64,000 nt of DNA from Parietichytrium sp. I65-24A (lineage: Eukaryota > Sar > Bigyra > Thraustochytrida > Thraustochytriidae), in the NCBI GenBank assembly GCA_012862575.1, contig BLSF01000055.1:238096-302095 (forward strand), given 5' to 3'. A model generated the notes under the pieces. That model did no database searches, was not told where the DNA came from, and was given only the letters and a program-made list of their open reading frames with translations. This document shows, piece after piece, positions 1-64,000 of this stretch. Both the position numbers and the translations under genes were made by a program. Numbering within the stretch: the first letter of the stretch is position 1; each line of letters starts with the position of its first letter.

Positions 1-334
1 TGTAAAAGTCTTGCAACTCGTCATTTTCGCGGCGGATCAGCTGTCTATCTCGCTCGCTAAGTCGAACGTTCTTCTCCTCTGCGGTGGACGGGTCGATCAG
101 GTGAATCACCGGTCCAACGCTTGGCTCAATGTGCACCCTGTACTTGTAGTGCTGCTCCAAAGAAGAGATGTGGTAATTGTACAGCTTTTCCGGATTCCAA
201 GGAATCTTCACATACTTGGTCTCCACCGGCGGCGCTGGCAAGTCATTCCGATACCTCAAATCCACGATGAAACCGCTCGTCTTCTTGCGTTTCTCCGTCC
301 CACCAGCACCTTTGCTCCCCGCAGCTTTGCTCAT
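1..334 (-). CDS. PAF1: PAF1 homologue, N-terminal part (Paf1 complex subunit), truncated by the window edge
   Basis: The minus-strand frame opens at an ATG at 334 and stays open to base 1, giving 111 residues of a longer protein. After a basic start (KAAGSKGAGGTEKRKK) comes the PAF1 N-terminal signature: FIVDLRYRNDLPAPP, then KIPWNPEKLYNYHISSLEQ, then PSVGPVIHLIDPSTAEEK. In PAF1 proteins the same order occurs (R-Y-R-N-x-L-P, then YKxTSLEK, then DLIxP). PAF1 is the scaffold of the nuclear Paf1 complex, which travels with RNA polymerase II and promotes elongation and histone H2B ubiquitylation. That role is family knowledge. The rest of the protein lies outside the window. It is divergent from PRP19, and its leader on the coding strand is made of repeated GTGAGAA units. 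Confidence 0.85.
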   Translation of the reverse strand, partial: MSKAAGSKGAGGTEKRKKTSGFIVDLRYRNDLPAPPVETKYVKIPWNPEKLYNYHISSLEQHYKYRVHIEPSVGPVIHLIDPSTAEEKNVRLSERDRQLIRRENDELQDFY

Positions 335-1151
335 TCTCACTTCTCACTTCTCACCTCTCAATTCTCACCTCTTTGACGCCCCACACCTACGCGGCTCCCT
401 GTTCCGTTATTCTTCGCGCCACCTCTTTCCAAAACGGAAACCGTGTCACCTTCGTGAGACGCAGAGAGGATGCGCCCGGAGAGGACGTTAGCTGATCCCT
501 GTCCCGCGTGCTATGTGCTATGTGCTATGTGCTATGTGCTGTTTTCTACCTGTTACCTGTTACCTGCTGCTCGCTATTATAATACTAAGGCGTAGCTTAG
601 GCGCTGGGCGGGTGGGGGTGCGCGAGGACCCCTGCTGTGCGTGGCTTGAAACCGTCGTAGAGGGGAAGAAGGCAGGATTTGAGATCCTTGTAGCTTAACT
701 ATGGTAAACTAGTAAGGAACAAAAGAGAGCATTAAAGAACATTCGAGCAGAACCGCAACTGCAGAGCACCAAAACACTCAAGACGCTATAGTGCATATAG
801 CCTAATCATTAGAGATAGGTAGAGAAAACCGGGCGACATGCATGTACAAATTTTAATCTGCTTAGATGAGATTTATCATTAAAACATTAAAACGTTCGGT
901 AGAGAGTTTGGCGATGATAATATGGAGATTTCGTGCCGCGCTTTCTCCCCTCGACCACACACAAGTTTTCCTCCTTCTACCTCTTTCCCCCCTTTTTTTT
1001 TCCACAGTTTCCCCACAGTTCCCTCACAGTCCCCACAGCAACCTCAGTACGCGGCCGCGCAAGGAGGAAGGAGCAAGGAGGAAGGAGCAAGTCCCCGCTG
1101 CGTACGCTGCTGTGCGCTCAGACGGGAGAGGGAGAAAGAGAGGAAGAAAAC
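335..1151. other. Intergenic, divergent promoter region PAF1/PRP19
   Basis: No gene is visible. It holds GTGAGAA-type repeats directly before PAF1 (335-380, minus-strand sense), a (ATGTGCT)n stretch at about 509-540, and a purine-rich leader (AAGGAGGAAGGAGC repeats, then GAGAGGGAGAAAGAGAGG) at about 1060-1150 just before the PRP19 start. Confidence 0.6.
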
Positions 1152-1270
1152 ATGTTCTGCGCCATCTCCGGGCAGGTCCCCAAGCGGCCCGTGTTCGCCC
1201 ACAAGACGGGGCTGGTGTACGAAGAGAGACTGGTAAGTGTGGGGCGAAATTTTGCGATGTACGCCAGTGC

Positions 1271-1308
<38 letters not shown>

Positions 1309-3019
1309 GGACGGGAAGGAGGGGCGGTGGTGTTGTACACAAGTATGGTGAAACTGTAGATTTTCAGATTTTCTGACGTTCGTTAAATTGATTTGTTTGG
1401 TTGATTGTGATGGCTTTGGCTCGATACAAACAAAATGATCCGGGCGGATGCGCGTTGATTTGGATTTTTGGATTTGGGTTGGTCAATGGGGAAATGCATG
1501 TCTCGTTTATCGATGGCTCGTGAACAAATATATGAACATTTCCATGGCGGTTGCACAGATCAAGGCGGCGTTAGAAACGGAGGGAGGAAAGTGCCCTGTG
1601 ACTGGAGCAGAGTTGAATGCCGAAGAGGACCTGGCGGAGATCAAGTCCAGTCCAGTGACTGTGCCGAGGCCACCAGCTGGGACTACATTCCCATCGCTCT
1701 TGGACACGCTGCAGAATGAGTGGGACAGTATCATACTGGAGCAGGTGGCTCTGAGGCGAGAACTCGTGGAGACACGAAAGGATCTTGCTGCCGCCCTCTA
1801 TGAGCGCGAAGCCGCCAGCGCGGTAATTGCTCGACTGCTCAAGGAGAACGAGGAATTGAGGAATCAGGTGGCGCACGGCGGTGGTGGTCGCGGTGCTGTG
1901 GATCCCGTGCCTATGGATACTTTGGACGAAGAGGTCACAGATAAGATCACAGCTTTTTCCACGTCACTGCAAGCCCGCAGAATGGAGACTTCCAAATCGC
2001 GCAAACCTGGGTTAGATAATATTGTGGTGATTAGCCAAGAGACCAAGTGCACAGTGACCAAGTCCTTCTGCCCTCACAAGTCCAATCCTGCTGGGGTGAC
2101 CGGTCTTGCTCTACAAGACAAGACTGTGTTGGACCAGGCTCCTGTGGACAACTATGTGGTGTCTGGCGGCGTGGACGGCGACGTGAAGATCATTGACATT
2201 GCCGCTGAGCAGATAGTGGCAACTCTGAGCAACCACAAAGGGGCAGTGAATGACGTGGCATTCTCTCGCGAGGGGCTCATAGCTTCCGCGTCGCAAGATA
2301 AAACTGTCGTAATTAGCAGCGGTCAATGGCCCGCAACAGCTGGTAAAGGCGATGATGTGAGTTTCAGCACTAAACACACCATCAAGCTACACAGCAAGGC
2401 TGTCAATTCTTGCAAATTCCATCCTATCGCTACATTGCTGGGCACGGCTGGAGCCGACGGTGTGTTTTCCATTGTTGACGTGGAAACTGGAAGTGCAATT
2501 TACCGGAATGAAATGAAAAGCTCAGAGGCAGGAATCACCTGCTCTGGCTTTCATCCTGACGGCCAGCTGTTCTCCGTCTGCCACGATGTCGGTACTGTAA
2601 GCTTGTTCAATATTGCCGCCGGTGGGGATGCAGTGGCGCAGTTGAGCCATGGCGCACAAGTGAATCAGATTGCGTTCTCGGAGAATGGCTACATCTTTGC
2701 GACGGCTGGTAATGACGGGTTTGCGCGACTCTGGGACCTGCGCAAGGTCAAGCAGGTCGGCGCGCTTGCTGCTGTAAATGATGGCGCTGCTCTGTATTCT
2801 TTGGCATTTGATAACTCTGGCAACTACCTTGCCTATGGTGACGACGCCGGTGGTCTCGGAATCTCAGTCAAGCCCGATAAGAAGTCTGGGACGTGGGATA
2901 CAGTTGTCAAAACTTTTGAGCACAAGAAGAGAATCACTGGAATCAAATTCGCTGCGAACGCACAAGGAGTGTGGACCGCATCGATGGACAGAAACGTTCA
3001 GCTCACTGCCTTCCAGTGA
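1152..3019 (+). CDS. PRP19: Pre-mRNA-processing factor 19 (U-box E3 ligase, WD40), two exons
   Basis: Exons 1152-1232 and 1559-3019 join in phase 0 and give 513 residues, close to the usual ~504. Exon 1 encodes MFCAISGQVPKRPVF...VYEERL, the first half of the U-box. Exon 2 continues IKAALETEGGKCPVTGAEL, completing it (about residues 1-65). Next come a PAPPxGTTFPSLLDTLQNEWD-like Prp19 segment and a coiled coil (about 85-135) that drives tetramerisation. A WD40 propeller follows (about 190-513) with repeats such as FATAGNDGFARLWDLR. PRP19 is the ubiquitin ligase core of the NineTeen complex, which activates the spliceosome and also acts in DNA repair. The splice join is supported by homology across it. 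The coding region upstream of 1559 in the exon 2 frame is intron and should not be translated. Confidence 0.95.
1233..1558 (+). other. PRP19 intron (326 nt)
   Basis: The donor is GTAAGT at 1233 and the acceptor CACAG ends at 1558. A (GA)n microsatellite lies at about 1274-1304. Removing the intron restores the U-box in frame. Confidence 0.88.
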
Positions 3020-3439
3020 GCTTTAGCATTCCTTCCCTCGTTCCCTCAATATGTGGGGATCCTATAGAATGATATGTTCTCAGCTAGTTATTTTTTCTAT
3101 TTTCGGAGAGAATTATGCTCTTTTTCGAGTGACGTTGTCTTTTACACAACAGCCTGCAGCTGATTAACCAAGTGATAGCGGTTATTCGCTCTCTGAGGAC
3201 GAGTAACGTCTTGGTACTCTGGCAATACTAGGAGGCACTCTTGGGCACAGGCGCCTTCCGCATGGTCGACAAATCTCCGATGCGAAGGAATAAAGTGGCG
3301 CAAAGCCTTGCAGAAGGATGTTGCAGGTTTGGAGGGCCAGCCGCAATCGGCAAATTGGCAGCGTGGGTCGAGCTCAATTCGTATAATAGACTTTATGCGC
3401 CGATCGATCGAATACAACGAAACATAATTAGCGCGCCGA
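3020..3439. other. Convergent intergenic region PRP19 / 14-3-3
   Basis: It holds the two 3' untranslated regions. No gene, strong terminator or repeat is visible in the 420 bp. Confidence 0.5.
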
Positions 3440-4318
3440 CTACTCCGTTCGCCAGCCCTTCCGCTCCCAGAATGCGAGATTGTCCTTTATCATCTGAAGT
3501 GTTAGCTTTACGTCTTGAAGCTGTTCTTCGGAAACCTCAAAAAGGCATTCTGAGGCAGCGTCGATCGTGCTCTTCCCCAGCGTGATGGCTTGCTCATGGT
3601 CATCAGAACTATCGTGCAGAAAAATACAATAATTCAGGATAAGTGACAGTCTGACTGGATGATAGACTGTAAGACCACTCTTTGCACTGGTCAACGCCAT
3701 ATCATAGGCACTTCGCGCGTCTTTGAGCAGACCATCCCGCGCTGAATCCGAGCAGACCTCGGACATGTACCTGTAAAAGTCGCCTCTCAGCGCGCAGTAA
3801 AAAGTCTTGCTTTCCGCGCCGTGCGCTTGCTCGAGCAATGTAGTGTCGATCAAATCCAAAGCTTCCCGACACGTTTTCTCCACTTCTGCGGCAATGCGGG
3901 CAGCGTACTCCTCGCCATCCTCCGAAAAGTCCTTCAGGTTCAAGCCCCGCGCTTTGCGCTTGGCCTTGCCGTCTAGCACGTCTCGCACCGCCATCCACGA
4001 CCTTCTGCTCTGCGAAACAGCATTTTTGTACGCCACCGCGAACAAGTTCCGCTCTTCGATGTTAAGCGGCTCATGATCTTCCTGCGATGCACGCACGAGC
4101 GACTTGGCAAAACCGCACATGTCCTTATGTCTTCCGCCCAGCTCCGCCATCCTCGCTTTAAACACCACCAAGTCTCGCAGAGTCAGTGCGTCCAGGGCCT
4201 CTTCCTCCTCATCATGCTGTTGCTCCTCCTCCTCCTCTTCTTCTTCTTCTTCTTCTTCTTCCTCTTCCTCTTGCCCTCGGGCCCGCCGGCTCCCTTCGTG
4301 ATCGCCCTCTGCAAGCAT
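3440..4318 (-). CDS. 14-3-3 family phosphoserine/threonine-binding adaptor
   Basis: 292 residues from the ATG at 4318. Both family signatures are present: RNLFAVAYKNAVSQSRRSW near the middle and QDVKLTLQMIKDNLAFWER near the end. The ligand-groove pattern is also seen, with FYCALRGDFYRYMSE (K/R-R-Y region) and NYCIFLHD. The core length fits the usual ~245 residues. The extra ~45 residues are an N-terminal extension dominated by an acidic run (about 16 consecutive Glu) encoded by a GAA/GAG repeat at about 4209-4270. 14-3-3 dimers bind phosphorylated client proteins and change their location or activity. The extension is unusual; the start could be internal, but no other in-frame ATG lies before the core. 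It is convergent with PRP19. Confidence 0.95.
   Translation of the reverse strand: MLAEGDHEGSRRARGQEEEEEEEEEEEEEEEEQQHDEEEEALDALTLRDLVVFKARMAELGGRHKDMCGFAKSLVRASQEDHEPLNIEERNLFAVAYKNAVSQSRRSWMAVRDVLDGKAKRKARGLNLKDFSEDGEEYAARIAAEVEKTCREALDLIDTTLLEQAHGAESKTFYCALRGDFYRYMSEVCSDSARDGLLKDARSAYDMALTSAKSGLTVYHPVRLSLILNYCIFLHDSSDDHEQAITLGKSTIDAASECLFEVSEEQLQDVKLTLQMIKDNLAFWERKGWRTE
4208..4272. repeat. Trinucleotide (CTC/CTT)n tract coding for poly-Glu
   Basis: A run of CTC/CTT on the plus strand reads GAG/GAA on the coding strand and produces the acidic N-terminal extension of the 14-3-3 protein. Confidence 0.85.
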
Positions 4319-4806
4319 CCCGCCACCTTCGCAACCCTTGGAAGACGCGCACTTGGGTTAGACTGCAACGCCTGCTTGCTTAATTACTTACTTACTTACT
4401 TACTTTCCTCCGTCGGCTCTTACAACCACCCAGTCACGTGGTCATGTGATCATGTGGTCATGTGGTCATGCGGTCATGCTTGTCGCCCTTTCCTCCGACC
4501 GTCTGCGAACGCTCGTTGTTGACAGAGAGAAGGCAACTTGAACGCGATTCAGTATGACTGACGGGTAACGTTCATCGAGCAGTGAACGTAGTAGCACTGT
4601 GCTCACCGTGCCCTACCGGTACAGGCAAGAGTATGACGGAAAGGTAAGACGGTGTGCAGGAGTAGTGTGGCGACGTTGGGAGGTGGAAGGGAGGGACGTG
4701 TGAAGATGGTCTTTGACATTTGTCGTTCGTCGTCTATACATTGGTCTGGTTGACTGCGAGGTCGATGTGCTGTGCAAGAAGATACAAGGTACAATGGTCA
4801 GGCGGG
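4319..4806. other. Intergenic region between two minus-strand genes
   Basis: Contains (TTAC)n at about 4384-4405 and an imperfect nonamer array of the type ATGTGGTC/ATGCGGTC at about 4432-4478. No gene is seen. Confidence 0.5.
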
Positions 4807-6203
4807 TTAAGGGGAAAGGATGTGGTCCAGCAGGCTGGCCATGAGCTTGGCTTCCGGTTTCGCAAAGGCGAGGAAGTGAACCTCCTCCAGCTCTGAATAC
4901 CCACAAGTCAAGACGGTCTCGATGCCAATTCGTAAGATTGTGTCGAGCGGGCGCATTCCTTTGAAGACGCCGCTGGAAAGGAGACTGAAGCAAACTGTTC
5001 GAAGCTTGTGTTCTTTGGCTCGCAGCATGCTACACCATGACTCAAGTTTGTTAGCATCCCGTTCATTTAGGGGCGTGAAGCCGCCATCCACAATGTAAAC
5101 ACTTACGAATTTCTATAGGCAGATTCCAGCTTTCGGTCGCCAACGCTGTCAGAAAATTTCCAATAGTCCGGCCCAACAGCGTGAATGCAGAACCGCGCGG
5201 GCAGATCTCCGCCGACCGTGATGACAGCATTCCCAGTGAGGCAACGCTTTTTGGTCCCAGGGATGACTGGCAGGGCAAATCTGGCCCGACGCAGGGGCTT
5301 TCCCCCGGCTGCGGAGATCGCGCCATCCACTCCACCGCCGAACAAACAGCCTTCATTTGCAGCATTCACAATTGCATCACCTTTGAAATTAACAATATCG
5401 CCTCGAGAAACCACAAAGACCGCCTTGCCCGATGGGAACTTGGCAACCTTGACGGGCAAAACATTTCTGTGCACATGATTCGCGATCACCCTCGAACGCG
5501 GCTCCTCGTCCACTTTCCTCTCTTTCCTCGCACCTTCTTGTTCGGTATTACGCCCAGCTCCGCTTTCGCGACCTGATTCCTCCTCTTGGCCGCTATTGTC
5601 ATCATCCAAAACCTCCACAATGCTCCGCTTCGACCCAGACTGTCGCGCAAAGAAAGGATGGATTGGCTTTTTCGCCTTTTCTGAAGCACTAGTTTCACCG
5701 CTCGCTTCTTTTCTGCTCCCGCTCCCGCTCGGAACCTGGCACTTGTCAATTCCATCGCGCCGGTCACTTTCACTTTCCATCTTTGCCGTCACCACTTCAT
5801 CTCGTTTCTCGCCAACTCTTTCGCTGCGAAATTCCCACGTGATCGATTTGTCACCTTCGCCAGTGACGCAAATCTCCATTCCTGAAGAGGACTTCTTTGC
5901 GTCATTCACGCCCTGCACATTTCCAACATTTCCAACACTTGCAACATTTCCAACATTTCCAACACTTGCAAAATTCCCAACACTTGCAACACTTGCAACA
6001 TTTCCAACATTTCCAACACTTCCATCATTGAATTTCGCGCCAGCGTCGCGCATTCCATCGCGTGCTTCCCCATCTTCCTCGAACTCCTCAATATCGTCGT
6101 CGTCGTCCTCGAAGATGGTGTCCTGCGACATATCACACGCGCCAGCGTCATCCTCCAAGCTGGACTCGAAATCCATCACTATACGTCCGCCCACGACTCG
6201 CAT
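4807..6203 (-). CDS. Macro-domain protein (ADP-ribose-binding module at C terminus), two exons
   Basis: Exons 6203-5107 and 5029-4807 (minus) join to 439 residues. The first ~265 residues are low-complexity and acidic/basic, with an EDDDDDIEEFEEDGE run and a G-N-V/A-S-V repeat (about residues 60-92). The C-terminal ~170 residues are a macro domain. It has VSRGDIVNFKGDAIVNAANEG (ADP-ribose pocket with the NAAN motif), then GGGVDGAI, then CIHAVGPDY. Across the splice it continues SAYRNS-MLRAKEH, then the phosphate loop SLLSSGVFKGMRPLD. Macro domains bind or hydrolyse ADP-ribose, often in PARP-linked stress responses. The substrate is unknown here. A second in-frame Met ten residues in is an alternative start. 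Confidence 0.88.
5030..5106 (-). other. Intron of the macro-domain gene (77 nt)
   Basis: The donor is GTAAGT (5106-5101 on the minus strand). A TGCTAAC branch-point-like motif lies about 25 nt before the acceptor GTAG ending at 5030. Splicing joins the two halves of the macro domain in frame. Confidence 0.88.
5912..6027. repeat. Nonamer repeat inside the macro-domain gene
   Basis: Repeats of ACATTTCCA/ACACTTGCA on the plus strand encode the Gly-Asn-Val/Ala-Ser-Val repeat in the N-terminal half of the protein. Confidence 0.8.
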
Positions 6204-7632
6204 CTGCCCACAGTCACCTCGGCAGATTACTCTGTCCGCGAGGACACTTTGCTTTGTTACTTTGTTACGTTGTTACCCGCAGCTGCCTTCGCCACAACTG
6301 CGCCGCGAACAACCAACCCTCTCTGTCTCCTGAGACTTCTGTTTCTCCACTATCGTACTGAGTACCACCAACAGCTACGAAATATCTGTCCTCGGGTACG
6401 GTACTCGCGGTACTCGCAGTCACAGAACCCCACAAGTCCGGGACTTACGAAGTGTTAAGCGAAACTGGTAGCGTGAGCGTGTTGTCCAATTGAAACATTG
6501 AACTTGCTTTTAGCATTTATAGTATCACGTCCGCTAATACTAGCGTTGCTCCTGAACAGATTTGGAACATTTGTGGGAGAGCAGGGAAAAGAGGCGCGCG
6601 GATTGCGTAACGAAGAGTACTGTGTGACTTGTAATCTGCGTCATGAAGGAGCTTGTGTGACGAGCATTGGGGTTGCTTTGGAGGACGTACTGGAGGCGGT
6701 ATTAGCATCTATTAGCGCTATTGGAAAAAATGGGGAGAACTGGAGTCAGTAGGGATGGTGAGGAAAAATACTAGGAGATGGATTGTGGACTTTGCCCTTG
6801 CGGAGGGTAGTAGGCTTCTATCCGAATCGATAGGCAAGAGTCGAAGAGACTTTTCGTTTTATTTGAATTTTGAATTTTTTTGAATTTTGAATTTAAATTT
6901 TCTGTCTCTTTCCATGAGAACATGTGAACATGTGAACGCGCGATCATGTTCATACGCACAACACCTTCAAGTTCAATCGAAAAAGAATGCAAGAAACATT
7001 GTAAAGTTCAAAAGAAAAGAGAGAGAGAGAGAGATAACATGAAAGAGTCAAAAAATTGTTGGATCGCAGGAGAGGAACCTGAACACTGTGACGTACATAC
7101 GATACAATACTTGAATAAATACAAACAACTAAGAAAAAAAACATTAAACAACGAACATTGAATAGCTCGATTGACAGACACAGAGAAGAGTGGGAACTTG
7201 AACGACGGAGAGAGAGAAAGAAAAAGAATGAAAGAATGAAAGAAAGAAAGAATGAATGAATGAACCGGTTCTTCAGAGTTCTTAATTCTTCTCTCAGAGC
7301 GTTCTCGAGAATTCAGAAAAGAGAAGAGACGACTTGAAGCACTTCTTCTATAACAAATAAATAAATAACAGAATGTAGATTCAATTTTTGAACAGAACTA
7401 ATTTATCAATGATTTGAAAAGTTGGAATAATTAATTTGAATTACTGTCTTTTGAAGAACAGCGAGAGTGCACTGCAGCAGACCCCAAACGTGGAGAGCGG
7501 GCGGAAGACGGCTAACCATTGCTGTCACGCGCGGCTCGAGAGGTCTGAAGCTTGCGGGTCGAAGACTGGAAACTGCAGAAAAGCGAATGCTCATTGCTCA
7601 TTGCTTATTTTCAATCCAAGGATTCAATCAAG
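6204..7632. other. Divergent intergenic region (macro-domain gene / KEN-repeat gene)
   Basis: 1.4 kb with no convincing gene. It is A/T-rich in the middle, with TTGAATTTTGAATT repeats at about 6860-6900, a (GA)n at 7018-7034, and (GAAA/GAATGAAT)n at about 7205-7263. These may be promoter-proximal purine-rich sequence for the plus-strand gene. Confidence 0.5.
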
Positions 7633-8811
7633 ATGCTGTCGAAAAGGGTGAGCGCAATGCTGCTCCATCTTTCCGACTCTAGCTCCGGGTCCTCTTCTGA
7701 TTTTGTTCACAGGGCGGGGAAGAAGTTGAAGACCGCTGGGGCGCGGAATTCGACGGGGGATGGTACGAAAGGAAAGAAAGGTGCGGTCAAGGGTACCAAA
7801 GATGGGAAATGCAAACCTGTGGGTGCGGGCTCCACGCACAAGGTGAACTCCGCGAGAAAAGGCTGTCGACAAAACAAGAAGAAAGACTCGTCGCCACTAT
7901 TTGACATGCAACATCCCGAAGTAATTTCGCTGTGCGCTTTTTCAGAAGAAGAGGAAGAGGAACCGCAGCCAAGCCAGAGCACGTTGCCTACGACAGGTTC
8001 GCAAGCCGCAGGAGAGTTGCGCGTCAAGAAGCCGGACGGGCAAGTATCCGCGCTTCGCGCATCACAAACCAACGAAGAGGTTCCGGCTTTGGACGTTATC
8101 CCGAAGAAGCGCTCCAACCCGAGGAGGAGGAAATTAAAAGCCACTGGGAGCCACGCCAGAAAACGCTCGCCGGAAATCCTCGCAGATGTCTCCAAAGAGA
8201 ATCGAGCTGTGCGCCGAGCGAAAATCACTTCAGCAAACAATTCGGACAAGGACCTGGGCCTAGGAGATCGCTCTGCAGTTTGCACGCCTATCCATGTAGC
8301 ATCCGAAAAACTCGAAGAGCTTGAAGAAGTTGCCATACAAGCTCTTGTTGGCCAGGCAAAGAAACGCTCGCCGAAAAGCGTTGCCAAAGAGAATCGAGCT
8401 GTACGCCGAGCGAAAGTCACTTCAGCAAACAACTCGGACAAGGACCTGAGCAAAGGAGATCGCTCTGCAGTTTGCACGCCTGCCCTTGTGGCATCCGAAA
8501 AACTCGAAGCGCTTGAAGAAGTTGCCATACAAGCTCTTGTGGGCCAGGCAAAGAAACGCTCGCCGAAAAGCGTCGCCAGAGAGAATCGAGCTGTACGCCG
8601 AGCGAAAGTCACTTCAGCAAACAATTCGGACAAGGACCTGGGCAAAGGAGGTCGCTCTGCAGTTTGCACGCCTGCCCTTGTAGCATCCGGAAAAATCAAA
8701 GCGCTTGAAAAAGTTGCCATACAAGTTCTTGTAAGCAGATTCGACACTTTGGAGCCACGAAATATGCTCGTCAAGTCAACGACCCTCACAGAACGCAAAT
8801 CTCGCAAGTAA
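7633..8811 (+). CDS. Basic protein with three ~65-residue repeats carrying KEN-box and S/T-P motifs; unrecognised
   Basis: 392 residues from the first ATG of the frame (7633; the frame upstream has no ATG). The first third is Ser/Lys/Gly-rich with an acidic run after VISLCAFS. A RRRKLK patch follows, then three repeats beginning at 8161, 8362 and 8554. Each repeat reads KRSP...(K/R)ENRAVRRAK(I/V)TSANNSDKDL...RSAVCTP...EKLE.LEEVAIQALV. KRSPK and VCTP look like proline-directed kinase sites. KEN is a known APC/C degron, present in repeats 1 and 2 and changed to REN in repeat 3. RxL-type patches could dock cyclin. The protein is likely nuclear because of its charge. No family was recognised; a mitotic regulator substrate of CDK and APC/C is an inference. 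It is convergent with the next gene only 65 bp away. Confidence 0.7.
   Translation: MLSKRVSAMLLHLSDSSSGSSSDFVHRAGKKLKTAGARNSTGDGTKGKKGAVKGTKDGKCKPVGAGSTHKVNSARKGCRQNKKKDSSPLFDMQHPEVISLCAFSEEEEEEPQPSQSTLPTTGSQAAGELRVKKPDGQVSALRASQTNEEVPALDVIPKKRSNPRRRKLKATGSHARKRSPEILADVSKENRAVRRAKITSANNSDKDLGLGDRSAVCTPIHVASEKLEELEEVAIQALVGQAKKRSPKSVAKENRAVRRAKVTSANNSDKDLSKGDRSAVCTPALVASEKLEALEEVAIQALVGQAKKRSPKSVARENRAVRRAKVTSANNSDKDLGKGGRSAVCTPALVASGKIKALEKVAIQVLVSRFDTLEPRNMLVKSTTLTERKSRK
8161..8745 (+). repeat. Three tandem 192-201 bp coding repeats
   Basis: Copies start at 8161, 8362 and 8554 (AAACGCTCGCCG). They are nearly identical in DNA. Copy 1 has one extra short insert (EILAD) and copy 3 is the most changed. 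Confidence 0.9.
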
Positions 8812-8876
8812 TGACTGTACATACGCATATGATCATAAAGACAAACAAAATGCAGAGGGAGCCAAATCCTCTACTT

Positions 8877-9995
8877 TCACATGTCGGCCGTGCCGTCGAT
8901 CTGAATCTCCAGAGGATCCTTCTCCACGCTCTCCGCGGCGCCTGCATTCCGCGCCGGCGGGGCTATCCCCTCCATCTCTTCTATCCTTCTCTCGAGCGCT
9001 TCGCGCTCCATATTCGCGAATCTCAGCTCTTCTGCCAGGCCATGCGCCTGTCTCCTAGCCTCTTCAGCTTCTTCTCTCGCAGCCTGCAACTCTTGCTGCA
9101 TCTCCTGCATCGACTGGGCCATTCTCTCTCGCAGGCCTTCGCGCTTGGCCTGCAGCTCCACGATGCGCATCGCTCCCCCGAATGGATTCTCGCCAACGCG
9201 TCGCACAATCCCAGCCACCTCCAGTCCATCCCAGCCATCGGACCCATCGCCCTCGTCGAAACACTTGCAGCAGTTGGCTCCATGGAGCCCACGAAGGGAA
9301 CAATTGCAGTCGCGAGGACCATCGTTTGGACCAGTGTTCGAAGCAGCGCCAAGTCCGTGTCCGAGTCGCTTGTTCGGCACAGCGATTGCCATTCCGGCGT
9401 ACTCGCCGCCGCGAATTCGGTCATCCTCATCACAATTGCTATCTGCTGCCACGATCTTCTTGAGTCTCCGGCGCTTTCTGCGGTGGTGTTCCTGCTCCTG
9501 CTCCTGCTCCTGCTCTCTGTCGTGACCATCCTGCTCCAATCCATTTGCCATCTCGGACGACATAGATGAAATGGACGAGATGGATGACATAGATGACATA
9601 GATGGCACAGATGCTTGTGCAGACTGGACCATTTGGGAATTCCTTCTGGAGAGCTGTTTCACGTTGGCTGAGACGGCATTGCTATGTGCCGTTTCCTGCG
9701 GGAAGAAGCACTGTAACGGAAAGTGGGACCACCTCACATGCGGTTGGCGTATGTCACGTATGTCCGCGTCGTCCAGGCCAAGGTGCGCGAGCCAGCGTTG
9801 GCGTCGAGAGATCCCGCCAAAGCGGTCGCTGCGCTCTTTCGCGGACGGGACGCGTACCATCATGCCCCGCAACGCGAAATTCGAACCGAATCGCGCCTCC
9901 TCTGCTCGGCACAGACCTACTTTGCCGTTCGAAGCAGCGTGTCCGCGCAACGCTTCGCACACACAAAGGTTCGCTTCCCCTCGCTCTTCCGCCAT
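8877..9995 (-). CDS. Coiled-coil protein of unknown function
   Basis: 372 residues from the ATG at 9995; the open frame before it has only a TTG. Not recognised. Visible parts are: an N-terminal ~120 residues with scattered Arg and Cys; a Ser-Met/Ser-Ile repeat (about 135-150) encoded by GATGACATA units; an EQEQEQEQE run followed by HHRRKRRRLKK, a likely nuclear localisation signal; a Cys-rich patch (CNCSLRGLHGANCCKC, about 233-248); and a C-terminal helical coiled coil (about 285-345) rich in ELQ/REEAEEARR. The Cys patch could bind metal but matches no finger I know. It ends 65 bp from the convergent KEN-repeat gene and is divergent from the K+ channel. Confidence 0.65.
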   Translation of the reverse strand: MAEERGEANLCVCEALRGHAASNGKVGLCRAEEARFGSNFALRGMMVRVPSAKERSDRFGGISRRQRWLAHLGLDDADIRDIRQPHVRWSHFPLQCFFPQETAHSNAVSANVKQLSRRNSQMVQSAQASVPSMSSMSSISSISSMSSEMANGLEQDGHDREQEQEQEQEHHRRKRRRLKKIVAADSNCDEDDRIRGGEYAGMAIAVPNKRLGHGLGAASNTGPNDGPRDCNCSLRGLHGANCCKCFDEGDGSDGWDGLEVAGIVRRVGENPFGGAMRIVELQAKREGLRERMAQSMQEMQQELQAAREEAEEARRQAHGLAEELRFANMEREALERRIEEMEGIAPPARNAGAAESVEKDPLEIQIDGTADM

Positions 9996-10907
9996 TGCGA
10001 CCGATTTCAACGGTTGTATAGTTTATGTTAAAGGGCGGGCTATGGACAGAGCAGGTGCGCGAGGACACCTTCGCCCCTTCCTTTTCCCGCACCCAACTTG
10101 TTTTTTTGCGCGACACTTTGAGCGCCTGCGGAACGCAATAAGGGTTCCGCAAACGGACCTCTTTCCTCTTTGCGGAACGCATTTCCCACCAAATGTAGCC
10201 GTTGCGCCTGTACAGACCTTACGGACTGTATTAACGGTACACTACCGATTAGTATGACCAGGTAGCAAGCACTCCTAGTCAGGTTGCCAGTACCCTGTCT
10301 ACCAAAAACGATTAGAACTAGCCTACGTTAACGGTGCATTCTAGGACGCAGTAACCCTCGGAGAACCGTACGTTACAAAACATACGCGTACCGTGTCCGC
10401 GGGGACACAGAGCACGAAACGGTCGCCTGTGGTGAACTAAGGAAAAGCATAACCCAGCCTACCGCGGCGCATACCAGCAGCAGCAGCAGCAGCAGAAGAA
10501 GAAGAAGAAGAAGAAGGAGCAAGGGAAAGAAAGAGAGCATAGAACAAGGGAGACAGACATCTTGGAACAAGAACAAAGGAAAGCGAAGAAGAACAAGAAC
10601 AAGAACAAGAAGAAAAGGGTTAACAAAAGCAGAAGGGACAAAGAACATAAGGAACGCTCGAGGAAAAGAAAAAAAAAGGAAAAGGAAAAGGAAAAAGAAC
10701 ACACAAACAGCCGGGAAGCAGAACGCAGAGGAACGCGAGATCTGGGTCGAGGTTGAGAAACGTATAAACTTTATAAACGTATAAAGGTATAAAGGTATAC
10801 ACGTAGGGCATGCCTCGCGCTGCGAGAGAGGACGCCATAATCGCAGCCGGGCCGGGGAGAAGGACTATAAAAAGAAAGTGAGGCGCAGCGGAGGCGCATG
10901 TGCGGAG
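9996..10907. other. Divergent intergenic region with purine-rich leader
   Basis: Holds (CAG)n then (AAG)n at about 10474-10517, and a long polypurine tract of AAGGAA/AAGAACAAG type to about 10710 on the sense strand of the K+ channel gene. No gene is visible. Short frames here only reflect the triplet repeats. Confidence 0.6.
10864..10873 (+). promoter_or_regulatory. TATA-like box of the K+ channel gene
   Basis: CTATAAAAAG lies 35 bp before the first ATG at 10908. If used, the leader would be very short. This is inferred from sequence alone. Confidence 0.4.
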
Positions 10908-12995
10908 ATGCAAGCGGTGAACGTGGATCGTGCAGTGAGGCAGGCGGCAGGCGCAAATTTGGTCAAGAACGATGTGGACGTGACGCCGTCTTTGGAGGCG
11001 CTAGAGGCTGGTGAGGTGGAAGAGTATCGTGCGCTGTTTGAGCAGATTGACCAGGACAGCAGCGGGGCCATCACGACGGAAGAGATTCACAGCAATCGGC
11101 GGCAGCTGCGGATACCTGCAGATTCGCTCATCTCAATCGAGGACTGGGTGGAGAAAGTCGATGTCGTTGGGGACGGGGAGATCCAGGTCGACGAGTTTTG
11201 CGTTTTCATGCACATCGCGCGGCACGGAGCCAATTCCAGCAAGCTGGTGTTTCGCCAAGGCAGGGAACCGAAGACCAAACTGCAGTTTGCCGAGGCAAGC
11301 TGGAGGAGGGTGATTTGGGTGACTTTGGAAGACCCCAACTCGTCCTCCTTCGCGCTGGGGCTGAGTGTGGTGTTGCTAACATTTATTGTCATATCGGTGG
11401 TGGCTTATTGCCTGGAGACCATTCCAGGATTTCAGACGAGAGCAAAGGCTCTTCTAGACACCACCGAGGTGGTCTGTATTACAGCGTTTTCGCTGGAATT
11501 TCTTCTGCGGTTAATCACCACGAACGACCTCAAGGGCTTCCTGATGAGTTGGCTGAACATTATTGACCTCGTCTCGCTGTTACCCTCTTATTTAGATTGG
11601 ATTCTGGTGAGTAGCTCGGATTCAAGCGTATTGCGTATTGCTCGTCTTGCGAGAGTCGCTCGGGTGTTCAAGCTTGGACGATACCTGGTGTGGCTCAAGC
11701 TCTACGGGAACGCTTTGCACAAGGCCAGGTTCCCACTTGGAATGGCAATGCTGGTGTGTTTCCTGAACGTTATCATCTTCGCGTCACTTGTATTCTATGC
11801 CGAGCGAGGCAAATTTGATGTGGAGCGACGTATGTACCTCGATGCAGATGGCATAGCGAGCCCTTTTCAAAGCATCTTCGACGGCTGCTATTGGGCAGTC
11901 ATCACAATCACGACTGTCGGGTATGGCGATAAAGTCCCTCAGACTCCTATGGGAAAGGTGGTCGGCATGGTCTGTCTCCTCACAGGGATTCTCCTGCTCG
12001 CAATTCCCATCTCTATTTTCAGTACTCACTTCCGCGTCGAGTACGCCGAGATGAAGAAGCAGGGCCAAAGGCAGCTCCAGAAAAAGCGCGAAGAGGAGCG
12101 CAATGCAGGTTCTATTTCCTCCCAACTTCTACAAAGCCCAGAAATGCGGGAGAAGCCTGCTTACCGCATGGCCGCAAATTCCATCAACTTGGCCTCCACT
12201 TCTCTTAAGAAACGTCGCACCTTTGTCGGACTGCCAACGTTTTTGTCAATCAAGAAGGGGGTACCTTTCGGGGAACGAGGTAAGAATAAAAGGAAAGTAA
12301 CGCCTTCAAGTCGCGGTCGCAACGAGAAGGACTTGGAGAAGGTGCGTGAGGACGACTTGGCCACAGATAGACGTAGAAGCTCTGCGTTCATGCAGCTGGA
12401 CACCGAAGTCAAGGAGAGGCAGAGGAACACAGAAATATCTCCGCGGGAAGCCATGCTGCAAGGGATTCTTGCTCTCGAAGCTTCCGCGGTCGAGAGTTTG
12501 GAGGTGCGGAATAATCTACGCCAAGACCTCCTCAAGACCCAAATGCAGCGCGTGGTAGACCTCCATCGAGAAAAGCTCTGGGTCGAGTTTCGTATCCTCG
12601 AGCGCAAATATCGAGAAAATATCATGGTTGAAGTCCTCGACAAGTATGCCGACTGGTTTTTGCGCTCGGATGATGATCTCGAGCGAGAAATTCTCAAAGC
12701 AGTGCTAAAGATCCAGGCTGTTTTCCGAGGAAATCTAACGCGATTTCTCATGTCCACCAAGCTCATCGCATGGGGCCGTCGCGCACGGACATCCATGCAA
12801 GACCCCACTTCGCGTGCCTTCCGAACCTCTCGCCATGAGGAAAAAGATCCCAGCGACGTCATGGAAGATCTCGAGGAACTGCATGATTTGCCACTGAAGA
12901 CCCTGAGTGCAATCAGCACTGGCTCAAAGTCTTCTGGCAAGCACAAGCTTCGATCCCCCTTGTCCATGCTCACCCGTCACATTTCGGGCAAGTGA
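10908..12995 (+). CDS. Voltage-gated K+ channel with N-terminal EF-hands and C-terminal IQ motif
   Basis: 695 residues from the ATG at 10908. Residues 25-110 hold an EF-hand pair. Loop 1 is DQDSSGAITTEE (D48 on) and loop 2 is DVVGDGEIQVDE, which lacks the usual third-position ligand. Six helices follow. S4 is LRIARLARVARVFKLGR, with a basic residue every third position (the voltage sensor). The pore helix leads to TVGYGD (336-341), the K+ selectivity filter, and S6 is VCLLTGILLLAIPISIF. The ~300-residue cytosolic tail is basic and contains KIQAVFRGNLTR (about 601-612), an IQ-type calmodulin site. The protein should sit in a membrane as a tetramer and pass K+ on depolarisation under Ca2+ control; that regulation is inferred from the domains. 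It has no intron. Confidence 0.93.
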   Translation: MQAVNVDRAVRQAAGANLVKNDVDVTPSLEALEAGEVEEYRALFEQIDQDSSGAITTEEIHSNRRQLRIPADSLISIEDWVEKVDVVGDGEIQVDEFCVFMHIARHGANSSKLVFRQGREPKTKLQFAEASWRRVIWVTLEDPNSSSFALGLSVVLLTFIVISVVAYCLETIPGFQTRAKALLDTTEVVCITAFSLEFLLRLITTNDLKGFLMSWLNIIDLVSLLPSYLDWILVSSSDSSVLRIARLARVARVFKLGRYLVWLKLYGNALHKARFPLGMAMLVCFLNVIIFASLVFYAERGKFDVERRMYLDADGIASPFQSIFDGCYWAVITITTVGYGDKVPQTPMGKVVGMVCLLTGILLLAIPISIFSTHFRVEYAEMKKQGQRQLQKKREEERNAGSISSQLLQSPEMREKPAYRMAANSINLASTSLKKRRTFVGLPTFLSIKKGVPFGERGKNKRKVTPSSRGRNEKDLEKVREDDLATDRRRSSAFMQLDTEVKERQRNTEISPREAMLQGILALEASAVESLEVRNNLRQDLLKTQMQRVVDLHREKLWVEFRILERKYRENIMVEVLDKYADWFLRSDDDLEREILKAVLKIQAVFRGNLTRFLMSTKLIAWGRRARTSMQDPTSRAFRTSRHEEKDPSDVMEDLEELHDLPLKTLSAISTGSKSSGKHKLRSPLSMLTRHISGK

Positions 12996-13561
12996 TCGAC
13001 CAGCTGTATATAGTAGAATGCCACGTTTTCTATTTCCAAGCATAGAAAGCGTGGCGTCCGCCTAAAAACAATATCATTCCTGTGCCATACTTGATCCCTT
13101 ACAGCACGCAGATCACGCACACCACATTGCGAAATTCTTTGTCCAGACGAAACAAAACACACCATAGCAAAATGACGTTTCGAAGCACATTAAGATCCTC
13201 CGTAATATAGTCCTCAGTACCAACCACTAGCCGTTACGCCACCTACCTCCTAGTCCCAATCATCCAAAACAATAATCCTTCATACTCTCACCACTCCTAG
13301 GCCATTCCGCCCCCTCCTACGCCAAGCCCTAAATCCCACAGCTTCAGCAGCGCTCCCGGAACGTTCCGCCGCGCGGGCCCGCAGTCCGCGGCCTAGTCCG
13401 TGGTCTACTCACGCTTATCCATCCATCCATCCATCCACCCACCAGGTCTTACTGAACTTTGGTCTGGTTTTTGGTCCGCCCACAGGTCCCACAGGCCCCA
13501 CAGGTCCCACACTTGGCGCTGCGGGACTTGGGGGGGAAAGGGTCCTCGCGCTGCGGGGTAA
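12996..13561. other. Intergenic, K+ channel 3' region and HIT gene upstream region
   Basis: Contains a strong hairpin just after the K+ channel stop (listed separately), an (ATCC)n run at about 13421-13443, and GGTCCCACA repeats at about 13483-13510. No gene is seen. Confidence 0.55.
13020..13055 (+). promoter_or_regulatory. 14-bp RNA hairpin in the K+ channel 3' UTR
   Basis: GCCACGTTTTCTAT (13020-13033) pairs with ATAGAAAGCGTGGC (13042-13055) across an 8-nt loop. All 14 pairs form, with one G-U wobble. It starts 25 nt after the stop codon. The function is unknown. Confidence 0.75.
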
Positions 13562-14572
13562 ATGGGTACGAGCTGGTGGCACGACGCGGAGGGTCCGCGG
13601 AGGCACGGGCGCGGACGTGCGCTGTGGCGGTCGCTGACGTCAGGGCTTGCGTTCGCACCGTCCTCGCGAGTGGCGCAGGAGCTGCCACTGGGATCCGGCG
13701 CGAGAGAGTCCGCGGCGTCGTGCGTGCTCCTGCACATTGCGCGCGGACACCACGACGATGCCAGGACCAAGTCGTCAGAGCTGCATGAGAATGCCAATGT
13801 CAATGCCAATGCAAATGCCAATGCCAATGCCAATGGGAATGGAATTGGGAATGGGTACAGACCTGGCGGTGGCGAGCGAGGGGACGAGGCTGAGGAGCTT
13901 GCCGGTGCGATAGAGGACGCCAAGGTCCGTGGCGAGATTGGTGGGGAAGGGAAGTCTTGCCAAGGCGCCGAGAATGGGGATCAAGGCGCTCTTTTTGTCC
14001 ACGGCTTAGCTCGGGACGATGCAAACGTGGATGTGGATGTGGATGCCAATGCCAATGCAAACGCGAATGCGAATGCCAATGCAAACGCGAATGCGAATGC
14101 CAATGCAAACGCGAATGCGAATGCAAACGCGAATGCGAATGCGAATGCGAATGCGAACGAGAATGCGAAGGCAGTCGGCGTCAGCAGCTCGAGGTACGTG
14201 GCCAAGTCGGCAAACGCGGTTGTGGTGCGGGACCTCAAGCCTGCGGCCCAAGTACACCTTCTGGTGCTGCCTCGGGAGCCTATACGGAGCGTGCTTTCGC
14301 TAACTGGCGACGACGCCGAGCTACTGGAGGAAATGATCGCTTTAGGCGAGCTTGCGATGCGCGAGGTGGAAGCTCCGGGGCCGGAGACGCGCTGGTCGTT
14401 CGGCTTTCACGTGCCCCCGATGACGTCCGAAGACCACCTTCACATGCATTGCCTGGCTGGGCGCTACTCTACGCGAGGCAAGTTCAAGTTTGCGTGGAAC
14501 AAGGCCTTTTACGTGGACGCAAGGGCTGTCTCCGTGCGTCTGCGCGCCGAGAACAACGGCGCAGGAAAGTAA
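13562..14572 (+). CDS. HIT-family (HINT3-like) nucleotide hydrolase with a large Asn-Ala insertion
   Basis: 336 residues. The HIT fold is split. The first strand is ASCVLLHIARG (about residues 52-62). A ~140-residue low-complexity insert follows, and the fold then resumes with SANAVVVRDLKPAAQVHLLVLPR. The active site is GFHVPPMTSEDHLHMHCLAG, with the histidine triad H292-x-H294-x-H296; H294 is the expected nucleophile. The GFHVPP...HLHMH pattern is that of HINT3/aprataxin-like HIT proteins, which hydrolyse adenylated lysine or nucleotide conjugates. The insert holds a shorter N-A/N-V run and a long one of over 20 Asn-Ala pairs. The N-terminal ~45 residues are Arg-rich and could be an organelle transit peptide, which is inference. 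Confidence 0.85.
   Translation: MGTSWWHDAEGPRRHGRGRALWRSLTSGLAFAPSSRVAQELPLGSGARESAASCVLLHIARGHHDDARTKSSELHENANVNANANANANANGNGIGNGYRPGGGERGDEAEELAGAIEDAKVRGEIGGEGKSCQGAENGDQGALFVHGLARDDANVDVDVDANANANANANANANANANANANANANANANANANANANENAKAVGVSSSRYVAKSANAVVVRDLKPAAQVHLLVLPREPIRSVLSLTGDDAELLEEMIALGELAMREVEAPGPETRWSFGFHVPPMTSEDHLHMHCLAGRYSTRGKFKFAWNKAFYVDARAVSVRLRAENNGAGK
14042..14168 (+). repeat. Hexanucleotide AAYGCN array coding for poly(Asn-Ala)
   Basis: Units AATGCC, AATGCA, AACGCG and AATGCG alternate and keep the reading frame. A related shorter array lies at about 13789-13853. Confidence 0.95.
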
Positions 14573-16039
14573 AGGCCTGGAGTGCACTCGACGTAGGACG
14601 TCGCGTGGAAAAGAATTCTCGTGGCGCCGTGTACGCATAAAATGACAATATCTCAATCTTTGTTAGCTCTCAAGTGTGTGTCTGCTGTTCTGGTTTTTGT
14701 AGATTTCAGAACAGAAAATTGGGATTGCACCTGTTGTAGGCGGGAAAACCAAGAACAAGCCGACGACAAGGGCATTTGTGGACCCAGAGAGCTCCCCAGC
14801 TCTCCTTCTTTTTTTTTAAGACTTGATAACACTCAACGAAGACACTTTCACAAATGTTTGGCCCGAATTCATATATTTCTTTTCGTGATCAATCCTATTT
14901 TTTTGTTTGTTTTCAAGCCAAAGCCAAAACAGGGAAATAAGTAAGAGGGCACATGGCTAGCCTCCCCAGCAACGAGAAAGCTGACCACTGACTTCATGAC
15001 CCTCGCATATTGACATTGTCAACAAAAGTCTTTCGCAGCTCTAACTTGAGACCTTCTTCCCCAAAATATGACTCGCTTTCTCTTCCTCCCTCGGACACCA
15101 CTCACAGCCTCCGACCGCCATTCATTCCTATCACACGCTCCCACACTGCTCCTGAAGCAAACAAAGCTCAACGCCATCATCGCACACGTATATCTTCTGT
15201 AAAGCTCGACCACTCCCGAAATAGGAAAGGGACGACCCGCGAGAGGCTAGGCGAAACACATTGCAGACGACGCCTACAGCGGATACAATCCTGATCGTCG
15301 CGTCTGCCACCCTTGTGTCTGACCCTCAATTGTGCTTTCAATCTCAGCTCGAAAGTTCAAGACAAGAGAGACGAGACGACAACGGGCTTTGGGAGGAACC
15401 TGAGAGCACGCCAACAACAGTCAAGAGGCAAAAATGCAAGTGCATCAAACATTGTCACAATATTGCGTAAACAACGTGCTCAAGACAAGAGGCACAGATA
15501 CATCTGCCCTGGTCTACTTTACGACAAAGGTACTCGCGAGGACGAAAAACCCGGTTCTCGACTCGCAAGCTGCCCTCACGTCAAATTGCAGTGGCAGAGT
15601 TCCAGGAATCTCCGTGCGACACATCAAGCAAGCGAGCGGCCATTCAACGGAAAAGAGAAAGCGAGACAGCAAAAGAAACGGCAAAAGTATGAGCGAGAGA
15701 AAAACTTCCGTCGCCATCACAACACCTTCACCACCCGACAACAACAAACCTCCAACCTTATACAGCTTCATCAGCGCAATACACTTCCAAGCTATGGAGC
15801 AACAAGTCAAGCCCCGAGTCAACAGAGCAAAAAGGAGACTCGTTTTCCTGCCACAGCTCTTGGTTAATAACCTCCCAATTTGTTTCAATAGCCATGCTCT
15901 GCTCAAGATATTGACCAAAGCACTGCGCAAAAAGACAATCACAACAGCCTCCAGAAAAGAATAGCAAATCGGAGAGAGAGTACTTCACGCTCCTCCAACG
16001 AGCTCCCTTTCTTCACTACCAAAAGAGGTTGCGGTTAAT
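14573..16039. other. Convergent intergenic region HIT / LARP
   Basis: 1.47 kb. Open frames up to 184 codons exist at 15313-15867, but their composition (Gln/Lys/Arg/Thr-rich, no domain, no supporting partner) does not look coding. Nothing else is recognised. Confidence 0.45.
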
Positions 16040-18822
16040 TTACTTTCTCTGAGGAGAAGTCGCAGAGCTGCTCGTTGAGCTGTTGCTGCTGCCGCTGTTC
16101 GCCGCTGGCTTCCTTGGTGGGCGGTTGGCTTTCCTCCAATTGCCCTCCAGACTCGACACCTTAGGGCCATTAGAGTCTTTACGAGTGCGTGAGAATGCGG
16201 CGCTGCCTTCGCGAGGACCGCGCTCGAGCTGGCCTCCGGAAACTTTTCCGAGGCTCTGAACTTTGTCTTGTGGTGCAGCAGATGGGCCGGAGGTTGGCGA
16301 GGATGGCGCAGTAGTTGGCGCGCTTTCCGAGCCTGGAGTGGAAGCAGTTTTAATAATATCAGCAAAACTCTTCTTCTGGCTTCCCCATGCGGCTCCACCC
16401 TGTTCGCTGTCAGTCTCCTTGGCAGCATCGCTCTCTCCCTCAGCCTCCACTTGCGCAGCGCTAGAGTTGTCGACTTCTGCCTTGTCCTCGCTCTGGGCAG
16501 CTGCAGCGGAAGCGGCATTTTCACTCTCTGCGACTGACTCTCCTACGACGTCCTCAACAATTTGTTTCACGTCACTAATTGTCTTGGCCGCAACTTCAGG
16601 CTTTTCCCAGCCGCGTTTTGGGCGGTCAGCGGCAGAGACTTGTGGTTGATGTGCAGACCCGGAAGCAGAGGATTTACGAGAGCCAGACTGCTCAGATTGT
16701 TCGGCACTCTTCTTTTCACCACCTTTGCCATTGCGGGAGGATTTGCCTTGCTGTGTGGCTTTTCCAGTAGCAGGGCTAGCTGCCTTCTTTGGAGTCTGGT
16801 TGGTAGGTTGTGGTGCAGGTGGAGCTGGGGCGGAAACAGGAGCAGGTGGGTTCTTGGCCACAGCTGCAGCCCAGCTACCGCCTGATGGAGCAGCTTGTTT
16901 TGGCGCATGAGTCTCAGTAGCCTCAGCGTTTGGCACGGCGGCGACATCCTCTTCTTCAATCTGTGTGGTTGTCAAGTAAAAACATATACTCAGAGCAAGT
17001 CAGTAACCCCATTCTTAACATCCAGCAATCAGTGTAATCACGGTTTGTGTGAGGGTATAGGGGAGAGAGAGAAAGGGAAAATCACTCGCAGCATCTTTTC
17101 CAGAGCTCTCCGTTCAAAGTGAAGAAATATATTTGAAGATTTTGATTCCACACAGTTTTTGCGTTCGGAAATCGACATGTCTTCATCGAGCTTTGGTACT
17201 GTTTGGTTCTGTCTAATTCTCCCTCCCTCCTGATGGCTCGCGTGCCAAACACACAACAAAGGTACACCGTAGCCACTCACCTTTACAGCTTGCTCTTCGT
17301 CTCCTTCGAGAGTCAATTTGCCCATGGATAGAGATGGAAAATCCTGTGGCTTGAAGTTTGGGGTCTTAACCTGTTGCTTCTTAGAAACCTGCTGGCCTTT
17401 CTTGGACTTGCGCTGTCCGCCAGTTGATCCAGTCTGGCTTCCAGAAATAGAGCCACTCTGGCGGTCGGACCTGCGTCCATTTGTAGCACCAGCGCCTCCA
17501 AATTTTTTCTGATCCTGACGTTGTCCCCGTTGTCCGCCCTGCGCCTGTAAAATTTGAAAACCAAAACAATCGAGTCAGGTGATGGCTCGACTTGGAAAAC
17601 GAAAACAACAACACCACCACCACCATCCAAATCGTTCGGCGGAATTGCAGCGCTGAGGAGTTTTGTCGTGTTTAAATCACATTCCATCATCAGAACGAAA
17701 GTACTTGTTCGTCATAGAAATCGGAGATTGTTCACATAAAGTATCATTTGGAATGATGCAAAATAAAACGACAAAAACATCACACGCATGCAACGCACTT
17801 GCTCCACCCCAGCCAGACCATCTCTTGTAACACGCAGTTCATTCCCGACAGAGGCAATAACAACTTACAGCATATTGAGCTCCAGGAGCATTTGGGGTCC
17901 AACCTGGTACGTTTGCCTGGTTGTAAAATCCGCCAGCAGGGAAAGCTCCGTACTGGCCGAATTGGGAAGCAGGAGGAACGACTGGGAATGCGCCAGGCAC
18001 CACAGCCGGCTGCTGAAGCGGACGGATGCTCTCGGACTTTAGGCGAGCCTTGACAGGCTGATTTTTAAGTTTCTTGCCAATGAGGTGGAGCAAGGCGTTT
18101 TTAGCGTCTTCCTCCGACCCCATGGTCACGAACCAGGTCTGGCCGACGTCGCTGCGCACCTGGATGAGTTCGTAGCCGGTATCTTCGAGAAGCTTCTTAA
18201 TGTCGTCCTCGGTAGTCTCCTCAGGTACATCGCGGAGGATGATAGTGGTTCGCGCAGGGCGCTTCCACGAGGTCTTGAGCATGGTCTGTTCCGCGTTGAG
18301 CTCGCAGATGGTGCTATCAGTGACGGCCCGTACGATGAGATCCAAGTCGCTGGTCAGGTTACGGACGCGGCGGAAGGCCGCAATAGTCTCGATCGGAATG
18401 AACCCGTCTGCGTTCATCTGCGACAGCATGTACGCGTCCTTATTCAAGTTCTGCTGGCTAAAGTAATACTCCACCTGCGCCTTGATCCGCGCCTGTAGAG
18501 TTGCTGGGTCAAGCTTCGACACGTCTACCATCTCCGCGCTGCTGTCGGACGAATACCCGCCGTGCTGGCTCATTCCGTCCGACGTTCTCTGCGCGTTATC
18601 TTCCTCCGACGACATCTCCTCCCACGGCTCGCTCGGCACCACCTCGACTCCTACTTGCTGCTCCTCTGTCTTGTACTGCGAGCTTACCATGCCCGCGACT
18701 TTGGATCCGCTCCTCTCCGCCGATCCGCAGTCCGACGAATCCGATCCCAGGCGCACGCACTCCAACGACTTTGCGATTTCTTCTTGTTGCTCTTCTTGCC
18801 CTGCGCTAGCGCGTGCTGCCAT
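16040..18822 (-). CDS. La-related protein, LARP4-type, three exons
   Basis: Exons 18822-17869, 17544-17281 and 16960-16040 (minus), all phase 0, give 712 residues. Residues ~105-190 are a La-type winged helix: ARIKAQVEYYFSQQNLNKD, then LSQMNADGFIPIETIAAFRRVRNLT. An RRM follows at once (~205-275), with RTTIILRDVPEETTEDDI and WFVTMGSEEDAKNALLHL. This pairing and wording fit LARP4/4B rather than genuine La or LARP1. Exon 2 has NFKPQDFPSLS. The C-terminal third is disordered, Ala/Ser/Pro-rich, with GGSWAAAVAKN and KKSFADIIKTAS short motifs. LARP4 proteins bind poly(A) mRNA and poly(A)-binding protein in the cytoplasm and stabilise transcripts. Confidence 0.9.
16961..17280 (-). other. LARP intron 2 (320 nt)
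   Basis: The donor is GTGAGT (17280-17275, minus strand) and the acceptor CACACAG ends at 16961, with a TACTGAC branch-like motif upstream of it. Phase 0. Confidence 0.82.
17545..17868 (-). other. LARP intron 1 (324 nt)
   Basis: The donor is GTAAGT (17868-17863, minus strand) and the acceptor TTTTACAG ends at 17545. A CTGAC motif lies about 25 nt before it. Phase 0. Confidence 0.85.
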
Positions 18823-21203
18823 TTATTGACCAATCCACGCAAGCCACTCGTCCGAGCTCCAAACGAACGCGAAGCAGATGGATGGATGGATGGATGGAGA
18901 CAGAGGTGATTCAAAAGACGGATGAATGGATGAATCGATGGATGGATGAACGAATGGAATGAATGGACAGAAAACCACAAGCTGCTCCAACCAACCCAAC
19001 GCACGCATCGACGATCAAAACAAGAGCAAAGGCACAAGCAAAAGCAAAATCAAAANGCCCGACGACTTCCGCCCGCCGCTTCCTCCCACCTCTCTCTCTC
19101 TCTCTCTCGCACGCACGCTCTCCCTCTCTCTCTCTCTCTTTCTTTCTCTCTGCCCTTCCGTCTCTGTCTCTGTCTCTGTCTCCACCGATTCAGCCGCCTT
19201 AGGTTCTTGGGCAGCTACGCGAGGCGCGCGATTCCTAAGGGCGCCGCAGGGTCCCACGGTTATCGGTAGCGGGCCGCCTCTCCCGGGCCTACCGCCGGCG
19301 GGGGGCTAGGGGAAGGGGTAGGCGAGCAGTAGGGAGAGTGGATCGCGCGGGCGATGGGAGTGCCCTGCCGGAGGCTGGGTGGCTGTGGGTTGCCTTACGT
19401 TTGAAGGGGGGGTAGGTCGCGCCGGCGACCGCTTTGGATGGAGAGTGAGTTTTCGGTGAGTGACTAGGGTGGAGGGTAAGGGTTCTTTAAGACGAGGAGG
19501 ATACGGCTGACGTAGTGCGGAGCGCCAGTTTAAACTGTAGTAGTTTGAGTTGAATAGTTATCGAATAACGATTTAGGTAGCACTCAAGCACTCTTATAAA
19601 CACGTATCCAATCGCATAGATGGGTAAAAGTTAAATAAGGATAGATAGGACGTGCAGGACCATCCATTCGTCAGATGCATCCATTCATTTTCAGTACTCA
19701 CCCCCTACCCTGATCCTTAGCAGGCGGTACTAACCCCACGCTCACATTTTAAACTAAGCGCCGCGAACACTAGGGAAGCTCGACTGTTCCTAGTAGAACC
19801 AATCTATCTCGCAGTGGGAGTCACCGCGGGGAGGGTGCCGAAGCAGGGCTTTCGCATCCATTCAATAGCGGGGTTCGTTTTGTTCCTTGCGCGAAGAGCT
19901 CCTTCCTTTGGCCCCTCGTGAATGAGTGCGCGACCATTCGTTTAAACGAATGTATGTGCAGAGTGTATGGAGATGTATGGAGCACAAAGAGCGTCGAAGA
20001 CGATGGCGTCAAGGAATGGAAAGGCAAAAGACAAAAGAGTTATAGTTTTTCGATTGATCAGTTTCAATTGAAAGCTTTCACGTCCATTCACTTTGAGCAG
20101 CAGCCGGGAATGCTAAACGCCTTGTTTCGTGGTCAATGAACACCAAAGGTTTCCGAAGCATCAACAGCATCAATGTGGTGCTGATTGATTGATTGATTGA
20201 TTGATTGATTGCAATAAGATTGATTCTAACTTTCACGCTGTTGATAACAATCGCAGCCTTGTGGTTTTTGCTGCTCTGCTCCTTGCGGTTTGCTCTTCGC
20301 TGGTGCAATCAGTGCAATCCCAAAGGGTGTAATTTGCGGAGACCAAGTTGCAGCCATTCGAGTCGCAGTTGCTTTTGTTTTGGCAGATCCACCCATCCAG
20401 TCCATCCACACTTTCATTCATCCCACTCTGGAAAATAACCTAAACGACCAGGAATGACCGCGAAGGAATGCGAATGACCACAAACGCCAGTGGAGTTCAC
20501 GGCGTTGCGTCTTGGCCATTCCTTCGGCTGCTGTAAGCTCTCTGTAGAATTTGGGAAACTATGAGCACTTGAGCACATTGGCACATGAGCTATCATGAGC
20601 TACATGAGCTACATGCGCACATGAGGGCATCTCGCTCAACTGCTCCCATTAGCTAGTGCAGCTCATGCTCTTCATGCTCCGAGCGCGGAGAGCTCGCGTC
20701 AAGACTATCAAGACTATCAAGACGGCGATACTCTCGATGGCGAGAGGCGAATCTGACAGAGTACTCGTACTATACTTGCAATCTGAATTCGGAATTCTGT
20801 AAACGAACAACCGAGTGGCCATCTCTAGTCAAGCTATCGACGAAAGTCACGATCCGTTACAAAGGAACAAGCTTGTCGTTCTTCGATCAAAATCAATCAA
20901 TCAATCATTCAATCAATCAATCAATCAATCGAAACATTCCTTTTCGCGCTCGCGCTTCTTTCCCTCTTCACCGTCAATGACGAATCTCCGACTTGGTGCA
21001 AAGTGGACCTGTGCAAGAACCCACTCGCCCTGCCAACTCCTACCTCCCTCTCCAGCGTTAATCATAGTCGCAAGAACCCGCTCGACGAGAACCGGAGGAA
21101 AGAGATCCAAATTCCAGTTTTCAAACTATCTTGCCAACTTGTCCAAGTTGAAAACAATGTGAAAAAGCTGTGCTTGCGAGTACCGGTAACGGCTAATTGT
21201 GGC
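18823..21203. other. Divergent intergenic region LARP / TBCK
   Basis: 2.4 kb with no convincing gene. It holds (ATGG)n at about 18880-18960, a CT-rich block at 19085-19185 (purine-rich on the LARP coding strand), an ambiguous base at 19056, (GATT)n at 20183-20211 and 20889-20931, and CATGAGCTA repeats at about 20586-20612. A CCAAT sequence lies at 18829-18833, about 7-11 bp before the LARP start on its template side. Confidence 0.5.
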
Positions 21204-23960
21204 ATGCTGCGGGTACACCGCGCGCCCGTGCGCGCAGAGGCGTCCGCAAGTAGTGGGGAACCTAGTCTGCGGCGCTGGGTGTGCGGTTCACCGGTGGAGA
21301 TCTGTGGCGATCTGGGGTCCATCACGCACAGGCTGGCCCATGTGCGCGACATTTCGAGCACATGCGCACACCTCGCTGCGTACCTGGATCCATGGCGCGC
21401 GCCAGGAGCGGAGATAACGCTGGACGCGGACGCCGAACGTGATGGCGCCGTTTACCTGCGCACGGCGCTGGGTGAGGGGTGGCAGATTGCTTGTTGGGAC
21501 GCGAAATGTGATCATGAATGTGAATGTACTACTAAATGCGAGTCGGATCGTGGATGCGAATGTAATCTGAATGCGGAGTCGCAGTCGGACCCACCGAAGC
21601 TGGCTGAGCTGCAAAGAAGGGCGAAACGCGTCGCCCTGGGAGTTCTTAAAGCGCTTCGCACATTGCACGCGAATGGATTGTGCCATGGAACTCTTGGTCC
21701 ACAAGATGTGCGCGAGACTTGCATGGGAAATAGAAAGGTTGTGCAGGTGTGCGGATACGCGATGGGGTTTCTCACTGCCAAGTCTGACTCATGCACAAAA
21801 GACTATCTGCGTTTTGCGTCACCAGAGTATGTTGTGATCGGCGCGTCGCATGACTCGCACTTTCGACCGGCGTCGGACGTCTGGGCGCTAGGAATGATAA
21901 TTGCTGAGCTAGTGGGGCTACAACGCCTTGGAAACGACAAGCAATTGGACCCCGTGGGGCACCTATTGCAAGTGTCGGAGCTGGCCTGTGTAGACGAGAG
22001 TGGGCTCCCAGTATCGTATTTCGATCATCTGTGGGAGACTGCAACAGATAAGCCAAGGCTGGAACCCCTTTTGCGGGACTTTCTAACCCGCTGTTTGTAT
22101 CTCAATCCGAGCAATAGGGACCCGGCAGCGAGCTTATTGAACCACGATTGGCTTGTTTCCGCTGAGAAGGAGACCACGATGGTTGATCGCCCCTCGGCCA
22201 AGGTTTCTAGCTACGAATTTGTCTCTTCTTCGGCCAACCGCAATTTCCAATTGATGGCTGCTTTTCCATTGCGCGAGCTCTCGGCCAAAGCCGTGTTGCA
22301 GAAACGGCAATGCCCTTTTATTGAGCACAAGGATGTTTCTGTCAAGGACGAACTTCAACAAGCAATAGACTCTGTGCGGGCGGCCAGACGTGCAGCAACT
22401 CCGCCTGGCTCGCCGTCCGCCTCCGCGAGGGGCAAAGAGGGCGCTGAGAGCTCAACTGCAAAACGCTCATCACCAAAGAAGAGCACCAAAGGGAAAAAGC
22501 CGGAGTCCACTGAAGGTCTGAACACAACTGCCACCTTGATCGCGGCTATGCTGCTCTCCGGCGGCGCGAAAGCCTCTGCGGCAGCTCGGGACAAGGACAA
22601 TGCCACTCAAAGCGGCCAAAGTGATGGGGAGCCCGAGGAAGAGATAGAGGATGTGCTGGACGCCTTTGAGCTGGTTTGGAGAGCGCAAGACGCGATGTAC
22701 GACTCGAATCAAGAAGTGTTGCGCGACCTTATGCGACAGGCTTCCTTGGAGAGGCTGCCTTCAGAGTCGCTCAGTCAAGAGTTTCGCGCGGCTGCTTGGA
22801 CCTGCCTTCTCGGTGTTCCTCTGGAGCGAGGATCCCGAGGTGGCGCTTCTGACCCTTTCACTGGAGCTCCGCTTCGGCTGCTTGCCCCTCTGCGAACGAA
22901 AATGCAACTGTACTACGATCAACTCACCATTCCTCACGACGTTGACAGGCAGCTCGAGCAAGATGTTCCTAGATGTCACCAGTACCATGTAGTTATCAAA
23001 AGCGCGGTCTCTCGGGCAAAACTTGCGCGCATCCTGAAAGCCTGGTGTTTGAAGAACAAAGGCTGCGTGTACTGGCAGGGTCTGGACAGTGTCGCGGCTA
23101 CAATTCTCTCCGTTTATCCTGGCGAAGAGTCACTCGCTTTCGCCGTGCTCAACAAACTTGTGGATCTCTGCATGCCAGGAATGTTCAGCGCCACTGAAAA
23201 CGCAAATTCTCGGCTTCTGCACTTGAGGCTAGAGATGCTTGAACAAACGTTGACATTTTTGGACCCTGAGCTTAGCGCGCACTTACGATCCATTGGAGTC
23301 AAGCCTGATCTCTTCGCCATTCCCTGGCTCCTCACAATGTTCGCGCATGTTTTTCCGCTCGACATGGTGGTTATCATCTGGGACTTCATTTTATGTGAGT
23401 CGCCTGAAAAGAGAGGTACGAGACTAATTTTGCTCGCGGTCTCTGTGCTGATACAACTTCGCACTGCACTCCTTCGTTTCCACGACTTTGGCCCGTGCGT
23501 CGCTCTCCTGACGCGGCTTCCAGTCAATTTGAACAGACTGATTCCTCAGTCTATTCGCCTTGCAGCACTTGCAGAAGATCTTACCCCGGCATTTGTACAT
23601 TTGTCCTGGAGTTCCCAGCAAAATGGAGAGTTGAGCCAAGTTGCCACCTTTGCGCTAGCCCATCCGGTTCCGATTCTCCCTGCCAGCGAACTTGAGCGCT
23701 TGCTTGACCGTGCTGTGGTGGTGGGCGACGCAACACTGCTTCCAGGGACCCCGGCGGATCTGCTTGCCATCGTGCCCTACAACGAAACGGATGCTGCACG
23801 AACCGTGAATGCTATAGAGCAAGCTTTGGTCGGGAACAGGTTTTTGATTGTGCTGATGTGGGAGCGCAAAGAGATCCTTGACCAGACGTTAGAGGCCTTG
23901 TTGCAGGCTCCTGGACATCCTCAGGTGTGTGTTCTGGAACGGCCAGCGACCAATTCCTAG
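21204..23960 (+). CDS. TBCK: TBCK: pseudokinase-TBC (Rab GAP) protein
   Basis: 918 residues from the first ATG at 21204; the open frame extends upstream without an ATG. The N-terminal ~340 residues are kinase-like but inactive. The catalytic loop reads LCHGTLGPQDV, DFG is replaced around VCGYAMGFL, and the APE segment reads FASPEYVV. A disordered linker with KKSTKGKK follows. The TBC domain (~500-760) has EQDVPRCHQYH, which keeps the arginine finger, and YWQGLDS, which keeps the glutamine finger. It then has LRSIGVKPDLFAIPWLLTMFAHVFPLD. The last ~90 residues match the position of the rhodanese domain of TBCK but the active-site loop is not recognisable. TBCK is linked to Rab GTPase control, endosomal mRNA transport (FERRY complex) and mTOR signalling in animals. 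Confidence 0.92.
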   Translation: MLRVHRAPVRAEASASSGEPSLRRWVCGSPVEICGDLGSITHRLAHVRDISSTCAHLAAYLDPWRAPGAEITLDADAERDGAVYLRTALGEGWQIACWDAKCDHECECTTKCESDRGCECNLNAESQSDPPKLAELQRRAKRVALGVLKALRTLHANGLCHGTLGPQDVRETCMGNRKVVQVCGYAMGFLTAKSDSCTKDYLRFASPEYVVIGASHDSHFRPASDVWALGMIIAELVGLQRLGNDKQLDPVGHLLQVSELACVDESGLPVSYFDHLWETATDKPRLEPLLRDFLTRCLYLNPSNRDPAASLLNHDWLVSAEKETTMVDRPSAKVSSYEFVSSSANRNFQLMAAFPLRELSAKAVLQKRQCPFIEHKDVSVKDELQQAIDSVRAARRAATPPGSPSASARGKEGAESSTAKRSSPKKSTKGKKPESTEGLNTTATLIAAMLLSGGAKASAAARDKDNATQSGQSDGEPEEEIEDVLDAFELVWRAQDAMYDSNQEVLRDLMRQASLERLPSESLSQEFRAAAWTCLLGVPLERGSRGGASDPFTGAPLRLLAPLRTKMQLYYDQLTIPHDVDRQLEQDVPRCHQYHVVIKSAVSRAKLARILKAWCLKNKGCVYWQGLDSVAATILSVYPGEESLAFAVLNKLVDLCMPGMFSATENANSRLLHLRLEMLEQTLTFLDPELSAHLRSIGVKPDLFAIPWLLTMFAHVFPLDMVVIIWDFILCESPEKRGTRLILLAVSVLIQLRTALLRFHDFGPCVALLTRLPVNLNRLIPQSIRLAALAEDLTPAFVHLSWSSQQNGELSQVATFALAHPVPILPASELERLLDRAVVVGDATLLPGTPADLLAIVPYNETDAARTVNAIEQALVGNRFLIVLMWERKEILDQTLEALLQAPGHPQVCVLERPATNS

Positions 23961-26025
23961 CATCGATCGACACACGATACACGATAGCCTTGATCACTAC
24001 AATATGCACCAATTATTCTTCACAAGAGAAGCCCGTGCTCTCTATTTTGGGTTTTGTAAAATATCGCATAGCAAACACGTTCGTGTACATTATTTCGTTT
24101 TTTCCACAGCCATCTCAGTGATCCAAAGCATTTATTCCAACCCAAATGGGTTCTGGTACCGAGAACCCGTTTCATGAAGTGCTTTAGGCCTTCACTAACG
24201 CTCTTCTGGACACCGGCTTACAGAGACATATATAACCGGACCCAGCGTAAATTGTCTGGCATTTGCCCCGTGTCTGCTAAGACTCGGCTGTGGAGTGGTG
24301 TGAAGGACCGACTGCCGAGGTGCGCCTGGTGTCGCTTCACACGAGAAAGTCACCGCGAGGAACATCTCTGTGGTAATTTTGTACAACTGCACCAGAATTA
24401 TCTAAGACGAAACAATTATATTTACATAGACATTTCTCTGTCTACCTTCCCCGGTGCCGACTACCGAAAGGGGTCCTAGCAGTAATAGCACTGGCCTACT
24501 CGCGGACTTTTGCGATGTTACTTTGCGAGCCATTCCTTCTTGACGAGGCTCACTCCTAATGGATGCTATTCATTCCCGCTACTTAAGCCCTGACGACAGC
24601 CTCACAAATCGTAACTTCACCGCTATGCAACATCTATTGTTTGAAGTAAGCTTTGAACGGAAGTTTCGCTTGGTGTCGGACTCTGGAACGAGAAAAATGA
24701 GAATGAGAATGAAGCTTTTTCCACGCACCAAATTTCGCACAACATTTTAATTTAAAAGTTTTGCATTTTCGAACTTGATTGATTATTGAATGATTGAATG
24801 TTTTTTGATTGGAAGCAATGAAATGAAAGCTGACTGGGAGCTCTTTCTCGACAATGGTGAAAGAGACTGTTTCTTTCGGTTCCGAACATTACGAACCAAC
24901 TCACTCTGTCCAAAGTCTTCAACTCGAAGCTCCCGTACGCGTACTAGTAATACCTTGCTTTTGTTGTGAAGCAGCACTGTTGTAGGTTGGTAAGTTATTG
25001 TATTTGCCGCTCGAGCGGGAATCGGGACTCGGAAAAGTGCGTCGCTATTTAACTTGATTATTCTTTTTTATATTTTACAAAATACACTGACCACTGATGT
25101 AAAGGAAGTTGTCGGCCATGAATCCGTCAAACTCCCACGGCCACTACCATCATTCATTGCAATTTACAATTACAAAAGCGGCCAAACGCTGATTGTAAAA
25201 CTCCAAAAAATAAATTCTTGAAAATAGTTCACAATGAACGTGAACATGGGCTTACTTGTAGCTGTAGTCGGATACTAGCTAGATAGACGTGACATACGCG
25301 AAATTTTTGTCATGTGGTGAACTAGTAGACAAAACTAGTAACGTACTGAGTACCGACCAGGCCGAGACCCGAGGAGATGAAAAACTTTCCAGCTCGACAG
25401 TGAAGGAAATTCATTCAACGCTTTCGCTTTCCTTCCTTGTGAATTTTGCTTTCTCGATCAGTCAATCGATCAATCCATTAAAATGAATAATTAATTAATT
25501 CAATCTGAATTAATTTTCAATTTTCAATCTTTGTCAAAATGCAAGCCAAAAACAAAAACTAAAACTAAAAGAACCAAGAGCACAAGGTCATGCCTGGCCT
25601 TTGCACTTTCTTTTCTTTTCTTTTCTTTTCTTTTCTTTCTTTCTTTCTTTCCTTCTCACACTCATCACAGTCAACAACTTCAACTTTCTCAGCCACTCCC
25701 ACCAACGTCTACCGCAACGCCTAGCCACATCCTCTCCCTCCTGCGACCCACTCCTACTCTCACCATTACCCACAAATCTAAGAGCCCAAAACGCCAGGCG
25801 TTCCTCCCGCCCGGCACGCCACCTCCACCTTTCTTCCGCTTTAATCCCGGCTACGTTATAATCTACGAACAAGGCACCCGGCGTCCTCTCGGGTAAATTG
25901 GCGCCGGTTGTCGTACGACTGCTAGCCGTTAGCGTAAGAGCTCCCAGACTGGCTCGGCAATAAGTTAGTGTGAGAAAGAGGAAGAAAGAGAGAGAGAGAG
26001 AGACAGAGAGAGCAGAGAACAAGTG

Positions 26026-26057
<32 letters not shown>

Positions 26058-26122
26058 GGGTGCGCGGTGTATTCGCGGTTAGTGAGGAGGTAGTGGATGC
26101 TGGACAGGTTGGTGCGGGTACG
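23961..26122. other. Intergenic TBCK / PILS
   Basis: 2.2 kb, A/T-rich, no gene seen. Features are a hairpin at about 24148-24168 (GGGTTCT/AGAACCC), a (TTTTC)n tract at 25610-25650, and two (GA)n tracts at 25987-26003 and 26033-26056 directly upstream of the next gene. The frame through the (GA)n tract encodes only Arg-Glu repeats and has no ATG. Confidence 0.55.
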
Positions 26123-27601
26123 ATGTGGAGGAGACTGGTGAGCGAGACTATCTCCACAGGCAGCCTGGTGTGGGCAAGCCTGAGCTCGCTGATCCCAGTG
26201 TTCTGCCTGATTTTGATCGGTATATTGTGCGTCAAGTTCAAGGTTGTGGACGAGGGCGGGGTGGTGGCACTGTCGAAGATAGTCAGCTGGGTACTAGTGC
26301 CATGCATGTTCTTCGTTCGGCTGGGTGGCACGCTGTCGGTGGAGCTGTTTGCAGAGACGTGGATTATCTCCATTTGTGGAGCAATCTCCATTGTGTTCAA
26401 CTTTGTGGTGGGACTGTGCATCCTCCGGCCGCTCGCCAAGCCGACGAGCTCTTTCAAGGTGTGGTTCTTGTTCGGGCTTACGTTCCCGAATTTTGTCGCC
26501 ATTCCGCTGGTGTTTGTGAACACAATATGCACAAAGGTGCAACTCAGGAAGCCTGACTACGCATTCACCGAGGAGGAGCGCGTGAACGGGACTTTGCCCA
26601 TATATTTGGAGCAGGGCGAGTGTATCTCAAAGGGGGAGTATTATGTGTTCATTTATGTGTTGATTCCCACGCTTGTGATGTTTATTGTCGCCGATCGACT
26701 AAAGAAACCAAAAGAAGCGCCGCGTGTGGACTCGGCTAAGACGAGAAATCCAACCAAGAATCCTCTCGCGCAGCAAGGCAGAAAGCCGGAAGGGACGCGC
26801 GACACCGATGCAAGCGACGTGGAGCTGAGTATTGACGATGACGCTGCAGAAAGGGACGACTCGTCAGCATCTTTCGAAAGGCTCCCAGAGCCTTTCTCCT
26901 TTTATTCATCGGGAGAGACAGAATTACCCAATCACGATGACTCCAGCGAGTCAACGGACGGCGATGATGAGGGTGGCCACGTTGGATCCGGGCAGAACGT
27001 TTCTGGCAGCACGACGCCTCGTTCAAGAAGCGCTAAAGCCTTCGGTTTCTGCCGGGCTACTAAGGACGTCATTATGCAGCCGTCAATTCTTTCACAGCTG
27101 ATATCCATGCTCATTGGTTTTGTCTATCCATTGCAGCACTTCTTCTTTGCGGAAGGAACCGCCATTGAGCCCTTCGTAGAGACACCCAGAATCTTAGCTG
27201 CAGCGTTGGTTCCCGTTGTAAACCTATCCCTGGCTTCGAGCCTGGGGTTGAAAATTCACAAGACTTCATGGAAGGATATGCTGGGCGGCTCTGAGGCTGA
27301 TGTCGGCATCAGCCGTCGCACTCTAGTTGTTTTCGTCCTGGGCCGGATGTTTGTTATTCCCGCTCTCTCGTACACCCTGTTGTACCTTGCCCTCCCAATA
27401 TTCCCTGATGATCAGCTGCTAAAGCTGATCGTATTTTTCGAGACTGCCATGCCCTCTGCGAACATGTCCGTAGTCTTGGCCACCTTTAATAACTGCGTCC
27501 GCGAAGGAGAGATCCTTTCGTTGGGAATGGTCCACCAGTATGTTGTGGCGGTAGTGTCCATGACAGCTTGGTGTTTTGTTGCTCTGTATCTGATCTTGTA
27601 G
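26123..27601 (+). CDS. PIN-LIKES / auxin efflux carrier family membrane transporter
   Basis: 492 residues from the ATG at 26123 (first ATG of the frame). There are five hydrophobic helices, a ~170-residue acidic Ser-rich cytosolic loop, then five more helices. This is the inverted 5+5 layout of the Mem_trans family. Helix 1 is LSSLIPVFCLILIGILC. The first half has KIVSWVLVPCMFF and GLTFPNFVAIPLVFV. The second half has ALVPVVNLSLASSLGL, GRMFVIPALSYTLLYL and FFETAMPSANMSVVLATF, all typical of PILS-type members. Plant PILS proteins sit in the endoplasmic reticulum and move auxin; the substrate here is unknown. The loop has several acidic clusters and SP/TP sites, so phosphorylation is plausible. 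Confidence 0.9.
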   Translation: MWRRLVSETISTGSLVWASLSSLIPVFCLILIGILCVKFKVVDEGGVVALSKIVSWVLVPCMFFVRLGGTLSVELFAETWIISICGAISIVFNFVVGLCILRPLAKPTSSFKVWFLFGLTFPNFVAIPLVFVNTICTKVQLRKPDYAFTEEERVNGTLPIYLEQGECISKGEYYVFIYVLIPTLVMFIVADRLKKPKEAPRVDSAKTRNPTKNPLAQQGRKPEGTRDTDASDVELSIDDDAAERDDSSASFERLPEPFSFYSSGETELPNHDDSSESTDGDDEGGHVGSGQNVSGSTTPRSRSAKAFGFCRATKDVIMQPSILSQLISMLIGFVYPLQHFFFAEGTAIEPFVETPRILAAALVPVVNLSLASSLGLKIHKTSWKDMLGGSEADVGISRRTLVVFVLGRMFVIPALSYTLLYLALPIFPDDQLLKLIVFFETAMPSANMSVVLATFNNCVREGEILSLGMVHQYVVAVVSMTAWCFVALYLIL

Positions 27602-28989
27602 TGCGTAATTCTCGAATCGGTTTCATGGATCGGTCCCTTTCTTTAATTCTCAGCGCTTGTAACGCCCCTTCGATTTCCCTCTGGCAAACAATCGGCCAAA
27701 TCTCTTTGAGGCGATTCTTTGAGATCTTAGAGTTCTTTCAGAGGCAAACACCCCCAAGTTGATGTTGACGAACCCTCAATGGGCTCGGGCGCGCGCTTTG
27801 CAGGCCGCATTAGAAGTAATGATGTGTTTGCACGAGAGCCACAGCATTGTTTCGCCATACGATCGCACTTTTGACAAAACCCCAAAGTTGGCGCGAGACA
27901 GCTATGCCGCCATGCAGACCGCGTGCCATGCTCCCCTTCATTTACCAGACACTATTCTCCAAACGATTCAACCTCTATGGCGCCATTCCATGTTCGTGTA
28001 ATGTCAAAATACCTGGCTGTGAGGGATGGGGGGGGGAGAAGCTGCGGCTCGCTCTTGTCACCTGAATCCGCCTCTGCCCCAAAAACTACTCAAAAAGCCT
28101 GCGCCACACCCAATTGCCATCATCCAAACTATCGGCCAACAGCGCACAATCTCCATGTACTCGTTCAAAGTGCCCATGCTCTCGAAAAAGGCTTTTCCAG
28201 CTCAAACTTTGGCAACACACGCCCATCTTTTCCACTTTTTTTTCACCATTCTATTACACACAGCTTGCCCAAATCCCTCTGCCAGCTGCTAACCAAAATC
28301 TCGAGCCTTACCCATATCCGTAACTGCGCTCTACCCACACACGGTACACACCCTCCTATCCCGATCCATAAACACTATTAATTAAACGCCGTTAATGTTT
28401 TGCACTAAGGATGTAAACAGTTACGTAACGTCTATCGAGTGCTACCTCATCCCGGTGAACGTTTTGTTACTGCACCTCTTCTCTCTCAGAGGCCCTAACC
28501 GCGCGATGATGCGTTTCTATCAGCTTCTATCGCCTCAAATAGCGAGTTACTTTGTTCATTTTATGTTCTGAATGAACACTGAATAGAAATGATTCCAAAA
28601 TGAGCGCCAACTTTTCGACGATGCCATCAGGAGAGGGTGTCTAGTCGCCGTTGTCGAAAAGCTAGCTAGTCACAATGAGTTGGGCGAGGGAACTGACAGC
28701 GAGCGATCCATACTGGCAGTACTCTTATCGCTGCTAGTAGCTAGCTGTTAGGGCGCTAACTAAAACATGAACGATGCAAATGAAAATTGCGAAAAGTAAG
28801 TCGGAGACCAAACACCAAATGCAAGAGCGAACGCCGAACGCAGTCTTTTGAGAGGAATAGGTGTGGACAGTTGAGACGCTGACTGATTTGAATTCATTGA
28901 TTGACTCATTGATTCATTGACTGATCGCTGGATCGATTGATTGACTGAGTGATTGACTGATTGATTGATTGCCTTGGAGCGCGAAAAGG
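27602..28989. other. Intergenic PILS / SOD-repeat gene
   Basis: 1.4 kb with no convincing gene; the longest frame (152 codons near 27923-28381) has no family signature. (GATT)n-type repeats occupy about 28890-28971, immediately before the next start. Confidence 0.5.
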
Positions 28990-31900
28990 ATGGGCGAACA
29001 GGCGGTGGACGTGGATGATTTGGAAAGTATCTCGGAGCTGGACGACCTCGAAAACGCAAATGGCGCAGCTCGACTCGGAGACGCTGATGGTATTGCGCAG
29101 GAGGAGGCCGCGGAACGCTGGAACGCCGCGACCTGGCTTCGAAGCAAGAGAGGGAAAATGGGAGTTGCTGGTGCCCTGGGATGCGCCGCTTTGATCGGCA
29201 TCGTTGCAGCAGCAACGTCCTCATCGTCAGGCTCCTCTGGCGACGCAGGGGACGCCGATGGCGGGAACGGGGATGGAGACGGCACTGGCACTGGTGCCGC
29301 ACTTGCATACGAGTTCCCAGTCGAGGACTTTGGCGTGGCCGCGGAGATTGCACAATACCCTGGCGGCCCGCTGAGCTTTCCCGAAGGCCAAGTGACTCTT
29401 GGTGCCGACAACACACTTTCATGGAGTTTGACCAGTCTGGACGCTGACTCGAGCGGTGGCATTCACATCCACGTAGGAGAGTCGTGCGACACTGCTGGTG
29501 GCCACTGGTTTGATGGCGCAGATGATGGCTGGACGCAGGTTAAATGGACCAGCGATGCGTCGGGGGGAGCGGTCGGCTCTGTCGATGTAGACGAAGTTGT
29601 TGGCGGTAAGAGCTTCCAGGACAATGTGGCGCACGCTGTAGTCGTGCATGGTCCGGACGGAACGAGGGTGGGATGCGGTGTTTTGAGTGCCCTCAGCTCT
29701 GACCATGTCAGCGTCAAGGCCAAGCTCGTCCGCTACCCTGGCATCGACGATACTGTCGAGTCCGCGAGTGGATATGCATTTCTCGATGAGAACAACATTC
29801 TGTCTTGGAATCTGCAGCACCTGGAGCCAAATGGCTCTGGAGGAATTCACATTCATCAAGGGTACACTTGCCAGACTGCAGAAGGACACTTTTACAAAAC
29901 GGGGGAGAGCGATCCTTGGGGCGTCGTCAAATACACGGCGTCCGCCAGCGGCGACAGCTCCGGTTCCTATGATCTTGGCACTTTAACAGGTGTATATGAC
30001 TTTAGCGCCAACGTCAATCACGCTGTCGTTGTCCATGCACCAGACGGCACAAGGGTGAGCTGCGGAGTTTTGATCCCATATACTCGCATAGTCGAGGACG
30101 AAAACATTTCTGAAGACGACGACAACTACTACAGTGTTGGTGGGAGTTTTGATCAGTACCCAGGAGGCCCGGAAAGCCACCCAGACGGCAAGGTATGGCT
30201 GGACTCGAACAATGTTCTCTCGTGGTCCTTGGCAAATTTGGAACCCTCAGTCCAAGGCGGAATTCACATACACTCTGGACGCTCCTGCGTGGATCCAGGA
30301 CCGCATCACTGGGACCAGACCGCTGGTCCTGACCAGTGGGGTTCAGTCAAGTACTCGAGCGATGCCCAAGGCAAGAGCTGGGGCAAGCTCGACGTGGACA
30401 CATTGCCATCCTCCTTCACGTTTGTCGCAAATTTGGACCACGTCGTAGTTATTCATGACTCCACTGGGGCCCGCGTGGCCTGTGCGGAGCTAAACGCTCG
30501 TGAGGACTACGGAAGCAAAGCCATTTTGGCGCAGTATCCAGGGGGTCCTGCCGAGTTTCCTCTGGGCCGTATTGTATTGGATAGCGCCAATGTGATGACG
30601 TTTCAATTGACAGGGCTCGAGCCGGAAGCAACAGGAGGAATTCACATTCATCAGGGCTCTACATGCGACTTTTCTCAAGGCCATCATTATGTTGCGTCTG
30701 GGTCCGACGGTTGGGCGGCAACGGCCTGGATGTCCAACCAATACGGCGTAGCGCGAGGCATGATCAACGTTAACAACGTGGAGAGCGCTTACTCTTTTCC
30801 ATTCAATGTGGGAAGGACTGTCGTTGTCCATGACTCACTTGGACGGCGCGTGGCCTGTGGAGTTCTGAAGCCATTTGTGTTTTATGCGAACAGCGAGGAG
30901 GACGGCATTCCAGACCCAACCTACGAATTCGAGGTGAAGGGGTCATTTCAGCGATTTCCAGGATACAACGGGACCGTGCCGCGAGGAAAAGTAACCCTCG
31001 ATTCAGAGAACGTGTTGAGCTTTGAGATGTCACGATTGACTGGAGATGCCACTGGCGGGATTCACATTCACGCGGGAACTTCGTGCGACAGCGCGCTCGG
31101 CCACCACTTCTCTGGTGTCACGGATGGTTGGACGTCGGTTAAATGGTCGAGCTCCAAGAATGGCGAGGCGTCAGGAACGATAGAAGTTGATTCCGTCACA
31201 GGAGCATACCCCTTTGCCTCGAATCTTGACCATGTCGTGGTCGTTCATGATGAGACTGGAGCCAAAGCTGCTTGTGCGGCTTTGAAAAGCGGCACGGAGT
31301 TTGGCGTGGTTGGGACAATGGGAGCATACCCAGGCAGTGCATCAGCAATTTCGCCTACTGGCAAGGTTTATCTCTCGCGGAGAAACACCATGGCTTGGTA
31401 CTTGGAAGATCTTGAAGCAAGCGCCCAAGGTGGTATTCACATTCACGCCGGTGTTGGCAAAGATGCTTGTCAGAACAGCGAAGGACACTGGTACGAAGGC
31501 GCAGCTGACCCGTGGCCCAGCGTCCAGTATTCCAGTACCACGAAGGGTCTCGCTCGCGGAGTCACATCTCTCTCGACTCTTACCGGTGTGAAGTCCTTTG
31601 CAGACAATGTTTACCACGCAGTAGTTGTCCACGCACAGAATGGGACACGAATTGGCTGTGCTGTATTGGACACCTTCGCGGAGGACATCGAGGAAGAGAC
31701 GGACTCCGACACCGATGATGGAGACGAAGCCGACGATGGCGATGTCCTAGACTCTGGTGATGCATTCCTTGTCCACGCAGATTTGGAGCCATACCCAGGC
31801 TCTACAAGCCCTGGTGAAGCCTACGCTGGGCGTGTGACCCTAAACAACGACAACGAGATGGTTTTCGTGCTCAGCAACTTGGAGCCTTTCTCCTCGGGAG

Positions 31901-32643
31901 GCATTCACATCCACGAGGGTCAGACTTGCGACACTGCAGGTGGGCATTGGTTCTTTGGAGAGAACGATCCTTGGAAAGTGATCTCTTGGGTTTCTGACGG
32001 AGACGGTAAGACACATGGAACAGTTGGCCTCAACTCAATCAGCGGAGTGTATCCATTTGCAGCGAATCTCGATCACGCTGTGGTTGTCCATGCTCCAAAT
32101 GGAACGAGAATTGCGTGCGGTGTTTTAGGCTCCAAAGACAGAGTCTATGGCGTGGAAGGCGAGCTTGATGCATACCCGCTCCTCGCGGATGATGTCGAGT
32201 TCCCTCGCGGTAGTGTGTTCCTCAACAATGAGAACTATGTTCGCTTTGATCTGTGGGATATGGAGCCCAGAACCTCCTACGGCCTCCACATTCACGCTGG
32301 CAAAACGTGCGAAAACGCTCAGGGACACTGGTTCAAAGATGGAGAGACTGACTTTTGGGCCCAAGTCAAAACAACGAGTAACGAGGACGGAGACGCATTT
32401 GGATATCTGCGCCTCGCGGAATTCGCAGGGGCGTACGAGTTCGAAAAGAATGTCAATCACGCTGTCGTTGTGCACGGTCCGGACGGAACTCGGATCGCAT
32501 GTGCTACCCTTAGCTCGTTCAGGCTTGGACCCATCTCTGTGTTCGAGGATGACGACGACAGTGATGGCGACGGCAATGACGATGATGATGCCCAGGACGA
32601 GTACGATGGTTCAAGCTCCACCGAAGACGATGCTGATAACTAA
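28990..32643 (+). CDS. Membrane-anchored protein with eight tandem copper-only SOD-like domains
   Basis: 1217 residues from the ATG at 28990 (the frame before it has only TTG). An acidic cytosolic segment (1-55) and one hydrophobic helix (about 57-76) suggest a signal anchor. Eight domains of ~125 residues follow. Each has G-I-H-I-H-x-G-x-x-C, then G-H-W/H-F/Y, then H-A-V-V-V-H-x-x-(D)G-x-R-x-x-C. These match the SOD1 copper ligands (His46, 48, 63, 120), the disulfide pair (Cys57, 146) and Arg143. The zinc ligands and electrostatic loop are missing. The HIH motifs begin at residues 158, 286, 425, 551, 691, 816, 972 and 1099. Domain 5 has Lys in place of Arg143; domain 4 reads NVGRTVVVH. The tail is acidic. 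Superoxide dismutation at the cell surface is inferred from fungal and animal Cu-only relatives. Confidence 0.85.
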   Translation: MGEQAVDVDDLESISELDDLENANGAARLGDADGIAQEEAAERWNAATWLRSKRGKMGVAGALGCAALIGIVAAATSSSSGSSGDAGDADGGNGDGDGTGTGAALAYEFPVEDFGVAAEIAQYPGGPLSFPEGQVTLGADNTLSWSLTSLDADSSGGIHIHVGESCDTAGGHWFDGADDGWTQVKWTSDASGGAVGSVDVDEVVGGKSFQDNVAHAVVVHGPDGTRVGCGVLSALSSDHVSVKAKLVRYPGIDDTVESASGYAFLDENNILSWNLQHLEPNGSGGIHIHQGYTCQTAEGHFYKTGESDPWGVVKYTASASGDSSGSYDLGTLTGVYDFSANVNHAVVVHAPDGTRVSCGVLIPYTRIVEDENISEDDDNYYSVGGSFDQYPGGPESHPDGKVWLDSNNVLSWSLANLEPSVQGGIHIHSGRSCVDPGPHHWDQTAGPDQWGSVKYSSDAQGKSWGKLDVDTLPSSFTFVANLDHVVVIHDSTGARVACAELNAREDYGSKAILAQYPGGPAEFPLGRIVLDSANVMTFQLTGLEPEATGGIHIHQGSTCDFSQGHHYVASGSDGWAATAWMSNQYGVARGMINVNNVESAYSFPFNVGRTVVVHDSLGRRVACGVLKPFVFYANSEEDGIPDPTYEFEVKGSFQRFPGYNGTVPRGKVTLDSENVLSFEMSRLTGDATGGIHIHAGTSCDSALGHHFSGVTDGWTSVKWSSSKNGEASGTIEVDSVTGAYPFASNLDHVVVVHDETGAKAACAALKSGTEFGVVGTMGAYPGSASAISPTGKVYLSRRNTMAWYLEDLEASAQGGIHIHAGVGKDACQNSEGHWYEGAADPWPSVQYSSTTKGLARGVTSLSTLTGVKSFADNVYHAVVVHAQNGTRIGCAVLDTFAEDIEEETDSDTDDGDEADDGDVLDSGDAFLVHADLEPYPGSTSPGEAYAGRVTLNNDNEMVFVLSNLEPFSSGGIHIHEGQTCDTAGGHWFFGENDPWKVISWVSDGDGKTHGTVGLNSISGVYPFAANLDHAVVVHAPNGTRIACGVLGSKDRVYGVEGELDAYPLLADDVEFPRGSVFLNNENYVRFDLWDMEPRTSYGLHIHAGKTCENAQGHWFKDGETDFWAQVKTTSNEDGDAFGYLRLAEFAGAYEFEKNVNHAVVVHGPDGTRIACATLSSFRLGPISVFEDDDDSDGDGNDDDDAQDEYDGSSSTEDDADN

Positions 32644-32788
32644 GTTATGCGCGGAAGTTCGCTTTCAGCACTCTTTCTGCTGATTATTTATGAGAACGAT
32701 TCTGATTTTGCAAAAGTGAAAAATAAAAAAAGTTTCCCTTAATAATTATATACTGTTCACATTGGTAAGCTTGGGAGATGCGAGAACA
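32644..32788. other. Short convergent 3' region
   Basis: 145 bp between two stop codons. It contains AAAAATAAAAAA (about 32719-32730), a possible poly(A) signal for the SOD-repeat gene. Confidence 0.5.
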
Positions 32789-33985
32789 CTACTCGTCAGA
32801 GCTTGAAGCATCTCTGAACCGGCTTGGAAGCTGGACAACCTGCTTGGAATTGGGAGCAATCTTCTGCGAAACCATCATGGAGCTTGCGAGAATAGATGCT
32901 CCCATGTCCGAGGCGGAAGGGTGGATCTTGTCAGCTGTGGTACGTATTATTCGTTTACTTGTCGCGGAGCCTGTGGCAAGCGACGACGACCCGTCCACCG
33001 GAGCGTTGTAGAAGAAGATTTTCGTCAAATACTGTACGATAGACACGCTGAAAGTCATTACTCCTGAGAGGCATCGTAGGCTCAAGAGCATGTTGGCAAG
33101 CGATAAACCTTGCGGGGTGGAAAACGCCAGCAAATCGAACAGCAAGTTGACAAAGTTCAAAGACAAGTGCGAGAGCCGCACTGCCCTGGAGCTGTTATAC
33201 ATAGCCAGGCAGCGGCGAAAAGTGTCCGTACTTGCCAAGCCTTTCTCCGTCATGCTTTGCAACGCTATGCTCATATCAGCAAGGACGGGATTGTATAGCC
33301 AGATGACAAACAACATGACACACACAGAGCAAAGCCCTTCAAAAAAGAACATGGCTCTGATGAGAGGTGGCTTACTTCCGTCCGGAACCAAAATTCCGAG
33401 AGGGAGGATGGAGTATGTTGAAATCGTGAGCACCACGAAGATTGGACGTGCTTGTTCGAAGAGTTTGATTCGTTTCGTGCGACGAGAGTTTCGCAGACCC
33501 AGCACCTTTGTTTTCCGAAGAAAGACAATAAGTTTTTCATACACCACGATCGATGAAATATACGTAGATGCTCCCGCAATAGCAAGGCAAAAGCTGACGA
33601 AAAACTCGTATGTCAGCATTTTTCCTCGGAGTCTCTCTGCCGCAAAAACGGCGAGCAACAGCATGGAGAAAAAACTAATACTCAGCCTTTTGATGATGAG
33701 AAACTTGCTCGTGTCCCGCTTCTTGTGCTTTATTTTCAGCCACGCAATCCAGATGATCAGCACTGTGTTTGTCAACGAGAGGACGAGAAGAATCGTATCG
33801 ACGATGCGCTTGGTGAGAGTGTGCTGGCTGCAGCTCACTTCGCTGTTCCAGTTGAATTCCTTGACAGACTCCCATCCTTCGAAGCACTTGCAGACAACCT
33901 CCGCGCCCACGGCAACATTTTCACACGTGCCCAACGTGCACTTGCCTGTGGAGTTTTCCCACGCGCTTGGACAACCCTCCAGCAT
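32789..33985 (-). CDS. EGF-like / seven-transmembrane receptor-like protein
   Basis: 398 residues from the ATG at 33985. Residues 5-52 hold six cysteines (5, 16, 21, 32, 34, 52) ending in CKCFEGW...C, the layout of an EGF-like module. Seven hydrophobic helices follow: about 61-84, 96-117, 125-152, 178-198, 210-238, 272-290 and 297-328. Basic loops such as RNSRRTKRIK lie between helices 3 and 4. The Ser-rich C-terminal tail (~70 residues) looks cytosolic. The shape is that of an adhesion-type receptor but no G-protein-coupled family motif is recognisable. No signal peptide precedes the EGF module, so a short upstream exon may be missing; helix 1 could act as a signal anchor. Function unknown. 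Confidence 0.75.
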   Translation of the reverse strand: MLEGCPSAWENSTGKCTLGTCENVAVGAEVVCKCFEGWESVKEFNWNSEVSCSQHTLTKRIVDTILLVLSLTNTVLIIWIAWLKIKHKKRDTSKFLIIKRLSISFFSMLLLAVFAAERLRGKMLTYEFFVSFCLAIAGASTYISSIVVYEKLIVFLRKTKVLGLRNSRRTKRIKLFEQARPIFVVLTISTYSILPLGILVPDGSKPPLIRAMFFFEGLCSVCVMLFVIWLYNPVLADMSIALQSMTEKGLASTDTFRRCLAMYNSSRAVRLSHLSLNFVNLLFDLLAFSTPQGLSLANMLLSLRCLSGVMTFSVSIVQYLTKIFFYNAPVDGSSSLATGSATSKRIIRTTADKIHPSASDMGASILASSMMVSQKIAPNSKQVVQLPSRFRDASSSDE

Positions 33986-36570
33986 TTTCGCTCGGAGCAG
34001 AGGTAGTGGTCACTGACGATTGAAGCTGACGCTGAAGGCAAGGCCATGCCCGTCCTTCCTCGCCCAGCGACGGCCGTGCGGGCCCGCCCGGACAGCGTGA
34101 GAGCCTTTCGCAACAGCCACGACCACAGCGACTATGGTAGTGGAGGCACTGGCTTTGCCACCAATGCGAAATGTGAGCCGCGAACAGAACTATTTGTCGA
34201 CAGTAACTTCCACCATAAAAGACCATAGCAATGCTCTGGCCCAGCCGCAGCGCGCAGAAGAAGAGAAAGAAAGAAAGAAGGAAGTAAGAAAGAAGGAATG
34301 AAGTAAGTAAGTAAGTAAGAAAGAAGAAGATGATGAAAGACCCCTAGCTCCGTCTGAGCTCACGGCAGCAACCCAATTTGACTGTGACTGTGGATGTGAA
34401 GGCGCAACGTTTTGGCCGACCGACAACGCACTCTCCCCCAGTCCAGAGATGAACGAACCTCCAAGTGGTTATCGAGCGGGTTCCACTTTGCGAGCTTGAA
34501 CCAAGAAACAACACGTGGAAGCCGCACGCCTCACGCCTCGCCCATTCCGGCGTAAGCATTTCACAGCCACCACAAACACTCATTGACTGGCAAATTTTAC
34601 ATTTACATTTTACATTAACAACAACAACACTCACTTTCATTTGGTAGCCCAAGCTCTAGCTAGACATTAACCACAAGTTACCCAGAGCCTATCCGTTTTG
34701 AACGACAATTCCAAGTTCAGAGTTAGGTTCTACGGCGTTACTGTAGTTAACATGTAGCAGTTCTCAAAAAATCTAGACTCACTCTAGTAACTGCCAGCGG
34801 TGTCGCTCTACTGAATAATCATAGTAAATAGTAGCAGTAGTTCGACGAAACTTCGAAACTTGAAAAAAGAAGTAGCAACGGATCTACTCAAATTCTCGTC
34901 GTTGGGGAATCCAAGTTGTGGGAATTTGCTTTTCCAATTTTTATTGCTTTGCAATAGCCTGTCTGCAGACAGCAAAGACAGAAAAGACAGAAGATTCGAA
35001 AAGGAAAATGCAGTTCGAGACGATGTCAGATTTGAAAATGTAAATGGAGTTCGAGGTGATGTCATGCAAGGGCGGCATGGATCGCGCAGAAGAGGGGCTG
35101 CAGTCGGTACGGTTGCTGGAATGTGGTGTCGACTCGGGGTCCGAGACTTGCCCGAGCGCGACGCTCTGGCTGGAGATTTGCGATGCCCTCATTATCGTTA
35201 TTTAACCTGATAAGAACTGGACCGGCAGCTGCTGTGAAAACGAGTGCAAGAGGTGCGACTGTGACTGTGACTAAGTGAGACTCGGAAAGAAACGACCTTG
35301 GCGATCGACAGAGTTCGACATTGTCCAACTATGTGAGTGATAGCGCATGTGTGATTGTTTGGATCGTATTGTTTTATCTTGTTGGCAGAATCTTCTGTCT
35401 CGGCGTTTCAAGACGTGTGCCTCCAGGAGACACTTGTGTGGCGTTGGGTAACGGGCATATCTCGGAACAGGCTGGGTTGTTTTCAGGGTATTGCAACTAA
35501 TTCGAGGGATGCTCACCTCGAACTCAACGGGACTTCAAATGATCCGGGGCACTTGCTCGATGAAGGCCGCGGACGGCACTGCACAGCCTGAAATGACATT
35601 TGAAAAGCCTTCTACTAGTATTCCGTTCTGCGTGAGACCCTTTCAAACTAACGAACACAAACAAATGCGATCGCCGACTCAGCCAACTCGCGGTATTTTT
35701 CTCGGGCCTGAATTCACTTCTTGACACTTTCTCGCGGTCATTCAGACCCCCTGTTTAGGAATACACCACTCTTCGTTTGGCGGTGGTGGGACTGAACTCA
35801 CGAATTATTTGTTTTATGTATTGTATATACAAGCCAATGTGCGCTCGCAGCAGTTCATCTTCGCGAGTTACGTCTCCAAGAGTCTGGCTCGCTCGGTGCA
35901 TCGGCTCAAGAGGCGTACTCACAGTCAATCACCAGACGGGAGGATCGGATAGAACTGCCGAAACGTGCAAAGCGATTAGTAGCGTGGATGTTTCGTCTCC
36001 TTGTCTCGCTCTGCGTCGTCGTCATGGAACACATTGATCTCCTTTGATCGACTCCAGGGACTGTTCGCTACACGGCTAAGCGACTTGGCTTTTTGGCACA
36101 CAATTTCCAATGCAAGAATCAACGCCTTTCACGGCAAGACGGGGTGGATGGATGAACGGATGTATGTATGAATGAATGGATGAGTGGATGGTCCAATTGA
36201 CGGCATCATTAAAGAAGCTCAAAAGATTGCAGCTCGGTGCAATGGCTCCATGTGGGCCACTCCCGTTGATGGTCACGCCCACGAGGTGGATGTTTTCACT
36301 GACATCCACAATTTACCTACGGGCTTGCACATGTCGTCTGCGCCACTTCTGCTAGTTTGAATGAAAATTAGATCAGTCTCACCCCACCTTCCGATAGGGT
36401 TTGTTTACGCTCTCACTTCGTGGCTTCACTCACTTGGATCAGTCTCTTTGTAGATAAAATTTCAATCAGTTCTCAAGTCCAAGAAGGGACTTTGACAGCC
36501 GTTTGACAGCAAGATATTTGCACCCTATTTCACGGGCTAGTAGGTCATCATACACCACATCTGGTGCAAA
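33986..36570. other. Divergent intergenic region upstream of the EGF-7TM gene
   Basis: 2.6 kb without a convincing gene. It holds (GAAA/GTAA)n at about 34260-34325 and (ATGAATGG)n at 36148-36190. One minus-strand frame at 36076-36309 has no supporting homology and runs through the repeat. Confidence 0.5.
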
Positions 36571-36643
36571 GCTCCTATAGCTCAGTTGGGAGAGCGCAAG
36601 ACTGAAGATCTTGAGGTCATTCGTTCGATCCGGATTGGGAGCA
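36571..36643 (+). tRNA. tRNA-Phe (GAA)
   Basis: 73 nt fold into a full cloverleaf. The acceptor stem is GCTCCTA/TGGGAGC with one G-T pair. The D arm is GCTC..GAGC. The anticodon stem CAAGA/TCTTG encloses loop CTGAAGA (anticodon GAA). The T arm is ATTCG-TTCGATC-CGGAT. The discriminator is A, there is no intron, and no CCA is encoded. Confidence 0.95.
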
Positions 36644-36647
36644 CATC

Positions 36648-36655
36648 TTTTTTTT
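36648..36655 (+). terminator. Pol III oligo-T terminator of tRNA-Phe
   Basis: Eight consecutive T, four bases after the tRNA end. Confidence 0.85.
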
Positions 36656-36701
36656 GCTCTTTTTTCCCTACCTCAACTACTATGCTCCCTGAGTCACGTG
36701 C

Positions 36702-36976
36702 AAGTAAGTATTGGAATGTACGCAGGATCTGTGAATCAGCTGTTCCACGCCTTGAAACTGATAAAACCACTCCTACACCCCTCCATTCTGGTTCGCGTAC
36801 ACAAAACAACAATTACTTTTCCCTTTGTTCTGGCGCTTCCTTACATCATAGATGAATGTTTCTTATTAAAACAAAAAGAATCATGTACATAAGAATGTAC
36901 GCAAGTAAATATTGAAACGTACGCAGGATTTGGTATCAGCTGTTCCACGCCTTGAAACTCGTAAACCACTCCTACG
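36702..36976 (+). repeat. Direct repeat (~74 bp, two copies, ~200 bp apart)
   Basis: Copies at about 36703-36776 and 36902-36975 share GTACGCAGGAT, then ATCAGCTGTTCCACGCCTTG, then CCACTCCTAC, with a few differences. Both follow tRNA-Phe. Confidence 0.8.
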
Positions 36977-37568
36977 CGGGCCAAACTTTAAAAGGGGTCT
37001 GTACAAGGGGCCATTACGAATGAAAATAGAGAAGGGGCACACCGGTTGGCCGCGTTTTTGTGGACGATGTCTGAATTCTGATCCTCGATCCTAGAGAATT
37101 AGGTACTCACCGGGTCTTTACTGCCGTGATCACACACGCGCACGTGTCCAAAAAACCAGCATCTAAGGATGTATCTAGTATATTTACTAATGTTTTCGAG
37201 GGTGGAGCCAAAATAGGCAGGCAGCCAGCCAGCCAGCAGAGAGGCAGAGACAGACCCTGTAAAACAAGAACCAACGAAGGGCATGTGCTGGTCAGGCCGT
37301 CGCTGTTGCTGTTGCTGTTGCTGCTGATGTTGTCCATTCGACCCAGGTCGCCGCGCATTGTTGACGTCCCAGGGGTAGACCGCGACCGTCCACACCTCGT
37401 GGTTTTCTATATTCCGGGCAGGAAGAGGTGAAGAAAAGTGTGTCGGGTATCAGGCAGGGGTGGTCCAAGGAGGTGTACCCTTACAGGCAGCTGTATCCGA
37501 CAGCGAACGAGCTGAAGACGGAAGAGATTCCAAAGAGCGAGCAACTTCGCGAGCGTTTTTCGGACGAT
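36977..37568. other. Intergenic and possible 5' exon region of the unrecognised gene
   Basis: Holds a (CTGTTG)n tract at about 37300-37330. The frame of the next gene is open from 37365 to its first ATG at 37569. An acceptor-like TACCCTTACAG ends at 37486, so an unseen upstream exon is possible. Confidence 0.45.
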
Positions 37569-39260
37569 ATGGCCGAAGGTCGAGTTTTTGAGCCCAATGT
37601 GGCCTACATTTTACATCCAAACGGTAAAAAATACATTCGATCAGAGAACTATCGCGCCCACATCACGAAGGACATGCTCAAGCATCAGCTGTATGTCTTA
37701 AGGAACGCCGGAGTGGAATCGTTTATCGTCAACCATGCCTTGTACGATGCACTGCAAGACGCCACCGATGTCAGACTCGAACTGAACGTACCCGTGGGTG
37801 TCCCTGTTGCAGGCGGCCAGGGAGGTGCCGTGTCACGCAATCGTAGCACGGGCGAGCAGAGCCAGGTTGCGTCAACTTGTACTGCAACTTTTGCAGATCC
37901 TGAGTACAAGCCATTCATCGACAGCGGCCACGAGTCGTACTGGCTCTTTGAGAAAAAGGTTCTTGGCCCAGTTCTCGTGGAAAATTTAAACCACGCCCTT
38001 TCGGAAGCAGACATTTCCTTCTCAAATACGTACGAGTGGATGGATGCGGATGATGTGCAACTGGAGGTTTCGAAAATTGTCGGGGTCGCACGCAAGGTCG
38101 AGGCGACTAAAACGCAAACTTTCGACGAAACTTTCAAGGTCAAGTTCTTCTCAAAGGAAAAGTTCAAGGACCTCCCGGTTAATATGGGTATTGTAGCTGG
38201 CAAGCACCAATCAATGCGGCTCTCACTGTCTTCACTGGGTACACAGAGGGCTGCCTTCGAAAATACCTTGAATGATTTCAGTGTTGAGAGCGGGATCTAT
38301 CGCGAGGACCACAAATTTTGGAAAACTGTCCACGGAGAAACAACGGCCACTGGCACGACAGAATACACCGAGAGAGATGATGCCTATTGGATTATACGCC
38401 AAATCGGCTGGTTTGTGGGTATCGATTTCCGCGTGCGCGAGCTCTTTATCAACTACACGTTGTATGGCCCGGACGAAAAACTGCAGAAACGCGTCATGCT
38501 CTCCGTGGAGTCTTTCATCTCCCGCAATGCTTGTTCCGTCTCAGGGTTAGGTCCCCTTTGGTGGGACAACGCGATGAGAAGGAACGCACCATCGAAAATC
38601 TCATGTGTCAAGTTTTCTCCAGAGCCGATGCCCGACCAGTGCACACGCGAATCCTGCTGCGCCATTTCAGAGGAGGCTTACACTGGCCTCCAAGAGGTGA
38701 ATACAGTGTCTCTCATCTGGGAAACAACCCCTGCAGCCCATGATTACGAGACGTGTGGTAATGATCATGCAAAATTTCCTTTCGGTCTTCAATTGCTCGT
38801 ACTGAGCCTGGAGGATGTACTCGCGGAGCGAGAGCAAGCTTTATCAGGACCTGTGACCAATTCGGGTATCGCCAAGTTCCTCGGGCCACCAAGGAGTGAG
38901 ATTGTCGGAACTATCGAACGCTACCCGCCAATCGCAGTGCTGCTGGTCTCGGATGCTCTGCCTTACAATGCCACTAAGGAGAGTAAGAAGGCATTGAAAG
39001 TGAATGAAGCACATGCAAGTGAATACCTTCGTGAAGAACACCAAATTCACCATTCTTTCCCCATTCGCGCTTTGACAGAGCCAGATGACGACGCAAAGGA
39101 GATCTACTCGGAGAACAGGAAAGCGTCTGACGAAATGTGGAGCCACAATGGTCTTGTGACTCTTGGTGCAATTGAGAGTATCATCGCTGTCACTGCGACT
39201 CATGAGATGAAGTCTTGGTTTCATCATCGTCGCCAACAGCAATCTGCACCCCCGCCATGA
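37569..39260 (+). CDS. Unrecognised protein, ~563 residues, 5' end uncertain
   Basis: The first ATG in the frame is 37569, but the ~40 residues encoded just before it (including WSKEVYPYRQLYPTANEL) look like real coding sequence, so translation probably starts in an upstream exon. The protein is globular and mixed in composition, with no membrane helix or coiled coil. Notable stretches are VAYILHPNGKKYIRSENYRA, a Cys pair in QCTRESCC, YWIIRQIGWFVGIDFRVREL and LSVESFISRNACSVSGLGPL. Its C-terminal ~60 residues carry several His. I recognise no family and assign no function. Codon use and length argue for a real gene. Confidence 0.7.
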   Translation: MAEGRVFEPNVAYILHPNGKKYIRSENYRAHITKDMLKHQLYVLRNAGVESFIVNHALYDALQDATDVRLELNVPVGVPVAGGQGGAVSRNRSTGEQSQVASTCTATFADPEYKPFIDSGHESYWLFEKKVLGPVLVENLNHALSEADISFSNTYEWMDADDVQLEVSKIVGVARKVEATKTQTFDETFKVKFFSKEKFKDLPVNMGIVAGKHQSMRLSLSSLGTQRAAFENTLNDFSVESGIYREDHKFWKTVHGETTATGTTEYTERDDAYWIIRQIGWFVGIDFRVRELFINYTLYGPDEKLQKRVMLSVESFISRNACSVSGLGPLWWDNAMRRNAPSKISCVKFSPEPMPDQCTRESCCAISEEAYTGLQEVNTVSLIWETTPAAHDYETCGNDHAKFPFGLQLLVLSLEDVLAEREQALSGPVTNSGIAKFLGPPRSEIVGTIERYPPIAVLLVSDALPYNATKESKKALKVNEAHASEYLREEHQIHHSFPIRALTEPDDDAKEIYSENRKASDEMWSHNGLVTLGAIESIIAVTATHEMKSWFHHRRQQQSAPPP

Positions 39261-41292
39261 AAATCAATTTACATTTACAGTTAAAAATAATTAAAAAAAC
39301 TGTGCCCTGTAGTGTCTGGGTGAAGTGCGCATACAAGACAAGGACGCTGATCATTGGAATGTTCCCTGGATTTCCGTGTTCATTTGTTCTTTTCCATCGG
39401 ACAATTGGAGTTGTGCCGATGGAACCAGAAGGCTCCAGAAGGTATCAGAAATGGGAAGTTCTGATTGTGTGTGCTGGCTTTCTGACAACTGGTTACAGGT
39501 GTTGGCGATTCAACACCTGGCTGCAGTTGTAGATTCTATTGCACCCTGTCGCAATCGCAAATTATTTGTGACTGGTTTAGTTGCAAATTATTTGTGCCTG
39601 ACTGGAATTGGAAGCTCTCTCACATCTGATCATCTTGCATCTGGTGGCATGCTGGCTTTCTGACAACTGGTTCTGGGTGTTGGCGCTCCAACACCTGGCT
39701 GCAGTTGTAGATTCTCTTGCAGCTTGTCACAGTTGCAAATTATTTGTGCCTGACTGGGATTGGAAGCTCTCTCACATCTGATTATCTTGCATCTGGTGGC
39801 ATGCTGGCTTTCTGGCAGCTGGTTCTGGGTGTTGGTGTTCCAACACCTGGCTGCAGTTGCAGATTCTCTTGCAGCTTGCCACAGTTGCAAATTATTTGTG
39901 CCTGGCTTATTTACAAATCGTCCTGTGTTCACATGCACAAAGGTTTGTGCAAGGTTAAGTTGTATTTATATGTGGATGGATTTGTTATATATATATTCAG
40001 CCAGTGACGAACTGGGGAGCGTGTATATTGTCTTTGTTAATGTCCTTGTAGCTTGTTGAAGAGTCGACCAGATGGTGACTTCAAAAGCGCGGACCCGAAA
40101 TTACGGCGAGGCCCGAATTACGGAAGAGACCGAAAGCAAGAGACGCAAGTCACGAGACACGTAAGCTCCCGCGTGCAACAGATTGCTCAAGTGTGAGATC
40201 AACGAACTGTTCGCGAACTCCGAGACTCCGAACGAAAGTTTTTTGGTTTGGTCTGGTAACATCATATCTAGGACGTCACAGCCCTGAGTCAGTGCCCTGA
40301 GTCATCCTTTTGTATCTTTGTGGTCACTAGCACTCAGTTGACAGATACAGTACACCTGCATGATAGGGAAAGAGTTTGCGTCAACAACAATTGATCTCGC
40401 GCGTCTCTTGGCGCTGCATTCACTGCATGAGCTTTGTTGCGTCAATTTCGAGTTCAGAATTCAAAATTTCAGGATAATTCTGCTCAGTTGAACAGAACTA
40501 CTCTAGCTAGAGTCACGAATTAGAACAATCCAATTCACAGTCCCCGTCAGATCAACCAAAACACACACACACAGTCAGTTCAAAACGCATCAAAGCTTTA
40601 CTCGAAAGCATAGTTCTTCACACGTCGCTCACGCGTCAGTCCTTCCTCTCCGTGGGCTTTTGGGGAAGCTTGGGCTAGGGAAGCGATCGATAAAACTGAT
40701 GAAACATGATGAAACGACTAAGGTTTACTGCAAAATGTTTAGTTTCGACATGTTTCGACGGTTAGCTCAATCTCCAACTTGGACTTGTTGAACTTGAATC
40801 TCCAAGAGCTGCAAGAGCTAGCTCATGCTAGCTCCAAGGCAGACTTGAAAGATGTAAGTTGTTGTGCTGTATTGTGTTGCTCGCTCACTGCAAGTAGAGG
40901 GCCGACTGACTGAATGATTGATGATTGATTGATTGAACGAATGCTGAATGAAATGTGCGAAGCAACGTGGACAAGGTTTCATTCACCTTGAACTTGAAGG
41001 TTGAAGGTTGAAGGTTGGAGGCCTGCGCTTGGACAAACTATTCTTGGACGGTGGCAACAGAACAGCGTTGCGTGTGCTTCACTCTGCCTCGGCTGGCTTG
41101 CCCGTGGCAGATATCGATCATCCTCTGAGCGGACTGCTGTCTGTTCACGAAATAGGAACATCAAACACAAAATAGTCGGGCTCTGTGGGCGGGCGACGCA
41201 AAGTGAGCACAAGTGATTCCACACACAGAGCACTCGGGCCGTAGAGCTTTGGCGAAGACTAAGCGTCAGGTGGGCGAGCGTGACCGGCGGAG
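39261..41292. other. Intergenic region with a tandem repeat, upstream of DWF1
   Basis: 2 kb. A tandem repeat fills 39473-39919 (listed separately). (GATT)n is at about 40916-40937, and GAAGGTTGAAGGTTGGA repeats are at about 40993-41020. No convincing gene. Confidence 0.5.
39473..39919. repeat. Three tandem copies of a ~150-178 bp unit
   Basis: Copies start at 39473, 39651 and 39803 with GCTGGCTTTCTG. Copy 1 is longer because the GCAAATTATTTGTG segment is doubled; copy 3 is cut short. Each unit has an inverted repeat GGTGTTGG-nnnn-CCAACACC, imperfect in copy 1. Confidence 0.9.
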
Positions 41293-43062
41293 ATGGGGTT
41301 GCTTGCGGTGGCGCTGAAGGTGTTTGGGCCGATAATTGACTATGTCGCCGTGAAACACCGGCCGCTGGCCATGATTTTGGTGGTGCTGCCACTGTCGTTC
41401 GTGGTGTCCAGGCTCATGGCGCTGAGAGACTGGGCCGTGAAGATGGCGCTGCCGGTGTCGTCGCACGAGGAGAAAGTGGCGAGGATTCAAAAGGAGGTGC
41501 AAAACCGTCTCAAGAGGCCAGCGGAGGAACGGAAATTCATGTGCACTGCAAGAGCGCCGTGGCAGAATCTGAGCACCCGCTTTGCGGACTACAAGAAGAA
41601 CAGCGACTGCATTTTTGTGGGCGACCTGGACAACATCCTTTCTCTTGACGAGGAAAATCTCATCGTGGAGCTCGAGCCGTTGGTGGACGTCGGGAAGATA
41701 ACCCGGTGGCTGCTTCCTCGTGGGTACATGCTTGCCACCACACTTGAGATCGAGGAGGCCACTATTGGCGGCCTTGCGATGGCTGTTGGCATGACCACGG
41801 CCAGCCACAAGTACGGCCTGCTTCAGGAAACTGTGGAGGAGTACGAGGTGGTTCTTGGCGATGGCCGTGTCGTGAAGGTCACAAAGGACAACGAATTTTC
41901 GGACTTGTACTACGCCCTTCCGTGGTCACACGGCAGCTTATGCTTGCTGTTAAAACTCCGCATGAAAGTCATCCGCGTCAAGCCATATGTTGAGGTAGTG
42001 TACCGCCCGATCAAGTCTGGGATGAAGGACTATTGCGAAGAAATCAAGAAGGTGTCCTTGGACGAGGACGCCGCCGATTTCGTGGAGGCTACCATCTTCA
42101 ACCGCAAAGAAGCCGTTGTAATGACAGGAACCTTCGTGAATGAGCCTGACCGGTCGAAGGGGCCAACAAACAACGTCGGTCTGTGGTACAAGCCGTGGTT
42201 CTACATTCATGTGCGCGACATGCTGCTCGGGCAAGCTCAACAAAAGATAGAGTATGTCCCGACATACGAGTACATCTTTCGGCACAACCGGGGCATATTC
42301 TGGACTTTGAAAGATCAGTAAGTTTTTGCTGTCTGAAACACAGCGCCATCATTTTGGCACCCTTGGCTTGCTTCTCGAACCTTTCATCTCTCTTACAATT
42401 TGACTCGCTGTTGCGAATTCTCTTCGTTTTCCGATAGGCTGCCGGAAAAATACGGAAACAACTTTTTCTTCCGTCTCTTCCTTGGGTGGCTTTGTCCGCC
42501 AAAAGTGCAATTTCTCAAACTCCCAGCCACCCCTGCGATTCGCAAAGAGATGATGACGCTGAGGGTGTATCAGGACATTGTACTTCCAATCAGCGTTCTC
42601 GAAGAAGCTGTTGAGAAGGCGGCAGATCTCTTTGAGATTTGGCCAATTCTCGTGTATCCGTCTCGAGTGTACGACCACGGGTCTCCATCCAAGCAAGGAA
42701 TTTTTCGAAAGCCGAGAAACGTTCTTCCAGGCACAGAGTACGAGATGTACTTTGACCTTGGTGTGTATGGTATTCCGCCAAAAATTCAGCAGGGAAAACC
42801 CTTTAAAACCGTGACCTGCATGAGAGAAATGGAGAAATTCACCCGCCGAGTGGGCGGCTGTCCGTTCCTTTACGCAGATACATTTATGGATCGCGAAGAA
42901 TTCGAAGAAATGGTTGATCTCAAGCTGTACGAACAAGTTCGTTCCAAGTACGAGAGTGACAAACACTTTCCACATCTCTACAACAAGACCTCGGGATGTC
43001 AATCCTATTCTTGGCAAAAGCTGTTGGCCGAAGAGCAAAAAATCGATAAGAAAGATCAATGA
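41293..43062 (+). CDS. DWF1: Delta(24)-sterol reductase, DWF1/DIMINUTO/DHCR24 type, two exons
   Basis: Exons 41293-42317 and 42438-43062 give 549 residues (plant DWF1 ~561, animal DHCR24 ~516). An N-terminal hydrophobic helix (about 30-45) anchors it to the ER. The FAD-binding region has SLDEENLIVELEPLVDVGKITRWLLPRG and then ATTLEIEEATIGGLAMAVG, followed by LQETVEEYEVVLGDGRVV and WSHGSLC. The C-terminal half has ALWPCR-equivalent LVYPSRVYDHG and the ending SYSWQKLLAEEQK. The enzyme reduces the delta-24 bond of sterol side chains using NADPH and FAD, a step in cholesterol or phytosterol synthesis. It is convergent with AP1G, 224 bp away. Confidence 0.95.
42318..42437 (+). other. DWF1 intron (120 nt)
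   Basis: The donor is GTAAGT at 42318 and the acceptor TTTTCCGATAG ends at 42437. Splicing completes a Gln codon and restores KDQLPEKYG. Confidence 0.9.
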
Positions 43063-43286
43063 GGACGAAAGACGCACTCTTGGGCCACAGGCTCTTTTAT
43101 TACGTATGCTCTCTCTCGAGCTCGGAAAAGGCAAGTATCTTTTTTTTTAATCTTTCTCCATATGTCATGTATTCAATATCGAAGGAATGCAACACAGCTG
43201 TACGCAAGTATCTGTCAAACTCCCGAGACATCAAGTGAAAGAGGAAATGGTAAAGAAGAAGAAGAAAGAAAGAAAAAGAGAGAAAA

Positions 43287-45985
43287 TCACAGGTTTGTTG
43301 GGAAGCCGCTCACAGTCGCTTGTTCGACAATGCTTTGGCCACCAGCAGTGTAGCTAACTTTGATTTTCATCACAATAGGCTTTGTACCTTGCATGCTGTT
43401 GACTAGAATAATCTTTTGCTGAACCTGCCCATTGCCATAAGGAGGCAAGACGTTCCCGGATGGGGACTCCATCCTCAGGGAAATAAACTTTGGCACTGCT
43501 GCCTGGAACAAAAAGTTAGACACCTCGTCCGAACCATTGTTAACATAAGATGCGGTCACGATCACCTGCTTATCTTCGTTTCCACGCTGTAGGTGCAAAG
43601 TGACCTTCACACCGTTCTTCTCAAACGCGTTTACAGGAGGAAAGGACTCTGCCGCGGCTTGAGGAGCAAAACCTCCGTTGCCAGATGACATGGACCCGCC
43701 ACCGCCACCGAAGAGTTCAAGCAAGTCATTTCCACCACTAGAGCTAGGAGCTGCCGGAGGCGCTGCGGATGAGGAGGAACTGCCACTGAAGATCCCCGCA
43801 AGGAGGTCGACATCACTACTTCCGGATTGCGGAGCTGGGGCAGAGGATGACACGTCCCCACCTCCAAAGATCCCGTCCAGGAGATCGCCAGTGTCGCTCG
43901 CCGCAGCAGACTTGCTCGCCTTCTTCTTGGAGGCCTTGGGCTCGCCGTCACTATCGGAGGCGTCGTCGCTATCCGAATCGTCGCTGCTCTCGCTGCCAGA
44001 ATTGCCATAATCATCGCTCTCATCACCCTTCACAAGCGGAGTTACACGACGCTGGGCCATCTCTTCGTCGGTCGGCACCGGCATCTGGGCAAGCCAGGAT
44101 TCGCGCAGCGAAGAGTCGAACCCATTGGAGACCAAGGCAGAAAACTCGCAGGACCTTGCCTGAAGCTCCATAGATATGCTCTTACTATAGGTCTGAAGAA
44201 GCTCCAGGATGCGGCTTTGCGACTCGCTGAACCGAACAGAGAGCTTTGCATACGCGGTGAGTACCATACCTTTCGAGCTGGAGTTGCATGCGTGGTGTGT
44301 TCGCACAGCCTCCAATACATCGATCACACTGCCTTCGGAGACCGCTTCATAGTACTCACCGTCTGCCTCATACTTTTCAACTGGACTAAAAAGAAGTGGA
44401 GCGTACTCTCCCAGGGCCCACACCGCGGTGTAAATAAGCCCGGTCTCGGAACACTTCTCCTTGAGTGCCAGGTAGAGTCTGTGCACCACCTGCGGCCGAA
44501 ACTCTTCTGCTTCTGGCTGACCTATCAACGCAACAGCAGTTTGCCAGACATGGTCAGCAACATTGCTTCCCGCGATGCATAGCATGGAAATAAGGGTGTG
44601 CGTGTGCCACCTTTTGTTTGGAGCAAACTGAAGCGCGGCGCTAGCCAGCCTGGAGCAGAGATCTTTCTTCTGCTCCGCAGTCGCGATCGCGAGGTAGTTG
44701 ATAATCTCCTTGGACAAGGTCTCGATGCTGCCCGCAGAGATGAGAGAAAATACAAGATCAATCGCGCGGACGCGAATCGACACGTCGGCATCCCTCAGAC
44801 AGTCCACGATGGTGTCGCGGTGGCGCTGCACCGCCTCTTTGTCCACGTCGACGACTTTGCCGAGCATGTTGAGAGCGACGTACCTGATGTTATTGTCGCG
44901 ATTTTGCAAGAAACGACCGAGAATGTTCACAGCGAGCACGCGAAGACCGTCTTCGCACTCGATCGAAAAAATTGTTCGCACGCACTCATACAGGATGGCA
45001 TTTCCTGCCGTCCTGTTGCCCTCTGTGTTGGTGGCGACCTGGGCAAGAATATCGTTCATCGATTCAGCGGCACCACTGTGGCCAGCGCCGAGCTGAGCCA
45101 GAAGGCGAAGTAGCTGCACCTGCAGAAAAGGGTCGATCACGCCATTTACGTCGTACTCTGGCGCATAGCTGCTGAGCACAAGAGCCTTTAGGCACTTTAC
45201 AATCTGTGGAACGGCTTTACGGGCCTTCTTCAGAAAGTGAGGGTGGTTCTCAGCAACTTCCAGGAGAGCAGTCGCACCGGTCAGCATAACAGCGTGGTTG
45301 CGGTCCTGCAGCAGACCGATGACCACTGGCACAAAGTCCTCCACCATGTCTGGCACCTTTTGAAAGATCTGAATCGCGCACAGAGCAGCCTTTTTACGGA
45401 CATACACGTTGGCGTTCGACAACAGCTTGAGCACCTGGCCGCAGAGATCGCGGAGCATGTCTGGATTCGAGATGTTCCCCAAGGCCGCCAGAGCAAGGCC
45501 CTGCACGTACACATTCTTGTGGGAAAGGTCCGAGGACAGCGAGTTGGTAACTGTGAACATGAGCAACATCCAACCAACGTCAGCATTCCAGGAGTGAAAA
45601 TTCATCTACAAAAACGAAGACCGCCGAGCCCTCTTGGCACACAAACCAAAACACCCACCCCCTTCAAAAAACTGAAAAACTCACCAAGCGTTAGCACCTC
45701 CGAAGTATTCTCCACGAGGATGGAGAGCGCCAGATAACCTATCCTCTTATCCAAAAACCGCGGGCTCGCGATGAGCTTGAGCGCCTCCATCTGTCCAAAA
45801 TGCGACGGGTACCCGAGCATGTGCACAAACAGCAGCTTGGCCACATTGCGGTGCCGAAAAGTATTGTCCTCGCCTTTGAACGAAGTCCTGATAAGAGCGC
45901 ACTCTTTCAAAATCACCGCTCGCTCCTCCGAAGACGTCTTGCACGCCCGCACATTTCGGATCAAATCGCGCAACTTGATGCTCAT
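43287..45985 (-). CDS. AP1G: AP-1 complex subunit gamma (gamma-adaptin), two exons
   Basis: Exons 45985-45685 and 45550-43287 (minus) give 854 residues, near the usual ~820-880. It begins [17 protein letters not shown] and continues [27 protein letters not shown]. After the splice comes [13 protein letters not shown]. An ARM-like trunk occupies ~1-590. A disordered Ser/Asp-rich hinge follows (~600-720) with repeated DLLDGIF, DLLAGIF and DLLELF segments that may bind clathrin. The C-terminal ear (~735-854) contains [14 protein letters not shown] and [16 protein letters not shown]. Gamma-adaptin is the large subunit of the clathrin adaptor at the trans-Golgi and endosomes. The leader on the coding strand is purine-rich. 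Confidence 0.95.
45551..45684 (-). other. AP1G intron (134 nt)
   Basis: The donor is GTGAGT (45684-45679, minus strand) and the acceptor TTCACAG ends at 45551, with a TGCTGAC branch-like motif about 30 nt before it. Splicing restores VLTLVTNSL. Confidence 0.9.
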
Positions 45986-46500
45986 CTTTTCACTTCCTTT
46001 CTCCTGTCTCCTTTCTCCTGTCTCCTATTCGCGCCACAACACGCTGCTAGTTTCCCCGACAGCCCTCTTTTCGCCGACGCTCCCGCCAATATTTGCACAC
46101 AATCTCCACTATGTGTCTGTGTCCCCTCCTTGCCCGCCGATCCGCCACGCAAAAACAAGCAAGCAACCGAGACGCTAGCGAGGTGCTGGGAAAATCTCTA
46201 GCGATTCTCCGCGACGAGTGTGCCCGCGCGCCCCTCGGGAAAATTTGTGCGGCGAATTAAAGCGTACGCGCGGATGGGACGCTGAGGAGGAGGGAAAAAA
46301 TGAGAAAAAAAGTTTCACGGAGCCGACGACAGCGGTTTGGCAGAAACATAGAGGGGTACGGGGCGATAGGTTGCGCTAATATTTGGGTTCCGCATTAGGT
46401 TGTTAAGAGATAATGTGTGGTTTAGTGCTGTGCGATGCGCGACAGAGGGTAAATAGTCGCTTAGTGCCCCCAAACCACGTGGATGCAGTATCTTTTCCAC

Positions 46501-46580
46501 TGCCATGGGATTCGAACCCGGTTCACCAAGGCGATACTCTCATCGCCACCATTTGAGGCATCTGAGGCATCTGGGCACAG
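46501..46580 (-). other. tRNA-like sequence, not a functional tRNA
   Basis: On the minus strand a perfect B-box/T-loop (GGGTTCGAATCCC) follows a hairpin GGCGAT..ATCGCC and an A-box-like TGCCTCAAATGG. No acceptor stem or regular anticodon arm can be drawn, so it looks like a degenerate tRNA or tRNA-derived element. Confidence 0.4.
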
Positions 46581-47175
46581 TAAGATCCTAAATAACGAAA
46601 CGACTACGAACCTGAAGATATATAGTGGAATTCGGGAGCCTTCCTTCTTTGTCGTTCTGTGACTACTGTGAATCACAGAAAAGTTTGCGAAAGATCTTTT
46701 CAACTTTTACTGTTGTAACATCGTGTCATTCGAACGAGCACAACCAAAGACACCATTGTAAAGAGCAAAAGAGCAAAAGATCAAAATCAATTACATCACA
46801 AACACATTGAAAAAAAACAAAACAAAAACGAGCTAAAAGATACAACAAGAACGAGAATGCGAAAAATCATCGCTTGCAAACCTCACTCACAGAACCCATC
46901 CCGGCTTACCCAATCGACTAACCACCCCTACTGTCCCAACTGTCGCCACACAATTCCACTCTTCGCTGTGCGCGCTCTGCACCGCGTACACTGGGACACT
47001 GGGACACTGGGACTGCGGGACACTACTGTGGGACAGAGGGTCAGAGGGGCAAGTGTGGGGCGAGACGCAAAGGCGCGGACAGGAGTGCGGCGCGTGTGAC
47101 TACGTTGACGGTTGGAAGTGTTGGAAGTGTTGGAAGAATAGGAAGGGAGCTGGGCCGACAAGGATTTTGGAGAGG

Positions 47176-47183
47176 TATATAAA
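47176..47183 (+). promoter_or_regulatory. TATA box candidate for TPP2
   Basis: TATATAAA lies 104 bp before the TPP2 ATG, within the AT-rich stretch to about 47199. Confidence 0.4.
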
Positions 47184-47286
47184 TATATAACTTATATTTT
47201 GAGCCGGAACTGGAAAGTATCGAAAGCTGGAAATCGGAAGATTGTTTAGAGGAGTGGGGGACTGATAGCAGCGTGGAATTGGTAAA

Positions 47287-50200
47287 ATGAGCTTCGAGTT
47301 CCCAGATGATGGCATCATGCCGAAGAAGCCTTGTCAGGCGGAGATGTTCTTGCAGCATAACCCGGAATACGATGGGCGTAAAGTTGTCGTGGCGATTCTG
47401 GACACTGGTGTGGATCCGGGAGCACAAGGGCTCCAAATGACGCCCGATGGCAAGAAGAAAATGGTCGGTTTGCTGGACACTTCAGGAGGGGGAGATGTGG
47501 ACATGTCCAAGATCGTAAGCTCTGTGATCCGCGAGGAAGACGACGCGTTCGTTATCCAGGGAGTCACAAACAAGGAGCTCAAGGTCCCCAAGACCGTGGA
47601 TAATCCTTCCGGTGAATGGCACGTCGGGGCCAAGGCGGTTTATCAACTGTTCCCTGGGCTGCTCGTGTCTCGCATGAAGAGCCTCCGCAAGGAGAAACGG
47701 TCGGAGGCAAACTCGCAGGCTCGAGTGAAGGCGCAGCTAGAATTGGAGGAATTTGACGCCAAGCACAATGTCTCAGGCAAGAAAGCGTCGCTACCTCGAA
47801 ATCTCATGCTGGACAGAAATGAGCTCAAGGCAAGAATAGACTTCCTCACTGCGGACGAAAAGTCATGGGTTGACCAAGGTCCAGTCGCGGATTGTGTGGT
47901 GTGGAAGGACTCGAAGGACGTATTTTGGGCACTGGTGGACACTTCGTTCACAGGGGATATGCGCAAGCAAAGGCCACTTCGAGACTTTGCCGCATATGAC
48001 GACGATGAAAGATTTGAATTCGACAAGTGGGATGAAGAGACACAACTCAACTTTGCGGTCAACATCTTCCAGCATGGCAATCTCCTCAGTATTGTAGTCG
48101 ATTCCGGTGCTCACGGAACGCACGTAGCTTCGATCGTTGCGGGATATCACCCAGATTGCCCTGAGATGAACGGCGTGGCACCAGGTGCTCAACTCATATC
48201 AATGAGAATCGGCGATGGCCGCCTGGACGGCATGGAAACGGGAGCCGCTATCATCCGTGCACTCAACGCCTGTGCTGAGCTTGGCGTGGATGTTATCAAC
48301 ATGAGCTTTGGAGAGCCTACCCGACTGCCAGAATATGGTAGAATCGCCGAGTTGTCTCGCGAGCTAGTGGAGAAGCACGGTGTGGTGTTCGTATCAAGCG
48401 CTGGCAATGCTGGCCCGGCCCTCAGCACAGTCGGGGCACCGGGATCTACAACCTCAGCCCTGATTGGGGTCGGCGCTTACGTGGAGCCTCAGATGATGCT
48501 AGCAGCATATGGCATGAAGCCGGGCGTGACCCCAAACCCGATCAACTACACCTGGTCATCGCGAGGACCGGCTTACAACGGCCAACTCGGAGTCACGATA
48601 TCTGCTCCAGGTGCCGCCATCGTGTCCGTCCCCGAGTGGACACTCACAAAGTCTCGTCTCATGAATGGGACGTCGATGGCTTCTCCTAATGCGGCAGGAT
48701 GCATTGCACTCCTCATCTCCGGCCTGAAAGCGCGCGGCATCAAGTATGCGCCTTGGACAATCAAGCGCGCTATTGAGGCCACGGCGTCATGGATTCCGAA
48801 AGTAGAGGCAGCTTCTCAGGGGAGAGGGCTGCTTCAGGTATCCAAAGCGTTCGAGAGCTTGATTCAACCCCCAGTTGGGATACACGCAGTGGCGCTGTAC
48901 TCTGTTGCAGTCACATCCACGGAATCACGTGCCAACGCCGGGCCAGCCGGTGGCATCTACATTAGGGAGCCCTGGGAGTCGCAGCCAGCTGGAGTGCGCG
49001 AGTTTGTTGTGAATGTGACTCCCAAATTCCCAGAGCACCAAGTTGACTCGCGAGAGGATCGCCTCAAGACTTTCTCAGAGCGCATCTTCTTTGAGAAAAA
49101 AGACCACAATCTTTTGGAGGCCAAACTGAATTTGCGCTGCACCGAAAGCTGGATTTCCGCCCCTCCATACATATTTATGAATGCCATTACCAAAGCCTTT
49201 CGCGTGGCTGTGGACCTAAGCGCATTGCCAACTTCAGCGGATGGGAACCACCAGGTACCGTTCGGATACGTTGAGGCGTATGATCCCGAGGAGCCCTCGA
49301 GCGCCGGCCCACTTTTCAGCGTTCCGGTTACAGTCATTCGAGCTGAAACATGTGATCTTGCTCGAGATGGCAGTGCTCTAGCAAGCCAGAGTGCCGTTGA
49401 CCCGGCAGCTTCAGTTGCTCGGATCAGGTATATCCCATACAAAAAGTACTCCAATGTTCCCTTTAGCCCGGGCCACATTGTACGCCACTTTGTTGCGGTG
49501 CCTCGCGGAGCGAGCTGGATGGACGTTCATATCAAACCGTCTGAAAGCGGGCACTCGACTGTGCCGAACGGATCCTCTCGAACATTTTACGTGCACTGCC
49601 TTCAAATGAACCAGCAGTCCCAGTACAAGATGGATGAGCTTTCTTCGTCGGTGCAGCTCCGCCAAGAGCCTGGGGTGATTGCCACACGAAGCATGCCTGT
49701 CACCGAAGACGGGACTGTAGAGGTCTGCATTTCACAATTCTGGAGCAGCCTGGGTGAAGGCAATGTAGACATAGAGGTTATTTTTAACGGTATATCCCCG
49801 TTCCCTCGCAACCTCGTCATAAATTCCAACTCTGGCGGGCTGGCAAGAGTAGATGTTCGCGCCGACCTTGCGATGTCAGGCTTGAATCCATCTGCCAAAC
49901 TGAAGTCATGGTCTCAGGCCGTGCGCCCGGTTTCGCACTTGACGAGTCTCACCGTGCAATCCAAAGACTCCTACCGCGATGCAATTCTTGGCGCTTTTCC
50001 GCCTTCACGGCGCCCTACTTATGGGCTTACACTGACCTACAACTTTTCTCAGTCTGAAGGTGGAAAGGTCATTTTGCGATTTCCTTGGGTGGACAAGTTT
50101 CTGTATGAGTCCCCTGTTGACTCGCAGATGTGCATGATTTTCGATGCCAACAAAAAGCTCATTGCCTGCCGCGATGCCTGGCCAAAATCGGTGGACATTC

Positions 50201-51486
50201 CCGAGGGGGAAATAACCGCACGAATCTGCATTCGACACGAAGACCCGAACATCTTGGAGCGCTTCGAAGAGATGCCATTGATTCTGGAGCGGTCCCTGAG
50301 TTCGGAGATTTCGCTATCAGTGCATAAAACCTCAACGGGTGCGACTGTTGGCAAGAGCAGCTTTCAAAGGAAACTTTTGCAAAAGGGCGAGACCTGTGCA
50401 GTGTTTTTCGCAGCACCACTGTGGAAAGACGTCCAAAAGAAGCTCCCCAAAGGCGTTCAAGCTGGAGATGTCTTGCACGGGTCAGTAACTTATGGGAAGC
50501 GAAGCAAGCGCGACACTGCGGCAGCTGGGGCCGATGACAGACCAGGTGGGTACCCTGTTGAGTGGACCATCATCACTGCCCCTGGCAGCAAACCGGACGA
50601 GCCTACGTTGAAAGCCGGGAAGGCGGCCGAGGAAGCTGAGCAGAATGACGACGTGGCGTACTATCAGCAAGTAACCAGCCCGATGATCAAGACCAAGCTT
50701 AAATTGCTGAGCGACTTGTCGAGCAAGGGGGCGGAAAAAACTAGGACATTATTTGAATCAACCTGCAGCGAGCTTGAAGTGATTTTGGAGAAAATTCCTG
50801 CAAACGCGCAGAATGATGAGGCAGTTGGTGAAGATGTAGGAAGCCATGTATCCGCACTGTACCGCCACAGACTTGCACATGCTCTTGCAGTGAACAAAGA
50901 CAAGCTTCCTGTGATGCTGAAGCCAAAAGGGGATGGGGCTGAAATTGAGAGCGCTTCCGAGAAGGTGACTTCGGTCATTGCTCTCTGCGACGAACTGATT
51001 GCCCGCTTGAAACCTGAGGAGATTCTTCTCGCGCTCGCGAAGGCGAGATCAGGCAAGGATATCGACGGAATTTCTCCATCCGAGAAAGAGAAGCAGTTAT
51101 CGAAAACTTTGGAGGAACGCAAGAAATTGCTTTTGGAAGTGCTCGTGGTGAAGCAGTATGCGTCATACTTTGAGGTGCAAGCTTCGGAGGAGGATCTTTT
51201 GAATCAACTGTTGGATGCCAAGCCTGGCGCATTAATCGACCAGCTACGACTCGACCGCAGCGTATTCCAGAACAGGATTGGCATGGCGCTCAATGCAGTC
51301 GAGGCCATGATCGGTTCCGCAAAAGCAGAGAAGTCTAGCGATCTTTTATCGATTCCAAACGGCCACAGTGATTTGATCAAGCACAAGCTTGATTTGATGC
51401 GATCCCTTGGCTGGGCGGACTTGGCACAGGACCTGGAGCTGTCAACCATCCCCCTCTCTTTCCCCTCCGCCTACCCTTTGTTTTAG
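47287..51486 (+). CDS. TPP2: Tripeptidyl-peptidase II (subtilisin-family giant protease)
   Basis: 1399 residues with no intron (animal 1249-1441). The subtilisin triad is visible. Asp39 lies in VVVAILDTGVDPGA, His276 in DSGAHGTHVASIVAG and Ser463 in LMNGTSMASPNAAG; the oxyanion Asn374 is in SSAGNAGPA. As in the family, a long insert of ~200 residues separates Asp and His. The large C-terminal part (~530-1399) contains the TPP2 domains that assemble stacked strands, including YIREPWES and PYKKYSNVPFSPGHI. TPP2 removes tripeptides from peptide N termini in the cytosol, downstream of the proteasome. The very start MSFEFPDDGIMPKK fits the conserved family N terminus. Confidence 0.96.
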   Translation: MSFEFPDDGIMPKKPCQAEMFLQHNPEYDGRKVVVAILDTGVDPGAQGLQMTPDGKKKMVGLLDTSGGGDVDMSKIVSSVIREEDDAFVIQGVTNKELKVPKTVDNPSGEWHVGAKAVYQLFPGLLVSRMKSLRKEKRSEANSQARVKAQLELEEFDAKHNVSGKKASLPRNLMLDRNELKARIDFLTADEKSWVDQGPVADCVVWKDSKDVFWALVDTSFTGDMRKQRPLRDFAAYDDDERFEFDKWDEETQLNFAVNIFQHGNLLSIVVDSGAHGTHVASIVAGYHPDCPEMNGVAPGAQLISMRIGDGRLDGMETGAAIIRALNACAELGVDVINMSFGEPTRLPEYGRIAELSRELVEKHGVVFVSSAGNAGPALSTVGAPGSTTSALIGVGAYVEPQMMLAAYGMKPGVTPNPINYTWSSRGPAYNGQLGVTISAPGAAIVSVPEWTLTKSRLMNGTSMASPNAAGCIALLISGLKARGIKYAPWTIKRAIEATASWIPKVEAASQGRGLLQVSKAFESLIQPPVGIHAVALYSVAVTSTESRANAGPAGGIYIREPWESQPAGVREFVVNVTPKFPEHQVDSREDRLKTFSERIFFEKKDHNLLEAKLNLRCTESWISAPPYIFMNAITKAFRVAVDLSALPTSADGNHQVPFGYVEAYDPEEPSSAGPLFSVPVTVIRAETCDLARDGSALASQSAVDPAASVARIRYIPYKKYSNVPFSPGHIVRHFVAVPRGASWMDVHIKPSESGHSTVPNGSSRTFYVHCLQMNQQSQYKMDELSSSVQLRQEPGVIATRSMPVTEDGTVEVCISQFWSSLGEGNVDIEVIFNGISPFPRNLVINSNSGGLARVDVRADLAMSGLNPSAKLKSWSQAVRPVSHLTSLTVQSKDSYRDAILGAFPPSRRPTYGLTLTYNFSQSEGGKVILRFPWVDKFLYESPVDSQMCMIFDANKKLIACRDAWPKSVDIPEGEITARICIRHEDPNILERFEEMPLILERSLSSEISLSVHKTSTGATVGKSSFQRKLLQKGETCAVFFAAPLWKDVQKKLPKGVQAGDVLHGSVTYGKRSKRDTAAAGADDRPGGYPVEWTIITAPGSKPDEPTLKAGKAAEEAEQNDDVAYYQQVTSPMIKTKLKLLSDLSSKGAEKTRTLFESTCSELEVILEKIPANAQNDEAVGEDVGSHVSALYRHRLAHALAVNKDKLPVMLKPKGDGAEIESASEKVTSVIALCDELIARLKPEEILLALAKARSGKDIDGISPSEKEKQLSKTLEERKKLLLEVLVVKQYASYFEVQASEEDLLNQLLDAKPGALIDQLRLDRSVFQNRIGMALNAVEAMIGSAKAEKSSDLLSIPNGHSDLIKHKLDLMRSLGWADLAQDLELSTIPLSFPSAYPLF

Positions 51487-54400
51487 ACTCACACTGCAAT
51501 ACTAGTAAATTGATGTTACGAGTAAATTGAGATGTTACGAGCGGACAAGTTCGGTCGTTTGCGAAGCGGGACCCCCAGATTTCTGCACTGATTTCTGACT
51601 TCTGATTAAATATTGCCTTTTTTCTTTTCACAACAAAACGATCTCGTCGTTCGTACTTACTGACAGTGCTAGTGCACAAGTCCCCCCACTGGACGCTAAC
51701 GGTGTGGTAGCACACCGTGTAGCTAGCTCTAGGCCACGAATCCGTTTCACACGCTTCTGAAAAGACGACCTTTTCGTGACGCCAAAGTGCGCACTCACTC
51801 ACCCACTCTCTGAGTCGAGTCGGCGGGCTGAGCTTTTGATTGATTGTGCCAAAGAGAACTCATATTCACAGTCCAGTCAGAAACTGTTCTGCTATGACTG
51901 TGCAACAATTGGGTTAATAAATAGAGTGTCCACTTTTTTTTCGAGACTCATGGCATCAGGCTCGGCGAAAGGAACAGAAAGGGTGCGACCGGCCGCTCCT
52001 CCTCCTCCTCATCACCATCATTATCAATATTACCATCATCATCATCATCATCATTATCGAAGTTTGGTCGTGACGACATCTTTGTTTTCCAAAGTACTTC
52101 CCCGACAGCGACAGAAACAGCGATAGCGACAGAGATAGAGATAGACCTCGCCGTGCCGTGGACAGTTCTCGTTAGCACGCCTGTTTCCGCGCTGAGAGTG
52201 CTGGTCGTCTGATCGTCTGAGTCCTCCCCGTATAAACGATAAATTGTCGAGCCTAAAATGTTGCGCTTACTTGGTCGTCTGAAAAGACAGAAGAAAGGTA
52301 GGTTTGGAAAATAACCACTTGTTGGATCGACCTCCCTAGGCTTCCTTTCGCTCCACTATTCCAGGTCGGGCGGACAGGGTGAATTCCGAGCTTCAAAGTG
52401 TTTGTAAGGTTGCAACCCAACACGCGGGAGAGAATAGCGCTCGCCGTATGCGCTCGAGACGTGTGAATATCGTATAATACCACCGAGAAGCGACAATTCG
52501 CAAAGCTGATACAACGACATCGACGGCCGCTCTCACCAGCTCAACGGTCAATAGCTGGCGCGGAAACCGTGGAGGCTGGTATATGTCTCTCCTTCTTACA
52601 GTTCGCTAAAGTGAATAAACTATCACCCTCGCAGACGCTCTCGCTCTCGCCGCTTCCATTCCATGTCGCTCTGATACAAAGATGCCCGGATTACAGCAAT
52701 GCAACGTGAGAAGGACCCTCGCTGATGCGACACATCCCGCATTCTCTGAGCTCCATCTTCCACGAAACGCCAGTCGACAACAGCACAAACGCACTACATC
52801 CGTGCAATGCGGGCCTGAACCCCGGCGCGAAATGCGTCCCGGGATTCGGGGCGCCAGAGCCACCTTACCAGCCCGCGCTTATAGATGTATTATATATATT
52901 CCCACTTGCAGTTCAACATTTTCTTATTCTTTGTTATTTTTTTCACTCACTTATTATCACATATCGAAGTATTATGATGAAACAGCTCTCCATGCAACGC
53001 GGTTTTCGAATTTCGAAAAGGAGGTGTTCGACACCCTCGACCCGCATTGTGCCTATAAAAAGACAAAGACACAAAACCGCGAGGGTTGCGAGACTTTTGC
53101 GAGCCAAACCGGCCGACGGCGAAGGTGGACTTCCATGCAGAGCCGTTGCACTCCACTCACGACAAAGCCGTCTCTCCCGCCGTCGGTCCAGTTAGTTATT
53201 ACGTATCCGTTGCGAGCATACGGATTGCGCCGTCCTGCTGTGTCCTGCTACGCATAGTCTTCTGGGCCACGTGTATCACGTGTTCGCCACGCCAGCCGCC
53301 CTGACGAAGATCGCGGGGAAGGAACGATGGCTTAGACTTGAATCTCAACATTTTTTTGAATGACAATACTGTTTCGCTTTTGCTTTTTTTTGCATGCGCT
53401 TTCGCACATGACGTCACATCCTTGCCGCCTTCGCATTGACTCGCGAATTCGCTGGCTCAACGTTGCCTGTTTTCACGCATATTTTTCTCTTCCGCGGTCG
53501 CGACTTTCGGAGAGCCTTGGACTCTGCACGTTGTCCAAAAGGAGAAGGAAGGGCTGTCGCAACAACAGCAGCCTCAATCAGAACAGCAAGTTTCCTACTT
53601 CCTCCACCTCACTTTCTTTTTCACTTTCACACATTTTACATCTACTTGTTTCCAATTTTCTACTGATCTACTTTCTACCTCCTCATCGCTCTTTTCCCTT
53701 CCTTCTCCCCGAAAAACTATTTTCATCGCTCTTTTCACCGTACCGGAGATGATTAGGTGTGGCATAAGAGTCGGGGAATGTGTGCGTTGTGTACAGAAAG
53801 AAGTCGGACTTGTACACGGAATGGGACTGTCAGTGTGAGAAGACTTTGTAAGAGAGTTGGTGCTGAGAGAAATGAGAGCGTGGAGAGGTGTTGAGAATGG
53901 ACTGCTTGTATCAGAGAATGGACGAACGTTGATTGGATGGGTGGCGCTAAATGAAAACTTGTGAAGTTGATTACGACGACCCCTTCGCCGCAAGTTGTAG
54001 GAGCAGAGGCCGCGGATGGCCGCTTTTGGTGAGGAAGGTTTTCCCAGGCTGCATGTCTCGCTGTTTACTTTTACTTTTATTTCCACCTTTGTCTGTCTGA
54101 AAATTGCATGTTGACTTTTTAAAGTAAATCAACAATCAGAAGGTCAGGACTTCCTATTGCAAATTAGTGCAAGCCTAGATCGCGGTTTCAAAGTGTGCGA
54201 ACTTTTTCGTTAACACTTTGTAAAAACTTGTATAAAAGAGGACTGACAAATTATTGACTGGGAATGTGTGCAACTAAGGCCCCTCACCCGTTGACAATAG
54301 GTACTGGTGCTGACTGTGAGTTACACTCACTCACTCACAACATCTCACGACTCACAGTCAGTCCTCCAAGTCTCAATCCGATCTGATTTGGAGATCTGGA

Positions 54401-54935
54401 GAATATAGCTGGGCGTAGCGAAAGGAAAGTGTTCCGTCAGCATCGCTCAATTAATAACTCCAAGCTTGCTTGGCCGCAACAGAATCGAATAAAAAACATA
54501 TCGGTATCGGTCGATTCACTTCACCCGATGCGCACAAGAAGGCAAGGGCTGCAGAGTTGTAATTGTAATTGTAATTGGAATCGTGCCGTGAGTGCAAGCC
54601 TCGGCTGGAAGCGATCGAGTGGCGACTGTGAGTCCCCTTACCAACAGTAGCCCGCTTCGCAAGGCGCAGCGCCGGGCAGCGCAGTCCACAGGTCTCTAAG
54701 TGAGTTGAGTCCGGCAGGACGCGAACTCTCCGTGCTGACAGTCATCTTGCAGAGCTGCTGGGCAGGGGGGCAGAACGCGGCGATTGCACTCAAGTGACCG
54801 TCGTCATTGTCAGGCGCTCGCTCTCGCAGCTTCCCGGAAAGGCGAACGGCGAGCTCCCTCTCGATCTCTTTGTCCGGGACTCGGGGCAAAGGCGTCTGCA
54901 GGTTGGAAGCGATATAATTCATCTATGCGAACGAG
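51487..54935. other. Long intergenic region TPP2 / 7TM-RGS
   Basis: 3.4 kb, the longest gap. Open frames up to 191 codons are present on both strands but none shows a domain, and they overlap each other in several frames. It holds (CAT)n at about 52010-52055 and TTGTAATTGTAATTGTAATTG at about 54558-54576. Unrecognised RNA genes cannot be excluded. Confidence 0.45.
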
Positions 54936-54975
54936 ATGGACAACTTATTGGACAATGTGGTGCTCGGCGGGGTGA
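54925..54975 (+). promoter_or_regulatory. Upstream ORF overlapping the 7TM-RGS start
   Basis: An ATG at 54925, in a different frame, opens a 16-codon frame that ends at TGA 54973-54975, past the main ATG at 54936. It would reduce main-frame initiation if included in the mRNA. Confidence 0.45.
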
Positions 54976-56695
54976 TAGGGCTCCCGGCGATTTTGATCAT
55001 TCAATTAATTTGTTTTGTGAGGCTGAGGAAGAATCGTATCATCTCCGCGCTGGGTGTGCAACAAACAATGTACACTTCGGTGACAACAGCGCTGCTGGCG
55101 TCGTTTGGGATCGTGACTCTCATGGAAGAAAAGATGCAGTGCTCGCTATTCATGTTGTGGGGCACGATACCTGTGGCATTTGTGTGGCAAGCTTTCTTGT
55201 CGTACATGCAGCGTTTTCAAAAGCTTTATCGCAAGAATAAGTTTGGCGAGGATTTGACTTTTGGGAGCTCATGGAAAAATTCATTGGTCAATCTTTCACT
55301 TTCGCTCCAGGATCACTCCAGTCATGGTCGCCAGAAGAGGCTTGCCGCCGGATCAATCTGCTCTGGCCTCGTCATCGCGGTCTATGTCGTGTACATTATG
55401 CTTGGCTTGGAAGAGGACGAGGAAACCTGCGAAACAGCTCTGTGGCTCGTTGCAGATTGCATGCTCGGATCTGCAGGGTTGTACATCGTGGTGCTCCTCG
55501 GGGTCATCATAGACGTGGCAAAACAATCTTCGGAAGGCGATGCGCTAGGTATCAGGGTGATGCTCAAGCGAATGGCGTTGATTGCGATTTCCTCCATGGC
55601 AGCATTCGGCCCTATCTTTGTGCTCTCTATTTTCGATATCGTTGATTTGCACTATGCGTTCGTAGCGTTGGTGCCATTCATCATTGTGTTTCAGTTCTTC
55701 TTAGTGACTTGCCAGATTATCAAAGCATACAAAGACGAGCTCAAAACTAAGCGATTTCGCGAAGAAGCGGGCTTCGGGCGGCAAGATTCTATGAACCATG
55801 GTGGAAAAAAGACGGCTCAAGTCGCAACACTTGCAGCAGCCCAAAACAAAGAGCTGGTTCACTTGCAAGGCTTTTTAATGACGAGCGAGGGTTTCCTGGC
55901 AATGAAGGCTCACCTCAAGGCGGAGCTAGGGCTTGAGACCCTCTTTTTTGTGCTGCAGGCATATGCGTTCTCCGAGAGATTTTCAGCTCTCAGCGATACC
56001 TACACCTTTGAGGAGACCAACACGAAGAGAAAAGAGCGACGCAGCTCCTCTTTGATCGTCAGAAATCTCGAGAGCACCACGTTTGAGAAGTTGGAAGAGT
56101 CGCACAAAGTGTTGCTATCAATGGAGGAGCAGAAAGCAGCTCTCGTAAAGGAGCACAAAGAGGGCTCTACTGCTCTGTCTTCCGCGGTGCGTGGCAGCGA
56201 GGTCTCCTCTATCGAAAGCGAGGATCTCATGATGGAGGAGTGTTTGAGAATTTACAAGAAATTTGTGTCTCCAAGCGCGGAAATGCAAGTCAATCTCCCT
56301 TCCAGGCTTCTCGTGCCATTTCACGCCCTCAGGCGGCGCAAAGGAATAGAAACATTCTCTTCCCACACCCAACCTCCGAAGGGCTCCGCCGTTGAGTCGC
56401 ACGGGTTCGTCGCCACCCCAGATATTTTTGATGAGTGTGTCTTGGAGGTAATCACTATGGTAAGTTTACGCGGGCAACATTCAGGAGGATCTGAGGAACT
56501 AGCATAGGTCCTTCAAGGATTCGTGGTGTACTAACAGTGGATTCTCGTCTTTAGTTATACTATGATAGCTTTCAGCGCTTTTTGCATGATGCCAAGAATA
56601 AGGCACTGTGGAACACCTATCTTGCGCAAGCAAAAGAACTTGAGCTCCTACAAGAGTCAGACGATGCGGTGCAGCCAGCTCATTCCAAAGTTTAG
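54936..56695 (+). CDS. Seven-transmembrane RGS protein (AtRGS1-like layout), two exons
   Basis: Exons 54936-56459 and 56555-56695 join in phase 0 to 554 residues. Seven hydrophobic helices lie at about 8-29, 44-63, 68-90, 136-158, 172-195, 212-234 and 240-262. An RGS domain then fills ~305-540. It starts LQGFLMTSEGFLAMKAHLK, has LETLFFVLQAYAF, then CLRIYKKFVSPSAEMQVNLPS, then DIFDECVLEVITM. Exon 2 completes it with LYYDSFQRFLHD. A ~55-residue insert interrupts the domain. RGS domains speed GTP hydrolysis by G-alpha subunits. In plants the 7TM-RGS protein replaces a classical receptor as the regulator of a self-activating G protein. Whether this one senses a ligand is unknown. Confidence 0.9.
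56460..56554 (+). other. 7TM-RGS intron (95 nt)
   Basis: The donor is GTAAGT, with a perfect TACTAAC branch point at 56529-56535 and the acceptor CTTTAG ending at 56554. Splicing restores the end of the RGS domain. Confidence 0.92.
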
Positions 56696-57011
56696 TTCGT
56701 GCAACCGCCTTGTGCATGTAATCTGGTACCAATCCCCGGACTATCTCCAGTTCCCCTTTTCATGTAACTACCGTCCGTGAACCTTTGGTTCGTCGCAACA
56801 AAGAAGAGCTCGTTCGAGTAGCCTCAATAATCAGATTGCTGAAACATATTTTAAAGAATAAGTCTCTCTGCTTAGATGCCAGGATTCTCACGTCAGAAAG
56901 ATCAAGTAGAGCTTTTACGAGCGGCTCACTTCTGCATCCGATACACAACTGCTTTTTCTCTGCGCTGAAGAAAATGGAATGAATAGTGAGAAGAATTTAG
57001 TACGCTTACTA
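56696..57011. other. Convergent 3' region RGS / ASCC3
   Basis: 316 bp holding two 3' untranslated regions. Nothing else is recognised. Confidence 0.5.
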
Positions 57012-60000
57012 CTACAACAAGGTCACCGCCACCTTTTGGTCAAGACCTCTAACGGAGCCGGAGAGCAGGTAAACCTGAGGAGTCTGTCCGCTGTTTTCAA
57101 CCTCCAGCGGAATGTTGAATTCCGATTTACGAGGAAGTCCCATGACATGCTTGGATGCCACTAATTTGTTACCCTGTCCAACAAGAATCCACCACGAATA
57201 CTCTTTGGACTTTGGCATCCTCTGAAATGGCAAAGTCTTAGAATGCCTTTGTGATGCGATTTCTAGTGTGACATCGACTTTCCCGTCTTTCATGGTGCAG
57301 CTCGGTCGCACGTCGGGCAACTTTCCGAGCAGCTGCACCCCATCCGATGTTACACCATCGGCTTTTTTCAACGAATCATTCGCAGCAGCGCGGACGAGCT
57401 CGACCAAGGAGCTGTCCAGAGCACTCACGCTTTGACTCTGGGCTTTACCCTTGTATCCTCTACCAATTTGGGCAAGCGCAGGTTCGTTCCAGAACCGACC
57501 TTGCACAAGGCATTGACATGTCTGAATCAAGACCATGGCAAAATCGAGGTTCTCGGCATCCGTATAAATTGCACAGAGCTCAATTAGAGCGTTCAAAACT
57601 CTCAAGGTTTGGTCAAGGACTGATTTTCCGTCATTGATGTAATCCTTGATAGGGGCAGGCAGGCGTTTGCAGTGCGACTGCAGGAGCAAGAATGTCTTCG
57701 CGTGGGGCGAGTCCGCCGTCCAGCGAGCTTCAGTGAAAGGGTTCCAAGGCAATGCGTTTCCTAGGTCAGCATTGAGCTCGTCCTCGTTGTGCCGCACGGG
57801 TACCTCACTGTACTCGTGGGCGTCACTCAGCACTTCTAACGCGAGGCGGAATTTCATCTCCAATGGGAGCCCGGCATCTCGCGCCTGGAAAAACTCCTCA
57901 AACGTGCGCATCGAGCGGTAGTCCAGATAATAGAATGAACAAACCCGACCAACAGAAGTAGACTCCACGGTCCAGTTTGCGAGTTTCTTGTCCAGCAGAT
58001 CTTTATTTGCTTTTGCTGTGACAGACTCTTTGTTTTTCCAACTAGCGTCCGACCTGTTAGCCTTGGTTTTTTGCTTCTCCACTGCCGCGGTGAGCGCGCC
58101 AATCTTGTTGCCTTTTCCCAACTTTACACAGCCTGACAGCTCCAAATCAGAGAGAATCTGCCGAATGAGGCGAATGAGGAACAAAGCCACCGAGTCAGTG
58201 TCATTGCTCTCCAGACCGTAATAACTCGGATTCATAGGCAGTCTGCGAAAGAAGTAGGTCCAGGACAAGTAGTCCAGGGCGTCGCGCTCGGACTTTATAC
58301 TCCCAGCAGCGATTTCAGCGTTGATGTGATTGTGTAGAAATTCCGCCAAGTGCGATTCCACGGGGAACGGTTCGTAAAGAAACTTTTTGTAAAAGTCCTT
58401 CAAGCTTTCTTCAACAAAAATCATGGCTACCCCACTGTCATCGAACTGTGGCCGACCGGCGCGTCCCATCATCTGCAGAACATCTGTCACCGGAAAAGGT
58501 TGGTACCTCTTGGACTTGGCGTCGTAGTATTCCGTGCCCTTAATGATTACGAGATGTGCCGGGAAGTTGACCCCCCAAGCTAAAGTAGACGTGCACACGA
58601 GAACCTGAATTTTGTTCGAAAGATAGAGCTCCTCCACGAGGTCGCGATCCCTTGGATCCAGACCCGCGTGGTGGATGCCAATGCCAAACGCCAAGGTGTG
58701 CTTTAAGGTTTCGTCCACGACGCTGGTCATCAAAATAGGCTCGAGATCCTCGAATGGAATGTTGAGAAAGCGTCTCGGATCATCTGAAGCGGCGCATAAA
58801 GATATGAGATCTAGCGCCGTCAACCTGGTTTGCCGCCGTGATGCTACGAAGACGAGCACAGGCTTTTCTGGAGAGTGTGCCAGAATGGCCTGGAAACAGG
58901 GTTTGTTCATCGTCGCCATCCTCGGGCAGTAGTGCTTGCCCGGAAAACCGTGTATGTGCGCCTCCATGGGAACAGGCCTCACGGCTGGCCTGAAATTATA
59001 TAAACCAACGTCATCCTTAATCCCGAGCCAGTTAGCCAAGTCGTGAGCGTTGGCCAAGGCTGTCGAGAGCCCAATGATTCGCACCGGATTGCCCGTCGTT
59101 TCGGCGATGTATCTCATGCGCGTTACAAGCACTTCCAACACTGCTCCACGTTCTTCTCCGAGGAGGTGGATCTCGTCAATGATTACCAAGCGCACTTTTT
59201 TCACATAGTCCCTGTCTTGCCACATCCTCGTAGCTCCGTCCCATTTCTCAGGAGTGGTGATGAGAACGTCGGCGCGTTTGAGAACCGCTCCACTCGCAGT
59301 CACATCTCCGGTAAACTCCACCACGCGTTTTCCAAGCTTGCCTTCGATGGTTCGCCTCCACTCCTTCACGCGCTCAGAGACGAGGGCTTTCAGAGGGGCA
59401 ATGTACACAGTGATGGAGTCAGGATACTTTTGGAACATACGAAGCAAGGCAAGTTCGGCTGAGATGGTTTTCCCAGACCCGGTCGGCGCGCCAAGCAGCA
59501 CATTATGATCGGTGTGGTACAAGACGTGAAAAGCTTGGGTTTGGATGGGATTGAAATGCGTGAATTTGTGCTCGTAAAGCGCTTCAAAAGTTGCATTTCG
59601 TAATGCGGATCGAGGCAACGGTGTGAGCGGCAAAAGGTCAGTGTGCTGCTTGACCTGAGGGGGAAGAACTAGCTTGTCGAGAGTCAAGGGAATAACAGCT
59701 TCAGCGCCAAACCAGCTGTCGCTGAACACTCTGAGGTAATACTGTGGAGGAAGGGGCTCAAAGATTGGGATTGTGAACTCCCTCCTTGTGGAGCTGGTTG
59801 CCTCCAGAGCCGCAGAGACAAGAGCAGGGTGTACATTCTTGTGCACCACAAACGTGTCATCACCATCCCCTTCGTCCTCCTCCCCTTCAGCTGCACAATA
59901 TGCGCCAAGTCCGCCCGAAGATTCCTCCGAGGCATGCGACTTTCGAGCAGATCGCCAGTCTTCTCTGCGCAAGGTAAACCGCTCGGAATGATAGATCCAC

Positions 60001-63000
60001 TCCGAGTTTTGATCGTCGACCCAGAACCAAAAGTTCTGAACTGAGCCATGCAGGCGTTCCGTCCAATCAAAGTCTGGGTAAATGTCGATTGTGACTCGAA
60101 GGATGGACCGTGTGAGGGGCTGGAGATGCGCCTGGATACTCAGGTATGGGATCTTCTTGGACACTTTGAGAATTTTGTCACCCATCTTAGTGTGGTGAAT
60201 GAGGTGCCCGATTTCGTTTCCACTCATCTCGACCAGGTTTTCCAGGTGGCAAATGTCTCCCTTGTCTTCAAGACGCTGAACCGTCTCGGGCTGGATTAGC
60301 TGAGGCACCATCTGGCGGAGCGGATGGGAATAAGGTGGCCACCAGCATCGCTTGTCGAGCGCCGTGCAGATCATGAGCATTTTTTCGGCCATGCTGGACC
60401 ATCTCTTCTTGAGGGCAATTTCAAACACAGCTCTGGCGACGCGACTCATATTTTGTGAGATGTAGTTCATGTCGCTTGAGAGAGTGAATGTGTTGATATG
60501 AACGCGAGTGATATAACACTGCAAGAGCACAGCGGCTTTTCCGCGAGGGGAGTCCATTGGGGACAAGATGTCCAGGGCGCAGCCAGTGCGACGGAGCTTG
60601 CCTAGCTCGAGCATTTCTTCTTCTCGCACCTTGAGCTGATCAAATTCTGAGGCGTGGCACAGAACGTCCACTATTTGAGCGTCGGTCATGTTGGCCTTCA
60701 TCTTACTGTTGAAGATTTCAATCGTTCCGTGGCCAATGTAGTAATGCGAAGCTACGCGTCCGAGATCGGTGACACCGAAGGGAGACTGAAGATCCGGAAG
60801 TGAGTTGCCCATGAAAGGGGCATTGCTCCTAGCCGTGAGAGCAAAGCGAGCCATCTTGGCAGTATCCAAATTTCTTGCGGCATTGACAATAAGCTGCGCA
60901 CGGCGACGTAGGAGTGACGGATCCTGCTCCTTTTCCTTGTGAGTAATTCCGTAGCGCAGCGGATTCATCATCATTCGAATGTGCAAGAACGTGTACGAGA
61001 GCCACTCTACGGCTTCTTCCAGGTTTGTAACAGTTCCGGAGACTATCTCTGCGTTTAAGGCGTCTGCAAGATGTTTGTCAAGGGAGGATTCGAGCGGCTG
61101 GGCGTTGTTGAGCATGCTGAGGTACCTGTTGAGCTGATCATGGTCGGTAATAAGAACGGCTTCACCGCTGGTGTCGTATTGAGGCCGGCCAGCCCTGCCA
61201 AATGCCTGGAACACATCGGAAGCGTTCAGCTCTGTCAGACCACCTTTCTCAGCCACATAAACCTGGGTTCCCTTCACAATGACGGTGTGCACAGGAAGAT
61301 TCACACCCCAGGCGAGTGTGGCCGTGCAGCAGAGCACAGAAATCGCTCCTCGCTCAAACATCTTTTCAGTGAGCGATCTGTCTGCTCGCAGCATCCCAGC
61401 GTGGTGGATGCCGATTCCGCTCTGAAAGAACTCCCTCAAGTCGGCATTCCTTGACTTTGCCACATCCTTCTCAAATAGGTTGCGCGCCTTCTTGTTGATC
61501 GTGTTCTCTTTGAGGAACTGGTCGGAGAGCCCGAGCTTTCTTGCGGCTTCAAGGATGGCACGCGATGTTTTAGATGTGTCCTTGCGCGAGTGCACAAAAA
61601 TCATGGCCTGGTGACCACGGTTCACGCTGTCGGCGGCGCGCTCGTACGCGATATCGTTTAACATGCTGAGCTTTTTTTGGATGTTCTTTTCGATCACGCC
61701 AAGGAAGGTCTGCTGCAGCGGCACAGGCCTGTAAGAGTTGTCAAAGAAGAAGAGACCGTGGTGCATATCAACCCGCAGGAACCTCGCCACGTCTCCGTAA
61801 TTTGGAAGCGTCGCGCTCAGACCTACGATGCGCACCATCTTTTGCTTTTGCTCCACGAGACGGAGTGTCCGCGCGACAAGGGATTCGATGACCGGGCCAC
61901 GATCTTCGCCGATGAGATGCACCTCATCAATAATTAGAAGGCCGACGGCCTCCACGAGGGTGCCGTCCCCCGACTTGCGTGTGATGACGTCCCATTTCTC
62001 TGGGGTGGTGACAATGAGCTGTGTCTGGTCGATCTGGTGGCGGGTTAGCTGCATGTCCCCGGTGAGCTCCCTAACCTTGATGCCGAGCGGCTTGAGTCTC
62101 TCGCCAAACTTTTCCACGACCTCCTGCGCCAGAGCTTTCAGTGGGGCGACATAGATGATCTTGACTTTATGAATATCATCGGTGTGGCGCTCAATCTCTC
62201 GCACCACGGCGGTCATCGCTACGTTGGTCTTTCCGGCGCCAGTGGGGGCGCAGATGAGCAGATTCGTATTGGATTTGTAAGCCGCCTCGAACACCGCGCT
62301 CTGGAGCCTGTTGAGTGATTCGATGCCCTTGAATGCGACCTGAGCCAGGCTGTTAAACATCGAGATCGGCACCCTGTACTCCCCGGCGCCGCTGCTCGCC
62401 CGCGCGGGGGGCACCACCACCTGAATGTACCTGCCCTTCGATTCGTCACCGTCCCCTTCTGCGCCGGGCCCTGTGATCCGCTTGAAAGTCACGTGCTCCT
62501 CCTTCAACCCGGCTGGCCGGCTACCGGGCCGCATGTTGGGCAGCGCTACCTTTGGCGCGCCGCGTTCTACAGCCGAGTTGCGGTCCACTACCCCAATGGC
62601 GATTCCGCCGCCCGCGCCGGGCCGGGAACGCGGCGCAAAGTTTGGCGCAACGTCGCGCTCGCGCTTGGCCGCGCTGCCCCCAAAATCATTCCCGGGGCCG
62701 CTCCTCTGCGACTGCCGAGACGGGCGAGAAGAGCTCACAGGGTTGGAGAGCTCGGTGCGGTGCGCGATAAGCTCCTGCATGAACTCGAAAGTGCCTTCCG
62801 ACAGTCCCAGCAGGTCCAATAGCTGACCCTGCAGCATTTCGTCTGAGGCAGGGCCTCGCACCAGCGCAATTACAGACTGCTGCAGGTCGCCAGGAGTCAT
62901 GGCCGCGCTGTCGGTCTTGAGGCAGTGCAGCGTGCACTGCTCCTGTAGCCACGCATTCCAGTCGATCTCCTCGGTCATGTCTTTCTTAGGCGCGCCTGCA

Positions 63001-63683
63001 GCGTACGCGCCATCAAAGCCTTCTTCTTCCAACGGGTCAACGAATTCTGCCCCGAAATCTTGACCGGGATTTTCCTCCGGCTCTGCGTCCGGCTGCACGA
63101 TGAAGAACTGCTCGCTCTTTTCCAACTGGCCCGTATCTCCCGTATCTCCCGGAATGCTCGTTCCGATGTGCGTTTCGCCATTCTTGCGATACGGGGCCAA
63201 ATCGGCGACGAGGGCTCGCGCTTCTTCGACAAGGGACTGTTTGACGCGAGTGCCAACGATGGACTCCACGTCCTTGCGTTTGGCTCCGCGCTGAAGGGCG
63301 TCCATGAGAGCATTCGCCATGTGTTGAAGCGCCTCGCCGAGGATCTGCTCGCCATCGCCGCACAATTCCGCGCAAAGTTCGATGAATCGAGACACTTTGT
63401 GACGGGTTCCTGCTGGCGCCTCTTGCGTGGAAAATGACTGCGACCACGAGAGCGCTTTCTCATTTCCATTTCCATTTCCACTTTTATTTCCATTTCCATT
63501 TCCATTTCCATTTCCATCTGCATGTGAAATTAGGTCGTCGCGTTCATGGCCGATATGTCCAAAGTACTGGAGCGCGCGCGCGAGGGCTTCGGTTCTTGCT
63601 CCGGGAACCGGTTTCCGTCCCGCGGAGAACCCGTTCGAGCTCTGCGCGCGGAGCAGCCAGCTCAGCCGCGCGTGTTCCGCCAT
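57012..63683 (-). CDS. ASCC3: ASCC3/Slh1-type Ski2-like RNA helicase
   Basis: 2223 residues from the ATG at 63683 (human ASCC3 ~2200), no intron. There are two helicase cassettes, each followed by a Sec63-type domain. Cassette 1 (about 470-900) has CAPTGAGKTNVA, IIDEVHL, GLSATLPNYGDV and FGRAGRPQYD. Cassette 2 (about 1390-1780) has GAPTGSGKTISA, IIDEIHLLGEERG, GLSTALANAHDLANWL and MGRAGRPQFDD. The wording around FIPIFEPLPPQYYLRVFSD and NFRPAVRPVPMEAHIHGFPG is ASCC3-like rather than Brr2-like. ASCC3 is the motor of the ribosome-quality-control trigger complex, which splits collided ribosomes, and also helps alkylation repair. The N terminus has a Gly-Asn repeat (residues ~54-74). Confidence 0.92.
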   Translation of the reverse strand: MAEHARLSWLLRAQSSNGFSAGRKPVPGARTEALARALQYFGHIGHERDDLISHADGNGNGNGNGNKSGNGNGNEKALSWSQSFSTQEAPAGTRHKVSRFIELCAELCGDGEQILGEALQHMANALMDALQRGAKRKDVESIVGTRVKQSLVEEARALVADLAPYRKNGETHIGTSIPGDTGDTGQLEKSEQFFIVQPDAEPEENPGQDFGAEFVDPLEEEGFDGAYAAGAPKKDMTEEIDWNAWLQEQCTLHCLKTDSAAMTPGDLQQSVIALVRGPASDEMLQGQLLDLLGLSEGTFEFMQELIAHRTELSNPVSSSRPSRQSQRSGPGNDFGGSAAKRERDVAPNFAPRSRPGAGGGIAIGVVDRNSAVERGAPKVALPNMRPGSRPAGLKEEHVTFKRITGPGAEGDGDESKGRYIQVVVPPARASSGAGEYRVPISMFNSLAQVAFKGIESLNRLQSAVFEAAYKSNTNLLICAPTGAGKTNVAMTAVVREIERHTDDIHKVKIIYVAPLKALAQEVVEKFGERLKPLGIKVRELTGDMQLTRHQIDQTQLIVTTPEKWDVITRKSGDGTLVEAVGLLIIDEVHLIGEDRGPVIESLVARTLRLVEQKQKMVRIVGLSATLPNYGDVARFLRVDMHHGLFFFDNSYRPVPLQQTFLGVIEKNIQKKLSMLNDIAYERAADSVNRGHQAMIFVHSRKDTSKTSRAILEAARKLGLSDQFLKENTINKKARNLFEKDVAKSRNADLREFFQSGIGIHHAGMLRADRSLTEKMFERGAISVLCCTATLAWGVNLPVHTVIVKGTQVYVAEKGGLTELNASDVFQAFGRAGRPQYDTSGEAVLITDHDQLNRYLSMLNNAQPLESSLDKHLADALNAEIVSGTVTNLEEAVEWLSYTFLHIRMMMNPLRYGITHKEKEQDPSLLRRRAQLIVNAARNLDTAKMARFALTARSNAPFMGNSLPDLQSPFGVTDLGRVASHYYIGHGTIEIFNSKMKANMTDAQIVDVLCHASEFDQLKVREEEMLELGKLRRTGCALDILSPMDSPRGKAAVLLQCYITRVHINTFTLSSDMNYISQNMSRVARAVFEIALKKRWSSMAEKMLMICTALDKRCWWPPYSHPLRQMVPQLIQPETVQRLEDKGDICHLENLVEMSGNEIGHLIHHTKMGDKILKVSKKIPYLSIQAHLQPLTRSILRVTIDIYPDFDWTERLHGSVQNFWFWVDDQNSEWIYHSERFTLRREDWRSARKSHASEESSGGLGAYCAAEGEEDEGDGDDTFVVHKNVHPALVSAALEATSSTRREFTIPIFEPLPPQYYLRVFSDSWFGAEAVIPLTLDKLVLPPQVKQHTDLLPLTPLPRSALRNATFEALYEHKFTHFNPIQTQAFHVLYHTDHNVLLGAPTGSGKTISAELALLRMFQKYPDSITVYIAPLKALVSERVKEWRRTIEGKLGKRVVEFTGDVTASGAVLKRADVLITTPEKWDGATRMWQDRDYVKKVRLVIIDEIHLLGEERGAVLEVLVTRMRYIAETTGNPVRIIGLSTALANAHDLANWLGIKDDVGLYNFRPAVRPVPMEAHIHGFPGKHYCPRMATMNKPCFQAILAHSPEKPVLVFVASRRQTRLTALDLISLCAASDDPRRFLNIPFEDLEPILMTSVVDETLKHTLAFGIGIHHAGLDPRDRDLVEELYLSNKIQVLVCTSTLAWGVNFPAHLVIIKGTEYYDAKSKRYQPFPVTDVLQMMGRAGRPQFDDSGVAMIFVEESLKDFYKKFLYEPFPVESHLAEFLHNHINAEIAAGSIKSERDALDYLSWTYFFRRLPMNPSYYGLESNDTDSVALFLIRLIRQILSDLELSGCVKLGKGNKIGALTAAVEKQKTKANRSDASWKNKESVTAKANKDLLDKKLANWTVESTSVGRVCSFYYLDYRSMRTFEEFFQARDAGLPLEMKFRLALEVLSDAHEYSEVPVRHNEDELNADLGNALPWNPFTEARWTADSPHAKTFLLLQSHCKRLPAPIKDYINDGKSVLDQTLRVLNALIELCAIYTDAENLDFAMVLIQTCQCLVQGRFWNEPALAQIGRGYKGKAQSQSVSALDSSLVELVRAAANDSLKKADGVTSDGVQLLGKLPDVRPSCTMKDGKVDVTLEIASQRHSKTLPFQRMPKSKEYSWWILVGQGNKLVASKHVMGLPRKSEFNIPLEVENSGQTPQVYLLSGSVRGLDQKVAVTLL
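63455..63525. repeat. Hexanucleotide array coding for Asn-Gly/Met-type repeats in ASCC3
   Basis: Repeats of TTTCCA on the plus strand (TGGAAA on the minus) read as Gly-Asn in the ASCC3 frame. Confidence 0.85.
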
Positions 63684-64000
63684 GTCCCGCGGAGTGTTTC
63701 TCTGTTTCTCTGTTCCTCGCCCGCGTCCCGTCTGCGGAACTCCCGCCCTCTCTCTCACGCCCCTCCCCAGCGAAATCTCTGCGCAGATCTCCCGCCCGCG
63801 GACACCTCTTACGCCGATGAGTAAGCGGTCGCTACTGAATACGCCGTGATACGCCCTTGGTGCGCGCAAGATACGACCTGCGGAGAGAAATCTCGCGTGG
63901 ATCGCGGAAGGAGTGGTGCGCTATGGTGCGCTGTTCTCACAGCACCAGAGCCTGGTAGGACCTGATAGGGATCAGCTACCGACCTAGATAGCTAGAGCGA
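63684..64000. other. Region upstream of ASCC3, to window end
   Basis: 317 bp, no gene visible. The ASCC3 frame stays open upstream to 63869 without an ATG. Confidence 0.5.

Follow-up and report, generated by a model that had tools for sequence, protein, structure and literature searches.

A predicted membrane-anchored protein with eight tandem copper-only SOD-like domains in an apparently non-photosynthetic single-celled eukaryote

The closest described systems are the copper-only SOD repeat proteins (CSRPs). According to the cited part of one account, CSRPs carry 4-12 tandem repeats, occur in animals and in Capsaspora and are assigned to the opisthokonts, and their N-terminal repeats are without copper sites in every case examined there (PMC13017621). 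The same part describes that the D113 Asp orients a copper ligand in fungal copper-only SODs, that the E110/D113 signature is kept by many, not all, CSRPs, and that structural or adhesive reuse has been suggested for copper-less CSRPs and for oyster dominin (PMC13017621). A survey of ROS genes states, in the portion cited, that CSRPs had been found in animals alone (PMC7730656), and three- and four-domain forms are reported from the oyster in the portion cited of another study (PMC12784942). Tandem copper-only SODs of up to twelve repeats are already known, as is a single-domain form in oomycetes. Among the matches listed for the open-licence literature, by titles and starts of abstracts, none concerned tandem copper-only SOD repeats in a stramenopile or an alga, and the cited portion of the main text of a thraustochytrid proteome paper mentions neither superoxide nor copper (PMC12221091). 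Here we describe an eight-unit protein encoded in a window of 64,000 nucleotides, the whole stretch of DNA that was analysed.

The gene, its repeats and its anchor

The gene, its repeats, the conservation of its ligands, the fold of units 1 and 2 and the kinship to Sod_Cu were all computed. The protein is encoded by a single open reading frame that begins with an ATG at 28990 and contains zero internal stops. Its layout is as follows.

28990..32643, + strand: whole coding sequence, 1217 aa in one open frame
28990..29157, + strand: first 56 aa, on the predicted cytosolic side, including a stretch rich in D/E/L and, adjoining the membrane segment, a basic cluster
29158..29214, + strand: hydrophobic segment, aa 57-75, predicted type II signal anchor (Kyte-Doolittle)
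29215..29307, + strand: stalk rich in Gly/Asp/Ser
29308..29694, + strand: SOD-like unit 1 (ligand motifs, structure model, fold search)
29695..30081, + strand: SOD-like unit 2 (ligand motifs, structure model)
30082..30114, + strand: acidic linker from pair 1-2 to pair 3-4
30115..30501, + strand: SOD-like unit 3 (ligand motifs)
30502..30876, + strand: SOD-like unit 4 (ligand motifs)
30877..30912, + strand: linker from pair 3-4 to pair 5-6
30913..31293, + strand: SOD-like unit 5, with Lys at the Arg143 position (ligand motifs)
31294..31677, + strand: SOD-like unit 6 (ligand motifs)
31678..31749, + strand: long acidic linker from pair 5-6 to pair 7-8
31750..32136, + strand: SOD-like unit 7 (ligand motifs)
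32137..32523, + strand: SOD-like unit 8 (ligand motifs)
32524..32643, + strand: acidic C-terminal tail without a hydrophobic GPI-type end, and stop codon
32723..32728, + strand: AATAAA, possible polyadenylation signal (read from the sequence)

An ATTG tetranucleotide run directly upstream of the start codon (28892-28971), likely in the 5' leader, is the sole repeat reported by Tandem Repeats Finder. The large Brr2-like, TPPII and Prp19-like genes of the window each consist of one long frame.

The preliminary description had claimed eight units of about 125 residues, each with HIH, GH, VVxH and two cysteines in the SOD1 order, and we found all eight. The HIHxG motifs start at residues 159, 287, 426, 552, 692, 817, 973 and 1100, and each is followed, in order, by a Cys, GH (GPH in unit 3), VVxH and a second Cys; the first Cys lies 7 residues past the first His of HIHxG, or 10 residues in unit 6. 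Thus, the chain has the four or more tandem SOD-like domains that mark a CSRP. The units are 125-129 residues long (n=8) and show a pairwise identity of 33-47%, and at the DNA level their similarity is restricted to short diverged patches of 32-62 nt, which indicates that the array is old and is no artefact of assembly. Across the eight units, 23 of 127 columns are invariant and include all six positions named after SOD1 (four copper-binding histidines and two cysteines), a result with a chance of about 2e-5 that is partly circular, because the same motifs had served to recognise the units. The spacing from HIH to HIH alternates (128/139/126/140/125/156/127), a feature absent from the preliminary description, which suggests that the units are grouped as four pairs joined by acidic linkers. 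The inter-pair linkers measure 11, 12 and 24 residues, with exact lengths that depend on unit ends drawn by hand. The model of the pair formed by units 1 and 2 reached a pTM of 0.54 and does not establish a pseudo-dimer.

Residues 57-75 form the only strong hydrophobic segment of the protein (Kyte-Doolittle 2.13 over 19 residues; the best value elsewhere is 0.98). The segment is preceded by a stretch of charge +4 and followed by the acidic ectodomain, whose net charge is -109. This arrangement fits a type II signal anchor with the repeats outside; a signal anchor had been proposed at the outset. A signal peptide starting at the inner Met57 is less likely, because the 56 codons upstream form an open frame whose product resembles the N-terminal end of another protein of the genome, L017 (G000:C21:39500-43500, frame 1483-2595); in this comparison, which was picked after the fact, the score was reached in 1 of 2000 shuffles. 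L017 combines its similar N-terminus and anchor with a different ectodomain, Vps62-like below the Pfam cut-off. L041 (G000:C50:299900-303900) has an apple/lectin-like ectodomain by eye and a similar anchor at E 0.015. The motif W-x-x-(S/T)-(K/R)-(K/R) is found in the similar N-terminal anchors of both, and the anchor is possibly a surface-anchor module shared within the organism.

Fold, kinship and metal site

Both structure modelling and fold search predict the SOD β-barrel for units 1 and 2, and the fold of units 3-8 rests on their 33-47% identity to the modelled units. The barrel claimed in the preliminary description is therefore supported by prediction in two units and by homology in six. 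A profile of the units matched solved SODs at E 2.1e-4 and SOD5 chains weakly, at E 0.57-0.64 and near the second Cys only; because unrelated chains (a lipocalin, an azurin, an antibody chain and a trypsin) appear from E 0.07 upward, the best rows alone count in this search. With PF00080 (Sod_Cu) against single units, 7 of the 8 were listed at E up to 10, the best at 1.1e-4, and unit 1 scored 17.1 bits, under the cut-off of 28.9. The Pfam scan of the whole protein at E up to 1 contained no Sod_Cu call, and phmmer with the whole protein against the PDB returned no SOD match. NCBIfam gave no match to the whole protein and a single chance-level match to the eight units taken singly (1/8 units, E 0.075). 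SOD5 is absent among the 50 VIA matches listed, which is no evidence against kinship. The link to PF00080 is also transitive through the paralogues P0002 and P0003 described below, and, judged from sequence, kinship to the Cu/Zn SOD superfamily is significant. Since Sod_Cu misses the protein scanned whole, similar protist proteins may be under-annotated.

In profile alignments to solved SODs (best five), the histidines of HIH, GH and VVxH align on His46, His48, His63 and His120 of SOD1, and the unit cysteines align on Cys57 and Cys146. The four copper-ligand histidines are complete in 8/8 units, and so is the cysteine pair for a predicted intramolecular disulfide. That the four histidines meet in space would follow solely from the fold match and the alignment to the SOD1 ligands. 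The columns of His71, His80 and Asp83 are gapped or substituted in the units (best five alignments shown), and, as nothing is inserted between VVxH and the second Cys, the electrostatic loop, or extended loop VII, is missing. The complete set of copper ligands and the absence of zinc ligands and of the electrostatic loop, as originally described, both hold up in these data.

The position of Arg143, a catalytic residue of SOD that does not bind metal, is occupied by Arg in 7/8 units and by Lys in unit 5. None of the eight units has an Asp at the D113 position (= SOD1 Asp83). On the other side of the comparison with the fungal pair, an Asp near the old zinc site (D73 of unit 1) is invariant in 8/8 units and is possibly the sole candidate for a remnant of that site; D73 falls at the E110 position if counted gap-free back from the Gly equivalent to G93, whereas the HMMER alignments put it elsewhere. 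As read from these alignments, the fungal E110/D113 pair is not retained as such. A Trp (W75 of unit 1) is invariant as well. A His lying five positions upstream of the final copper ligand (H109 of unit 1, window 29632-29634), at the position of SOD1 Arg115, is present in 7/8 units and replaced by Arg in unit 4.

Relatives in the genome and the nature of the host

The genome searched comprises 42.5 Mb in 172 contigs. PF00080 gave at least 11 matches among the candidates scored, and the eight-unit protein was not included. Two neighbouring three-domain SOD-like genes, P0002 and P0003, are located in L014 (G000:C27:492500-502400, frames 1446-2969 and 5689-7083), and their products are 34-39% identical to the eight-unit protein and of the same domain type. 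They have a signal peptide-like start, a Thr/Pro stalk and a hydrophobic GPI-type C-end, whereas the eight-unit protein has an N-terminal anchor. By eye, the copper ligands are complete in 4/6 of these domains, and domains 1 and 3 of P0002 have lost the copper site. Weak matches of P0003 on C22, C9 and C67 were rejected, being unrelated to SOD by eye. Inspection by eye of the PF00080 matches showed, on C2, two frames of a Cu/Zn SOD that looks normal and, on C64, a CCS-like protein that also carries a heavy-metal-type domain. A further match, the SOD1-like protein at L019 948-1412 (G000:C48), has other residues in place of HIH, VVxH and the second Cys, while His71 and His80 remain and Asp83 is changed to Ser.

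A tree was calculated from 17 domains (the eight units, the six C27 domains and three SODs), leaving out the C64 CCS-like domain, which had been aligned, the C50 SOD and the second C6 domain. A branch supported at 99/99 parts the eight units and the six C27 domains from the three SODs. Of the inner branches, 12/14 are open, with a bootstrap that had not settled. The eight units are not recovered as a single group (two label changes are needed); the central domains of P0002 and P0003 are placed in their midst, weakly supported. Duplication pair by pair gained no backing, the tree giving no support to a grouping of odd with odd or even with even units.

Beyond the genome, tblastn with the whole protein gave nothing at E 0.01 in phage and plasmid records. 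Pattern matches in viral contigs (22 with the eight-unit profile A1 and 66 with A3) and in prokaryote genome contigs (235 stretches with unit 7 and 39 with A3) yielded 0 confirmed cases. Among the phage, plasmid, viral and prokaryote collections searched, the domain family was seen in this genome alone.

The preliminary description had called the protein probably algal. This label is unsupported, because the chlorophyll a/b-binding family has 0 matches at E 0.001 across the whole genome; the host is apparently a single-celled, non-photosynthetic eukaryote. A 4180-aa frame on G000:C40 (L053, 222000-229500), of which 2499 aa were read, encodes a fused beta and alpha type I fatty acid synthase with two ACP stretches, and this fused layout with ACP stretches is known from Schizochytrium and thraustochytrids. 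The host is, with fair probability, a labyrinthulomycete-like stramenopile. Six contig ends, which consist in part of N, contain no Rfam match. A 5583-aa frame on G000:C66 (about 8562-22499) has at least four ketosynthase-like stretches and belongs to a large polyketide synthase-like gene. The PfaA profile gave 13 matches in the genome, 0 of them over the cut-off.

Proposed function and comparison with known systems

We infer the topology, the loading of copper from outside, the catalysis and the biological role, and we consider it fairly probable that the product is a surface type II membrane protein showing eight copper-only SOD domains that dismute superoxide. The eight domains, grouped in four pairs, would lie on the outside of the plasma membrane or of the cell covering, each binding one copper via four histidines. 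There, close to the cell surface, an open copper site that has no zinc and no electrostatic loop would dismute superoxide. The role may be to damp or shape extracellular superoxide, for example that from the cell's own NADPH-oxidase- or ferric-reductase-type enzymes, two classes that the NAD_binding_6 model cannot tell apart. Against this reading, the very acidic ectodomain (net -109) could repel superoxide, the sequence has no apparent counterpart of the D113 Asp that orients a copper ligand, and the whole protein draws neither a Sod_Cu call from Pfam nor an SOD match from phmmer.

An alternative is a surface protein that binds or collects copper, in which the eight sites hold or buffer the metal and dismutation is incidental. 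The number of sites per chain, the acidity of the ectodomain and linkers (net -109) and the change in the second shell around the copper, with no Asp at the Asp83 position, all point this way, but the catalytic Arg143 is retained in 7/8 units, which favours superoxide turnover, and we regard copper storage as unlikely. Reuse of the SOD barrel for a structural or adhesive task at the surface is less likely still; the length of the membrane-anchored array and the loss of the copper site, by eye, in domains 1 and 3 of the related P0002 would agree with it, but the ligands are invariant in 8/8 units, and a purely structural role does not require them. A CHRD-type or other HIH look-alike not derived from SOD, to which the missing Sod_Cu call in the whole protein and the CHRD models at ranks 3, 4 and 6 of a viral fold search (E 0.0017-0.0096) might point, is largely refuted and highly improbable, and CHRD (PF07452) itself has no match in the genome at E 0.001 or in the protein at E up to 1.

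Returning to dismutation at the cell surface, we tentatively advance a broader proposal, which we hold to be possible and short of probable: a stramenopile-like protist, outside the opisthokonts, would have a copper-only SOD repeat protein that arose independently of animal CSRPs or long before them, with eight working sites, four covalent pseudo-dimers, a lineage-shared type II anchor, an Asp in place of the fungal Glu and no D113. A tandem copper-only SOD design outside the opisthokonts would imply either a much older origin or repeated invention. Furthermore, eight homologous copper sites, all intact, are a natural set with which to ask why such domains are strung together. What sets the array apart is a lineage without such a report among the literature matches listed, together with its own anchor, its probable pairing and its second shell.

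As far as the cited portions of their descriptions go, the protein shares with CSRPs the tandem SOD-fold units, the copper ligands, the disulfide cysteines, the absence of a zinc site and of loop VII, and the predicted extracellular location. The likeness to copper-only SOD repeat proteins drawn in the preliminary description is thereby upheld for the eight units with their copper histidines and cysteine pair and for the missing zinc site and loop VII, as a likeness to described features and not to CSRP sequences. However, the N-terminal repeats of the CSRPs examined lack copper sites, whereas the copper ligands of the eight-unit protein are complete in 8/8 units. CSRPs also typically have linkers of 5-9 residues and are GPI-anchored or secreted, a common trait and not a strict requirement in the parts cited, whereas the eight-unit protein has a predicted N-terminal signal anchor, no hydrophobic C-end, acidic linkers and alternating spacing.

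With the copper-only SODs of fungi and oomycetes (SOD5 type), as covered by the cited part of their description, the protein has in common an open copper site, no zinc ligands, a short loop VII and an extracellular location, predicted in the case of the eight-unit protein (PMC13017621). The SOD5-type enzymes differ in being single-domain proteins of ~25 kDa with the E110/D113 pair (PMC13017621), the eight-unit protein being without the D113 Asp. DR_0644 of the Deinococcus cell envelope is likewise a copper-only SOD within a cell-surface assembly, but it is bacterial and, in the portion cited, forms a trimeric collar of the S-layer complex with one copper site per monomer (PMC9823218). The well-preserved array most likely works as animal CSRPs are thought to, with an anchor, a probable pairing and a second-shell chemistry of its own.
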